Assembly: GCA_024709245.1 (NCBI GenBank)
Contig: JANJXB010000051.1
Coordinates: 1 to 43,083 of the forward strand
Length of the DNA stretch: 43,083 bases
Origin: Acholeplasmataceae bacterium
GTDB taxonomy: Bacteria; Bacillota_I; Bacilli_A; Acholeplasmatales; Acholeplasmataceae
Direction: 5' to 3'
Part shown: one piece after another, positions 1-43,083 of the stretch
How positions within the stretch are numbered: position 1 is the first letter of the stretch
Layout: each line of letters begins with the position of its first letter
Position numbers and translations under genes: made by a program
Notes under the pieces: generated by a model
The model's input: the letters and a program-made list of their open reading frames with translations, nothing else
Told to the model about the DNA's origin: nothing
Databases searched by the model: none

Positions 1-787
1 ATACCAGCACTGTATCCGATGTTACAGTCGTTTCTTTACCATCGAGCAAGTATGTGACTTGATTGCCACTGACTGATTTCACTTCAGCATTGACATAAAT
101 TTCGATGCCTTCGCGCTTCAGTAACTTCTGGTATGTATTTCTGATGTCATCATCCATCATGGGCAAGATGCCATCTAATTTTTCAATGATGGTCACTTTG
201 GATCCAAGCGATGAGAAGATAGTTGCGAATTCACATCCGATGACCCCACCACCAATGATGACCAAATGTTTTGGAGCATCTTTGATTTGCAAGAGTTCAC
301 GAGATGTCACAGCAATCTTTTGTTCATAAGCTTCTTTAAGTCCTGGAATCGGTGGAATAATGGGTGAAGCACCTGTAGCAATAATCAAGTTCTTCGTCTC
401 ATAGGTTTCGCCATTGACTTCAACTTTGTTCTTTGATAAAACCTTACCGAAACCATTGATGACTTCAACACCATTTTTCTTGAGTAGTCCAGAGACACCT
501 GTTGTTAATCTTTTGACAACAGAATCTTTTCTCTTTAACATCAATGACCAATCGAAGGAGACTTCACCACCTAAAACGACACCATATTCAGCGGCGTGTA
601 AAATGGTTTTATAAACTTTGGCATTTTTAAGTAAAGCCTTGGTTGGAATACATCCATGATTTAAACAGATGCCACCAACAACTTCTTTTTCAATCAGTGC
701 AACCTTAGCGCCGAGTTGTGCCGCTTTAATCGCTGCCACATAACCGCCGGGTCCACCGCCTAAAACGATGATATCAAATGTCTTCAT
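1..787 (-). CDS. lpdA: Dihydrolipoyl dehydrogenase (PDH E3), truncated by window edge
   Basis: Reverse-strand reading from ATG at 787 gives MKTFDIIVLGGGPGGYVAAIKAAQLGAKVALIEK...GGICLNHGCIPTKALL: FAD-binding GxGxxG and redox-active disulfide region; follows the E2 gene. Not in the supplied ORF track. Confidence 0.93.
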   Translation of the reverse strand, partial: MKTFDIIVLGGGPGGYVAAIKAAQLGAKVALIEKEVVGGICLNHGCIPTKALLKNAKVYKTILHAAEYGVVLGGEVSFDWSLMLKRKDSVVKRLTTGVSGLLKKNGVEVINGFGKVLSKNKVEVNGETYETKNLIIATGASPIIPPIPGLKEAYEQKIAVTSRELLQIKDAPKHLVIIGGGVIGCEFATIFSSLGSKVTIIEKLDGILPMMDDDIRNTYQKLLKREGIEIYVNAEVKSVSGNQVTYLLDGKETTVTSDTVLV

Positions 788-796
788 CAAATCACC

Positions 797-2086
797 TCAA
801 CTCAATAGTAACATCATTGGGTCATTTAATAAAGCCTTAATTGTATTTAAGAAGCGTCCTGCATCTGCTCCATCGATGACTCTATGGTCAACTGCTAGAG
901 AAAGAGGTAATACATAAGCTGCTTTGATTTCGCCGTTGATAACCACTGGTTTTTGTGAAATCTTGCCTACGCCTAAGATGCCTACTTCTGGATGAGGAAT
1001 GATTGGTGTACCAAATGCGACGTCTGCTGCACCAAAGTTAGTGATGGAGAATGTTGCATTTTGAAGTTGTGCAAGTTGAACAGTTCTAGCTATCGTTTGA
1101 TCTGCGACTTCTCTTAATTCTTTCGCGAGTTCAAGAATGGATTTTTTGTCAGCGTTCTTGATGTTCGGAACAATCAGTCCATCTGGCGTATCAACAGCCA
1201 TTCCTAAATTAATGAATTTCTTATAAATCATTCGTTCATTTTCTTGATCAAAGCTTGCATTGAAATTGGGGAATTTTTTGAGTGCGATGACAACAGCTTT
1301 CATGATGAATGCCATGTATGTCAGTTTGATATTTTGAGCAGCTGCTTGTGCCTTAACCTTATCTCTTAAGTCAACAAGTTTATCCACAATCACTTCATCC
1401 ATCAAAACCGTATGAGGAATGATTTGTTTGGATAATGTCATATTCTTGACAATTGCTTTTCTAAGTTTGGAAATGGGTACAAATTCCACATCTCCAGTTG
1501 CAGAAACGGATACTTTAGGTACAACAACTTGAGGAGCTGAGACTGCAACTTCAGGAGCACTCTTCTGGCTTTGTGAAGCGGCTTTCAGGATATCTTCTTT
1601 CATCACTCTTCCGAGTTCTCCAGATCCTTTGACCTTGTTGATGTCAACACCCAAATCTTTAGCGAGTTGTCTTGCAACAGGAGTCGCAAGTGCCTTCGTT
1701 GGTGCGGATTCAACCTTGGATGAAACACCTTCATTCGATGATGCCATGACAACAGAAGAGACTTCAATTTCACCAATGACACCTGGAGCTGAAGATCCTT
1801 CTGATAATTTTTCTTTCTTCGGTTCTTCTTTGACAACAGGAGCCTCTGCACCGCCATCATTGATGATGACGACCGTCTCACCGACATGAATCGTTTCACC
1901 GACAGCTCTACCAATTTTTGTAATCACACCATCTACAGGAGAGGGTAATTCAGCATTGACCTTGTCTGTTTCAACAATGACAAGTGTTTCGCCTTCTTTG
2001 ACTTTATCTCCAACCTTAAAAAACCATTTTAAGATCTTACCTTCATGAATACCTTCACCGATGTCAGCAAATTTAAAATCATACAT
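797..2086 (-). CDS. pdhC: Pyruvate dehydrogenase complex E2, dihydrolipoyl acetyltransferase (one lipoyl domain, E3-binding domain, catalytic domain)
   Basis: Lipoyl motif VETDKVNAE, E3-binding ATPVARQLAKDLGVDINKVKGSGELGRV, catalytic DHRVIDGADAGRF. Confidence 0.95.
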   Translation of the reverse strand: MYDFKFADIGEGIHEGKILKWFFKVGDKVKEGETLVIVETDKVNAELPSPVDGVITKIGRAVGETIHVGETVVIINDGGAEAPVVKEEPKKEKLSEGSSAPGVIGEIEVSSVVMASSNEGVSSKVESAPTKALATPVARQLAKDLGVDINKVKGSGELGRVMKEDILKAASQSQKSAPEVAVSAPQVVVPKVSVSATGDVEFVPISKLRKAIVKNMTLSKQIIPHTVLMDEVIVDKLVDLRDKVKAQAAAQNIKLTYMAFIMKAVVIALKKFPNFNASFDQENERMIYKKFINLGMAVDTPDGLIVPNIKNADKKSILELAKELREVADQTIARTVQLAQLQNATFSITNFGAADVAFGTPIIPHPEVGILGVGKISQKPVVINGEIKAAYVLPLSLAVDHRVIDGADAGRFLNTIKALLNDPMMLLLS

Positions 2087-2098
2087 AGTAAATCCTCC

Positions 2099-3076
2099 TT
2101 AGAATTTCGCGACTTTTTTAATCTCTGCCGCGATGCGTTCAGGCTGAATAAAATGATAATGTTCGCCTTTTGCCAGTGGTACGGTGATGTCAAATCCAGT
2201 GACTCTTGCCGGAGCTGCTTCCAAATGCAGGAAAGCTTTTTCGTTCACGAGTGAAATCAGTTCAGCACCAGGACCATACGTCTTGACTGCTTCCTGAACG
2301 ACCACGAAACGTCCAGTCTTCTTCACAGAATTGATGATGGTTTCTTCATCAATCGGATTGATGGTTCTTAAGTCAATGAGTTCAACATTGATGTTGTCAT
2401 TTTCAAGGAGCTTGATTGCTTTTTCTACTTCTCTAACAAAGGCACCCCAAGCAACAACCGTAACATCGGTACCTTCTTTAACGACTTTTGCTTTTCCAAT
2501 CGGTATACGATACATCTCTTCAGGCACTTCCTGTTTACCCGAACGATAGATACGTTTAGGTTCCATGAAAATGACCGGATCTGGATCTTCTATTGCAGAA
2601 ATCATTAAGCCTTTCGCATCATAAGGTGTGGAAGGAATGACGACTTTCAAACCTGGAATATGTCCAAGCAATGTTTCAATACTTTCAGAGTGATGTTCTA
2701 GTGCTCTAATTCCACCACCTACAGGGAATCTGACAACAATCGGTAATCCGTGTCTGCCTCGGGTTCTATTTCTGTAACGTGCCATGTGTGTGACAATTTC
2801 AGTGTATCCTGGGAACACGAAACCATCAAATTGAATTTCAGCCACTGGTATCAAGCCGTTAATGGCCATACCAATCGCAGAACCTGTGATGGCTGATTCA
2901 GCAATCGGTGTATCAAATACACGATCAACACCATATTTTTTCTGTAGACCTGCAGTGACTCTAAAAACGCCACCTTCAAATCCTGTATCTTCACCATAGA
3001 CGACAACTCTGGAGTCATCTGCCATTTTTTGATCAAGTGCCTGATTGATTGCATCGAGTAATGTGAGAACTGCCAT
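2099..3076 (-). CDS. pdhB: Pyruvate dehydrogenase E1 beta subunit
   Basis: MAVLTLLDAINQALDQKMADDSRVVVYGEDTGFEGGVFRVT...; adjacent to E1 alpha and E2. Confidence 0.95.
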   Translation of the reverse strand: MAVLTLLDAINQALDQKMADDSRVVVYGEDTGFEGGVFRVTAGLQKKYGVDRVFDTPIAESAITGSAIGMAINGLIPVAEIQFDGFVFPGYTEIVTHMARYRNRTRGRHGLPIVVRFPVGGGIRALEHHSESIETLLGHIPGLKVVIPSTPYDAKGLMISAIEDPDPVIFMEPKRIYRSGKQEVPEEMYRIPIGKAKVVKEGTDVTVVAWGAFVREVEKAIKLLENDNINVELIDLRTINPIDEETIINSVKKTGRFVVVQEAVKTYGPGAELISLVNEKAFLHLEAAPARVTGFDITVPLAKGEHYHFIQPERIAAEIKKVAKF

Positions 3077-3077
3077 A

Positions 3078-4163
3078 TTATTTGCCCTCCTCTTCTAAAA
3101 ACTTCTTCATATATTCATACTGTTCAGTGAGTTGTGGCGTCATTTCCTTGTATGTATACTTGAAAATGTCTTCCAGTGCTTCTAGACCGGTTGCTTCTAC
3201 CTTCTTGAATGTTTCACCGACATAAATATTATTTTCTTCTTCCAATGCCTGATCCTCTGCTTCAGACCAATAACCCTTGTCAATCAAATACTTTTTGAAA
3301 CGAATCATCGGATCTTTCTTTTCCCATGCTTGTACTTCTTCATCTTTACGATAAATGGTGGGGTCATCGGATGTCGTATGTGCACCTAAACGATATGTGA
3401 CGGCTTCAATTAAGACAGGACCGTTTCCAGCTCTTGCATAATCCACTGCTTCTTTGGTTGCAACATACATCGCAAGAATGTCATTACCATCCACTTGGAT
3501 GCCTGGGATACCGAATGCATAAGATTTCTGAGCGAGTGTTTCAGCTTTGGTTGCTTTAGATCTTGGGGTTGAAATCGCCCATTGATTGTTTTGAATGACA
3601 ACAACAAGGGGGGCGTTGTATGAAGATGCAAAGTTTAATCCTTCATAGAATTCACCGTGTGATGTACCGCCATCACCAATGGTTGCAACTGCAACTTCGT
3701 TTTTCTTTAAAATCTTGGATGCGTACGCAAGACCTGCAGCATGGTTGACTTGTGAACCGATAATGACGTTCACAGGAAGCACTCTCACATCAGCATCAAA
3801 ATGGTTACCCCATTCGTTACCGAACCAGTATAAATAGATTTGTTCGAGTTTTACTCCACGATAAAGCATCGCATTGAGTTCTCTAAATGCGGGTGATAAC
3901 CAGTCTTGGGGTTCAAGTGCAGCCATTGCGCCGACTTGTGCAGCTTCTTGTCCTCTGTTCGGTGGATAAGTGAGCATGCGTCCTTGACGTTGATATTGTA
4001 AAGCTTTGATGTCTGCGACACGTCCCAGAGCCATCGTTTTATACATTTTAAGCAATGTTTCCTTCGAGAGTTTGGGTTCAAGTTCAGGTTTTACCAATTG
4101 ACCCTTTTCATCCAAAATCTGGAATTGCTTCTTCTTCAATGGTTCATAATCTTTAAATAACAT
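3078..4163 (-). CDS. pdhA: Pyruvate dehydrogenase E1 alpha subunit
   Basis: ThDP motif GDGGTSHGEFYEGLNFASSYNAPLVVVIQNNQWAIS. Confidence 0.95.
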   Translation of the reverse strand: MLFKDYEPLKKKQFQILDEKGQLVKPELEPKLSKETLLKMYKTMALGRVADIKALQYQRQGRMLTYPPNRGQEAAQVGAMAALEPQDWLSPAFRELNAMLYRGVKLEQIYLYWFGNEWGNHFDADVRVLPVNVIIGSQVNHAAGLAYASKILKKNEVAVATIGDGGTSHGEFYEGLNFASSYNAPLVVVIQNNQWAISTPRSKATKAETLAQKSYAFGIPGIQVDGNDILAMYVATKEAVDYARAGNGPVLIEAVTYRLGAHTTSDDPTIYRKDEEVQAWEKKDPMIRFKKYLIDKGYWSEAEDQALEEENNIYVGETFKKVEATGLEALEDIFKYTYKEMTPQLTEQYEYMKKFLEEEGK

Positions 4164-4193
4164 GATTGATTCCTCCTTTGATTTGGCATATTC

Positions 4194-4222
4194 ATTATAC
4201 TTGACAGGAGACTTTAATTCAA
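4194..4222 (-). promoter_or_regulatory. Sigma-A-type promoter for pdh operon
   Basis: Minus strand TTGAAT-17 nt-TATAAT upstream of pdhA. Confidence 0.7.
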
Positions 4223-4339
4223 AACCTTTGCTTGATGGGAGTCATCATGAAAAAACAGGTGAAATGTAAGGGTTTTATCTGCAAATCGTGTGAAATATGT
4301 GACAATTCACATCCTAATGAAAGATTCTTACATACAACA

Positions 4340-4375
4340 AAAAAAGGGAAAAGTAAATATTCCCTTTGAATTTAA
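4340..4375 (-). terminator. Rho-independent terminator after agmatinase
   Basis: Minus strand AAAGGGAA-TATTTAC-TTTTCCCTTTTTTTG hairpin with U-tract directly after the stop. Confidence 0.6.
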
Positions 4376-5253
4376 CGACCTTGTTTTTCTAGATTTTTCT
4401 GTAAAATTAAAACCATCTCTCGGAGTGTCTTTGCAGCAACCGCTGTGGATGCCCCCGAGGGGTCAAGCATGGGTGCAAGTTCGACAAAGTCAGCTGCAAC
4501 CACATGATTGAGCTTTTCAAATTGGTCAAATGCCCAGAGTAAATCTTTATACTGCATACCACCTGGTTCAGGTGTACCTGTTCCTGGGAAAACAGCAGGA
4601 TCTAGGACATCTAAATCAATGGTAATGTAGACTGGAACATTTTTAAGTCTTTCAACAACACGATCCAATCCTTCAAAATCAAACTTACGCATTTCCACAT
4701 GGCCTGATTTGGCCCAATCAAATTCCGGTTTTTCTCCACTACGGATACCAAATTGGAAAATTTTACCATCACCAACGAACTTGTGGACATGGCGCATGAA
4801 AGTAGCGTGGGATAGTTCACGACCGAAGAATGATGTTCTTAGGTCCGTATGTGCATCGAGATGAATGATGTGCAGATTCGGATACTTTTCAAAGACCGCT
4901 TTAATGACTGGATAACTGACCAAATGTTCTCCACCCACCATCATCGGTGTCTTGCCATCCTTTAAGATCTGTTGGGTCGTTTGATAGATAATCTCAAGTG
5001 CATCTTCAACTGCACCGATGGGAAGATCTAAATCACCGATGTCTGCAGTCTTGAATTCATTTAAATCGCGTTCGCGATAAGGTGAATACCATTCGACACC
5101 AAACGAATCGACTCTGATGGCATTTCCTGCGAAGCGTGTGCCCGGACGGAACGATGTGGTGGCATCCATCGGTACTGAAAAGATGACGACATCTGCTTCT
5201 TCATATGTACTCTTACAGCTTTGAAACGATAAATCAACTTTATTCATTTTCAT
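4372..5253 (-). CDS. speB: Agmatinase / ureohydrolase
   Basis: GGEHLVSYPV, HLDAHTDLR, ITIDLDVLDPAVFPGTGTPEPGG metal-binding motifs; start chosen at ATGAAAATGAATAAA, overlapping the upstream stop. Confidence 0.92.
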   Translation of the reverse strand: MKMNKVDLSFQSCKSTYEEADVVIFSVPMDATTSFRPGTRFAGNAIRVDSFGVEWYSPYRERDLNEFKTADIGDLDLPIGAVEDALEIIYQTTQQILKDGKTPMMVGGEHLVSYPVIKAVFEKYPNLHIIHLDAHTDLRTSFFGRELSHATFMRHVHKFVGDGKIFQFGIRSGEKPEFDWAKSGHVEMRKFDFEGLDRVVERLKNVPVYITIDLDVLDPAVFPGTGTPEPGGMQYKDLLWAFDQFEKLNHVVAADFVELAPMLDPSGASTAVAAKTLREMVLILQKNLEKQGR

Positions 5254-6730
5254 ATAATTCGCTCCATTTAATCCAATATTCTTTGTCGATGATCTTGACG
5301 TAACCACCTTCGGTATCACTTAAGATCACGGAACCACTTCGTTGATAAAAATCTAGGTCGTTGATGATATCTTCACTGATGATTTCACCTGGAATCACCA
5401 GTGGAATTCCGGGAGGATAGATCATGATGGATTCTGCAGCAATTTCATCAACTGCTTGAGAAATCTGTACGTATTTTTTAGGTGCATGATAAGCTTCTCT
5501 TGGTCGTGTATAAGCCTCTGGATAACTGTATCTGATCTTCGGCAATACAGTTTTCAGATGCATTGGATAGAATTTGTCGGATACCATCTGAAGTGCAGTC
5601 ACTAAAGCATCCAAATCCTTCTGTTTTGTCCCAATGGAGAGTACAGCAAGAATCAAATGTGTTTCAGCAAGTTCGAGTTGAATATGATGCACATCAAAAA
5701 GTTCTTTATAGACATCAAAGCCTGTGACACCGAGATCCGATACTTTGACAATGATTTTGGTTTCATCGTAATCAAACGCATGGTTTTGGAGGAAATATGC
5801 TTTATCGACAGCCTTCATCCCTTTGATTTGATTGATTTTGAGTCTCGTTTGATGGGCCATATCAATCAGTTTTGGCAATTGTGTCGGGCCTTCTAGATAG
5901 ATCGTCTTCCGTGCAACATCAAGACTTGCAAGAAGGAGCGATGAAGGTGAGGTTGATTGGATCATGTTGATGGTTGATCTCAATCGGATATGATCAACAC
6001 GAGGTCCTTGAGTCACCAGGATGGAACTTTGTGTTAAGGATCCTACGGTTTTATGCAGTGAACATGAGCTCATGTCCGCACCTGCGGCCATGGCACTCAT
6101 GGGAAGTTTTTCAGAAAATTGAAAGTGTGATCCATGCGCCTCATCAGCAAGTACAATCATGTCGTGTTCATGGGCGAAATCTGTAATTCTTTTCAAATCC
6201 GAAACGACACCAAAATAGGTAGGATTGATGACCATCACTGCTTTGGCATCAGGATGATCAAGGATTGCTTGTTTCACTTCATCGAATTCCATATGGTTCG
6301 CAATGCCTAGTTCAAAATCCAGATGCGGTTTCACAAAAATGGGAACAGCCCCAGATAAAATGAGTGCATTGATCGCAGATTTATGAACGTTTCGTGGCAA
6401 AATGATTTTTTCTTTAGCACGACAAACGCTCATGATCATTGATAAAATGCCCATGGTTGTTCCACCTGTGAGCATATACGCTCTTTCAGCATAAAAAGCA
6501 TCCGCCATCAATTCGCAAGCTTCTTTGATGACGCCGGTTGGGCGATTTAAATTATCGAGTCCTCTGGGTGCATTTGCATCCAGTTTAAACATATGCAAAC
6601 CTACATAATCCATCATGTCATTGTCGATCTGACCAAGCTTATGACCTGGAACATCATGAGAAACCGTGTTGCTTTCGGCATACTCCAGAAGCTTGGTGAA
6701 GAAGGGTGTCAATCGATGATCTTTTTCCAT
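5240..6730 (-). CDS. speA: Orn/Lys/Arg decarboxylase family, probably arginine decarboxylase
   Basis: PLP region ADEAHGSHFQF...SCSLHKTVGSLTQSSIL; pairing with agmatinase suggests arginine; start at 6730 after AAAGGTGGG. Confidence 0.88.
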   Translation of the reverse strand: MEKDHRLTPFFTKLLEYAESNTVSHDVPGHKLGQIDNDMMDYVGLHMFKLDANAPRGLDNLNRPTGVIKEACELMADAFYAERAYMLTGGTTMGILSMIMSVCRAKEKIILPRNVHKSAINALILSGAVPIFVKPHLDFELGIANHMEFDEVKQAILDHPDAKAVMVINPTYFGVVSDLKRITDFAHEHDMIVLADEAHGSHFQFSEKLPMSAMAAGADMSSCSLHKTVGSLTQSSILVTQGPRVDHIRLRSTINMIQSTSPSSLLLASLDVARKTIYLEGPTQLPKLIDMAHQTRLKINQIKGMKAVDKAYFLQNHAFDYDETKIIVKVSDLGVTGFDVYKELFDVHHIQLELAETHLILAVLSIGTKQKDLDALVTALQMVSDKFYPMHLKTVLPKIRYSYPEAYTRPREAYHAPKKYVQISQAVDEIAAESIMIYPPGIPLVIPGEIISEDIINDLDFYQRSGSVILSDTEGGYVKIIDKEYWIKWSELYENE

Positions 6731-6834
6731 GTATGACCCACCTTTCAAATAAGCAAATCTATTTTAACATGAATGCACCTATTATCAAATATTTTTGTCC
6801 TTTTCTATAGAAAAACTCATCTCATGACTCAATT

Positions 6835-6863
6835 TTGTACTGTGGATGCCTGTATGTTATAAT
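6835..6863 (+). promoter_or_regulatory. Sigma-A-type promoter for mscS
   Basis: TTGTAC-17 nt-TATAAT. Confidence 0.7.
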
Positions 6864-6888
6864 AGAAATGTACTGAGGAGGTGTTTCA

Positions 6889-7935
6889 ATGGTTCATATC
6901 ATCTTTACTTCCATTTGGCTCAACCAGTTGTTACCATCAGCTCTTGTCGTTGCAACCTTGGTGGGACTCATTATTCTGGAAAACCATTTCATCAAAAAAC
7001 ATGAACTCAATCTCAAAAAGACACTAATGATTCTAATCGTCATTTCTTCATTTATCCTTTTTTTATGTGCGATTTTCTTATTGCTCTGGATTTGGAATTT
7101 TGATTTTCAATCTTATTTGAGCGTAGTTCTCAGTGATTCGATCCTTTTTCTAGAAGATAGCGTCGGGAAATTCGTGTCGTCGGTCATCATTTTGTTTGTT
7201 GCACAATTGATCTTGCGTTTATCAAAGATTGCCCTCATGAAAATCGGATCCAAAGAAGGACCGCTGCAACGTCGTAAAAAAACCATTTCAAGAGTCATTC
7301 GAAGTACATCGAAGTATCTAGTCTGGACCATCACCATTTTGGCAATCCTTGCAGTATGGGGGATGAATGTTGTTCCCGCACTCGCAGGTTTAGGTATTCT
7401 TGGGCTTGTCATTGGTCTTGGCGCACAAAAATTCATCAATGATTTAATCAGTGGTTTCTTCATCATCTTCGAACAACACTTCAACGTTGGCGATAAAATC
7501 GAAGTACAAGGATTCAAAGGAGAAGTCATCGATATTGGACTCAAAACAACCAAGATTAAAAACTGGAAGGGTGAAATCAAAATACTTTCCAATGGGGAGA
7601 TATCAAACCTCATCAACTATTCGAAAGATGATTCCATTGCAGTCGTTGAATTTGGGATTGCTTATCGCGAAAATATTCAATCCGTTATTGATTTATTAAA
7701 TGCTGAATTACCAAAACTCAAGCTCATCTATCCTCAAATCATTGAACCACCCACTGTTTCAGGAGTCATTGATTTATCCAGTTCCTCGGTGAATTTAAGA
7801 GTCATCAGTAAAACACTCAATGAACAACACTATGCTGTTGAACGAGGGATAAGACAACGAGTCAAAGAAATCCTCGATGCAAACCAAATTGAGATTCCAT
7901 TCCCACAAGTTGTCGTTCACACACCGAAATCATAA
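6889..7935 (+). CDS. mscS: Small-conductance mechanosensitive channel family protein
   Basis: MscS core: VVPALAGLGILGLVIGLGAQKFINDLISGFFIIFEQHFNVGDKIEVQGFKGEVIDIGLKTTKI. Confidence 0.93.
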   Translation: MVHIIFTSIWLNQLLPSALVVATLVGLIILENHFIKKHELNLKKTLMILIVISSFILFLCAIFLLLWIWNFDFQSYLSVVLSDSILFLEDSVGKFVSSVIILFVAQLILRLSKIALMKIGSKEGPLQRRKKTISRVIRSTSKYLVWTITILAILAVWGMNVVPALAGLGILGLVIGLGAQKFINDLISGFFIIFEQHFNVGDKIEVQGFKGEVIDIGLKTTKIKNWKGEIKILSNGEISNLINYSKDDSIAVVEFGIAYRENIQSVIDLLNAELPKLKLIYPQIIEPPTVSGVIDLSSSSVNLRVISKTLNEQHYAVERGIRQRVKEILDANQIEIPFPQVVVHTPKS

Positions 7936-7940
7936 AAAAT

Positions 7941-7977
7941 AAGAGATATCCGAATCAGCCGGATATCTTCTTTTTTT
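7941..7977 (+). terminator. Rho-independent terminator after mscS
   Basis: AGATATCC-GAATCAGCC-GGATATCT followed by TCTTTTTTT. Confidence 0.75.
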
Positions 7978-8119
7978 GAGGAATACATTCATCCGTGCAA
8001 GATTTGGCATAGGCACATTTCGAGCACACGTTTTGATCCTTTTTTCTGAAATGAGCATAGATAAAGAAGGCAATCATGGAACCCACCATCCCTACAATAA
8101 TGAAATCAGCAATCGTCAT
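7955..8119 (-). CDS. FeoB-associated Cys-rich small membrane protein (54 aa)
   Basis: Read directly: MTIADFIIVGMVGSMIAFFIYAHFRKKDQNVCSKCAYAKSCTDECIPQKKKISG*; one TM then CxxC...C...C; ATGA overlap with the feoB stop. Absent from the supplied ORF track. Confidence 0.85.
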   Translation of the reverse strand: MTIADFIIVGMVGSMIAFFIYAHFRKKDQNVCSKCAYAKSCTDECIPQKKKISG

Positions 8120-10101
8120 GATAAAATCACCTCAATGAGTCGACCCAATTGAAAGACAATCACAGCCAAAACCCATGCAATACCCGTCTGAAACAAGACA
8201 GCTTTCCACATCCGTTTGGTTGTTCCAAGTTCTTGTCTCATCGCTCCAATCGCACCAAAACAAGGTGCGGAAAACAAATTAAAGACCATGAAAGCATAGG
8301 CTGAAGATGCCGTAAAGAAGCCAAATGTTGAACTTCCAAAGATCAATAAGCCTTCAGAAGTCGAATCTGAGTATCCGGCAATAATTGCCATCGATGCTAC
8401 GACTTGTTCTTTGGCTACAAGCCCTTGGAAGGCAGATACGGTTGCACCCCAAGAAAGTTCACCAAGCATCGGATAAAACACCCATGAAAAAAGGTTTCCA
8501 ATGCCTGCAAGCATACTGTCATTGGCAGGTATTCCATAGGTCATGTCCCAAGAAAAACTGATCAAAAACCAAACGACTAAGGATGCCATCAAAATGACAG
8601 ATCCAGCGCGTTGAATGAATGCCCAAGCTTTCTGGAATACATCATAAAGCACATAGGTCATGCTTGGAAGTTTATATTCTGGGAGTTCAAGAATAAAGCT
8701 GGATGTCTTACCTTTGAATAAGATATTCTTCATTAAATATGCAGAGAGTAATATGATAAAAATGGCTAGGAAGTAAAGGGATGCGCTGGCTAAACCGGAG
8801 TGATCTTCAAAAAAATATCCAGCAAATAAGGTGATGATGGGTAACTTAGCACTACACGGTATGAATGGGGTCAACAGAATGGTCATCTTCTTTTCAGTTT
8901 CATCATTGATGGTTCTTGCTGACATGATGGCAGGGACACTGCATCCACTACCAATGATGAAAGGAATAAGTGATTTACCCGATAATCCTACTTTTTGAAA
9001 GACTCGATCCAAGAAGAAAGCGATTCTTGCCATGTAGCCTGTTGTTTCAAGCAATGAAATTAAAAGGAACAAAATGATGAGTTGCGGTAAGAAGTTCAAT
9101 ATAGCTCCAACTCCCGCAATCATACCATCAACAACCAAACTTACAGCCCATGGAGATGCACCCACACGTTCTAAAAATCCAGACATTGTGTTTCCAAAAC
9201 CGGACATCAAACCATCCACGAGTTCAACGGTCCAACCGCCAACAGGTCCAGCCGCTAAATAATAGACTGAAAACATGATGATGACAAAAATGGGGATTGC
9301 CAAATAGCGGTTTAAAAAGAGTGCATCCAATCGATCGGTTGTGGTGAGTTGATCTCTTCTCGCTGAAACAGCCTCATCTCGGATGTGTTCAATGTAACGG
9401 TAACGTTCATCTGCAATCACTTGTTCCATGTCACGACGGTATTGTGTGGATAGATTAGAAATCAATCTGAGTGTTTCTTCCGTTTGGAGACTTTCAAAAA
9501 GCATGTCTCGCTCAATCAATTTCACCGATAGGAACCGTTGATGATCACTTTTCAACAATCCCAAGAGCGATGCGATGGTGGATTCAATGTGATGATCATA
9601 AATGTGTTTATAATGATTCTTGCGGTAATCTCTTTGTTTTATGGTTTGTATCAGATTGAAAACATTGGTTTTTTTCAGCGCTGAAATAGACATGATGGTT
9701 GTATCCAAACGCTCTTCTAATGTCTTCAAATCGATTTTGATTCCCCGTTTATCTGCAATATCTGCCATATTGAGTGCAATCATCACAGGGATATCGAGTT
9801 CAAGTAACTGTGTGGTAAGATAAAGACTTCTTTCAATCGAAGTTGAGTCAATCACATTCAAGATGAGATCAATCTTTTCTTCAAACAAAAAGCGTCTTGA
9901 AATGTTTTCTTCAATACTGTAAGGCGATAACGAATAAATACCCGGTAAATCGATGAGTTCAAAGTCTGTACCTCGAATGATACCCATCTTTCGTTCAATG
10001 GTAACGCCTGGCCAGTTACCTACTTTTTGATTTGAACCGGTCAAAACATTAAAGAGTGTAGTTTTACCAGAATTTTGATTACCAACGAGTGCGATTCTCA
10101 T
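8116..10101 (-). CDS. feoB: Ferrous iron transport protein B
   Basis: G-protein motif GNQNSGKTTLFN, DLPGIYSL, NMADIADKRG; Gate motifs GSGCSVPAIMSARTI and PFIPCSAKLPI. Confidence 0.97.
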   Translation of the reverse strand: MRIALVGNQNSGKTTLFNVLTGSNQKVGNWPGVTIERKMGIIRGTDFELIDLPGIYSLSPYSIEENISRRFLFEEKIDLILNVIDSTSIERSLYLTTQLLELDIPVMIALNMADIADKRGIKIDLKTLEERLDTTIMSISALKKTNVFNLIQTIKQRDYRKNHYKHIYDHHIESTIASLLGLLKSDHQRFLSVKLIERDMLFESLQTEETLRLISNLSTQYRRDMEQVIADERYRYIEHIRDEAVSARRDQLTTTDRLDALFLNRYLAIPIFVIIMFSVYYLAAGPVGGWTVELVDGLMSGFGNTMSGFLERVGASPWAVSLVVDGMIAGVGAILNFLPQLIILFLLISLLETTGYMARIAFFLDRVFQKVGLSGKSLIPFIIGSGCSVPAIMSARTINDETEKKMTILLTPFIPCSAKLPIITLFAGYFFEDHSGLASASLYFLAIFIILLSAYLMKNILFKGKTSSFILELPEYKLPSMTYVLYDVFQKAWAFIQRAGSVILMASLVVWFLISFSWDMTYGIPANDSMLAGIGNLFSWVFYPMLGELSWGATVSAFQGLVAKEQVVASMAIIAGYSDSTSEGLLIFGSSTFGFFTASSAYAFMVFNLFSAPCFGAIGAMRQELGTTKRMWKAVLFQTGIAWVLAVIVFQLGRLIEVILS

Positions 10102-10367
10102 GCGATCACCTCAACCACAATCATCGATAAATCTTGTTTTCGAATACAAAGTTCATAGCCTCTCAGTTCAATGTCAATAGGATCTCCAAGAGGTGCTATT
10201 TTTTTGATCTTGATCTGGACACCTTCAGTAATGCCCATATCGAGTAATTTTCTTCTCATGTGTCGATCTTGTATGTCTAAAGAAAGGACTTTGCCCTTTT
10301 GTCCTTTTTTAAGATTCGATAATGAAGTATAATCTCCGATTTTATTTTTTTGATGCTTTGATTTCAT
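10098..10367 (-). CDS. feoA: Ferrous iron transport protein A (SH3-like)
   Basis: LKKGQKGKVLSLDIQDRHMRRKLLDMGITEGVQIKIKKIAPLGDPIDIELRGYELCIRKQD; overlaps feoB start. Confidence 0.95.
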   Translation of the reverse strand: MKSKHQKNKIGDYTSLSNLKKGQKGKVLSLDIQDRHMRRKLLDMGITEGVQIKIKKIAPLGDPIDIELRGYELCIRKQDLSMIVVEVIA

Positions 10368-10465
10368 CTACAATGCTCCTTGAATCGATCTTTCTAATCC
10401 AATGATAAAAAAAAAACAAGCATATAGTCAAATGATGCTGTAAAGTTTATGAATAATCCTATAAA

Positions 10466-10492
10466 TAAGAAAACAGGCCATTAGCCTGTTGT
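10466..10492 (-). terminator. Rho-independent terminator overlapping the 3' end of the GGDEF gene
   Basis: Minus strand ACAGGC-TAATG-GCCTGTTTTCTTAT. Confidence 0.5.
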
Positions 10493-11620
10493 AACTTGTG
10501 TTGCTGCTTGCGATTTGGAATCCAATTTATACTGATACATTTTTTTATCAATTTCATCAAAGAATTCATAAAATGTTGCATATTTTGAAGGGATGAAGAC
10601 CCCGTATCCATAGGATAGATTCAATTGAATGTCTTTACGATATTGATTCACATATTTTAACTGATCAACGATTCTTGCCATAATGTCTTTCAAGATGTCT
10701 TCATTGTCTGTGTCGACCAAAATAAAGAATTCATCACCGCCAATTCGAAAGACCTGATCATTTTTCCGGACACTTCTTCTTAAAATACCGCCAATTTCTA
10801 AAAGAGCATTATCTCCAGCACTATGACTATTCTCATCATTGATCTTTTTCAAGTCATCGATATCGATTAATATCGAGCCAACTGTTTTACTGATCGAACG
10901 CTGATGTAAAATCTGACCAATACGGTGTTCATACTCTAATCGGTTATATACGCCTGTCAGTGGATCTGTGGATGAAATTTTTGATTGAACATACACATAC
11001 AAGATCAAGATCGATACAGTCATGGATGGCCAAATCAGTTGATACTGAACTTCAACCAATTGAAGAACAGCTGCAATCATTGGAGCCAGTGGGAATACAA
11101 GCAGTGTGAACAAATCGGATTTTGGAAGGGTTTTTTGATGCTCTGTAATTTTGATGATGGTATAGGTAAATACCAACAAACAAAACAAGGGAAACACATA
11201 GAAAAGTGCACCACGCACATAGAGACCGTTTGAATCAAAATCAAAGATATAGTTACCAAATAAACTCATTACCGTTAAAACAATCATCGCAAGCGTTGAA
11301 GGAACTGCTATGAATTTGACAATCTGATGCAAACTCACTTTCCCATTCAAATGATAATCGATATAAAATCCCCATAAGATCACGATAAGCACTTGGAATA
11401 AGAAATAAACCAAAACAAGTCCTCGATAAAGCAAGATTTCCATTCCCTCAATGGTTGTGCCGAACAGTAACATCAGCATATCAAAAACAAGCAATCCGAT
11501 ATTGGTCCAGATCAGCATAAAAAAGAAGCGATTTCTCTTCTGATTTTCACCGTATGTCTTTCTAAAACTGAACAAAATCACCAAGAGAATTATGATGGAA
11601 ATGAGGTTCGTTTGATTCAT
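10481..11620 (-). CDS. Membrane GGDEF-domain diguanylate cyclase
   Basis: Multi-TM N-terminus, then STDPLTGVYNRLEYEHRI...FRIGGDEFFILVD (intact GGDEF). Confidence 0.92.
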   Translation of the reverse strand: MNQTNLISIIILLVILFSFRKTYGENQKRNRFFFMLIWTNIGLLVFDMLMLLFGTTIEGMEILLYRGLVLVYFLFQVLIVILWGFYIDYHLNGKVSLHQIVKFIAVPSTLAMIVLTVMSLFGNYIFDFDSNGLYVRGALFYVFPLFCLLVFTYTIIKITEHQKTLPKSDLFTLLVFPLAPMIAAVLQLVEVQYQLIWPSMTVSILILYVYVQSKISSTDPLTGVYNRLEYEHRIGQILHQRSISKTVGSILIDIDDLKKINDENSHSAGDNALLEIGGILRRSVRKNDQVFRIGGDEFFILVDTDNEDILKDIMARIVDQLKYVNQYRKDIQLNLSYGYGVFIPSKYATFYEFFDEIDKKMYQYKLDSKSQAATQVTTG

Positions 11621-11713
11621 GGATTCACCTATGCTAAAGAGATTCTTTGATGATATGATATCATATTTTCATCGGTAAATATAAAGTTTCTTAGAAAATC
11701 GAATGATAGATCA

Positions 11714-11752
11714 TGAAAAAAGGGCGAATCTTTGTCAAATTCGCCCTTTCAT
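11714..11752 (-). terminator. Terminator after the giant lipoprotein gene
   Basis: Minus strand AAAGGGCGAAT-TTGACAAAG-ATTCGCCCTTTTTT. Confidence 0.75.
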
Positions 11753-11759
11753 CTTTTGA

Positions 11760-14700
11760 TTATTCTAAGAGATATACGTAAAGTCCAATCATATCATGAT
11801 ACACTTGTTCACTGCCTAAAGTCCATGTCATGTTATTGATGTGAATTTGGATTGAACTGAGTCCTCTTAAATCGACTTCAACGTGGAACACATTCGGTAT
11901 TGATGTTTCAGTGATCGAAGTGATCATTAACATCTGTCCAGAGTTGTTGTAGATTTGCAACTGATCCAAATCATTGATGTCAATCATATAGTCAAATCCA
12001 ATATCAAATCCTGTCGTTGTTGTATTGGTGACATATCCTCGATTCAAGATATTAATGGTGCCCTGGCTATAAATCTTCATCATGCCACCGACATTGACTT
12101 CATCACCCGTTACTTTAACCATCATCATGTAACCCACATCATTCATGGTTGTAACATAAAGAGGTTGATTGGCTCCGGGAATCATGATTTCTTCCCAAGT
12201 ATAAGGATTAACTCGATACCATTGTAGGCTAATTCCACCTGAAACTTCTTGTCCTGTTAAGCTGTTATAAACTGTAACACTTTCAAGCTTCAATCCGCTG
12301 CCCACAAATGGACTCATGATACCTGTCAGATACATGCTTTGATCCAATGACCATCCTGCAAAATAAGTTTCAACTGAAGTGTAACCAAAGGATACAACAT
12401 TCGATACACTACCATGATCAGAAATCAAACGCACTGTCATCGGTCCATCCAGTTTCAAACTAAAATTGTTCCAAGTTGTGACTAGAGGCATACCATAATA
12501 GATCAAATCATACCACGCAAGATCAACTGGATCATAATACTGTAACTTCAGTTCACTGAATCCAAGTTCCCAAGGATATGGAAACTCAAGATCAACAATC
12601 AAATCGGTACCACCGAACCAGTCGTCGTGTCGGTCGACTTCAACCACTCTAAGTCCGCCAAAGGTATTTGGAGGAAGTGTTCCTGATACAACGGGTATCA
12701 TACCCATGGATCCTGGATTGTAACTTTGCATCGGATCTTCATATGCAGTTACAGCGAGATCTACAGCAAAATCAAGATTAAAACCATTGATAGTTGCTGT
12801 AACATGGAGGGTCACTGTATTTGGGAATTCTGATTCTGCAAATTGAATGACATTCCCGGTAAGTGTTGCATCCAGTGCATTGGCAGGATCTAAAACGAAA
12901 CTGTAGGTACCACCGTAAATCGGATGAGATGTTGAGAAATGATAACTTAAGCCATCCTTATACAATAAACCCATTTCATGCATGATGTAAGCTTTCATGA
13001 TGTCTGCTATTTCAGAATCCAGAAGCGTTACATTAAAGATTGCATCTTGAACAACGATGCATGTCCATCGAGGTCCAAACGCTGTGTAATAAAGTTGATA
13101 ATTGAAACATGACAGTCGAACATCATGATCTATGAATGTACTTAAGACATCTCGAATGGGTTGATCATAAATTTGCAGCATGATCGTATTAAGTCCATCC
13201 GTGAGGTAATAAGCATTGTCCCATGTGTTATAAATCAATCTTCCTTGTACCAAATGGTATAGCATGGGCTGTGCCACTTCATCAGCTTGTTTCGCAAGTA
13301 CTTCAAGCTCGGTTTCTGTCACAACATAAGGTAAACTCTGAAGTGTTGCGACAGGCTCGATACGTGCATTCCAAGCGTATCCACTCGCGAGAATGAAACG
13401 ATCATATTCTCTCTTTTGCGTGAAAATAATGACTTCATCGCCAACTTGTAAGGATGGATAACCTTCTCCGTAGAGATAAGATGAACTGACTCTATCATGG
13501 AAAATCACATCGCCATAAGGTGTTTTGTATAAAACAATCACTAATACTTTTGCATACTCATCATGCTCTAATTGATAGAATTCATCAATGGATAAAATAG
13601 GATAGGGTTGAGCAGTCAACGTGAAGACATGAGTCACTTCAAGTTCACCAATTGTAATCACGACTTGGAATAAGAATTGTGTTTCAGCAGTGATTTCTAA
13701 GATGAGCATTTCATCCAAATCGATGAATTCAGTACTTGAACCGATATAAGTCCAAACCAATGTTGCTTGGAGTGGTTCAAATACAGATGGTAACTCGATT
13801 GTATCACCTGGTCTAAATATCTTGCTTGTTTCAAGATGGTATGTACCTAAATCAATCAGTGCATCCATTCTTTCTTGATCTGTTGCATAATCGAGACTTA
13901 AACCCTGTTCTCTTGCAATAACCAGCATACGATCAGGTTCATATTCCTGAACGTTTAAATTGGGAATCAAGAAACCAACAAGTCTTAATCTTAATCCTTG
14001 AAGCATTCTTAACGAATCAAATGGATTATGAATTTGAATGATAGGCTCTTCTTGCATCATGAACATTGGCATAAAGGGTAAGAAATCACCAGTGCCAAGT
14101 CCTTCTGTAATCAGTGGCATATAAGAGTCATCCATGAATCCTAAATATCCAACCACTTCAACGAAGATACCCCAGTTGTTTCGATCTTCCATATCAAGTG
14201 CCCATAGACTGTCAATGGTATGAGATACCAATGTCATCGGATTTGGCATGTTATGTGATAATACTTCAACTAAAATCGTTGTTTCAGGATCCCACATCAA
14301 AGCAATACCCTCATGTGTTGCTCGGTATCCCGAAATGATGACTTCGTCACCAATCACCAAATCCATCATGGGTGCGATGAATAAATGACCGGTTGCATCC
14401 GCAATGATGGCTGGACCATCACCACCGAAATTTGATAAGACCACAATGCCTCTGAGCATGAAGAAATCCCCATCCACGCCAGCCTTAAATTCAGCAATCG
14501 TTTGTGTGTCAATCGGAACAACATGAAGTTGGAATTCGACGATTTCAACAGCTTCACCGACCGTAATGGTTGCTCTAATGTCAATAAAGATTTCTTCTTC
14601 GATGAGATGAGAGATAGCTCCCGTTGAAAGCGTATATAAACCAGCATTTAAACCAAAAACTTCGTATAAAACTGTAAATTCATAGGGAGGATAGGTATCC

Positions 14701-17700
14701 GGTAATACATGGAAAGCACCAGGTCTTAATATCTTTTCTTGATAATATCCTTCGATTTGATCAGCCAAAAAGAGCGCAAGTTCTGCATCGGTAAATCGCA
14801 AATCAATATCTCCTGGATAATCGATGTAGACAAGAACCATGAAGAGTTCACTGCCTGCTCGCATTGCAAATCCCTTAATTCTGACTTGAACACCAACATA
14901 TTCCATGAGATGTTCATATCCAGATGGACTAGCAACAAAGATTGGAACATTTTCTTCCCCTTCACTCAAATAGAACATGTCACCCATCGGATTAATCATC
15001 AGAGTGCCTTCAAGTTCGTAATACTTAAGATGTAATGATGGATCTGTTGCATCCAGTAAATTAAACGCTTCTAATGTGATCGGTGTTGCAACTAAAGGAT
15101 GCGGTACACCTGAGTTCATGATGGATTGAACAGTCTGTTCAGGATCATTCGCTAAAATCATCATGCCTTCAGAATTCATCAACATACCTTTTAACAAGAC
15201 TAAGTCACCAATCTGAATCATTTCATTGGTTGAAACGCTCATCAAGATACCCGTTGAATCCGCTATAATGATCATGTTTTGTTCCAATTGAATGAAGAGA
15301 ACAACACCTTGTACATAATACATCTCTTCATCGGTGACTTGGAGGAACTCTGCAACTGTCAAAATATCGATGGGTTGAACAAAGAGTTCGATATCAACTA
15401 TACCTGTTGCTGTGCCATAGGTGAGTGTTGCAATTAAACTAATCCATGTATCTTCTGTGATGTCTGGACTGATCTGCATTGTTAAAATATTGATCAAATG
15501 GCTATCTTCTTGGGTGACTGCATATTCAACAAAGATGTCAAAGACTGGATGTTGTAATGGTAATTCTGCAATCTGACCTGGATAGAATACAAGACTTTCT
15601 AAGAATGTTTGGAGCATAATCTTGATCAGGTCAATGAACTCTTCATCGGTATAATCCGGTTCAATCGCATCCGGTAGACCGGTAAAGATGAACATCATCG
15701 AAGGTATTCCATCAAAATTCGGTAAACTAATACCTCTGACAACGAGATCGAATTCAGTCAATCCAGAGAAATAGGAATACATGTCTTTGTCAAAGATGAC
15801 CATGGGTAACTGATGGATGCCATCGGTTAAGTAAACCATGTGTTCAAGTTCATCCAAAACAATCGTTCCTCTGATTTCAAAATATTGTACCCAATAAATA
15901 GGATTGTAGACATCTAAAGCATTAAACTGACTGATGGTAATTGGAGTTGAGATGAGTGGGGATTCTTGATCAACACCAATGACTTCAATATCAAGTCCTT
16001 CTTCTCCGCCGACCAATACATAGACACCTTCAAAAGGCATCTTGTATCCACCGACAATAACTAAATCACCAGGCTTGAATTGGTTGATGATTTCAATCGG
16101 TTCACCTTGAACTGTTGAAGATTCATCAAGCATAATCACTAGCGTTCCAGTTTCATCAGCAATCACTGCAATACCAAACATTGGATGTGAAATCAGAATG
16201 ACACCTTGAACCTTATAGTAACCCATATCTTCTGCTAGTTTGAAATCTTCAATAGACAGCAATTCAACAGGCTTCAAGATGATTTGGACTTCGATGAATC
16301 CAGTTGCTTGGTTGATTGTCACTGTAATTCTTAAATCAATGATTTTTTCTTCAACAACAGGTTGGAAGACACCTGTGGTAGGATTATAAAGTGATGCGTT
16401 AACTCCAAAGGTCACTGCTGAAATGGTTGCACCAAAAACAGGTTCAAGTGTAGGAATCATGAATGTCTGTCCGACATAGAAGACACGGCCATCCAACATG
16501 GATTCACCAAACAATAACAATTCATCCACTTTATCTTGATCTGTATAATTTTCAACAACAACAGCATTGGAATGTCCACTGTAGAGAATATGCCATTCAT
16601 AGTTATAACCATTGAAATCATGGATAATGGCTTGGAATGTAACTCTGCTACCCAATGCTGCCATGAATGGGTCATTCATTGGAGTCACAGACTTATAGTT
16701 AATAGCAATCGGTCGATCGCCACCCAAATCAGCAATGTAATAGGTCATGCCAAGTTTCATGAGGAAACCAGAGATGATGATGGGTTGACCATAGTGATAA
16801 GGATCATGTTCATCGGCTGTGGAGACTTCATTAAATGACATTGGACTGTATTCTGGCATCGTGATGGGGGTACTATTGGATGTCAAATTAGTAATGGTTA
16901 TCAGTTGTGGTGTGTTTTCAAAAGGTTGATAATCGGCTTCAAACTCAATCACATCACCAACGACGAATGAGCCAGGGAATCCTAAAACAAACATGTATCC
17001 TGTGCCATCATAGATGTAGAATCCTGGATTCATACCTGGGAACATGTAATAAATGATACCTCTTACCTTGACATGGTATGGATTGGTTTCCAAAATGGTG
17101 CTGATTCTTGTGTAACCATCATCAATAATCCATTTCGCATGAATGGTAATATCTGATGCAGGCATCGAATGGAAGTCAAATGGGATGGTGTATGTATCAT
17201 CTGCATACCAACCATCAAAAATCATGCCTTGTTTGGTAATGGGTCCTGGATATGGAACTGGTGTGTTGTAAGCTACGATTTCATCATCAATTAAAAAGTC
17301 ACCGCCATGGGTATTGTAGACAACGGTATAGAAATTGATGGTCCACTTACCATATGCATTGAGATGATTGGCTGTCATCACAGTGATGTCAAAGGGTTCT
17401 AGGAATAATTGGTCTTTGAACCAGCCAGCAAAAGTATATCCAACTCGAACTGGATCCGATGGAGCGATGATGGCTTGACCTAAACCATACACTTGAACCA
17501 ATGGACTCGATATACCATCATGCCAAGTTAAAGTATATTGATTTTGAGTATATTTCGCATAGAGAGTTGCACCACCGAGTGGCATGTTTACTTCGGTGAA
17601 TGGAATGAGTAAATCAATGTCTGTAAACCAGCCATCAAAAGCATGGTAAAGTTTCACAGGGATTGGTAAGACCAAAGCTGTTCCATAACCTTGAGTGATA

Positions 17701-18677
17701 TCCGTGACTGAACTACCACCATTTTCTTCAAAAGTGATGGTGTAGTTGTTTACTGTCCACTTCGCATAGAGTGTGATGCCATTCAGTGGCATGGTTCCAA
17801 ATGTGTATGCTGTTGTCAAAGCAACATCACTGTACCAACCACCAAATGTATAACCGTCTCGAGTAGGATTTGCAGGTTCTGTTACAGCACTTAAATAGGC
17901 TTGAGTGATATCTGTGACTGAACTACCACCATTTTCTTCAAAAGTGATGGTGTAGTTGTTTGCTGTCCACTTCGCATAAATGGTAAAGTTGCTCGTTGGC
18001 ATGTTGCCAAAAGAGTATGGGAGATTCAAAGCTGCATCGGAATACCAACCACCAAATGTATATCCGGTTTTACTTGGATTTGCTGGAGCAGTAATTTGAG
18101 TTCCAGCATTCTGTGTGATAGGTGCAATTAAACTACCACCATTGGTTTCGAAGGTTAATGTTGCAGTAACAATCACTTCATTCCATTTGGCATAGATTGT
18201 AATGTTTGCATTGGGCATTGTTGAAATCGTATAAGCTGTTAGAAGCCCAACATCACTAAACCATCCTCCAAAAGTATATCCTGATTTTGTTGGATCTGCA
18301 GGTGGCGTAATGGTTGCCCCTGCAACCAATGTAATGGGTGCGATTGTGCTACCCCCATTGGTTTCAAAGGTCATGGTAAATGAACTTAAGATTTCAGTCC
18401 ATTTCGCATAAAGCACAATCTCACTTTGTTGTGTCAAAAGCACAGCAATCGTAAACGGTGCCGTAAGCGCCTCATCTGTGAACCATCCATCAAATTCGAA
18501 TCCATTTCTGATGGGTTCAGGTAAGTCAATTGAGGTGCTGTTGATGCTAATCGTCATGTCTTCAACTTCTTCACCTCCGTTTTCTTCGAAGATGAGATTG
18601 ATTTCCTCACTACCGGTACACGCTGCTATACCGAAAATCACGAGGATGATTGAAAGCAATATCCATAATTTACGCAC
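11760..18677 (-). CDS. Giant modular surface lipoprotein: about 7 Listeria-Bacteroides (InlB B-type/Flg_new) repeats, then alternating OB-fold-like and Ig-like modules
   Basis: Lipobox VIFGIAAC; repeated GYTFGGWYSD...MPxxxxTIYAKW units; repeated YYKVQGVIL...IIADxTG...GDxVIVxGY modules. GTG start preferred because AAAAAAGGAGG lies just upstream. Confidence 0.85.
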   Translation of the reverse strand: MRKLWILLSIILVIFGIAACTGSEEINLIFEENGGEEVEDMTISINSTSIDLPEPIRNGFEFDGWFTDEALTAPFTIAVLLTQQSEIVLYAKWTEILSSFTMTFETNGGSTIAPITLVAGATITPPADPTKSGYTFGGWFSDVGLLTAYTISTMPNANITIYAKWNEVIVTATLTFETNGGSLIAPITQNAGTQITAPANPSKTGYTFGGWYSDAALNLPYSFGNMPTSNFTIYAKWTANNYTITFEENGGSSVTDITQAYLSAVTEPANPTRDGYTFGGWYSDVALTTAYTFGTMPLNGITLYAKWTVNNYTITFEENGGSSVTDITQGYGTALVLPIPVKLYHAFDGWFTDIDLLIPFTEVNMPLGGATLYAKYTQNQYTLTWHDGISSPLVQVYGLGQAIIAPSDPVRVGYTFAGWFKDQLFLEPFDITVMTANHLNAYGKWTINFYTVVYNTHGGDFLIDDEIVAYNTPVPYPGPITKQGMIFDGWYADDTYTIPFDFHSMPASDITIHAKWIIDDGYTRISTILETNPYHVKVRGIIYYMFPGMNPGFYIYDGTGYMFVLGFPGSFVVGDVIEFEADYQPFENTPQLITITNLTSNSTPITMPEYSPMSFNEVSTADEHDPYHYGQPIIISGFLMKLGMTYYIADLGGDRPIAINYKSVTPMNDPFMAALGSRVTFQAIIHDFNGYNYEWHILYSGHSNAVVVENYTDQDKVDELLLFGESMLDGRVFYVGQTFMIPTLEPVFGATISAVTFGVNASLYNPTTGVFQPVVEEKIIDLRITVTINQATGFIEVQIILKPVELLSIEDFKLAEDMGYYKVQGVILISHPMFGIAVIADETGTLVIMLDESSTVQGEPIEIINQFKPGDLVIVGGYKMPFEGVYVLVGGEEGLDIEVIGVDQESPLISTPITISQFNALDVYNPIYWVQYFEIRGTIVLDELEHMVYLTDGIHQLPMVIFDKDMYSYFSGLTEFDLVVRGISLPNFDGIPSMMFIFTGLPDAIEPDYTDEEFIDLIKIMLQTFLESLVFYPGQIAELPLQHPVFDIFVEYAVTQEDSHLINILTMQISPDITEDTWISLIATLTYGTATGIVDIELFVQPIDILTVAEFLQVTDEEMYYVQGVVLFIQLEQNMIIIADSTGILMSVSTNEMIQIGDLVLLKGMLMNSEGMMILANDPEQTVQSIMNSGVPHPLVATPITLEAFNLLDATDPSLHLKYYELEGTLMINPMGDMFYLSEGEENVPIFVASPSGYEHLMEYVGVQVRIKGFAMRAGSELFMVLVYIDYPGDIDLRFTDAELALFLADQIEGYYQEKILRPGAFHVLPDTYPPYEFTVLYEVFGLNAGLYTLSTGAISHLIEEEIFIDIRATITVGEAVEIVEFQLHVVPIDTQTIAEFKAGVDGDFFMLRGIVVLSNFGGDGPAIIADATGHLFIAPMMDLVIGDEVIISGYRATHEGIALMWDPETTILVEVLSHNMPNPMTLVSHTIDSLWALDMEDRNNWGIFVEVVGYLGFMDDSYMPLITEGLGTGDFLPFMPMFMMQEEPIIQIHNPFDSLRMLQGLRLRLVGFLIPNLNVQEYEPDRMLVIAREQGLSLDYATDQERMDALIDLGTYHLETSKIFRPGDTIELPSVFEPLQATLVWTYIGSSTEFIDLDEMLILEITAETQFLFQVVITIGELEVTHVFTLTAQPYPILSIDEFYQLEHDEYAKVLVIVLYKTPYGDVIFHDRVSSSYLYGEGYPSLQVGDEVIIFTQKREYDRFILASGYAWNARIEPVATLQSLPYVVTETELEVLAKQADEVAQPMLYHLVQGRLIYNTWDNAYYLTDGLNTIMLQIYDQPIRDVLSTFIDHDVRLSCFNYQLYYTAFGPRWTCIVVQDAIFNVTLLDSEIADIMKAYIMHEMGLLYKDGLSYHFSTSHPIYGGTYSFVLDPANALDATLTGNVIQFAESEFPNTVTLHVTATINGFNLDFAVDLAVTAYEDPMQSYNPGSMGMIPVVSGTLPPNTFGGLRVVEVDRHDDWFGGTDLIVDLEFPYPWELGFSELKLQYYDPVDLAWYDLIYYGMPLVTTWNNFSLKLDGPMTVRLISDHGSVSNVVSFGYTSVETYFAGWSLDQSMYLTGIMSPFVGSGLKLESVTVYNSLTGQEVSGGISLQWYRVNPYTWEEIMIPGANQPLYVTTMNDVGYMMMVKVTGDEVNVGGMMKIYSQGTINILNRGYVTNTTTTGFDIGFDYMIDINDLDQLQIYNNSGQMLMITSITETSIPNVFHVEVDLRGLSSIQIHINNMTWTLGSEQVYHDMIGLYVYLLE
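17690..17978 (-). repeat. Pair of ~79-bp near-identical direct repeats (17690-17768 and 17900-17978, 210-bp period) within the B-repeat region
   Basis: Shared CTTGAGTGATATC(C/T)GTGACTGAACTACCACCATTTTCTTCAAAAGTGATGGTGTAGTTGTTTRCTGTCCACTTCGCATA with about 2 mismatches. Confidence 0.85.
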
Positions 18678-18717
18678 AAGAATGCCTCCTTTTTTCACGA
18701 TGCAAGAGAAGACAAAA

Positions 18718-18750
18718 ACGCAACCAGAGACTTTTCATCTAGGGTTGCGT
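18718..18750 (-). terminator. Terminator/attenuator hairpin between the photolyase and the giant lipoprotein gene
   Basis: Minus strand ACGCAACC-(17 nt)-GGTTGCGT-TTTTGTCTT. Confidence 0.6.
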
Positions 18751-18782
18751 CGTTATTTTTTTATGCATCGCTCTTTAATTGT

Positions 18783-18811
18783 ATCTTACATCTTTCTTAC
18801 TTATTTGACAA
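18783..18811 (-). promoter_or_regulatory. Candidate promoter for the giant lipoprotein gene
   Basis: Minus strand TTGTCA-17 nt-TAAGAT. Confidence 0.5.
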
Positions 18812-18816
18812 TACTT

Positions 18817-20208
18817 TCAGGGTCTTTTGATCCCTCGATTGACTTTGTCAACATAGGCTTGAATCTCAAACTTACGTTCAAGTCCATGACTATTCATATA
18901 TCTCAGTTTTCCAAAGACTTCTCTTTCTGTCCAAGCACGATCATGTTTACCATAACACCAAGCCACGCTTGCATAACTGTTCGGGTCTCTACCATCAATA
19001 AAATACTTGTTGTTTAGAGCAATGGTCGTTTGATATGCTTCTTGATAGGTAGGCATCCATTCAATGATTTTTTTAGCCCAGTACATACGCATGTAATTGT
19101 GCATGTAACCTGTGTCACGCATCTCCTTCATCGCAGCATTAAAATAAGGATCATGGGTTTGGCTCTGTTCAAGTTCAAACTTCGTGTAAAGATAAGGACG
19201 TTGATCGAAAAGATGTTTTTCCATGGTTGAATATGCCCAGGGTTCTGTCATTTCCTCGAACTTGTCATACCCCTTCACATAAGTGACATAATTCAGTGCA
19301 AGTTCTCTTCTCACCAATAGTTGCTCAATATAGGCATCAAGCACTTGACCTTCCAATTGTCCGTGATCATGTGCTAAAAACAGACGTTCCATGATATCGA
19401 GTGTAGAGATCTGACCAAAATGAATATACATCGACATCAAGGATGTATAATCTGTCGATGGATCATTACTCTCGAGATAGTGACTGGATTTCTGGTTGAT
19501 AAATAAAAGGATGAGTCTAGATGCTTCAATGTAACCACCGTGATAAGTTTCACTTCGCTTGACGGATCGGTCGATATCAAGTTTGGCAAGCAGTGAGTCA
19601 ATATCTGTCAAGTCGACATCACTCATCAATTCCAATGCTTGGATATTCTTCAAGATACTGATCTTTGAAAAATCACGATAAAGTGGATAAAGTTTTGTAA
19701 TCTTAGGTCTCAAGGTATATGCGCCATACTCGGCATGATCCGATGAGACTCTCACAGGAACAATGGCATCGGTATCGACCATATCGATATGTAGATCAGG
19801 GTACTGAACTTTGGCAACATCAAGGACATGCTTACGCCACTGTTTTTGATGTCTTAAGTATCCATAATCCATGACGAGTGCTGCGGCTTGTTCCAAATAA
19901 GGAATAATTCCTAACTCGGGAGAAATCAATTTAATGACAACATTGATTTTAAAATGGTCTAAGATTGCTTTGACTTCTTTCAATCCTTCCAGCATGAATG
20001 CAAAATGTCTTTCATTGGCATCAGGATAGTGTGTGGATAAACCAAAAAAGACCAGAAGTGGTAAATTTTTATGATTTGCAATCTCTATAGCATGATTTAA
20101 TGCATGATTAAAATGGATGCGTTGAGCTTGTTGCATCCAGTAGATGACATATTTCTGATTTGCATTTGATTTTCCAGATTGTAGATGAATGATTCGACCC
20201 GGGTTCAC
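18817..20208 (-). CDS. Deoxyribodipyrimidine photolyase, class II-like
   Basis: VIYWMQQAQRIHFNHALNHAIEIANHKNLPLLVFFGL; RRELALNYVTYVKGYDKFE; TGYMHNYMRMYWAKKIIEWMPTYQEAYQTTIALNNKYFIDGRDPNSYASVAWCYGKHDRAW. Confidence 0.92.
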   Translation of the reverse strand: MNPGRIIHLQSGKSNANQKYVIYWMQQAQRIHFNHALNHAIEIANHKNLPLLVFFGLSTHYPDANERHFAFMLEGLKEVKAILDHFKINVVIKLISPELGIIPYLEQAAALVMDYGYLRHQKQWRKHVLDVAKVQYPDLHIDMVDTDAIVPVRVSSDHAEYGAYTLRPKITKLYPLYRDFSKISILKNIQALELMSDVDLTDIDSLLAKLDIDRSVKRSETYHGGYIEASRLILLFINQKSSHYLESNDPSTDYTSLMSMYIHFGQISTLDIMERLFLAHDHGQLEGQVLDAYIEQLLVRRELALNYVTYVKGYDKFEEMTEPWAYSTMEKHLFDQRPYLYTKFELEQSQTHDPYFNAAMKEMRDTGYMHNYMRMYWAKKIIEWMPTYQEAYQTTIALNNKYFIDGRDPNSYASVAWCYGKHDRAWTEREVFGKLRYMNSHGLERKFEIQAYVDKVNRGIKRP

Positions 20209-20217
20209 AAGAGCCTC

Positions 20218-21006
20218 CTAGATGAAGAAGATAAGGGTGAAAAGTGATGCTGCCAAACTTGATATGAAATTGACTGCGTCATTGGTGATGTAGATGAGGC
20301 CAGATGATAAGACAACCTTTTCATTGGGTAACCAGCTTTTTTCAGTGATTTTTCCCGATTTGATACCTTTAAATTGAGCTTGAAGACTTGCTCCCAATAA
20401 TGAATCGATTAAAGAACCTAGAAAGCCACACAAAGTAATGATGAATGCATACTCAATCATATTTGGAATGGTGATGGTTTTGCTTAAAGCATATATACCG
20501 ATGAAGATGACTGCAATGAATAGGGCTCCCAAAAATGATGATAATGTTCCGAGTCCAGAAATAGCTCCTGAAACACCTTTGGGAACCGATTTGAAATTAA
20601 TGATATTCATGGTTTTTCCCTTTGAAAGTGCACCGATTTCGGATGCCCATGTATCTGAATTCGATGATGCAATCGAAACAACCGCTGCTAACATTAAGAT
20701 TTCATGTTGTAAAAAGAAATACACGACTGAAAAGACAGTTGCTACCAATCCATTGGATAGCACTTGGATGTAATTTCTGCCCTGACTGTATTCTTTTTCC
20801 TTTTTTTCGTGAATCTTCGTCAATAAGGATGATGAAATGAAAAAAGCGATTAAAGATCCCCAAATCGTCATTCCTCCAAAAGTATAAATCGTGGTTCCAA
20901 GTAAAGTTGCAGCTAAAAATCCATCCCATGTCAATGATCGTTTGAGATACGCCAAAAAGGCAACCCCAAAACTAAGTAAAAATCCAATCCATAAATCAAT
21001 CAACAT
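20218..21006 (-). CDS. DUF92 family integral membrane protein (family that includes plant VTE6)
   Basis: Hydrophobic; LTWDGFLAATLLGTTIYTFGGMTIWGSLIAFFISSSLLT; SNSDTWASEIGALSKGKTMNIINFKSVPKGVSGAISGLGTLSSFLGA; DSLLGASLQAQF. Confidence 0.88.
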   Translation of the reverse strand: MLIDLWIGFLLSFGVAFLAYLKRSLTWDGFLAATLLGTTIYTFGGMTIWGSLIAFFISSSLLTKIHEKKEKEYSQGRNYIQVLSNGLVATVFSVVYFFLQHEILMLAAVVSIASSNSDTWASEIGALSKGKTMNIINFKSVPKGVSGAISGLGTLSSFLGALFIAVIFIGIYALSKTITIPNMIEYAFIITLCGFLGSLIDSLLGASLQAQFKGIKSGKITEKSWLPNEKVVLSSGLIYITNDAVNFISSLAASLFTLIFFI

Positions 21007-21020
21007 GAGAATCTCCTCGT

Positions 21021-21677
21021 TTAAATAATGAATAATAAATAATATGCAAGCGTGGTGAGCAAAGGTACCGACAGATTATCCAGACCCTTTGGTGTGAATA
21101 ACTCAATGAAAGTTGCAATGAGTGCAATCACAAGAGAAATCATGAGCCATCCAGTAACGCCTTCCATGGACAAGAGTACCATGGATACCGAGAGGGATGC
21201 AATAAACATTGCTATACTACCTTCTAAGGATTTCCCAAATAATAATTGATGTTTTCCAAATTTCTTACCAATGACCGCAGCAAATCCATCACCATATCCT
21301 AAAATCAATATCCCAAGTCCACCAATATAAGGTTGTTTTATGAAACCAAAAAATACGATGACTAAGATGAGTAGTGATATTGGAAAATAGACAGTTCCTA
21401 AATGACCTTGTCCACCTCGCTCCATGGCTTTAAAAATATTTTGTCGATATGAGAGGTAATTGAGTCCAATGAAAGTCATCGGTGGAACCATCGCATACCA
21501 TAACGAATCTTGACTGGTGAAGAAAATCATGGCCAAAATCCACCAATTTGAAACACCAATATGGATGAATTTTCTGGCTCCCTCATCACCAAGGATGTTT
21601 TTCTTTTGTAAGATGGTTGAGATCCCCATGATGAGGAAAACAAATACATAGCTCAATACAAGTCCTAATAGATTCAT
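21021..21677 (-). CDS. SEC59/DGK1/VTE5-family CTP-dependent polyprenol/phytol kinase-like membrane protein
   Basis: RKFIHIGVSNWWILAM; GYGDGFAAVIGKKFGKHQLLFGKSLEGSIAMF; FTPKGLDNLSVPLL. Confidence 0.85.
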   Translation of the reverse strand: MNLLGLVLSYVFVFLIMGISTILQKKNILGDEGARKFIHIGVSNWWILAMIFFTSQDSLWYAMVPPMTFIGLNYLSYRQNIFKAMERGGQGHLGTVYFPISLLILVIVFFGFIKQPYIGGLGILILGYGDGFAAVIGKKFGKHQLLFGKSLEGSIAMFIASLSVSMVLLSMEGVTGWLMISLVIALIATFIELFTPKGLDNLSVPLLTTLAYYLLFII

Positions 21678-21679
21678 TG

Positions 21680-21733
21680 CTAATCTCCTATTTGCCCCAT
21701 TTCGTCATGATGGGAGGTGCTGATCTGAATCAT
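21680..21733 (-). other. Candidate 17-codon leader ORF (MIQISTSHHDEMGQIGD*) ending 2 nt before the VTE5-like start
   Basis: Read on minus strand after AAAGGTG; TAG precedes CAATG. Confidence 0.3.
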
Positions 21734-21843
21734 CACCTTTGACAGTCAAGTTCACTTCACGCAGTAAAAATTCATTTATAAGGCAATCCTGGACTATATT
21801 TCTAAAATATAGGACACTCTTTACCTATTTGATGTATATTTAA

Positions 21844-21852
21844 ATTATAACA
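21844..21852 (-). promoter_or_regulatory. Extended -10 promoter for the VTE5-like/DUF92/photolyase operon
   Basis: Minus strand TGTTATAAT; weak -35. Confidence 0.5.
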
Positions 21853-21893
21853 AATCCGCATACGATGCACATGAAGAAAACATATGATTGTGG

Positions 21894-21915
21894 GAAACTG
21901 TGAGAATTCAGTTTC
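21894..21915. promoter_or_regulatory. Inverted repeat GAAACTG-N8-CAGTTTC, candidate operator between divergent promoters
   Basis: Perfect 7-bp arms, about 70 bp from each inferred TSS. Confidence 0.55.
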
Positions 21916-21940
21916 AAAAATGTTAAGATAAGCGCATTTT

Positions 21941-21969
21941 TTGAACTTTATGAAATCCTTCTCTATAAT
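21941..21969 (+). promoter_or_regulatory. Promoter for heliorhodopsin
   Basis: TTGAAC-17 nt-TATAAT. Confidence 0.75.
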
Positions 21970-21998
21970 GAAGATGAAACAATAAAAAGGAGAAAATT

Positions 21999-22799
21999 AT
22001 GCAACAGACAACATTACAGAAATTAAAGAAGTTTAACATCATCATGGGTGGTTTCCACCTGATTCAAGGGTTATTGATGATTGTAATTGCGATTTTCGTG
22101 ATTGGTGAAATCAATCCCGCTTTCCAAATCATCGTTACCCAGAATTTCCTTGACTTTGATACCGTTAATCAAAGACTTTTCTTAAACTCAAAAGAACTCT
22201 TTGAATTACCCTTTGGTATCATGGTAGGCGTCTTCCTGTTATTATCTGCACTCGCACATGCACTGATTTCATTACCTAAGAAACTCAACGATCAGTACAA
22301 TCGCGATTTGGAAAAAGGCGTAAACCGTTTTAGATGGTTTGAATATGCACTTTCATCATCTGTGATGATTGTACTCATCGCAACCCTCTTCGGAATTTAT
22401 GACATCGCATCCCTCACATTGATTTTCATTGTGAACGCAGCTATGAACTTATTTGGTCTTGATATGGAATTGCTCAATGCAAACCGTAAAGAAGGCGAAA
22501 AGGTTAAGTGGGGCGCATTCATTTGGGGTTCTATCGCAGGTATTGCTCCCTGGATTGCAATCTTCTTCTATATGACAGGTGCAGGTGGAGATATCACTCC
22601 TCCATGGTTTGTGTGGGCAATCATCGGTACATACTTCGTTGCATTCAACACATTCCCAATCAACATGATTCTACAATACAAAAAAGTTGGTAAATGGAAG
22701 GACTATCTCTATGGAGAAAGAACTTACATCGTCCTCAGTTTGGTTGCTAAATCCATTCTTGCATGGTTAGTTCTCTTTGGAGCATTCCAACCATCTTAA
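21999..22799 (+). CDS. Heliorhodopsin
   Basis: GGFHLIQGLLM (TM1 His), LSALAHAL (TM2 His), RWFEYALSSSVMIVLIA (TM3 counterion Glu), GERTYIVLSLVAKSILAW (TM7 Schiff-base Lys); seven hydrophobic segments. Confidence 0.95.
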   Translation: MQQTTLQKLKKFNIIMGGFHLIQGLLMIVIAIFVIGEINPAFQIIVTQNFLDFDTVNQRLFLNSKELFELPFGIMVGVFLLLSALAHALISLPKKLNDQYNRDLEKGVNRFRWFEYALSSSVMIVLIATLFGIYDIASLTLIFIVNAAMNLFGLDMELLNANRKEGEKVKWGAFIWGSIAGIAPWIAIFFYMTGAGGDITPPWFVWAIIGTYFVAFNTFPINMILQYKKVGKWKDYLYGERTYIVLSLVAKSILAWLVLFGAFQPS

Positions 22800-22807
22800 T
22801 ACACTCT

Positions 22808-22828
22808 GCCAGGCTAGCCTGGCTTTTT
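22808..22828 (+). terminator. Terminator after heliorhodopsin
   Basis: GCCAGG-CTAG-CCTGGC-TTTTT. Confidence 0.85.
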
Positions 22829-22843
22829 CTTTAGAGGTGACTT

Positions 22844-23806
22844 ATGATTCTTAAGAAAATCATCCATCCCGAATACTTTCAAGGAAACAAGAAAAAAACC
22901 AATTACTTTGAGGGTTGGTACTATAAACTTGTCTCAAAGGATCAGAAGCATACCCTTGCATTCATTCCTGGTATCAGTTTGAATGAGAAAGATCCTCATG
23001 CATTCATTCAGGTGTTTATTTCTTCTCGAGAAGCTTTGGAAACCAAATTAAAAAGTTACTATTTTAAATTCGATCTGTCTGACTTTAGTTATAGCCACGC
23101 ATCATTCAATGTTTCAATTGGATCCAATTTCTTCTCTTTGAACAAACTTTCAATCGATTTATCCAACGAACAGGTTAAACTTTTTGGTACTCTGCAAATA
23201 GAAGAGATCACACCCATTCAAAAGAGTATAGGATCTCCGAATATCATGGGATTCTTCGGTTATCTAGGATTCATGGAATGTTATCATGGAGTCATCTCCA
23301 TGAGTCACCGCTTGGATGGTGTATTACTCATCAATCAACAACCCATCTCTTTTCACGACGCTAAAGGCTATATAGAAAAAGATTGGGGTAAATCATTCCC
23401 AAGAGCCTATGTTTGGCTACAATCCAATCACTTTAAGGATCCCAACACCTCATTTATGTTCTCGTATGCAGATATTCCTTTTCTAGGATTCTATTTTAAG
23501 GGTCTCATTGCGAATCTTAGAGTTCGCGGTAAGGAGTATCGATTTGCAACCTACAATCGATCTAAAATAGTGAAGGAAGAAATCGATCAGCATCGAGTGC
23601 ACTACCGTGTTAGGAAAGGAAAATATGTCTTAGAAGTCAATGCAGAATCAACGACCTCTATCGGATTGGCTTCTCCGAAAAATGGGATGATGATCAATCA
23701 GATTAAAGAAGGACTTTCTGGCTGGATTCGTGTCCAATTATTTGAGAAAAACATTTTGGTCTATGAAGATACAGGTTATCATGCAGGCATTGAAATCATG
23801 AAGTGA
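22844..23806 (+). CDS. Tocopherol cyclase (VTE1)-family protein
   Basis: HPEYFQGNKKKTNYFEGWYYKLVSKDQKHTLAFIPGIS; GYIEKDWGKSFPRAYVWLQSNHF; family-typical EGWY and EKDWG motifs. Confidence 0.87.
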   Translation: MILKKIIHPEYFQGNKKKTNYFEGWYYKLVSKDQKHTLAFIPGISLNEKDPHAFIQVFISSREALETKLKSYYFKFDLSDFSYSHASFNVSIGSNFFSLNKLSIDLSNEQVKLFGTLQIEEITPIQKSIGSPNIMGFFGYLGFMECYHGVISMSHRLDGVLLINQQPISFHDAKGYIEKDWGKSFPRAYVWLQSNHFKDPNTSFMFSYADIPFLGFYFKGLIANLRVRGKEYRFATYNRSKIVKEEIDQHRVHYRVRKGKYVLEVNAESTTSIGLASPKNGMMINQIKEGLSGWIRVQLFEKNILVYEDTGYHAGIEIMK

Positions 23807-23830
23807 TTTGTCGATCACTTCTTTTTTTAT
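23800..23830 (+). terminator. Terminator after tocopherol-cyclase-like gene
   Basis: GAAGTGAT-TTGTCG-ATCACTTCTTTTTTT. Confidence 0.75.
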
Positions 23831-23867
23831 GGTGAGTATTTTATGGTTAAGATCATCTTATGACATT

Positions 23868-23897
23868 AAAAAATCGCTCGACTGAGCGATTTTATTG
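23868..23897 (-). terminator. Terminator after the cupin gene
   Basis: AAAATCGCTC-GACT-GAGCGATTTT. Confidence 0.7.
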
Positions 23898-24227
23898 TTA
23901 TAGGAAGTCTTTTCGTGTCGGATTAAATACATCAATGAATGTACCTGATTCAATACAGGTTACCCTGTGAAATACATTGGATGGCATTTGTGCTGTATCA
24001 CCTTTGGATAAGATCATCACCTTACCGTCAATTTCAAATTCATACACTCCAGAAATGATGTGTGTCATTTGCTCATGCACGTGATTGTGCATCGGAATGA
24101 CACCATCTTGTTTCAATGTCACTTCAACCATCATCAGTTGTTCTGAATGTGTTAGAATTCTTCTTTCCATGTAGGGATTGATTTTCTTGGCTGTTGTTTC
24201 GGCATACTTCAAAAATGGACTTTTCAT
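23898..24227 (-). CDS. Single-domain cupin protein
   Basis: VIPMHNHVHEQMTHIISGVYEFEIDGKVMILSKGDTAQMPSNVFHRV. Confidence 0.85.
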   Translation of the reverse strand: MKSPFLKYAETTAKKINPYMERRILTHSEQLMMVEVTLKQDGVIPMHNHVHEQMTHIISGVYEFEIDGKVMILSKGDTAQMPSNVFHRVTCIESGTFIDVFNPTRKDFL

Positions 24228-24253
24228 TGTTTTTCGCTTCCTTTACTCTAAAA

Positions 24254-24754
24254 TTACTGCACTTCATCAAAATATCTACCCAGAGTAAACAGAAAATCTG
24301 AAAGACGATTCACATACTGAAGTGTGTGTGGATTGATTTCTTGTTCCTGACTGAGTAAGATCAGTTCTCGTTCAGCTCTTCTCACCGTCACTCTTGCCAT
24401 GTTTAAAAACGAACCTGCTTTGGTTTGATCGAGCTTGATGAATTTGGTGAGTGGTTTTAAAAAGGAATCATAATGATCAAGTCTGGACTCAATCCAACTG
24501 ACATCTTCCGTTTTTGTTATCTTTTTTTCAGGATTATTTAAGGCTATCTCGTAACATATTGAAAAAAGATGGTCATGGGTTTTATTTAAATCTTCTAAAA
24601 CTTCAGGGATTCTGATGTAGTGCTTGGATACAAGGATGAAACCCATCGCTTCATCAAATGCACCATTGACGACAATGTGTAAATCGGCTTTACTGACACG
24701 TTTATTGAAGAGATCTGTTTGACCTGCATCACCACGTTTGGTATAGATTTTCAT
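24254..24754 (-). CDS. Cob(I)yrinic acid a,c-diamide/cobalamin adenosyltransferase, PduO type
   Basis: From internal ATG: MKIYTKRGDAGQTDLFNKRVSKADLHIVVNGAFDEAMGF...SFLNMARVTVRRAERELILLSQEQEINPHTLQYVNRLSDFLFTLGRY. Confidence 0.9.
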   Translation of the reverse strand: MKIYTKRGDAGQTDLFNKRVSKADLHIVVNGAFDEAMGFILVSKHYIRIPEVLEDLNKTHDHLFSICYEIALNNPEKKITKTEDVSWIESRLDHYDSFLKPLTKFIKLDQTKAGSFLNMARVTVRRAERELILLSQEQEINPHTLQYVNRLSDFLFTLGRYFDEVQ

Positions 24755-24764
24755 GGTTGAACTC

Positions 24765-25097
24765 CTATGTCTTCTTGTTATTGATTTTCTTTGGTTTAGG
24801 TGCAGGTAAATCATCATAGGTTGCTTTGATGAGATTGATGATTTCTTCATGAGCATCGGTGTCTTCAATGAGGAAATAAGGTTTACTTTGCTCATAAAAT
24901 TTAGCCATGATCACTTCACCTAATAATTCTCTACCTTTTTCAGTCGGTTTAATGAAAAGTTGATTATCTGCCAATACCCCGACCATTTTTTCATGATAAA
25001 ACAATCCATATTCTCCAAACATGCGTTTGAAGGATATGCCATCTGAATATTTCAATCGATCTTCCATGTACTCTTTGAATGCCAATGATGTTGCCAA
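24765..25097 (-). CDS. TfoX N-terminal domain protein
   Basis: ISFKRMFGEYGLFYHEKMVGVLADNQLFIKPTEKGRELL. Confidence 0.85.
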   Translation of the reverse strand: MATSLAFKEYMEDRLKYSDGISFKRMFGEYGLFYHEKMVGVLADNQLFIKPTEKGRELLGEVIMAKFYEQSKPYFLIEDTDAHEEIINLIKATYDDLPAPKPKKINNKKT

Positions 25098-25162
25098 GAA
25101 TCATCACCTCACTTCATAGGATACACTTATTCTATCACATACTGATCCAAATCACTTCAACG

Positions 25163-25915
25163 TTACTTGAGTTTTCGGCCTTTCTTCACCAGGGTTTGAA
25201 CGATAAAACTTGCAACATCGTTGGCATATTTCTTCGGACCAAACCCAGCATCATAACCAAGTTCTTTGGCAAGTCCGAAATTGATTCTTGGTCCACCAAT
25301 GATGGCGATGAATCGATCTCTCATTTTTTCTGCTTCGAGAAGTTCAACGAAAGCTGTTAGATTTTGAATATGGATGTCTTTTTGTGTCACAGTTTGACTG
25401 ATCAGAATGACATCTGCATCATACTCGATTGCTTTTTCGAGTAATACCTCATTTTCGACTTGTCCACCTAGATTATAGGCTTTTATGCCACGATAGCGTT
25501 CGAGTCCATAATGTCCATTATATCCTTTCATGTTCATGATGGCATCAATGCCTACCGTGTGTGCATCAGTTCCTGTCGATGCTCCCACAATGACGATAGG
25601 TGCTTGTAGATGATGATCAATGAATCTTTCGACTTCTTCCATCTCCATGGATGAGGATTCTATCTCAGTCACAGAGAGTGTTGTTGTATCTATCTGATGC
25701 TCGACAGTTCCATAAATAATATAGAAAGAGAAGGACTCCGATAGTGCAGCACTGTGCACGACTGCAGGGTTATGAATGCCCATGAGTGATGCAAAACGTT
25801 TTGCTGCTTCTTCGCCTAATGCATTATGTGGCATAGGAAGTGAGAAGGATATTTGGATTTTGCCATCATTCATGGTATCTCCATAGGGTCTAATCCAATT
25901 AGATTTGAGAGGCAT
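25163..25915 (-). CDS. kamE: D-lysine 5,6-aminomutase beta subunit (B12-binding)
   Basis: GASTGTDAHTVGIDAIMNMKGYNGHYGLERYRGIKAYNLGGQV; downstream of kamD. Confidence 0.93.
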   Translation of the reverse strand: MPLKSNWIRPYGDTMNDGKIQISFSLPMPHNALGEEAAKRFASLMGIHNPAVVHSAALSESFSFYIIYGTVEHQIDTTTLSVTEIESSSMEMEEVERFIDHHLQAPIVIVGASTGTDAHTVGIDAIMNMKGYNGHYGLERYRGIKAYNLGGQVENEVLLEKAIEYDADVILISQTVTQKDIHIQNLTAFVELLEAEKMRDRFIAIIGGPRINFGLAKELGYDAGFGPKKYANDVASFIVQTLVKKGRKLK

Positions 25916-27476
25916 TTTTTTTCACCTCGAGTCTTTCAAGCATCAAATCCAATACTGGATTCATGTAGCAATCATCTTTGATCAAAACACCTTTCAATCC
26001 TTTACCACCATTTTCATGTCTGGAAATACCAGCAAATGTTCCTTTCTCAAGTGTTTTAAACATGCCATCTTTTTTGATCTCATCGAGGAGTGATTGTGCA
26101 TGACTTAAAACTTGATGTGCTCGCTTCATGATGATTCCATCTGTCTTATAGGTGATTTCATCTCCAAAGTTTTGAAATGCTTTTTCGATGTAGTTCGCAT
26201 TATCGAGTGCAATTGCACGATCACTTACAAAAGGAGTGTGGATTGCTTCTGTCATCATGCCAAGAAGTTGAATGGATTGATGCGATGTGACGGAAGCAAT
26301 GTTAAATAAGGCATTTTGAATGGTTCCTTTGAAAATGTCTCCTGTCATGTGTTTGGTTGGAGGCATATATTTGAGTGGAGAATTCGGAAATATCTCTCTT
26401 GTCATTTCCGCTTGTGCAAGTTCATATAGAAAGCTATTCTCAAATGATGGATCAATCTCATAGGCATGACCCAAACCCATGAGTGATTCAGGCATCTTGG
26501 CAAGTTTTGCAAATTGCTCATTAATGAACTGTGAAGCTAAAACTGTATGAGCATGTTCGATTGCATCAGATGTGGTCAAATAGTTATCTTCACCTGTGTT
26601 GATGATGATTTCTGCATAGGCAGATAATACTCTTGAGAAATATTGGTCAACAAAGGTTCTTTTCATGTTGATATCTCGAAAGATAATTCCATACAGTGAA
26701 TCATTGAGCATCATATCCAAACGTTCTACTGCACCTAAAGTTGCAATCTCAGGCATACATAGACCTGAAGCATAATTGACAAGTTTAATGTATCTACCTT
26801 CAGCTTCGGATGCTTCATCAAGTGCTTGACGCATCAGTCTAAAGTTTTCCTGAGTTGCGAAAGTTCCACCAAATCCTTCCGTAGTTGCTCCATTTGGAAT
26901 GTAGTCTAAAAGAGACTGACCTGTGCTTCTAATGACAGCAATGATGTCTGCACCTTTTTTAACTGCAGAGATGGCTTGTTTGATGTCTTCATAAATATTA
27001 CCGGTCGCAACAATCACATATTTGTTGGGAGTTGATTTTTTCGGTGTTCTATCTAGCCATTCTCTACGAATTGATTTCATCTCATCAATCCGTGCCAAAG
27101 TCTTCTCGAAATAAGGCATTAAATCGCCTAAATAAGGGCTTTTTGGCAATTCTTCATAGACTTTGAGATTAATAGCACCCGATTGAACTCGATGCGCAAT
27201 TTCATTGGGAGTTGCCATGTGTTCATGACATGCATACGATAGGTAATGACAGATACCTTTTGATAAATTGGCTTTTGAAAATACATGATCAACAACAACG
27301 TTCACAAGAGGAACCATCAGTTCATTCACTCCCACAACACCAAGCATTCTTAAAAGTGATCGCTCCACTGATACTGTCGTGTGCAAGTCGATGTGTGCTT
27401 GTACTTGTTTCGCAATGATGTTTGCATCATGCCTGCATCGAGATATCACTTTTGGATCGAGATTGAGTTTTCCCAT
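25899..27476 (-). CDS. kamD: D-lysine 5,6-aminomutase alpha subunit
   Basis: KVISRCRHDANIIAKQVQAHIDLHTTVSVERSLLRMLGVVG...; operon context. Confidence 0.93.
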   Translation of the reverse strand: MGKLNLDPKVISRCRHDANIIAKQVQAHIDLHTTVSVERSLLRMLGVVGVNELMVPLVNVVVDHVFSKANLSKGICHYLSYACHEHMATPNEIAHRVQSGAINLKVYEELPKSPYLGDLMPYFEKTLARIDEMKSIRREWLDRTPKKSTPNKYVIVATGNIYEDIKQAISAVKKGADIIAVIRSTGQSLLDYIPNGATTEGFGGTFATQENFRLMRQALDEASEAEGRYIKLVNYASGLCMPEIATLGAVERLDMMLNDSLYGIIFRDINMKRTFVDQYFSRVLSAYAEIIINTGEDNYLTTSDAIEHAHTVLASQFINEQFAKLAKMPESLMGLGHAYEIDPSFENSFLYELAQAEMTREIFPNSPLKYMPPTKHMTGDIFKGTIQNALFNIASVTSHQSIQLLGMMTEAIHTPFVSDRAIALDNANYIEKAFQNFGDEITYKTDGIIMKRAHQVLSHAQSLLDEIKKDGMFKTLEKGTFAGISRHENGGKGLKGVLIKDDCYMNPVLDLMLERLEVKKNASQI

Positions 27477-27478
27477 TT

Positions 27479-28453
27479 CTATTCCTCTCCTTTCACATTG
27501 ATGACTGGTAGATTCAATTCCCGTTGAAATCTTGTCATCATTTCGTTTTGATCATAGCAAGCACCATCCGGTCGAAATGGATTGATGGTCACCATCAAGA
27601 TCGGAATGGGTCTTGCCACTTCGATTTGAATCTTAAAATGATTCAAGGCTCGAAGATGTTTTTGTGATGCCATCCATTTCGATGGATCTTCGATGATGAG
27701 TTTGATGGATTGAATGCTTCGATTGAAAATGCAATCGATGATGGATGAAGTGATTGCACCTTGAATATAGATGGCATCGACTTCATCTTGATGCTGGTCA
27801 AGAATGGATTCTAAGTTTTTTATCTTTTTTTCATCATGTTTCACAGAATGATCTTTGAGGTAAATTGTGATTCCTGCATGAGAATCCAATGCATATGTCG
27901 TTTTATTCATACTGAAAAGACTCAGAAGATCTCTGGTTTTTTTGATTGTCTCATCCATCACAGGACTAAAAGATGCTCCTGCTGCGAGTACAATACCTTC
28001 CATCACTTCAATATTGGAAAACGTAAGTCTATTGAAAGCACCATCAATCAAGATCTTATCACAATGTTTTTTCATTGTTTTCACGACTTGATTTAACTCT
28101 TGATTGGTTGATGGGCCTGCGACAATCACGGTTCCTTCAGATGCTATTTCTACAATCAAAATTTGCCCAAGTGGTGTAATGTAATCGGTATTTTCAATCA
28201 CTTTCCATACAACATTGGATGATTCAAGACACGATAGAGTGGTTGCAACCACCATATTGGGTCTTACCATGATTGCTGGTTTTGGAAAAAAGTGAATTTG
28301 ATCTAAAGGTTCACCATCCAACCCAATGGATGTCAGTCCAATTCTGATTTCAGGATAGATTTCAATGATCTTATTCAGTGTGGTTGTTTTTCCGGCATTC
28401 TTGGCAAGACCCATGATTCCGATGACGGATACACCATCAAGAATGTCTCTCAC
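27479..28453 (-). CDS. kamB: KamB-like P-loop protein (putative aminomutase reactivase component)
   Basis: P-loop GLAKNAGKTTTLNKI; located between kamA and kamD as in known lysine-fermentation clusters. Confidence 0.75.
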   Translation of the reverse strand: MRDILDGVSVIGIMGLAKNAGKTTTLNKIIEIYPEIRIGLTSIGLDGEPLDQIHFFPKPAIMVRPNMVVATTLSCLESSNVVWKVIENTDYITPLGQILIVEIASEGTVIVAGPSTNQELNQVVKTMKKHCDKILIDGAFNRLTFSNIEVMEGIVLAAGASFSPVMDETIKKTRDLLSLFSMNKTTYALDSHAGITIYLKDHSVKHDEKKIKNLESILDQHQDEVDAIYIQGAITSSIIDCIFNRSIQSIKLIIEDPSKWMASQKHLRALNHFKIQIEVARPIPILMVTINPFRPDGACYDQNEMMTRFQRELNLPVINVKGEE

Positions 28454-29711
28454 GATTCATACGCTCTTTTCTTTTTAATAACTCAGGTTCCATCGAGATT
28501 CGATTCCCCTCAAGCAATCCTGATATACCATCCAAACGGTGTGCTTTACAATCCTCACACGCACATTCGGATTTATAATTTTCAGGTTCACTGTATGTGG
28601 TAATGACACCTTCAAAGTTTCTCAAGATCACTTTGCCTGGAGCTTGCGATACAACATAGTTTGGCATCACTGGAATTTTTCCACCACCTCCAGGTGCATC
28701 CACAACAAACGTTGGGACAGCAAAACCGCTGATGTGTCCCCTTAATCCTTCGATGATTTCAATCCCCTTACTGATCGATGTTCTGAAATGTTCAATGCCT
28801 TTGGACAAATCACATTGATATAAATAATATGGTCTCACTCGAATCGCGATTAATCCCTTGACAAGTTTTCGCATGATATGTACACAATCATTCACACCTT
28901 TAAGAAGGACACTTTGATTGCCAACAGGTATACCCGCATCAGCGAGTCTGTCAATAGCAAGTTTACTTTCAATTGTAATTTCATCTGGATGATTAAAATG
29001 TGTATTCACCCAAATTGGGTGATATTTTTTGAGCATATTCACCAATTTCTCAGTCACACGCTGAGGCATAACAACAGGTGTTCTTGTCCCAAATCGAATC
29101 ACTTGGACATGATCAATAGCTCTAAGTTTTTTCAAGATATACTCGATGCGCTCATCAGAAGCCATGAATGCATCGCCGCCTGAAAGGAGGACATCATTGA
29201 CTTCTTCATGATTTTTGATGTACTCAATTGCTCGATCGATCTGCTCTATTTTCAATTCAGCATCTTTCTGACCCGCAAATCTTCTTCTTGTACAATGTCT
29301 GCAATATGTTGAGCACATATCGGTAATCAAAAAAAGTACACGATCAGGATAGCGGTGTGTGAGCCCAGGAACAGGTGAATCATGATCTTCTGCTAAAGGA
29401 TCCAATAGATCATTTTTTCCCATCAATAACTCAGATCCAAAAGGTATAGCTTGCTTTCGGATTGGGCAATTCGGGTTATTTGGATCAATCAATGTTAAAT
29501 AATATGGGGTGATGGCCATGCGTAAAGAACCGAGGACTTGCTCGATGGTATGCTCTTCTTCAGTGGTGAGTGTCATGTATTTTCTCAACTGAACCGCATT
29601 TTTGATTCGATTGGATGTCTGCCATTTCCAATCGTTCCAGTCATCATCGGACACATCTTTGAAGTATTGATATCTTCTTTCGAGATATGCCTGATTGAAT
29701 TCTGCTTTCAT
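28437..29711 (-). CDS. kamA: L-lysine 2,3-aminomutase (radical SAM)
   Basis: MCSTYCRHCTRRRFAG (CxxxCxxC), VLLSGGDAFMAS, VDAPGGGGKIPVMPNYV; start at 29711 after GGAG. Confidence 0.95.
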   Translation of the reverse strand: MKAEFNQAYLERRYQYFKDVSDDDWNDWKWQTSNRIKNAVQLRKYMTLTTEEEHTIEQVLGSLRMAITPYYLTLIDPNNPNCPIRKQAIPFGSELLMGKNDLLDPLAEDHDSPVPGLTHRYPDRVLFLITDMCSTYCRHCTRRRFAGQKDAELKIEQIDRAIEYIKNHEEVNDVLLSGGDAFMASDERIEYILKKLRAIDHVQVIRFGTRTPVVMPQRVTEKLVNMLKKYHPIWVNTHFNHPDEITIESKLAIDRLADAGIPVGNQSVLLKGVNDCVHIMRKLVKGLIAIRVRPYYLYQCDLSKGIEHFRTSISKGIEIIEGLRGHISGFAVPTFVVDAPGGGGKIPVMPNYVVSQAPGKVILRNFEGVITTYSEPENYKSECACEDCKAHRLDGISGLLEGNRISMEPELLKRKERMNRERHS

Positions 29712-29721
29712 ATGTTTCTCC

Positions 29722-30753
29722 CTATGTGTATCGTCTCGTGAATAAATCGAATAATGCCTTACTTTCTCTAAAAATGTCAAGCGTGAATGTTGCATGTGAT
29801 TCCGTATAACCATTTCCAATCATCATCGTAATGTCTTTTCCGACACCTTCAGCACCGAGTGCTGCCTTCGTAAAAGAGGTTGCCATAGAAAAGAAATATG
29901 CGATTCCATGATCTTTCGTGGTTAAAATGGTGGTCATTTCTGTGTTTTGAACATTGACAACATTGATGGTTAGATCTGCCAATCTACCCTGTGTCACACG
30001 ATGAACCATTTCGTAGATGTGAATGCTTTCCGTCGCATCACCAACAAGTATATGATCACAATATCCAAGAGAATCTAATTCTCTTTTTTGGGCTTGATCA
30101 TAAACTAATCCAATGACTATCCCTGTGGGTTTTACCATTTTGTGTGCTTGATAGCAGCAGAGAACTCCACTTTTACCTGCAGCACCAATGACAAATACCG
30201 TATCTCCTTTGTGTGCAAGCTTATTGACTTGTGCGGGAGCACCTGCAACATCCAATGCGGATAGGACAAGTTTTTCATCAAGATCTGGAGGCAAAATGGA
30301 GAAAAGTCCTGAATCAAAGAGAATCGCTTGTCCTACAATCCGCACCTGGTCGGTGTTTAAGTCGATATCAAGAATATCAACTAAATGGAGTGGTGTGAGT
30401 GAAAGTGATACCAGTGTTGCGATGCGCATGCCTTTTTTGAGGGTTTGATCATGAAACATGGATCCCACTTCACGTACAGTACCTATCAACATACCCCCAC
30501 TTTTAGTGATAGGGTTTTGCATCTTACCTTGTGTTGTGATGATATCTTTCATCATCTGTCTCATTTTTGTCAAATCATCGTTGCAGGCATTTCGGATCTG
30601 ATGAAAGGATGCTGAATCAATGTTTAAAATATCGACGTCAATCAAGACTTCATTCTCATAAATCATGGGTGTAGAGTCAATTTGATAAGCTGCTTGAGGT
30701 AGAACACCTTTAGGTTCGATGACTCTGTGTGTTCCATACTTGCATGGTGTCAT
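29722..30753 (-). CDS. kdd: L-erythro-3,5-diaminohexanoate dehydrogenase
   Basis: KYGTHRVIEPKGVLPQAAYQIDS; GDTVFVIGAAGKSGVLCCYQA; operon context. Confidence 0.92.
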   Translation of the reverse strand: MTPCKYGTHRVIEPKGVLPQAAYQIDSTPMIYENEVLIDVDILNIDSASFHQIRNACNDDLTKMRQMMKDIITTQGKMQNPITKSGGMLIGTVREVGSMFHDQTLKKGMRIATLVSLSLTPLHLVDILDIDLNTDQVRIVGQAILFDSGLFSILPPDLDEKLVLSALDVAGAPAQVNKLAHKGDTVFVIGAAGKSGVLCCYQAHKMVKPTGIVIGLVYDQAQKRELDSLGYCDHILVGDATESIHIYEMVHRVTQGRLADLTINVVNVQNTEMTTILTTKDHGIAYFFSMATSFTKAALGAEGVGKDITMMIGNGYTESHATFTLDIFRESKALFDLFTRRYT

Positions 30754-31580
30754 TTGCGTTTTCCCCCGATTCCCAAAATCATTCTAGCTTCATTTGGCGA
30801 TGCAATTTCTCTGCCAAAAGATGCTGCCATATGTGCAACTTTTTGAACCAAAACACCATTACCTTCAGCAAGTTTTCCTTTTTCAAGGTACAGATTATCT
30901 TCAAGTCCTACCCTGACGTGTCCTCCATGCTTGATCGAAAGTAAGGCAAGTGGAAATTCGTATTTGCCTATGCCAGCAACACTGAAGGTTGCATCCTTTG
31001 GAATGCTTTCTTTAAGAAATATAAAATCTCTTTCCTCTCCAGTCATTCCACCATTCACACCGAGAACAAAACTGAAATGCAAAGGTGCATGAATCAGTCC
31101 TTTTCGATGCAATCTAAGCACCTGATCAATATGTCCTTTTTCAAAACATTCAAGTTCTGGAAATATATTTCTATCCTTCATGATTTTTGCAAAATGAATG
31201 ATATCATTTTCAGTATTGACAAATATAGAATCTCCACCAAAATTGAGTGTTCCACAATCTAAAGTCGCCATTTCGATGTCAAGTTCAGTCGGTTGTAATC
31301 TTTCCTCTCGCTTCATGCCAATGGCTCCACCTGTTGAAGGTTGGATGATAACATCAGGACATCTAGACCGTATTTTTTCGATGATTTTTTGATATCGATC
31401 TTGATCTTGTGTTGGAGTACCATCATCAAATCGTGCGTGAACATGGATAATCGATGCACCAGCAGAGTAAGCTTGGAAAGCTTGTTCAGCCATTTCATCA
31501 ATCGTATATGGGACAAATGGATTGTCATTTTTAGTGACTTCTGCACCTGTGATTGCACAGGTGATGATGAGTTTATTCAT
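30750..31580 (-). CDS. kce: 3-keto-5-aminohexanoate cleavage enzyme
   Basis: [83 protein letters not shown]. Confidence 0.95.
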
Positions 31581-31965
31581 GTTTTTTTCGTTGATGAATT
31601 AATGGAACCACACAGGTACCATATGCTTCAGTCGTCAAAATCTTTCTTTCTAAAACATCAGCGGCAGATGGTGATATTTCGGGTCTCGCTTCAATCACTT
31701 TGTAACATTTGAAATGCATTTTACGTGAAGTGTTGCCGACTGTAGTGATTTCGCCAACCACTTCAATAAAATCACCTGCATGCAAAGGTGCAAAAAAATC
31801 GACCTTTTCATAAGCTCTAAGCAAACCCTCATTACCATCATGATGAATCAACAATTCGGTTGCAATATCGCCAAACAACCCAAGTACTCTTGCACCGTCA
31901 ACCAAAGATCCTCCATAATGGGCATCCTGTTGACTTAGTCTTAACCGGTGAACCACTCTTTCCAT
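31573..31965 (-). CDS. kal: 3-aminobutyryl-CoA ammonia-lyase (hotdog fold)
   Basis: [63 protein letters not shown]; position in operon. Confidence 0.92.
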
Positions 31966-31966
31966 A

Positions 31967-32617
31967 CTATACCTCCATGATTTTAACTTGATTAATCATC
32001 AGTTTAGCTTCTGTTTGTTTAACGATGTCATCGATGGTGACATCGGGATGTCTTTCAATTAAATGTAACCCGTCTTCTTTAACTTCGATGACTGCCAGTT
32101 CAGTCACAATTAAATGGACTCTTCGATAAGCAGTCAGTGGCAATGTACAACGTTTCTTGATTTTAGGTTCTCCTGAAGATGTTGTATGCGTGGTTGCAAT
32201 GATGACTTTTTTTGCACCTGTCACTAAATCCATAGAACCACCCATTCCTGGAACTAATTTACCTGGAACAATCCATGAAGCTAGAGAACCTTCTTCATCG
32301 ACTTCGAGTGCTCCAAGAACCGTAACATCGAGGTGACCACCTCGGATGATCACAAATGACAAATCTGAATCAAATAAAACAGCGTGTTTGAGTAAGGTAG
32401 CAAATTGCCCTGAGGGGTTTGTTAGATTTTTATCAATGTGATTGGGATCTGCCAAGGGTCCAAGTCCGATGATCCCGTTTTCACTTTGAAGATAAATATC
32501 GATATCTTTTGGCACGTAATTTGCCACAAGTGTTGGTATACCGATTCCAAGATTAACCAAATTTCCATCTTTCAGTTCTTTAGCAATCCGTTTCGCAATG
32601 ATGTGTTTACTTTCCAT
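31967..32617 (-). CDS. atoA: Butyrate-acetoacetate CoA-transferase subunit B
   Basis: [35 protein letters not shown]; start at 32617 after AGGAGGTG. Confidence 0.92.
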
Positions 32618-33263
32618 CTTGAACACCTCCTAAGATGTAATCAATGAAGATGTGTGGTGTGATGATGTGTTCAGGATGGATGTCTTCGACTCTTTTTTCG
32701 ACAAGAGCAATCACTAAATCGGCTGCAGTTGCCATGATGGGATTGAAATTTCTGGCTGATCCTGAATAGGTGAGACTTCCAAGTGGATCTGCATGATAAG
32801 CGTTAATCAGTGCAACATCTGCACGAATGGGTTCAGCCAAAATATACGGTTTTCCTTTGACATGAATGATTGTTTTACCCTCTTCCGCAGGAGTATGGAG
32901 TCCAGTAGGTGTCAAGATGCCTCCTAAACCACTCCCATGTGCCCTGATCTGATCGACGAAGGTACCTTGTGGAATGAGTTCAACTTCGATTTTCTTCTCA
33001 CTCATGAGCCTACCTGCATTCGGATTTGTTCCAATATGGGTGACAACTAGTTTTTTCACTTGATTGTTGATGAGCAGTTTACCAATACCTTGATTCGGAT
33101 AACCTGCGTCATTGGCAATGATGGTTAAGTCTTTGACGCCACTTTCAACCATATAGTCAATCAATAACTCAGGTGTGCCGCAAGTCAGGAACCCCCCGAT
33201 CATGATGCTCATGCCGTCTTTGATCATCTCTTGAAACTGTATTTTCGTGATTTGCTTTTTCAT
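32607..33263 (-). CDS. atoD: Butyrate-acetoacetate CoA-transferase subunit A
   Basis: MIGGFLTCGTPELLIDYMVESGVKDLTIIANDAGYPNQGIGKLL. Confidence 0.93.
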   Translation of the reverse strand: MKKQITKIQFQEMIKDGMSIMIGGFLTCGTPELLIDYMVESGVKDLTIIANDAGYPNQGIGKLLINNQVKKLVVTHIGTNPNAGRLMSEKKIEVELIPQGTFVDQIRAHGSGLGGILTPTGLHTPAEEGKTIIHVKGKPYILAEPIRADVALINAYHADPLGSLTYSGSARNFNPIMATAADLVIALVEKRVEDIHPEHIITPHIFIDYILGGVQDGK

Positions 33264-33675
33264 CAGTGTTTTCCTTCCTTGGCATCATCACAGCTTCACC
33301 TGTGAGCATACACTCGCCTTCTTGGCTAAAAATTTCCGTCGTAAAGATCACACGGTTCTTTTCTAGTATAATCTCTTTCACTGTAATCTTTACAGTGAGT
33401 TGCATTCCAGGATAGACAGGTTTTAGGAATTTCAAAGACTGACCACAATAAATGGTGCCTTCCCCAGGATATTCCATACCAAAAATCTTAGAAAATAGAC
33501 AACCGACCAACATGCCATGGACAATCGGTGTTTTAAAAATGGTTTTTTTACAATACTCTTCATCAAAGTGTGCTAAATTCATATCTCCTGTCAGTTCTCC
33601 AAATTTTCTGATGTCATCACACGTGATGACTCTTTGGTAACTTCGAGTGTCTCCAATCTGCATTTTTCTGATCAT
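33169..33675 (-). CDS. MaoC/PhaJ-like (R)-specific enoyl-CoA hydratase
   Basis: FGELTGDMNLAHFDEEYCKKTIFKTPIVHGMLVGCLFSKIFG (hydratase-2 motif); start at 33675 after GAGAGGAG. Confidence 0.85.
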   Translation of the reverse strand: MIRKMQIGDTRSYQRVITCDDIRKFGELTGDMNLAHFDEEYCKKTIFKTPIVHGMLVGCLFSKIFGMEYPGEGTIYCGQSLKFLKPVYPGMQLTVKITVKEIILEKNRVIFTTEIFSQEGECMLTGEAVMMPRKENTDEKANHENTVSRDDQRRHEHHDRGVPDLRHT

Positions 33676-33691
33676 AATGGCTCCTCTCTTG

Positions 33692-33724
33692 AAAATAAAA
33701 AGAACTGTTGGCAAACAGCTCTCC
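33692..33724 (-). terminator. Terminator of the lysine riboswitch expression platform
   Basis: Minus strand GGAGAGCTGTT-TGCC-AACAGTTCTTTTTATTTT; the 5' arm is the aptamer 3' end. Confidence 0.75.
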
Positions 33725-33877
33725 ATTTGTTCAAAATGGCAATGAAGGAGGTGTATCCTCAATCATCAAGGCGGATAAAGGGACTTTATCAGGCTTTCGG
33801 CGGCATACTCCTTCGTGATTCACAGGATATCCCATCCTATGGTGAATCAGTACACAATAGACCGCGCCTCTGTATCG
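33705..33877 (-). ncRNA. Lysine riboswitch (L-box)
   Basis: Minus strand order of conserved blocks: ACAGAGGCGCGGTC...GTACTGA...GAAGGAGTATGCCGCCGAAAGCC...CTTTATCCGCCTTG...ATGGAGAGCTGT; upstream of lysine-degradation operon. Confidence 0.92.
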
Positions 33878-33888
33878 TATCTAGTTCT

Positions 33889-33918
33889 ATTATAATCGAT
33901 GAATGTAAGCGCTGTCAA
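33889..33918 (-). promoter_or_regulatory. Promoter for the lysine riboswitch/operon
   Basis: Minus strand TTGACA-18 nt-TATAAT. Confidence 0.8.
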
Positions 33919-34042
33919 TGAAAAATCGTTCGAATTGTGAGCTTTGCTCAGTTTCATTTCATCCTTTGGCAAGAGTGAAATTGACACTATTTGCATATGT
34001 TGATTAAAAAGACTATAATGTGAGATATAAGGAGGAATTCAA

Positions 34043-34279
34043 ATGAAAGAGTATGTAAGATTCATTGATGGTTTACCCTGGATCATTCGTGTTATTCTGG
34101 CTTTACCCGGTATCGATGGCATTGCTTATGGAATCTATCGTATAGCAAAAGGTCTAGACAAGAAAGACAACACAATGCTTTTTGTAGGGATTCTCTGGTT
34201 ATTTTTAGGATTTGCAATATTTTGGATTATTGACTTATTTCAAGTCATATTTACTGGAAAAGTGACATTCTTTGCATAA
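34043..34279 (+). CDS. Small membrane protein, 78 aa, unknown function
   Basis: AAGGAGG upstream; two hydrophobic segments; followed by terminator. Confidence 0.75.
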   Translation: MKEYVRFIDGLPWIIRVILALPGIDGIAYGIYRIAKGLDKKDNTMLFVGILWLFLGFAIFWIIDLFQVIFTGKVTFFA

Positions 34280-34315
34280 AAAAGAAGGCGGTTCGTTAAG
34301 AATCGCCTTTTTTGA
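34274..34315. terminator. Bidirectional terminator
   Basis: AAAAAAGAAGGCGGTTC-GTTA-AGAATCGCCTTTTTT. Confidence 0.75.
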
Positions 34316-35462
34316 TGTCAAAATATACCACATGTCTCAGTTTACCACCATACCTCAACACATTTTCAGCTGAAATATAGAAGCCTGATTTCATGAAATT
34401 GTTCAAACTGTGTAAGTTTTTCGGTGATACTGTTGCACAAATCAAATCATAGTTATTCTCTTTGGCAAAGTGAATTGCTTCCTCAATCAATCTTTTTTGT
34501 ATACCTTGCTTACGATATCTCAAATCAACGAGCATCGTGTCAATGGATAATACTCGAGTCAATAAAGAGATCTCCTCATTTGAACGATAGACACTACGAT
34601 TGATATTCTTAACTGGTTTCAGTCCAACATAGCCCATCATACCCCAACGTGACTTTTCAATCCGTACTTCCTTCTTGAGTACCATCGTTTTCAAGGATAA
34701 AAAACTACTGGGGGCGAATAACTCTTGATCATCTTTTTCAGTTGCTTTTAAAGATCTTCTTTGCATCGCCCAGATGGCAAATACATCTTTTGGTTTTGCT
34801 ACTTGAATACCATATGCAACTTCTTTGTTCGTCAAATATTCGATGCATTTGGGATGATGCTCAAATAAATTGTTTTCCCATAGTACAATCACATCACTCA
34901 CTCGTTTTCCACTTTTTTTCATCTTGCGCAAGCGATGTTTTGTCCATTTATCATAGAGCTTGAAAATATTGATGTATGAATCAATCAGTTTGGGAGCTGT
35001 CAATTCAGTTTCTTGGACAACCTTATTATGAATCATGATGAAAAAACGATATCCAAAGAGATCATCAATGGTCTCAATCTTGATGATTCCTTTCACAATC
35101 AAATCGTGAAGAGTCTCGAAAAAGGTGAGATAAACAACAAATGAAACAACATCATCTTCACCAATCTTTGAAGGATCTTCAGGTTTTCTGTAGTCATGTT
35201 CGAGTTTTTGATAAAGTGAGCAAATGAGACTGTTGGATGTAAAGTCACGATTTAAACTTGCCACAAACTCTGCTTCTTTTAATTTTCTCGTCTTATTCGA
35301 CTCATAAATCAGTTTGAGTAATCCAATCGCAGCCCCAATGAGTGCTGCACCTTCAACATATTTCATCAACTCATCAAAATAAACGGCACCTAGAATCAAT
35401 ATAAAAATGACAATAAAAAAGATTAAGCCATATTGCTTCAATCTCTGATTATCCATGATCAA
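34296..35462 (-). CDS. Membrane-anchored protein with C-terminal GNAT acetyltransferase domain
   Basis: Two N-terminal hydrophobic segments; C-terminal DTMLVDLRYRKQGIQKRLIEEAIHFAKENNYDLICATVSPKNLHSLNNFMKSGF. Confidence 0.75.
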   Translation of the reverse strand: MIMDNQRLKQYGLIFFIVIFILILGAVYFDELMKYVEGAALIGAAIGLLKLIYESNKTRKLKEAEFVASLNRDFTSNSLICSLYQKLEHDYRKPEDPSKIGEDDVVSFVVYLTFFETLHDLIVKGIIKIETIDDLFGYRFFIMIHNKVVQETELTAPKLIDSYINIFKLYDKWTKHRLRKMKKSGKRVSDVIVLWENNLFEHHPKCIEYLTNKEVAYGIQVAKPKDVFAIWAMQRRSLKATEKDDQELFAPSSFLSLKTMVLKKEVRIEKSRWGMMGYVGLKPVKNINRSVYRSNEEISLLTRVLSIDTMLVDLRYRKQGIQKRLIEEAIHFAKENNYDLICATVSPKNLHSLNNFMKSGFYISAENVLRYGGKLRHVVYFDIKKGDS

Positions 35463-35524
35463 CCCACACCCTTTATGCTTTATTTAGATTTATTATATCA
35501 TTGTTCTTCTGTTTTAGGATATCA

Positions 35525-35558
35525 ATTAAAAAACTGACCCATGACAGGTCAGTATTTT
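35525..35558 (-). terminator. Terminator after the ECF S-component gene
   Basis: Minus strand ACTGACC-TGTCATG-GGTCAGTTTTTTA. Confidence 0.75.
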
Positions 35559-36091
35559 TACTTTGTTTCAAGATAATAATGTTTCGTTTGTTCCAAGAGT
35601 AACTTTTTAAGTGGCTCATACAACCAGTAGATCGAAAGAAAATTGCTGACCGCCATCACCATCTCAAAAGGCAAATCCATGATGAAATAGGTCAAAAATG
35701 GAATTCCAAGAACAAATACAGAGATGGGTATGAATGCCCAGCCATAAATGAATCCAAACAATAATCCCGTACATGCAAGATGAATTGGAGATTCAAGTTT
35801 CTTAAATACGGTTTGAAGCAATACTGGAATCATCATATAGCCCACAAACATCGAAATGAAATGTAGCGGAATCACAGCGCCAAAAGGAGATAAAGTATTG
35901 TAGAGAATGACATGAATGATGATAATCAGTGTTGTTCTCTTAAATCCAAGAACTTTTGAGTATAAAACGAGAAGTAAAACCGTGGTCTGAACATTCGGAA
36001 GAAAAGACAGTGCAATTTGCTGTACCAGCAAAATCGCTGAAAGAATGGCAATCAATGCCACATCTTTCGTTCCTTGATGCAATTTACTCAA
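35558..36091 (-). CDS. ECF transporter S component, predicted cobalamin/corrinoid-specific
   Basis: 177-aa, ~6 hydrophobic segments, DVALIAILSAILLVQQIAL start; cobalamin-riboswitch operon context. Confidence 0.75.
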   Translation of the reverse strand: MSKLHQGTKDVALIAILSAILLVQQIALSFLPNVQTTVLLLVLYSKVLGFKRTTLIIIIHVILYNTLSPFGAVIPLHFISMFVGYMMIPVLLQTVFKKLESPIHLACTGLLFGFIYGWAFIPISVFVLGIPFLTYFIMDLPFEMVMAVSNFLSIYWLYEPLKKLLLEQTKHYYLETK

Positions 36092-36097
36092 ATGTCA

Positions 36098-36565
36098 TCA
36101 CCATACTTCCTCTACCTTGATTTTAATCCGATCTTGATCATCAAATGCCAATTGCATCACGCCTTGGGGGGTCAGCTTGAATTCAGATCCATCCCATTTG
36201 TAGATGGATAAGTAGGTATGTTGCCAATCCGTCATCAATTCAAATGTCGTTCCTTGAATCCCCAGTATCACTTTATCGGATGTTCCAAAACTGGAAAATG
36301 TATAACTGCATGTATCATCTTGTTGATACGCCTGATTTGCACAGGTCAGTTCAAAATGGGCTTGTAATAGATCATAAAATGTCATGCCTTCTTCAAAACT
36401 CAACCACGCTTCATAAACAATCGTACCCGATTCATCTTCTAATATCAGCTCAATTTCACCAGATTCCAAAGCATGATTATTGGTTTGTAACAGTCTGATT
36501 GCTGTAAAAACGCTCGCCAGAGCGATGATACTGACGATGAATTTGACAGCAAGTTTTTTCATCAT
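36098..36565 (-). CDS. Membrane-anchored DUF4430 (transcobalamin C-terminal-like) protein
   Basis: Signal/TM N-terminus; SFEEGMTFYDLLQAHFELTCANQAYQQDDTCSYTFSSFGTSDKVILGIQGTTFELMTDWQHTYLSIYKWDG. Confidence 0.65.
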   Translation of the reverse strand: MMKKLAVKFIVSIIALASVFTAIRLLQTNNHALESGEIELILEDESGTIVYEAWLSFEEGMTFYDLLQAHFELTCANQAYQQDDTCSYTFSSFGTSDKVILGIQGTTFELMTDWQHTYLSIYKWDGSEFKLTPQGVMQLAFDDQDRIKIKVEEVW

Positions 36566-37761
36566 TGGACCTCAAAAGGAGTCAATTGAAAGAGATTGAA
36601 TGCGGGATTTCCATAAACATCTCGATACAATTTATAAGCTACAAGTGCAGCAAACACTTGAGGAGTCGAAAACATCAGATCTGCACTCTCCGAATCAAGT
36701 GTCCATTTGAATGCACCTTCTTCACTGTACAGCAAGAGCGCTTCAATCAGATCAACACCCTCAGTCTCGAAATCCACACCTCTTGGATTGATTCCAAATG
36801 AAACAAGACCTAAGATAACTGCTGCAGTTGATGATGCATTGGAGCTACCCCATGCTGATACACCTGTAGCGGTTAAATTCTCTTGGATGAAATCGATATA
36901 ACTATCCTTCGCAGCATCGACTTGAAGAACATCATGATAGGGAGAAATCGCGAGCATTGCCATGCCTGCAAAGTCTGAATCCATATAGGTTGGAAAGGTT
37001 GAAATGATTTGACTAATCAATTGATTAATGGTTGCATCACGATTTTCAATCAAAGAATATGCCGTGAGAAGGGCGATCGATTCGTAGTGATTTGCCGGTG
37101 TGAATCCATCAAGTGCTAAGATTGTTTCATCTTGATTCAAGGAGAAAATGGTTTCATATATCGTTGTCTTCATCGCATTTGCTATCGAATCTCTTGAAAG
37201 TAAGGATGCAGGTGTAGAAATCCATGCAGAAAGCGCAGGAACATCGTATCCTTTCGTGTAAAGTTGATGAATGGCAGCAGCGACATGATGATCTGTCATC
37301 GTATTTGAAAGATAAGTATCTAAATAAGTGTCAATAAACAATTGAATCAAACGATCCACTTCCAAATCGGTTTCATCCAAAAGTGTGACTTCAACAAAAC
37401 TAATTTTGGTACCGTCAGTTACCGTCACTTGATCAAGACCCACTGTGGATGAGACACCATCCACAAATAAAGAATAGTAATAATTATATGTCACACCATA
37501 TTCGGTTGGGTAATTCCCACCAACACCGTTGATGAACGTTCCTAATGAGAAAACTGTGTAATCTAATCCAATAGCCTCATCAATCAGTTCAACCAAATCC
37601 AATGTAGACTCAGGGTCAAAAGTAATCCTTTGTGAAATGATGATATCCCCTTCGAGATTCACAACTTCAACAGTAAATGTATCTTTTTCATCATCTTTCG
37701 TACACCCAGCGATGGTGATGAAAACAAGCAGTAAAACAACAACCAGTAAGATCTTTTTCAT
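36562..37761 (-). CDS. Lipoprotein with DUF4430 beta-domain followed by alpha/alpha-toroid (transcobalamin/intrinsic-factor-like)
   Basis: Lipobox VFITIAGC; VVNLEGDIIISQRITFDPESTLDLVELIDEAIGLDYTVFSLGTFINGVGGNYPTEYGVTYNYYYSLFVDG; then helical repeats (WGSSNASSTAAVILGLVSFGINP, DLMFSTPQVFAALVAYKLY). Start at 37761 after AAGGAG. Confidence 0.75.
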   Translation of the reverse strand: MKKILLVVVLLLVFITIAGCTKDDEKDTFTVEVVNLEGDIIISQRITFDPESTLDLVELIDEAIGLDYTVFSLGTFINGVGGNYPTEYGVTYNYYYSLFVDGVSSTVGLDQVTVTDGTKISFVEVTLLDETDLEVDRLIQLFIDTYLDTYLSNTMTDHHVAAAIHQLYTKGYDVPALSAWISTPASLLSRDSIANAMKTTIYETIFSLNQDETILALDGFTPANHYESIALLTAYSLIENRDATINQLISQIISTFPTYMDSDFAGMAMLAISPYHDVLQVDAAKDSYIDFIQENLTATGVSAWGSSNASSTAAVILGLVSFGINPRGVDFETEGVDLIEALLLYSEEGAFKWTLDSESADLMFSTPQVFAALVAYKLYRDVYGNPAFNLFQLTPFEVQ

Positions 37762-37782
37762 GTCCATTCTCCTTATAATAAA

Positions 37783-37812
37783 TATAAAATCCACATCTCT
37801 GGTGATGTGGAA
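37783..37812 (-). terminator. Terminator of the cobalamin riboswitch expression platform
   Basis: Minus strand TCCACATC-ACCAGA-GATGTGGA-TTTTATATTT before the lipoprotein gene. Confidence 0.7.
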
Positions 37813-37865
37813 AATAGACAAAAAAGAAATTTTTGCCCTTCTCAACCCCAGAAGATGACTTCAGT

Positions 37866-38030
37866 TGATGTTCGGTAGGTCTCCCGGCTTGACTTCATCC
37901 TAATTTGCGCCTTCCCGCTTTCGCAGTGGCCTATCGCATTTCGTCCGTCTCACGGTTGCTGGGACAGCTTGAGATTGCTACTCAATTCCCTGTTATGTTG
38001 CACGCAACACCGATCCATCGATTCAGTTAC
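37866..38030 (-). ncRNA. Cobalamin (B12) riboswitch
   Basis: Minus strand AACAGGGAATTGAG...AGCTGTCCCAGCAACCGTGAG...GCCACTGCG...GCGGGAAGGCGCAAATTAGGATGAAGTCAAGCCGGGAGACCTACCG, matching B12-box and core. Confidence 0.95.
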
Positions 38031-38034
38031 TTCA

Positions 38035-38063
38035 ATTATAGACTAGGTATCTACTTGAATCAA
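38035..38063 (-). promoter_or_regulatory. Promoter for the cobalamin riboswitch operon
   Basis: Minus strand TTGATT-17 nt-TATAAT. Confidence 0.7.
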
Positions 38064-38110
38064 TACCCCTATCCAAAAATAGTCTCTATTTATAATGAAA
38101 CTGTTTTACT

Positions 38111-38755
38111 TCATTTTTCAAGATGCTTGTAGATTGTTTCGAGCAATGTCTTTTTAGAAACATTCATCATATCCATCAGGTTTTTAACCTGATGCTCATA
38201 CTGATGTTTCAAGATTTGATCTTCCAATCCTGGTAAGTTAATCAGCACATTCATGCATGCTCCTTCAATGGCTGTAGAAAGCATCAAAACACTGACACCA
38301 AGATCCGAGATAGCTGATGTATTGCCATATTTTAACAACATTGGAAGTTGATGAAGTGCAGATAAAGACAGTGTTGCAACTTTGATTGGAACACGGATGG
38401 CTTCTGTTGTTCCTTCTTGAATCTTTTGATTTCTCTCAAGCACTTCAATGGCATTATTCTTAGGCATTTTATAAGCTTTCATGATGAGATTGAATGCATT
38501 GGTATCTTCATCAATCAATGCTTTTAACTCATCTTTGATTAAAATCAGTGCTCGATTGACATCGATGAATTCATATTGAATTTCTTGAGGTAACGCTAAA
38601 AACTTCTTCTTTTCAACCGTCAAATGTCCAACCATACGGGATAAAGCAACACCCATGGTTGCACAAAGTGCACTCACGGATCCTCCTCCAGGAGTTGGAC
38701 TATTGGAGTCAATGGCTTCAACAAAATCTTTTAATGTGTAATCATAGAGTTTCAT
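38111..38755 (-). CDS. Formimidoyltetrahydrofolate cyclodeaminase / methenyl-THF cyclohydrolase (FchA-like)
   Basis: DFVEAIDSNSPTPGGGSVSALCATMGVALSRMVGHLT. Confidence 0.92.
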   Translation of the reverse strand: MKLYDYTLKDFVEAIDSNSPTPGGGSVSALCATMGVALSRMVGHLTVEKKKFLALPQEIQYEFIDVNRALILIKDELKALIDEDTNAFNLIMKAYKMPKNNAIEVLERNQKIQEGTTEAIRVPIKVATLSLSALHQLPMLLKYGNTSAISDLGVSVLMLSTAIEGACMNVLINLPGLEDQILKHQYEHQVKNLMDMMNVSKKTLLETIYKHLEK

Positions 38756-40014
38756 ATTTTCCTCACAATCTGTCTATTGAGGACAACCAGTTTTCCATCA
38801 ATAAAGACATCTTTTGTATGATTAATACCATAATGATAAAGCATGTACGATAAATTAGGAACATTCAGTAAAACGATATTGGCATGTTTTCCGGGCTCCA
38901 GTGATCCATGCGTTTCATGAATACCCAGATGATATGCAGGATTTAATGTGGTGGCATTCAAAATCTCTTCTGGCTTCATATCGTAATGTTGATAAGCCAG
39001 TTGCATGATGAACTGAAAATTTTCTGTAGGACAACTTCCCGGGTTATAATCACCTGAAATGGAGACGATACATCCTGCATCCAGAATTTTGCGTGCGGGT
39101 GCGTATTTTTTCTTTAAATAAAACGAAGTCCCAGGCAATAAATTCGCGGCTACATTGCTTTTTGCAAGTTTTGCAATATCGGAATCCGTGATACTCATCA
39201 AATGATCAATCGAAGTTGCTTCCAAGTCAATGCCTAATGAAGTCCCACCGATCGATTTCATTTCATCGGAATGTAACTTGATTTTAAATCCCATTGCATG
39301 CGCACTCATCAAAATATGTTTGGTATCTTCAACAGAGAACACACCTTCCTCACAGAAAACATCCACCGCTTCTGCAAGTCCGTTTTTTTTGATAAACTTC
39401 AAATCTTCAATCACTTCATCGACATAATCATCTTTATAGTGCGTGTATTCAATCGGTATCGCATGTGCACCCATGTAGGTTGATAGAATATGGATAGGAT
39501 GGTCTTTCGATAATTCTCTAGCTACAGAGAGTTGTTTAACCTCGGTTTCAAGATTCAATCCATATCCACTCTTGGCTTCAACAACCGTAACGCCATAGAG
39601 CATCATTTCATCGAGTGACTGGTAAGCTTTTCGATACAGTTCTCCAAAGGATGCTTGTCTTGTTTTTTCAACCGTATTCAAAATACCTCCACCGGATTTC
39701 AAAATATCCAGATAGGGTACGCCTGCTTTCATTTTGTCATATTCCATCTCGCGAGAACCTGCATGCACCAAATGGGTGTGTGAATCGATGAGACCCGGAA
39801 TCGCAATGGCACCTTTCGCGTCATGTAAAACCGTATATTCTGAAACATGTTGATCAAACGAACCTGTCGATACTGCTAAAATACGATCACCTTGGACAGC
39901 AATAAAAGCACGATCGAGAGAATAGAGTCTCGACATGTTTTTACCCCGAATGGGTGGAACGATATAGGGTGTATACACCGTGTTGATGTTGTAAATGATG
40001 AGATCTGCTTTCAC
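38752..40014 (-). CDS. hutI: Imidazolonepropionase
   Basis: GLIDSHTHLVHAGSREMEYDKMKAGVPYLDILKSGGGILNTVEKTR; VSISGDYNPGSCPTENFQFIMQLA. Confidence 0.96.
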   Translation of the reverse strand: MKADLIIYNINTVYTPYIVPPIRGKNMSRLYSLDRAFIAVQGDRILAVSTGSFDQHVSEYTVLHDAKGAIAIPGLIDSHTHLVHAGSREMEYDKMKAGVPYLDILKSGGGILNTVEKTRQASFGELYRKAYQSLDEMMLYGVTVVEAKSGYGLNLETEVKQLSVARELSKDHPIHILSTYMGAHAIPIEYTHYKDDYVDEVIEDLKFIKKNGLAEAVDVFCEEGVFSVEDTKHILMSAHAMGFKIKLHSDEMKSIGGTSLGIDLEATSIDHLMSITDSDIAKLAKSNVAANLLPGTSFYLKKKYAPARKILDAGCIVSISGDYNPGSCPTENFQFIMQLAYQHYDMKPEEILNATTLNPAYHLGIHETHGSLEPGKHANIVLLNVPNLSYMLYHYGINHTKDVFIDGKLVVLNRQIVRKI

Positions 40015-40023
40015 AGTACCCTC

Positions 40024-40986
40024 CTATACATTAGCCTCAATGATCTTATGTTTTGAAAATCCTCTAAGTTTTAAATGTTTGATGGATAACTCAGTTAATG
40101 TTTCAAGACTCATCTGTTTATCATAAGTCTGCTGGGATGATTGCATGTAATATTTGACAGAGTCCATTAATGCTTCCTGGGGTATTAGACCTATCACCTC
40201 GGAACCTGTAATACTGACTTGATAGCGTTTGGCTTCCATGACTACGGTTTCAAAGATTCGATAGATTGGGTTTTTCTTATAATCCAATATATTCATAGTG
40301 ACCTGTACACAATTCATCTCAGACAATGTTGCAGGTCCTGCTTGAATGTATTGAAATCCACCAGAGGATTGTCGAATTGCTTTTGCAATGAATGAAGCTA
40401 CTTTCTCATCGGTCGTATTCAAATCAATGTTGTAAGCCACTAAAGGCATTCTCGCACCAATAGCAACCACTCCAAAGGTTGGATGAATCATGGGTTGACC
40501 ATAGTCTGGTTTCCATTCCGGCAATGTGATCTTTGTCGACATGCCTTCAAACTCACCTTTTCGAATATCCGGCAATTGGATACGGTTATCCTGTGTAGCT
40601 GCCTTCGCATATAAGTATACAGGAATTTGATGCATATAGGACACATGAATGGCTAAATCCTTGGCACATTCAATACATTCTTCCATGGTGATATTCGAAA
40701 TAGGGATGAAGGGAACCACATCAACTGCTCCCATTCTGGGATGTTCACCTTTGTGCATTCTCATGTCAATTTTTTCGATTGCACGTCTAAAAAACTCAAT
40801 CAAAGGGAGAATCATGAAATGAGGATCACCAATCAATGTGATGACTGTTCGATGATAGTCCTGATCTGGTTCATAGGAAATCAATTGGAATCCTTGTTGG
40901 TTCTTTAAAGGTTCAACGATGTATTCAATGATATCTAAGTTTCTACCTTCGCTGATGTTGGGTACGCATTGAGCTATTCTATTCAT
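40024..40986 (-). CDS. ftcD: Glutamate formimidoyltransferase
   Basis: MNRIAQCVPNISEGRNLDIIEYIVEPL; HKGEHPRMGAVDVVPFIPI; start chosen at internal Met overlapping the hutU stop. Confidence 0.95.
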   Translation of the reverse strand: MNRIAQCVPNISEGRNLDIIEYIVEPLKNQQGFQLISYEPDQDYHRTVITLIGDPHFMILPLIEFFRRAIEKIDMRMHKGEHPRMGAVDVVPFIPISNITMEECIECAKDLAIHVSYMHQIPVYLYAKAATQDNRIQLPDIRKGEFEGMSTKITLPEWKPDYGQPMIHPTFGVVAIGARMPLVAYNIDLNTTDEKVASFIAKAIRQSSGGFQYIQAGPATLSEMNCVQVTMNILDYKKNPIYRIFETVVMEAKRYQVSITGSEVIGLIPQEALMDSVKYYMQSSQQTYDKQMSLETLTELSIKHLKLRGFSKHKIIEANV

Positions 40987-43000
40987 GTTTTTTTCCTTTG
41001 TAGTGATGGATGACTTGATCCAAAAGTGATGGGTCTGCATGTTCAGGGAGTGTGATCGTGGTGTGTGATTGAGTCTGATGATACATCTTGACAGTCTCAA
41101 TGGCGTGAGGGTTTTGTGCCCATGCTCTTCTGGATACCCCTGTCATGACATCATGAAGCATTGCACTTTTTAAGATGGCATCACATCGCTTCGATCCGTC
41201 TAGAACCATACCATAACCGCCATTGATGGATTTACCGATACCGACACCTCCACCGTTGTGTAAAGCGACTAAACTCATTCCACGACTTGCATTGCCTAGT
41301 GCAACTTGGGTTGCCATTTCAGCCATGATATTACTGCCATCCTTGATGTTTGATGTTTCGCGGAAAGGACTATCGGTTCCACCTGTATCATGATGATCTC
41401 TACCGAGCATGATGGGTCCTATTTCTTTATTTCTAACCATTTCATTGAATTTGAGTGCAATTTTTAAGCGCCCATATGCGTCTTGATATAGTATACGTGC
41501 TTTTGTACCGACAACGAGTTGATTGGATTTGGCATGCTTGATCCAAAGATAATTATCCATATCCTGGAATCTTCTGTTTTGATCAATCATGTCCATGGCT
41601 GCTTGATCGGTTAAATCTAAATCATGATCACTTCCTGATAGACAAACCCATCGGAATGGTCCATAACCATAGTCAAAAAGGATGGGACCCATGATATCTT
41701 CAACATAGGACGGATAGATGAAACCTTCTAAATCATCGTGTCCGTTTTTGCAGATGGAGGTTTCTCCTGTATCGTAGATTGCTTTTAAGAATGAATTGCC
41801 GTAATCAAAAAAGTATGTACCTTGTTGTGTCAATTTTTGTATGGCTTGATAGTGTCTGATCAAACTTTCATTGACTTTACGATTGAATAATTTGGGATTG
41901 TTTTTGAGTAATTGAGTGCGTTCTTCGAATGTTAAACCGACAGGACAGTACCCACCTTCGTACACAGCATGACAAGAAGTTTGATCCGATAACAGATCAA
42001 TAGGATGTTGATTTAATATGGCGTATTCGAGTAGATCGACGATGTTACCATGATAGGCAATGGCAATCGCCTGTCCTTTTTTCTGAGCATCTGATGCGGT
42101 CATAAAGGCTTCATGAGGCGATGAATAGACTTGATGAATCCAACCTTGTTTCAATCTGGTTTCGATTCTAGATGGATCTACTTCTGCGATTAATGCAACT
42201 CCACCAGCAATTTGGCATGCCTTACCTTGAGCACCACTCATCCCACCGAGACCCGATGAAACAAACAGTTTCCCCATCAGGTTTTGATCAGGTTTTAAAC
42301 CAAGTTTCATTCTTCCTGCATTCAGCAATGTTGAATAGGTTCCATGGACAATACCTTGTGGTCCGATGTACATTAAACCTCCAGCAGTCATCTGTCCATA
42401 ATTGGCAACACCGATGGCGGATGCTCGATTGAAACTATCAGCATGATCAAACTGTCCAATCATTAAACCATTGGTAATGACGACTCGAGGTGAGTTTTTG
42501 CTAGATAGAAAGAGACCTAAAGGGTGACCCGACATGATGATGAGTGTTTGATTTGAATGCATGATTTCCAAGTACTTTTTGATTAAGGTGTATTGCATCC
42601 AGTTCTGACAGACTTGGCCCGTTTCTCCATACGTCACCAGTTCATAGGGATAGAGGGCAACATCAAAATCCAAGTTATTATCCATCATGACTTGGAACGC
42701 TTTTCCTTCAAGAGTGAAACCCTGATACTGATCGATTGGTTTTCCTTTCAGATGTCCTTCGGGTCGAAAGCGGTAACCGTATATACGGCCTCTTTCCATC
42801 AACTCTTCCATGAATTCACCTGCAAGTATAGGGTGCCACTTTTCAGGTATGTATCGTAATGCATTTGAAAGTGCGAGTTTGATATCGGACTCGGATAAAT
42901 TTGATGATCTTTTTGGAGCTCTTCGGATGCCTTTCACAAAGTCTTGTTTATCTGGAAGAGTCTTAAATAAGTCTTCGATACTGATGGTTTTATGCTTCAT
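40979..43000 (-). CDS. hutU: Urocanate hydratase (long form)
   Basis: FVSSGLGGMSGAQGKACQIAGGVALIAEVDPSRIETRLKQGW; LGRDHHDTGGTDSPFRET; NGGGVGIGKSINGGYGMVLDGS. Confidence 0.96.
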   Translation of the reverse strand: MKHKTISIEDLFKTLPDKQDFVKGIRRAPKRSSNLSESDIKLALSNALRYIPEKWHPILAGEFMEELMERGRIYGYRFRPEGHLKGKPIDQYQGFTLEGKAFQVMMDNNLDFDVALYPYELVTYGETGQVCQNWMQYTLIKKYLEIMHSNQTLIIMSGHPLGLFLSSKNSPRVVITNGLMIGQFDHADSFNRASAIGVANYGQMTAGGLMYIGPQGIVHGTYSTLLNAGRMKLGLKPDQNLMGKLFVSSGLGGMSGAQGKACQIAGGVALIAEVDPSRIETRLKQGWIHQVYSSPHEAFMTASDAQKKGQAIAIAYHGNIVDLLEYAILNQHPIDLLSDQTSCHAVYEGGYCPVGLTFEERTQLLKNNPKLFNRKVNESLIRHYQAIQKLTQQGTYFFDYGNSFLKAIYDTGETSICKNGHDDLEGFIYPSYVEDIMGPILFDYGYGPFRWVCLSGSDHDLDLTDQAAMDMIDQNRRFQDMDNYLWIKHAKSNQLVVGTKARILYQDAYGRLKIALKFNEMVRNKEIGPIMLGRDHHDTGGTDSPFRETSNIKDGSNIMAEMATQVALGNASRGMSLVALHNGGGVGIGKSINGGYGMVLDGSKRCDAILKSAMLHDVMTGVSRRAWAQNPHAIETVKMYHQTQSHTTITLPEHADPSLLDQVIHHYKGKKHE

Positions 43001-43083
43001 TTCTCCTCCGTTACAAAAACGTCATCAATGAACGCTTGGCTCATGACCAGTGATTCAATCTGATGTAAGTATGGATACATGAT
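42997..43083 (-). CDS. hutH: C-terminal end of upstream gene, possibly histidine ammonia-lyase (partial)
   Basis: Open frame ...IMYPYLHQIESLVMSQAFIDDVFVTEEK* whose TGA overlaps the hutU ATG; identity inferred from operon context only. Confidence 0.45.
   Translation of the reverse strand: MMYPYLHQIESLVMSQAFIDDVFVTEEK

Follow-up and report, generated by a model that had tools for sequence, protein, structure and literature searches.

Why would a nonphotosynthetic bacterium place a heliorhodopsin and a photolyase beside genes that resemble those of plant phytol salvage and tocopherol synthesis? The question is raised by contig JANJXB010000051.1 of an Acholeplasmataceae bacterium (GCA_024709245.1), analyzed here over a window of 43,083 nucleotides in which the five genes concerned lie within positions 18817 to 23806. 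An earlier note had described them as a single light/isoprenoid neighborhood, possibly salvaging a prenyl alcohol to a diphosphate for a membrane isoprenoid or a chromophore precursor. Open reading frame checks and profile searches recovered all five genes at the coordinates and in the orientations given there. A minus-strand arm encoding a VTE5-like protein, a DUF92 protein, and a photolyase (phr) diverges from a plus-strand arm encoding heliorhodopsin (HeR) and a protein of the "tocopherol cyclase" family (TOC) (Table 1). For comparison, 160 genomes of the order Acholeplasmatales were analyzed, with the window genome designated G000.

Table 1. Features of the divergent locus in the window
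Feature	Position	Strand	Basis or remark
Probable class II CPD photolyase (phr)	18817..20208	-	TIGR00591 phr2, 1.5e-130; PF00875, 1.3e-13
DUF92/VTE6-like membrane protein, predicted prenyl-phosphate kinase	20218..21006	-	PF01940, 1.2e-64
VTE5/FOLK/dolichol-kinase-like membrane protein, predicted CTP-dependent prenyl-alcohol kinase	21021..21677	-	Motif and genomic context
Divergent intergenic region	21678..21998		Holds HeR promoter; in relatives, crtI-crtB sits here, between VTE5-like and HeR
Heliorhodopsin (HeR)	21999..22799	+	PF18761, 2.1e-94; NF038020, 4.2e-89
Terminator-like hairpin and T-run	22808..22823	+	Between HeR and TOC; GCCAGGCTAGCCTGGC-TTTTTC
TOC, "tocopherol cyclase family" two-lobe lipocalin-fold protein	22844..23806	+	PF14249, 5.3e-17

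HeR scored 315.8 bits against PF18761 (cut-off, 26.7) and 298 bits against NF038020 (cut-off, 100), and in an alignment to TaHeR (6is6) the Schiff-base lysine in TM7 (LSLVAKS) and the counter-ion glutamate (RWFEY) were kept. The photolyase gene is the last of its arm, 12 nt past DUF92, and its product matched TIGR00591 over residues 5 to 456 with 436.5 bits, below that model's cut-off of 550. In Trichococcus flocculiformis, heliorhodopsin (TfHeR) binds a class II photolyase via R162 and K227, with E97 enhancing the interaction (PMC9769723). The window HeR is 69% identical to TfHeR, likewise has a probable class II photolyase as neighbor, and keeps R162 and K227 in alignment, with E97 replaced by D. 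By analogy, the proposed coupling of HeR to photolyase is consistent with this published biology. Unlike the Trichococcus pair, which shares an operon, the window photolyase is divergent and HeR's downstream partner is TOC.

HeR has a promoter, TTGAAC-17-TATAAT, at 21941 to 21969, and hairpins comparable to that between HeR and TOC occur at the same place in relatives. This hairpin is likely an attenuator, and HeR and TOC are likely cotranscribed through it. No Rfam element was found in the locus at the gathering threshold. Photolyase is one of ten recurrent HeR neighbors (PMC11109279), and carotenoid and photolyase genes flank Znf-HeRs elsewhere (PMC8612252), so both kinds of neighbor had been seen beside HeR already. 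For the terms searched, neither text mentions tocopherol, DUF92, or phytol, and none of the papers searched joined heliorhodopsin and Acholeplasma.

The two remaining minus-strand genes encode the candidate kinases. DUF92 matched PF01940 over residues 11 to 253 (218.6 bits) and conserves the motifs N.DTWASE.G and G..G...DS.LG...Q. The VTE5-like protein of the window had no Pfam or NCBIfam match, and only 4 of 22 relatives weakly matched PF01148 (CTP_transf_1; best E value, 7.6e-4), so the name rests on a motif and on genomic context. That motif, of the CTP-kinase type (GYGDGxAAxxGxxxG...GKSxEGS), is present in the window protein and conserved in its orthologs, and we take D..AA..G...G...GKS.EGS to be the CTP site of the VTE5/FOLK/dolichol kinase family. 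An AlphaFold2 model from 6 sequences was poor (pLDDT, 58; pTM, 0.42), and a PDB profile search gave a best E value of only 0.21. Across the order, the VTE5-like gene occurs in 26 to 27 genomes and DUF92 in 25, all 25 of which also have the VTE5-like gene. In plasmid records, the VTE5-like protein had no match, and DUF92 had one, in a stretch of Thermomicrobium roseum without crt annotation.

TOC belongs to PF14249 (62.3 bits; cut-off, 26.6), as its earlier description as VTE1-like implied, but fold and context make "VTE1" a family label, not a tocopherol function, and no tocopherol pathway gene (homogentisate prenyltransferase and others) was found among the neighbors classified. A structure model (pLDDT, 76) gave best Foldseek matches to 2ich AttH (5e-9) and 7a0q kievitone hydratase (6e-9), and VIA Z scores of about 17 to 21 over 260 to 288 residues to CghA, Phm7, Fsa2, AttH, and kievitone hydratase. 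TOC therefore shares the two-lobe lipocalin-like fold of the CrtC/AttH/VTE1/Diels-Alderase superfamily, whose solved members are only 7 to 13% identical to it, and the matches are to hydratases and cyclases of hydrophobic substrates. Taken with the genomic context, this modeled fold suggests that TOC binds or converts an isoprenoid as a lipocalin-fold protein, rather than taking part in tocopherol synthesis.

Conservation of the neighborhood in relatives, a check set beforehand, was borne out among the 160 genomes. Heliorhodopsin was found in 39 genomes and TOC in 40, with both in 34 and adjacent in 24 (groups g1, g2, g10, g12, and g14), and in the majority of them photolyase is encoded divergently from the two. 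Adjacency of these genes recurs across several genera, far more than chance would produce. HeR need not be accompanied by the kinases, however, since many genomes have HeR and TOC without them (g10 and part of g1); the single neighborhood of the earlier note thus stands as a conserved gene set but not as a fixed union of kinases with HeR. Among L038 to L111, the HeR loci outside Acholeplasmataceae had no TOC, VTE5-like, DUF92, or crtB match, so the full combination seems restricted to Acholeplasmatales within the sample examined; photolyase was present in several of these loci, and one (L097) had a weak CrtI-like match.

A feature of the locus, invisible from the window alone because its lineage lost the genes concerned, is a tie between the kinases and carotenoid synthesis. 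In 20 genomes, a single cluster holds the VTE5-like gene, DUF92, and crtB (phytoene/squalene synthase; PF00494), joined in 18 of them by crtI (TIGR02734), and this clustering places the pair, as judged from gene order, in isoprenoid metabolism tied to carotenoid synthesis in relatives. Orders vary, with crtI-crtB-VTE5-DUF92 in some clusters, VTE5-crtI-crtB-DUF92 in g2, and phr appended in g1 and g12; in five relatives (L124, L126, L128, L133, and L151), the complete minus-strand arm reads crtI-crtB-VTE5-DUF92-phr and diverges from HeR. The VTE5-like gene and CrtB, each counted in 26 genomes, occur together in 21 (Fisher, 4e-17, uncorrected for phylogeny or shared ancestry). These clusters resemble other bacterial carotenoid operons in the adjacency of crtI and crtB and differ in the kinase pair inside and, for most of the genomes concerned, in the lack of a prenyl-diphosphate synthase gene; the window itself has no crt gene.

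The window locus is a version that lost crtI-crtB. The two genes are missing at the locus in G000 (92.7% complete), G030, G032, G039, and G044, and crtB is missing from all five genomes. A tblastn search of the window for crt remnants with 52 CrtB/CrtI sequences gave a best E value of 0.006, at unrelated places, and none was convincing.

The distribution of prenyl-diphosphate synthase suggests what the pair could do in relatives. PF00348 was detected in only 8 of 160 genomes, the window genome not among them, and in all 14 control genomes. Of 18 CrtB genomes without PF00348, 17 have the VTE5-like kinase, and only G083 (84% complete) does not; CrtB genomes of g14, four of five with PF00348, have no kinases, and G003 and G005 to G007 have both PF00348 and the kinases. 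Because PF00348-less CrtB genomes nearly all carry the kinase, salvage of a prenyl alcohol to a diphosphate gains support in relatives, where the pair probably turns scavenged isoprenoid alcohols into carotenoid starting material. Having neither crtB nor PF00348, the window genome leaves the kinase pair without its expected customer, an observation that counts against the explanation proposed below. Although PF00348 is missing from most of the order, UppS (PF01255) is retained in 114 of 160 genomes, the window genome included, so another source of allylic primer may exist in the order and could also feed CrtB.

According to a review (PMC9782597), genes for the kinases that salvage farnesol, geranylgeraniol, and phytol had been identified in plants and cyanobacteria only; for other organisms, the pathway is described as "missing." The locus has the same two kinds of membrane protein as phytol salvage there (VTE5 phytol kinase or FOLK farnesol kinase, and VTE6 phytyl-phosphate kinase), always paired and beside isoprenoid genes. 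It differs in that the hosts are nonphotosynthetic and the partner in relatives is CrtB instead of tocopherol or phylloquinone synthesis.

A chromophore role fared worse. No match to the Blh/Brp retinal synthesis family (PF15461) exceeded the cut-off in 160 genomes, the sole similar stretch (G031) having two stops and scoring below it. Retinal synthesis was rejected as a role of the locus on this result, and the suggested chromophore (retinal) precursor role is left unsupported, the window genome also being without crtB. Because the order has no such gene, retinal probably comes from outside the cell.

We consider it fairly probable that the two divergent arms form a single light/photoprotection module in which the kinase pair of relatives feeds CrtB, and from which the window lineage lost crtI-crtB. 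The VTE5-like protein and DUF92 would convert a scavenged prenyl alcohol to its monophosphate and then its diphosphate, which would feed CrtB in cells without an all-trans prenyl-diphosphate synthase, with CrtI desaturating the product; in relatives, the minus-strand arm would thus act as a carotenoid operon. The plus-strand arm would supply HeR and TOC, the latter probably acting on an isoprenoid. HeR, charged with exogenous retinal, could tune photolyase by direct binding, as in Trichococcus, and may act on TOC as well. The window lineage kept the kinase pair, photolyase, HeR, and TOC; with crtI-crtB lost, the salvaged diphosphate would serve another user, or the pair would be a relic.

The last possibility, that the window-lineage kinases are functionless remnants, is rather unlikely. 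G044 (80% complete) has no kinase match either, and G030 (0.70 versus 0.31) and G032 (0.58 versus 0.11) sit on long DUF92 branches, hinting at relaxed constraint after crt loss. Against this, both frames are open and their motifs conserved in all four kinase-bearing genomes that lost crt, and comparison with G030 (DUF92 dN, 0.34, versus dS, 1.9; VTE5-like dN, 0.16, dS saturated) argues for selection since the split. Alternatively, the pair could recycle or supply a polyprenol carrier of the UppS type, or prime UppS, its proximity to crt reflecting only shared isoprenoid use. The near absence of PF00348 beside widespread UppS, the retention of UppS and kinases without crtB in the window genome, and the resemblance of VTE5-like proteins to dolichol kinases (PMC9782597) favor this reading; we judge it improbable, as most UppS genomes have neither kinase and the pair tracks crtB, not uppS, in both distribution and operon order.

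Two other readings concern the plus-strand arm. The locus could be only a photoprotection island whose genes are regulated in common by light or oxidative stress, with no metabolic link from HeR/TOC to the kinases, as the persistence of HeR, TOC, and phr without kinase or crt genes in g10 and several g1 genomes and the flanks of Znf-HeRs elsewhere (PMC8612252) would allow. This is on the unlikely side, because TOC tracks isoprenoid genes too: in f4, with no HeR, it sits back to back with crtI-crtB-VTE5-DUF92, and the g14 arrangement has TOC-HeR divergent from crtI-crtB-phr. TOC might instead be a retinoid- or carotenoid-handling lipocalin that delivers, protects, or modifies the HeR chromophore. 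Its presence in 34 of 39 HeR genomes, the frequent adjacency, the modeled lipocalin-like fold, the likely attenuator-linked cotranscription, and a probably external retinal supply fit such a service, to which we assign a low probability, as six genomes (G007, G033, G037, G149, G152, and G154) have TOC but no detected HeR and plasmid-borne homologs in three gut Clostridia lie beside unrelated genes.

Returning to the module with CrtB-feeding kinases, the locus offers compact bacterial candidate pairs for prenol salvage kinases, in hosts for testing that are probably culturable, and the distribution pattern predicts their role as a stand-in for prenyl-diphosphate synthase beside crtB. PF14249 becomes an added conserved heliorhodopsin partner, which bears on what heliorhodopsins regulate. 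Tentatively, and somewhat short of probable, several Acholeplasmatales may make carotenoids without an all-trans prenyl-diphosphate synthase, through VTE5-like/DUF92 prenol salvage to CrtB, with HeR and its attenuator-linked lipocalin-fold partner as a light-sensing arm; the window lineage would have lost the pigment genes and kept its salvage and light arms.

The five genes that the earlier note had placed at 18817-23806 were all borne out as complete genes by open reading frame and profile checks. Neighboring genes on the minus-strand arm, which carries the photolyase (phr), DUF92, and VTE5-like genes, are separated by gaps of 12 and 17 nt, and heliorhodopsin (HeR) is separated from the tocopherol cyclase family gene (TOC) by 47 nt, all measured from the last sense codon to the next start.

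Features of the heliorhodopsin locus
Feature	Position	Strand	Remarks
phr (probable class II photolyase)	18817-20208	-	complete gene
DUF92	20218-21006	-	complete gene
VTE5-like membrane protein	21021-21677	-	complete gene; name from motif, weak profile support
HeR promoter	21941-21969		good sigma-70-type match, sequence-predicted
HeR	21999-22799	+	complete gene
Terminator-like hairpin with T-run	22808-22823		between HeR and TOC
TOC	22844-23806	+	complete gene; PF14249

Of the five names, only VTE5-like is weak at the sequence level. The window protein matched no Pfam or NCBIfam profile, and 4 of 22 orthologues reached PF01148, weakly (best E value, 7.6e-4); the motif GYGDGxAAxxG...GKSxEGS is kept across the orthologues. 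The window is a 43-kb contig of a 1.54-Mb genome in 126 contigs, and it is most closely related to Acholeplasmataceae MAGs, UBA6190 among them (96% HeR identity). Directly beyond the photolyase gene lies a lipoprotein-like open reading frame of 2,312 aa (11760-18698, minus strand) with repeat units TFEENGG...GYTFGGWYSD...YAKW. Lysine (33708-33880) and cobalamin (37857-38029) riboswitches, both on the minus strand, are near genes that by eye appear to encode lysine fermentation (25163-33762).

Counting conservation around heliorhodopsins, a check proposed in the earlier note, showed that the neighborhood is kept in relatives. In profile and homology searches of 160 genomes from the order, tallied per gene, HeR was found in 39 genomes (two weak matches left out), TOC in 40 (distant homologues in group f2 left out), photolyase in 44, CrtB (phytoene/squalene synthase) in 26, and the VTE5-like gene in 26, a count that omits one genome with a distant homologue alone and includes a contig-edge fragment in G035. 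All 25 genomes with DUF92 also carry the VTE5-like gene. HeR co-occurs with TOC in 34 genomes and with photolyase in 35; Fisher values across the 160 genomes (HeR-TOC, 2.6e-23; VTE5-CrtB, 4e-17) take no account of phylogeny and serve as description. Stronger evidence comes from gene order: HeR and TOC are adjacent in 24 genomes across groups g1, g2, g10, g12, and g14 (22 from the locus comparison, plus G075 and G039, the last counted through an HeR fragment next to TOC on a separate contig). In G023 (L218) and G024 (L214), phr lies beside TOC without an intervening HeR, and each genome has a different HeR copy at another site (L135 and L134). A second, different HeR copy without TOC occurs in G026, G030, G035, G039, and G044 (L143, L144, L142, L147, and L145); the one in G030 is about 4.5 kb from two distant CrtI-like oxidoreductases (537 and 531 aa).

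HeR adjoining photolyase (PMC9769723; PMC11109279) and carotenoid genes beside some HeRs (PMC8612252) were already known, and neither HeR survey (PMC8612252, PMC11109279) mentions tocopherol or DUF92. A literature search limited to freely available papers found none treating heliorhodopsin and Acholeplasma together. The nearest studied protein, Trichococcus flocculiformis HeR, binds class II photolyase, raising its activity about threefold and making it active in green light as well; binding requires R162 and K227 and is helped by E97 (PMC9769723). The corresponding residues of the window HeR are R, K, and D, so photolyase regulation is its best-supported predicted role. Retinal probably comes from outside, because a profile search for the Blh/Brp class found none in the 160 genomes.

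Neighbor clustering showed that VTE5-like and HeR are separated in relatives by members of two gene families, CrtI (TIGR02734, 7e-131) and CrtB (PF00494, 5e-62). A complete, intact locus, in which crtI-crtB-VTE5-DUF92-phr diverges from HeR-TOC, is present in four genomes: G028, G029, G031, and G077. G042 has the same crt-kinase-photolyase arm with a broken HeR frame and TOC 5 kb off; there (L106/L151, 6926-7721) HeR is split into two open reading frames, either a pseudogene or an assembly error, and the 5 kb before TOC is occupied by other genes. Elsewhere the order is VTE5-crtI-crtB-DUF92 (g2 genomes G003 and G005 to G007), crtI-crtB-VTE5-DUF92 diverges directly from TOC with HeR missing (f4: G150, G152, G153, and G154), crtI-crtB-phr diverges from HeR-TOC with the kinases missing (g14), or phr and HeR-TOC alone are left (g10 and part of g1). 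In G045 (L229, L230) and G035 (L232), crtB is immediately followed by divergent TOC at a locus without crtI and HeR, and HeR is elsewhere.

The window lineage (G000, the source genome, with G030, G032, and G039) kept the kinases. Its locus is missing crtI-crtB, and a PF00494 search of the four whole genomes gave no match, which is unlikely to reflect incompleteness given that G032 and G039 are 99% and 98% complete. The TOC tree places the four with G044 in one group (88/88), but G000/G030 and G032/G039 are not united in the VTE5 tree, so crtI-crtB may have been lost in one or two events. The window kinase motifs are intact in alignments with orthologues, and comparison with G030 (DUF92, dN 0.34 and dS 1.9 by NG86; VTE5-like, dN 0.16 and dS saturated) indicates that both genes have been under selection. 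Long DUF92 branches in G030 (L130, 0.70) and G032 (L123, 0.58), both crt-lost genomes, suggest possible relaxed constraint there; their sisters G000 and G039 have branches of 0.31 and 0.11.

The hairpin between HeR and TOC is conserved in position, not in exact sequence, in g1 and g10 relatives (L115-L130). About 20 bases separate it from the TOC start, too few for a full promoter, which makes read-through from HeR the probable mode of TOC expression. The structure model of TOC (pLDDT 76) has a two-lobe lipocalin-like fold (Z of about 17 to 21 to solved members) shared with AttH, kievitone hydratase, 25-phosphosteroid lyase, and Diels-Alderases. The VTE1-like label of the earlier note reflects PF14249 membership, and the fold match does not imply a tocopherol role. 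In the AttH report (PMC2954199), the fold is connected with hydroxyneurosporene synthase (CrtC) and with isoprenoid metabolism. PF14249 homologues also occur on plasmids of the gut Clostridia Pusillibacter and Monoglobus (L279, L280). The Monoglobus homologue overlaps a gene for an FAD-dependent oxidoreductase, and the stretches examined around the two carry no annotated HeR.

The substrate that CrtB requires is a C15 or C20 allylic diphosphate. PF00348, the family to which all-trans prenyl-diphosphate synthases belong, was found in 8 of the 160 genomes and not in the other 152, while all 14 control genomes matched. VTE5-like kinases are present in 17 of the 18 CrtB genomes without PF00348, and PF00348 is present in 4 of the 5 g14 genomes, which have CrtB and no kinases. 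Most of these CrtB genomes have a source of C5 units (an IspH or HMG-CoA reductase match); G015 (L223; a single contig with crtI-crtB-VTE5-DUF92) matched none of IspH, HMG-CoA reductase, or PF00348. IspH occurs in 97 of the 160 genomes and UppS (PF01255) in 114, and because UppS is widespread without PF00348, an alternative allylic primer may be available. A prenyl-alcohol route through two kinases (VTE5, FOLK, VTE6) is known in plants and cyanobacteria (PMC9782597). Given the substrate requirement of CrtB, salvage is the most economical reading: a prenyl alcohol would be phosphorylated twice by the putative VTE5-like and DUF92 kinases, and the resulting diphosphate would feed CrtB.

What the first reader, a model, noticed from the sequence alone, without database searches (positions are those of the whole stretch)
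33692..33918. Lysine riboswitch on a lysine-fermentation operon wired as a transcriptional ON switch
Seen: L-box conserved blocks are intact, and the 3' strand of P1 (GGAGAGCTGTT) is itself the 5' arm of an 11-bp (GU-tolerant) terminator hairpin GGAGAGCTGTT-TGCC-AACAGTTCTTTT followed by a U-rich tract. No separate antiterminator is apparent. Inference: lysine binding stabilises P1, sequesters the terminator arm and allows read-through, which fits a catabolic operon. Established: most lysine riboswitches repress biosynthesis or transport; activating LYS elements on catabolic genes have been proposed computationally, so the logic is not wholly new but remains uncommon.
Basis: partly seen in the sequence, partly recalled or inferred. 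Interest (0 to 1): 0.7.

Follow-up and report, generated by a model that had tools for sequence, protein, structure and literature searches.

The report
Lysine-activated riboswitch on lysine-fermentation operon
An RNA sensor at the start of a lysine-eating operon in an Acholeplasma-like bacterium is built so that bound lysine should prevent premature transcription stop and turn the genes on; the same wiring is found in about 50 relatives, and the type was already predicted, though not proven, in the literature.

Summary
Window 33880-33708 (-) is a lysine riboswitch (RF00168, 62 bits, E 6e-14), starting just after a perfect TTGACA-18-TATAAT promoter and preceding a ten-gene lysine-fermentation operon (MaoC, CoA-transferase A/B, Kal, Kce, Kdd, KamA, KamB, KamD, KamE). 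The 3' strand of P1 (33718-33715) lies inside the 5' arm of an 11-pair terminator (33724-33699), so the two helices cannot coexist. Nothing between P1 and the terminator reverses the logic.

I tested the ON reading comparatively. In 51 of 51 such riboswitches on lysine-fermentation operons from Bacilli-class genomes the terminator overlaps P1. Of 73 other lysine riboswitches, 4 were scored as overlapping, and those look like wrongly picked hairpins. Forcing P1 drops the median terminator probability from 0.93 to 0.00 in the fermentation set and raises it from 0.57 to 0.91 in the rest. P1-5', the shared strand and the terminator 3' arm change together. The same genome carries two separate-terminator switches, on lysA and on an ABC transporter.

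ON lysine riboswitches on catabolic genes were predicted earlier, so this is a new member of a known kind. Its aptamer group has altered P2/L4 contact residues. Lysine binding and read-through remain untested.

The parts
33889..33918 (-). sigma-70-type promoter TTGACA-18-TATAAT; transcription expected to start about 33882, directly at the aptamer
   Evidence: 12/12 consensus match; function inferred
33708..33880 (-). lysine riboswitch aptamer (L box)
   Evidence: RF00168, 62 bits, E 6e-14, full length; also found from the genome side
33870..33873 (-). P1 5' strand core ACAG
   Evidence: pairs with 33718-33715; these four P1 positions are 98-100% paired in the 51 ON sequences
33715..33718 (-). 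P1 3' strand core CUGU, shared with the terminator 5' arm
33780..33833 (-). L2 loop GGGAU (33833-33829) and L3 loop GUCCC (33784-33780), able to form the usual kissing contact
   Evidence: read directly from the sequence; five complementary bases including one G-U
33699..33724 (-). intrinsic terminator hairpin, 11 pairs, loop TGCC, its 5' arm containing the P1 3' strand
   Evidence: MFE fold
33691..33700 (-). U-rich tract TTTTATTTTC after the hairpin (first bases also pair in the stem by G-U)
33169..33675 (-). MaoC-like enoyl-CoA hydratase, first gene of the operon; Shine-Dalgarno AGAGGAG 33687-33681
   Evidence: Pfam PF01575 E 1.8e-19 (scanned from the in-frame position 33657)
32607..33263 (-). 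3-oxoacid CoA-transferase subunit A
   Evidence: TIGR02429 above cut-off
31967..32626 (-). 3-oxoacid CoA-transferase subunit B
   Evidence: TIGR02428 above cut-off
31573..31965 (-). Kal, 3-aminobutyryl-CoA ammonia lyase
   Evidence: NF052388 above cut-off
30750..31580 (-). Kce, 3-keto-5-aminohexanoate cleavage enzyme
   Evidence: NF052387 above cut-off
29722..30753 (-). Kdd, 3,5-diaminohexanoate dehydrogenase
   Evidence: NF052381 above cut-off
28437..29819 (-). KamA, lysine 2,3-aminomutase
   Evidence: TIGR03820 above cut-off
27479..28453 (-). KamB, lysine 5,6-aminomutase reactivase subunit
   Evidence: NF052386 above cut-off
25899..27476 (-). KamD, lysine 5,6-aminomutase alpha
   Evidence: NF052384 above cut-off
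25163..25915 (-). KamE, lysine 5,6-aminomutase beta (B12-binding)
   Evidence: NF052385 above cut-off

Best explanation
It is a lysine riboswitch that acts as a transcriptional ON switch for a lysine-fermentation operon. RNA polymerase starts at about 33882 and makes the aptamer; the short P1 helix (ACAG/CUGU) closes first. If lysine is bound, P1 and the J5/1 side of the pocket stay folded and hold the 5' arm of the terminator, so polymerase reads through into maoC-...-kamE. Without lysine, the emerging terminator 3' arm (33709-33699) displaces the weak P1 and the hairpin stops transcription. Shown here: the aptamer, the mutually exclusive P1 and terminator helices, their conservation and covariation, and the operon. 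Inferred: lysine binding, the kinetic race, and read-through in cells.
For: Aptamer above threshold; pocket residues conserved between the ON and OFF sets. Terminator overlaps P1 in 51/51 fermentation-linked switches against 4/73 others, the four apparently mis-picked hairpins. Ensemble test: forcing P1 removes the terminator in 51/51 (median 0.93 to 0.00) while in the other 74 the median rises from 0.57 to 0.91. Three-strand covariation: C-G-C to U-A-U in 10, A-U-A to G-C-G in 8. First gene downstream is MaoC or Kal in all 51; ABC-transporter or lysA/lysC/dapF genes in 60 of the 74 others. 33 genomes hold both kinds. Length-by-length folding of the window RNA: P1 0.75-0.89 until the 3' arm emerges, then P1 0.00 / terminator 0.80 without ligand.
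Against: No experiment. At equilibrium P1 must gain about 8 kcal/mol to beat the finished terminator, more than binding at ordinary lysine levels would give, so the switch must work kinetically or through tertiary energy that the model lacks. P1 has only four firm pairs; the two outer pairs are mostly unpaired in the ON set. P2/L4 contact residues differ from consensus, so lysine affinity could be altered.
Confidence: 0.88

Rival explanations
1. A conventional OFF switch: lysine causes termination, through an antiterminator not yet seen.
For: Most lysine riboswitches repress; two others in the same genome sit on lysA-lysC-dapF and on an ABC transporter and have separate downstream terminators.
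Against: Requires P1 and terminator to coexist; they share 33718-33715 and forced P1 gives terminator probability 0.00 in this RNA and lowers it in 51/51 relatives. No stretch between P1 and the terminator exists in which an antiterminator could lie. Repressing a catabolic operon by its substrate makes little sense.
Confidence: 0.04
2. The same switch architecture, but the aptamer senses a different ligand, for example beta-lysine or another pathway intermediate.
For: The fermentation-linked aptamers group together on one side of a branch (99/86 support with P1 removed; 73/72 when J5/1 and part of P5 are removed too) and most have changed P2/L4 contact residues.
Against: The pocket residues listed in PMC3764141 that could be mapped (A10, G11, G12, G14, C15, G77-A81, G114, U140, G141, G163, C166) are kept in the ON set.
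Confidence: 0.06
3. The hairpin is a fixed attenuator and the aptamer is a decayed remnant with no regulatory role.
For: The score of 62 bits is lower than that of many L boxes; P2/L4 contacts differ.
Against: Pocket residues and P1/terminator pairing are kept with compensating changes across several families.
Confidence: 0.02

Closest known systems
Lysine riboswitches with ON logic predicted on catabolic genes (Rodionov 2003 as cited in Barrick and Breaker 2007, PMC2258182; Mukherjee 2017, PMC5584792: C. sticklandii kal-kce, F. nucleatum kal, Thermoanaerobacter pspF3-kal-kce)
   Same: Lysine aptamer on lysine-fermentation genes; metabolite binding buries part of a terminator stem.
   Different: Here the switch heads the whole operon from maoC to kamE in an Acholeplasma-like genome, and the shared-strand anatomy is shown for 51 loci; the P2/L4 region is changed in most of them. 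The clostridial and fusobacterial sequences could not be compared here.
Classical OFF lysine riboswitches (B. subtilis lysC type; here the lysA and ABC-transporter leaders of the same genome)
   Same: Same aptamer family and ligand pocket.
   Different: In the OFF type the terminator lies after P1 and is freed when P1 forms; here P1 and terminator exclude each other.
Adenine ON riboswitch of B. subtilis pbuE/ydhL (from general knowledge)
   Same: P1 strand is part of the terminator; ligand binding prevents termination in a kinetic race.
   Different: Different aptamer and ligand.

Membership tests
Lysine riboswitch (RF00168) | Covariance-model score above the curated threshold over the full model | tested here: met
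   62 bits vs 30, model 1-182
Lysine riboswitch (RF00168) | Conserved ligand-pocket residues at the five-way junction | tested here: met
   AGAGG-GC, GCCGAA, UG, AG.GC invariant or nearly so in ON and OFF sets, mapped with PMC3764141
Lysine riboswitch (RF00168) | L2-L3 kissing contact | tested here: met
   Loop sequences GGGAU and GUCCC are complementary in the window; sequence only
Lysine riboswitch (RF00168) | L4-P2 contact (A127-A23-G69 triple; conserved, not used to define the family) | tested here: inconclusive
   A23 and A26 equivalents changed or missing, A127 equivalent kept
Lysine riboswitch (RF00168) | Selective L-lysine binding | not testable with these tools
   needs in-line probing or calorimetry
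Transcriptional ON riboswitch (P1 excludes terminator) | P1 strand forms part of an intrinsic terminator, with no element that reverses the logic | tested here: met
Transcriptional ON riboswitch (P1 excludes terminator) | Ligand increases read-through | not testable with these tools
   needs in vitro transcription
Lysine-fermentation (kam/kal/kce/kdd) operon | Equivalog matches for KamA, KamB, KamD, KamE, Kdd, Kce, Kal | tested here: met
   all above curated cut-offs

The most novel reading that the evidence does not exclude
The fermentation-linked ON lysine riboswitches of Bacilli and Acholeplasma-like bacteria are a separate, old aptamer lineage that has kept ON logic throughout, and whose larger branch (the window's) has replaced the otherwise conserved L4-P2 contact (pentaloop GAAUA with AUGAGUA/GAAAGG) by another loop-receptor pair (GNACR with UUG-GUA/GAAGG), possibly tuning P1 closure for activation.
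Probability: 0.4. Interest if true: 0.55.

Novelty: new member of a known kind. Interest (0 to 1): 0.42.

Why it matters
ON riboswitches are a minority, and for lysine, as far as the papers that could be searched show, the ON type has been predicted but not demonstrated. Genomes that hold a lysine ON switch on catabolism and lysine OFF switches on synthesis and uptake offer a natural pair: the same ligand and nearly the same pocket with opposite output, set by how P1 is joined to the terminator. That makes the rule for genetic sign directly testable, and gives a ready lysine-induced part.

Tried and rejected
A duplex score between the P1 3' region and the terminator 5' arm as an OFF signature was uninformative, because the arm itself overlaps P1 in the ON set and AGCU is palindromic. 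Of the other 73 riboswitches, 4 overlapped by program (L021, L034, L071, L142); by eye they look like mis-picked hairpins and were not counted as ON. The 8 others in which forced P1 lowered terminator probability include lysA leaders with a second competing GCGAAAGC/GCUUUUGC helix and wrong hairpin picks; not pursued. The whole-collection scan with Kdd gave only one named relative, Acholeplasmataceae bacterium UBA6190, so clostridial and fusobacterial operons could not be compared; the phylum search found Kdd only within the same class. Rodionov 2003 is not held, so its content is cited through later papers. A translational mechanism was set aside: the Shine-Dalgarno sequence lies after the U tract, outside both helices.

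Full report
What is there. The minus strand from 33918 to 33691 holds a consensus promoter (12/12), a full-length lysine riboswitch aptamer (33880-33708, RF00168, 62 bits, E 6e-14) and an 11-pair terminator hairpin with a U-rich tract (33724-33699). Downstream lie ten genes read in the same direction, seven of them at equivalog level in the lysine-fermentation pathway: Kal, Kce, Kdd, KamA, KamB, KamD and KamE; a MaoC-like hydratase and two CoA-transferase subunits come first. The genome belongs to an Acholeplasma-like bacterium; the closest named relative found is Acholeplasmataceae bacterium UBA6190 (Kdd 80% identical), which carries the same lysine and cobalamin riboswitches in the same region.

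Anatomy of the switch. The P1 core is ACAG (33873-33870) with CUGU (33718-33715), and the latter four bases are part of the terminator's 5' arm. P1 and terminator therefore exclude each other. There is no spacer in which a separate antiterminator could lie. By the general rule for such leaders, whatever stabilises P1 prevents termination: an ON switch.

Comparative test. A search over the genome's class found Kdd in 59 of 395 genomes. RF00168 searches of those genomes gave, with the window's own, 49 riboswitches on the same contig and strand a few kilobases upstream of Kdd, and two more on other contigs whose first gene is a fermentation gene. Taking 73 other lysine riboswitches as comparison, a terminator finder that was told nothing of the grouping put the terminator over the P1 3' strand in 49/49 linked cases and both extra ones, and in 4/73 others, which by eye are mis-picked hairpins. 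Two further kam-linked switches found later (L160, L163) look the same by eye. In ensemble folding, forcing P1 lowered the terminator in 51/51 (median 0.93 to 0.00), while in the other 74 the median rose from 0.57 to 0.91, with 33 up, 33 neutral and 8 down. The first gene is MaoC or Kal in all 51 ON cases; 60 of the other 74 precede an ABC transporter or lysA, lysC or dapF, and 14 matched none of the references. Thirty-three genomes hold both kinds, among them the window's own, whose other two switches precede lysA-lysC-dapF and an ABC transporter.

Covariation. At the four core positions the triple (P1 5', shared base, terminator 3') changes together: C-G-C becomes U-A-U in 10 sequences and A-U-A becomes G-C-G in 8. 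Both helices are thus kept. The sequences are related, so these are few independent events, but they fall in different families.

Energetics. Folding the window RNA as it lengthens, P1 stands at 0.75-0.89 until the terminator 3' arm emerges, then falls to 0.00 as the terminator reaches 0.80. A bonus on P1 of about -8 kcal/mol is needed to hold it at equilibrium; -6 holds it only briefly. Ordinary binding would not supply this at equilibrium, so control must be kinetic, as in other ON switches of this design, or helped by tertiary contacts absent from the model. This step is inferred.

Is it still a lysine aptamer. The pocket residues named in PMC3764141 are kept in the ON set. L2 and L3 of the window have complementary loops (GGGAU and GUCCC). 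What differs in the larger ON branch, the window included, is the P2 internal loop and the L4 pentaloop, which make the L4-P2 contact called fully conserved in that paper. With P1 removed, ON and OFF aptamers fall on two sides of one branch (99/86); after also removing J5/1 and part of P5 the split remains but support falls to 73/72. One lineage is therefore likely, not shown.

What is known. Barrick and Breaker state that certain lysine riboswitches have ON logic and bury pieces of terminator stems, citing Rodionov 2003 (PMC2258182). Mukherjee and colleagues list lysine riboswitches on kal/kce genes of C. sticklandii, F. nucleatum and Thermoanaerobacter as positively regulated (PMC5584792). 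I found no experimental demonstration in the papers that could be searched. The find is therefore a well-supported new member of a predicted kind, with a possible structural variation.

Noticed in passing
window 33856-33851, 33814-33810 and 33756-33752; ON set in general: In most ON aptamers (the MaoC-first group, window included) the P2 internal loop lost its A23 and A26 equivalents and the L4 pentaloop changed from GAAUA to about GNACR, although the L4-P2 triple was described as fully conserved.
   Followed up: partly
window 33675-33169 and own genome: The genome shows no acyl-CoA dehydrogenase (PF00441) and no 3HCDH domain (PF00725), but has a thiolase, and a MaoC hydratase heads the operon. 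Crotonyl-CoA may be hydrated and split to acetate rather than reduced to butyrate; the genome is about 93% complete, so absence is not certain.
   Followed up: partly
window 38029-37857 and 24778-24254: A cobalamin riboswitch (85.6 bits) precedes DUF4430 and membrane-protein genes that may be a B12 uptake system, and a PduO-type cobalamin adenosyltransferase follows kamE; both fit the B12 need of KamDE. The cobalamin switch is also near the kam operon in L159 and L160.
   Followed up: partly
L005 about 4320-4260; L089, L138, L139, L145: The lysA leaders have a third competing helix, GCGAAAGC with GCUUUUGC, beside P1, antiterminator and terminator; its role in the switch is unclear.
   Followed up: no
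L161, L162, L165: A few genomes with Kdd (G012, G168, G210) show no lysine riboswitch in the stretch searched upstream of it, so other control may be used there.
   Followed up: no

Follow-up and report, generated by a model that had tools for sequence, protein, structure and literature searches.

A putative cobalamin riboswitch-controlled corrinoid import operon in Acholeplasmatales, pairing an ECF S-component with transcobalamin-like extracellular proteins

Introduction

The animal vitamin B12 carriers, transcobalamin and intrinsic factor, hold the corrinoid between an alpha/alpha toroid and a beta domain. In bacteria, ECF transporters are thought to bind their substrates through the S-component only, and the textbook cases operate without an extracytoplasmic binding protein. 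Surface B12 lipoproteins are known from Bacteroides, where the folds are different and the partner is an outer-membrane TonB-dependent transporter, not an ECF S-component. The bacterial proteins closest to those reported here were predicted in 2007, and we know of no test of a protein of that kind. Burroughs et al. (2007; PMC1796856) defined the SLBB superfamily, including a transcobalamin C-terminal clade, and described bacterial proteins, secreted or surface-exposed, in which the beta domain is fused to an alpha/alpha toroid located either N- or C-terminally. A second beta-domain paralogue was often found in the same operon, with genes for the ABC-type proteins CbiO and CbiQ nearby. Such proteins occurred in bacteria lacking B12 synthesis, and a role in B12 scavenging was proposed. 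As for ECF transporters of B12, ECF-CbrT (6FNP) has been shown to transport both cobalamin and cobinamide, and its S-component was described as acting as the substrate-binding protein itself (PMC5997447).

Here, we analyse an operon within a 43,083-nucleotide stretch of an Acholeplasmataceae genome (the window). It is probably a riboswitch-controlled operon for the import of corrinoids (vitamin B12), in which one protein (D1) would capture the ligand, a second (D2) would provide a docking site and an S-component (S) would import it together with a shared ECF module. As in the SLBB-toroid operons of 2007, a beta domain is combined with a toroid, a beta paralogue is encoded in the operon and scavenging is the proposed role (PMC1796856). 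Unlike those operons, this one encodes an S-component of the CbrT type, and genes for an ATPase or a T-component are absent from it (PMC1796856). It also differs in its cobalamin riboswitch with terminator and in the membrane anchor of D2, while relatives show D2-S fusions and toroid-only D1 proteins.

Results

The operon occupies the minus strand from 38063 to 35533, in the order promoter-like site, cobalamin riboswitch, terminator, D1, D2, S and terminator:

38035..38063, minus strand: promoter-like site TTGATT-17-TATAAT, directly 5′ of the aptamer (consensus scan)
37857..38029, minus strand: cobalamin riboswitch aptamer RF00174, full-length (cmscan)
37790..37811, minus strand: leader intrinsic terminator (expression platform), TCCACATCACCAGAGATGTGGA-TTTTATATTT, between aptamer and D1
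36562..37761, minus strand: D1, lipoprotein of 399 aa, beta domain then alpha6/alpha6 toroid
37384..37683, minus strand: DUF4430/transcobalamin-type beta domain of D1, residues 27-126 (Foldseek)
36607..37374, minus strand: 12-helix alpha/alpha toroid of D1, residues 130-385 (predicted structure)
36098..36565, minus strand: D2, 155 aa, second, diverged beta domain behind an N-terminal transmembrane anchor; docking subunit on S (proposed)
35558..36091, minus strand: S, 177 aa, TTG start, ECF S-component of the CbrT (vitamin B12) type
35533..35553, minus strand: end-of-operon intrinsic terminator, 9 bp stem plus T run, 3′ of S

The aptamer matched model positions 1-189 of RF00174 with a cmscan score of 85.6 bits (cut-off 31.5, E 7.4e-20), and no second cobalamin riboswitch was detected in the 1.54 Mb draft genome (126 contigs, 93% complete). 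The promoter-like site agrees with the consensus at 10 of 12 positions, a level of agreement that shuffled sequence produces equally often. The leader terminator folds with a z of -3.8 and its arms covary across sister loci, 28 out of 39 of which have a terminator 41-49 nt 3′ of the aptamer, compared to 1.5 expected from shuffles. D1 and D2 share 4 nt, and only 6 nt separate the end of D2 from the start of S; therefore, the three genes are likely carried on a single transcript. A membrane-anchored GNAT acetyltransferase is encoded 3′ of S (34296-35462, minus strand). We placed it outside the cassette because it follows S only in the window and in its closest relative, G030.

Elsewhere in the window, a lysine riboswitch (33880-33670, minus strand, 62 bits) heads a lysine-fermentation operon. 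Its hairpin, GAGCUGUU-UGCC-AACAGUUC, is followed by U5. Lysine binding should prevent termination, given that the 5′ arm of this hairpin includes the 3′ strand of aptamer stem P1, and the element may act as a lysine ON switch for the catabolic operon. At 11760-18698 (minus strand) lies the gene for a surface protein of 2312 aa, which resembles a lipoprotein and contains GGWFSD..L...YAKW repeats.

D1 carries a lipobox (IAG-C20) and matches the DUF4430 family (PF14478) with 26.3 bits, above the cut-off of 23.8; it is the single DUF4430 match in its genome, and 28 out of 31 sequences of the D1 alignment match PF14478 at E<=1. The AlphaFold2 model, computed with 31 homologues (mean pLDDT 92.2, pTM 0.87), consists of a signal helix, a beta domain (residues 27-126) and twelve helices (130-380) arranged as an alpha6/alpha6 toroid. 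Foldseek aligned the beta domain, predicted as a beta-grasp fold of the transcobalamin kind, with 3u7z (DUF4430), 5no0 and 5np4 (human transcobalamin) at target TM scores of 0.70-0.78, and the leading PDB matches of D1 include squalene-hopene cyclase, intrinsic factor (3kq4) and transcobalamin (4zrp and 2bb5). With VIA-align, residues 131-399 superimposed on intrinsic factor 2pmv_A with a Z score of 16.9 (rmsd 3.5, 234 aligned residues), lower than the 19.3 obtained with a terpene cyclase; terpene cyclases and sugar epimerases account for the top toroid scores. The toroid match alone was rejected as proof of a B12 carrier, the fold being generic; in the predicted model, it is the beta-domain match that is informative.

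The D1 profile found no transcobalamin or intrinsic factor among all PDB sequences, and single-sequence phmmer searches of the PDB returned nothing useful. Pfam and NCBIfam contained no cyclase or epimerase family matching D1, and no NCBIfam model matched D1, D2 or S. Conserved polar residues (Y226, D261, D263, N308, S311, T312, S365, T366 and Q368) were located at the N-terminal ends of the inner helices of the toroid, which is where a toroid ligand site would be expected. Their mean conservation was equalled by 7 out of 256 circular shifts.

D2 has one transmembrane segment, at its N-terminus, and no lipobox cysteine was seen on reading its sequence. Searched alone, it gave no convincing match to any Pfam family, PF14478 included, and a profile built from D1 only misses the D2 of the window. 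Profile-profile comparison was needed: hhalign related the D2 alignment to the D1 beta domain with a probability of 97.6% (E 3.8e-12), and 5 out of 23 D2 homologues match PF14478 themselves. The preliminary description had presented D2 as a second membrane-anchored DUF4430 protein; the anchor and the kinship with the D1 beta domain agree with this. In four loci (L136, L137, L091 and L096), D2 and S form a single protein of 368-385 aa, which argues for a physical partnership of the two. The model of the fusion reached a moderate pLDDT of 73.6. Its D2 part matched the transcobalamin-type structures 7qbg and 2bb5 in Foldseek searches, and its membrane part matched RibU and FolT. For the combined D2 and S alignment, we used a smaller set of sequences, as a broad version had misplaced D2 rows on the S half.

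The S protein scored 17.8 bits with the ECF_trnsprt family (PF12822), below the cut-off, while 15 out of 27 of its relatives matched this family at E<=1, the best at 2.9e-7. When the S profile was compared with all PDB sequences, the sole S-component match was CbrT (6fnp_A, E 1.2e-5), over the full length; no cobalt S-component was matched. A first S alignment was too diverse, and a narrower one was used to scan the genomes. The genome of the window encodes one ECF module, with EcfT and two ATPases in a single cluster in the truA-tmk neighbourhood of contig C109. Its location on another contig is as expected for a shared module. An ECF S-component, a cobalamin riboswitch with terminator 5′ of the lipoprotein gene, and a lipoprotein in which a beta domain precedes toroid-like helices had all been proposed from the letters alone. 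Each of these proposals is borne out, for the toroid by structure prediction, and no firm assignment of S to another substrate emerged, its sole sequence relative of solved structure being the cobalamin protein CbrT.

Across 160 genomes of the order, DUF4430 was found in 59 and the cobalamin riboswitch in 53. Among the 41 riboswitch loci that were read out in the order, including the window, 38 are followed by an S homologue. Of the other three, two end at contig edges; the third, at L100 (G148), is a second riboswitch and lies 5′ of genes for an anaerobic (class III) NrdD-like ribonucleotide reductase and an activase-like partner, as judged by reading the locus. Conversely, D2 was beside or fused to S in 39 out of 39 loci of named genomes found from S alone, and the riboswitch was present in 16 out of 18 distant loci found by S. 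It was also present in 12 out of 18 further loci, mostly from a phylum-wide D1 search, some of which had been selected because the riboswitch was missing. A chance neighbourhood as the explanation for the linkage between S, D2 and riboswitch was rejected on the locus counts (38/41, 39/39 and 16/18).

In nearly all congeners, D1 comes first in a tight operon with D2 and S. More widely, the architecture of the locus varies and includes a beta protein with S, a toroid-only D1 with D2 and S, tandem beta domains and D2-S fusions. One locus, L197 (G490), encodes in the D1 position a 631-aa protein with three beta-domain matches behind the same riboswitch. Another, L094 (G104), has two D1-like lipoproteins in a row 5′ of D2 and S: one of 435 aa with a Ser/Ala-rich linker, then one of 392 aa. 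The host is most likely wall-less, judging by its named relatives, which comprise Peloplasma aerotolerans and other Acholeplasmatales as well as Izimaplasma and related MAGs. The lipoproteins would then lie directly on its surface.

The gene neighbourhoods of relatives converge on corrinoids, as shown by CobA, PduO-type, MetH and glutamate mutase neighbours. In G012 and G014, where the riboswitch is absent, the operon with S ends in a CobA-type ATP:corrinoid adenosyltransferase. At L072 (G036), the riboswitch is in line with a short DUF4430 lipoprotein, a diverged S, a PduO-type adenosyltransferase and 2,4-diaminopentanoate dehydrogenase; there, the import cassette heads an ornithine-fermentation cluster. 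Proteins of the MetF and MetH-like kinds are encoded in line with the cassette in G143 and G144, MetH directly 5′ of it at L137, and the glutamate mutase S subunit in line with it at L191. Both the riboswitch and this operon context support the reading as corrinoid import.

Lysine 5,6-aminomutase (KamDE, 27476-25163) and a PduO-type transferase (24895-24254) are encoded in the genome of the window itself, as is glutamate mutase on contig C36. The likely corrinoid consumers of this genome are glutamate mutase and KamDE, for which the PduO-type transferase would provide the cofactor. The preliminary description had assigned the cassette to the supply of AdoCbl to KamDE, which remains a plausible consumer, glutamate mutase being another. 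CbiC was not detected in this 93% complete assembly, and thus the cell probably depends on corrinoid uptake. Contig C118 (L178:2477-3127) encodes a B12-binding protein of 216 aa next to a MacB-type ABC transporter; the protein is similar to the C-terminal portion of CarH and shows no evident HTH region.

Discussion

We propose that, when AdoCbl is low, transcription would read through the leader, and that at high AdoCbl the aptamer would favour the terminator, making the element an OFF switch. As a lipoprotein anchored at the external side of the membrane, D1 would bind the corrinoid between its toroid and a beta domain, in a site like that of transcobalamin. D2, sitting on or beside S, would receive the loaded toroid, and S would take the corrinoid and pass it inward by docking to EcfA1-EcfA2-EcfT. 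The AdoCbl needed by lysine 5,6-aminomutase and glutamate mutase would then come from the PduO-type enzyme.

An alternative is that S and D2 form a complete B12 importer, with D1 in an auxiliary role, such as storing B12 at the surface or stripping it from other carriers. Four loci (L092, L093, L095 and L102) encode a short beta-domain protein and S behind the same riboswitch and lack D1. By analogy with CbrT, whose S-component is credited with substrate binding (PMC5997447), S alone could bind B12. However, this alternative does not sit well with D1 as the first gene of a tight operon in nearly all congeners, with the conserved polar residues at the ends of its inner helices, or with the toroid-only D1 versions (L112, L138, L191 and L192), which possess the toroid but no beta domain. 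We consider it unlikely. Since several relatives lack D1, S does not depend on it to function, and collection would be optional. The simplest model covering all variants would have D2, on S, as the docking site and D1 as the collector.

The cassette might instead import another ligand of the corrinoid pathway (cobinamide, other precursors or cobalt complexes) and not complete cobamides. Riboswitch control is compatible with any B12-pathway uptake, CbrT transports cobinamide as well as cobalamin (PMC5997447), and the adenosyltransferases found in line also act on incomplete corrinoids. Against it stand the lack of a detected CbiC and the relationship of S to CbrT, with no cobalt S-component matched, and we regard this ligand range as rather improbable. 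Under the corrinoid-import reading, a preference for cobinamide or another corrinoid would be equally possible. Finally, an enzymatic role for D1, whose toroid would be of the terpene-cyclase or epimerase type and whose riboswitch linkage would reflect something else, is highly improbable: cyclases and epimerases give the best toroid Z scores, but D1 is an extracellular lipoprotein with an N-terminal transcobalamin-type beta domain, matches no such enzyme family and is constantly linked to a CbrT-type S and a cobalamin riboswitch.

Returning to corrinoid import with D1 as collector, D2 carries the sole beta domain in operons with a toroid-only D1, and in these relatives only D2 could close the clamp. 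We tentatively suggest a split transcobalamin assembled at the membrane: a mobile lipoprotein would supply the toroid, and S would bear the closing beta domain, either bound or as a fusion. If so, the B12 clamp would close directly on the importer, and the system would represent an ECF transporter using an extracytoplasmic binding protein. More generally, in this operon a B12 S-component has extracellular partners of the same build as the animal B12 carriers, and in some relatives one of these partners is fused to it. Import of this kind would account for the cofactor supply of wall-less amino-acid fermenters that depend on B12. The operon also lends itself to testing, on a small scale, the 2007 proposal that the animal carriers descended from Gram-positive scavenging proteins.

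The novelty of the locus is smaller than the preliminary description claimed, because Burroughs et al. (2007) had predicted proteins of this kind. The order of beta domain before toroid is indeed reversed with respect to the animal proteins and a stand-alone beta paralogue, D2, is present; neither is special, both having been described in bacteria in 2007 (PMC1796856). The text of that study mentions no riboswitch. In a literature search that covered few subscription journals, we did not find the riboswitch link, the CbrT-type S, the D2-S fusion or the split arrangement, and the papers naming DUF4430 that it covered yielded no bacterial B12 function. The CbrT-type S, the riboswitch, the D2-S fusions and the toroid-only D1 are, therefore, apparently new elements.

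Compared with ECF-CbrT (6FNP, PMC5997447), S is related in sequence over its full length, and sharing of a group II ECF module is expected in both. The match is distant, and CbrT is described as binding B12 alone, whereas extracellular beta and toroid partners accompany S here (PMC5997447). As in the Bacteroides systems (PMC6143338), a surface lipoprotein would catch B12 ahead of a transporter. With animal transcobalamin and intrinsic factor, D1 shares the combination of toroid and beta domain, matched by structure comparison. It differs from them in its domain order (beta 27-126, toroid 130-385) and in a toroid without detectable sequence similarity to either carrier. The partner differs too, being a membrane importer here and receptor endocytosis in animals.
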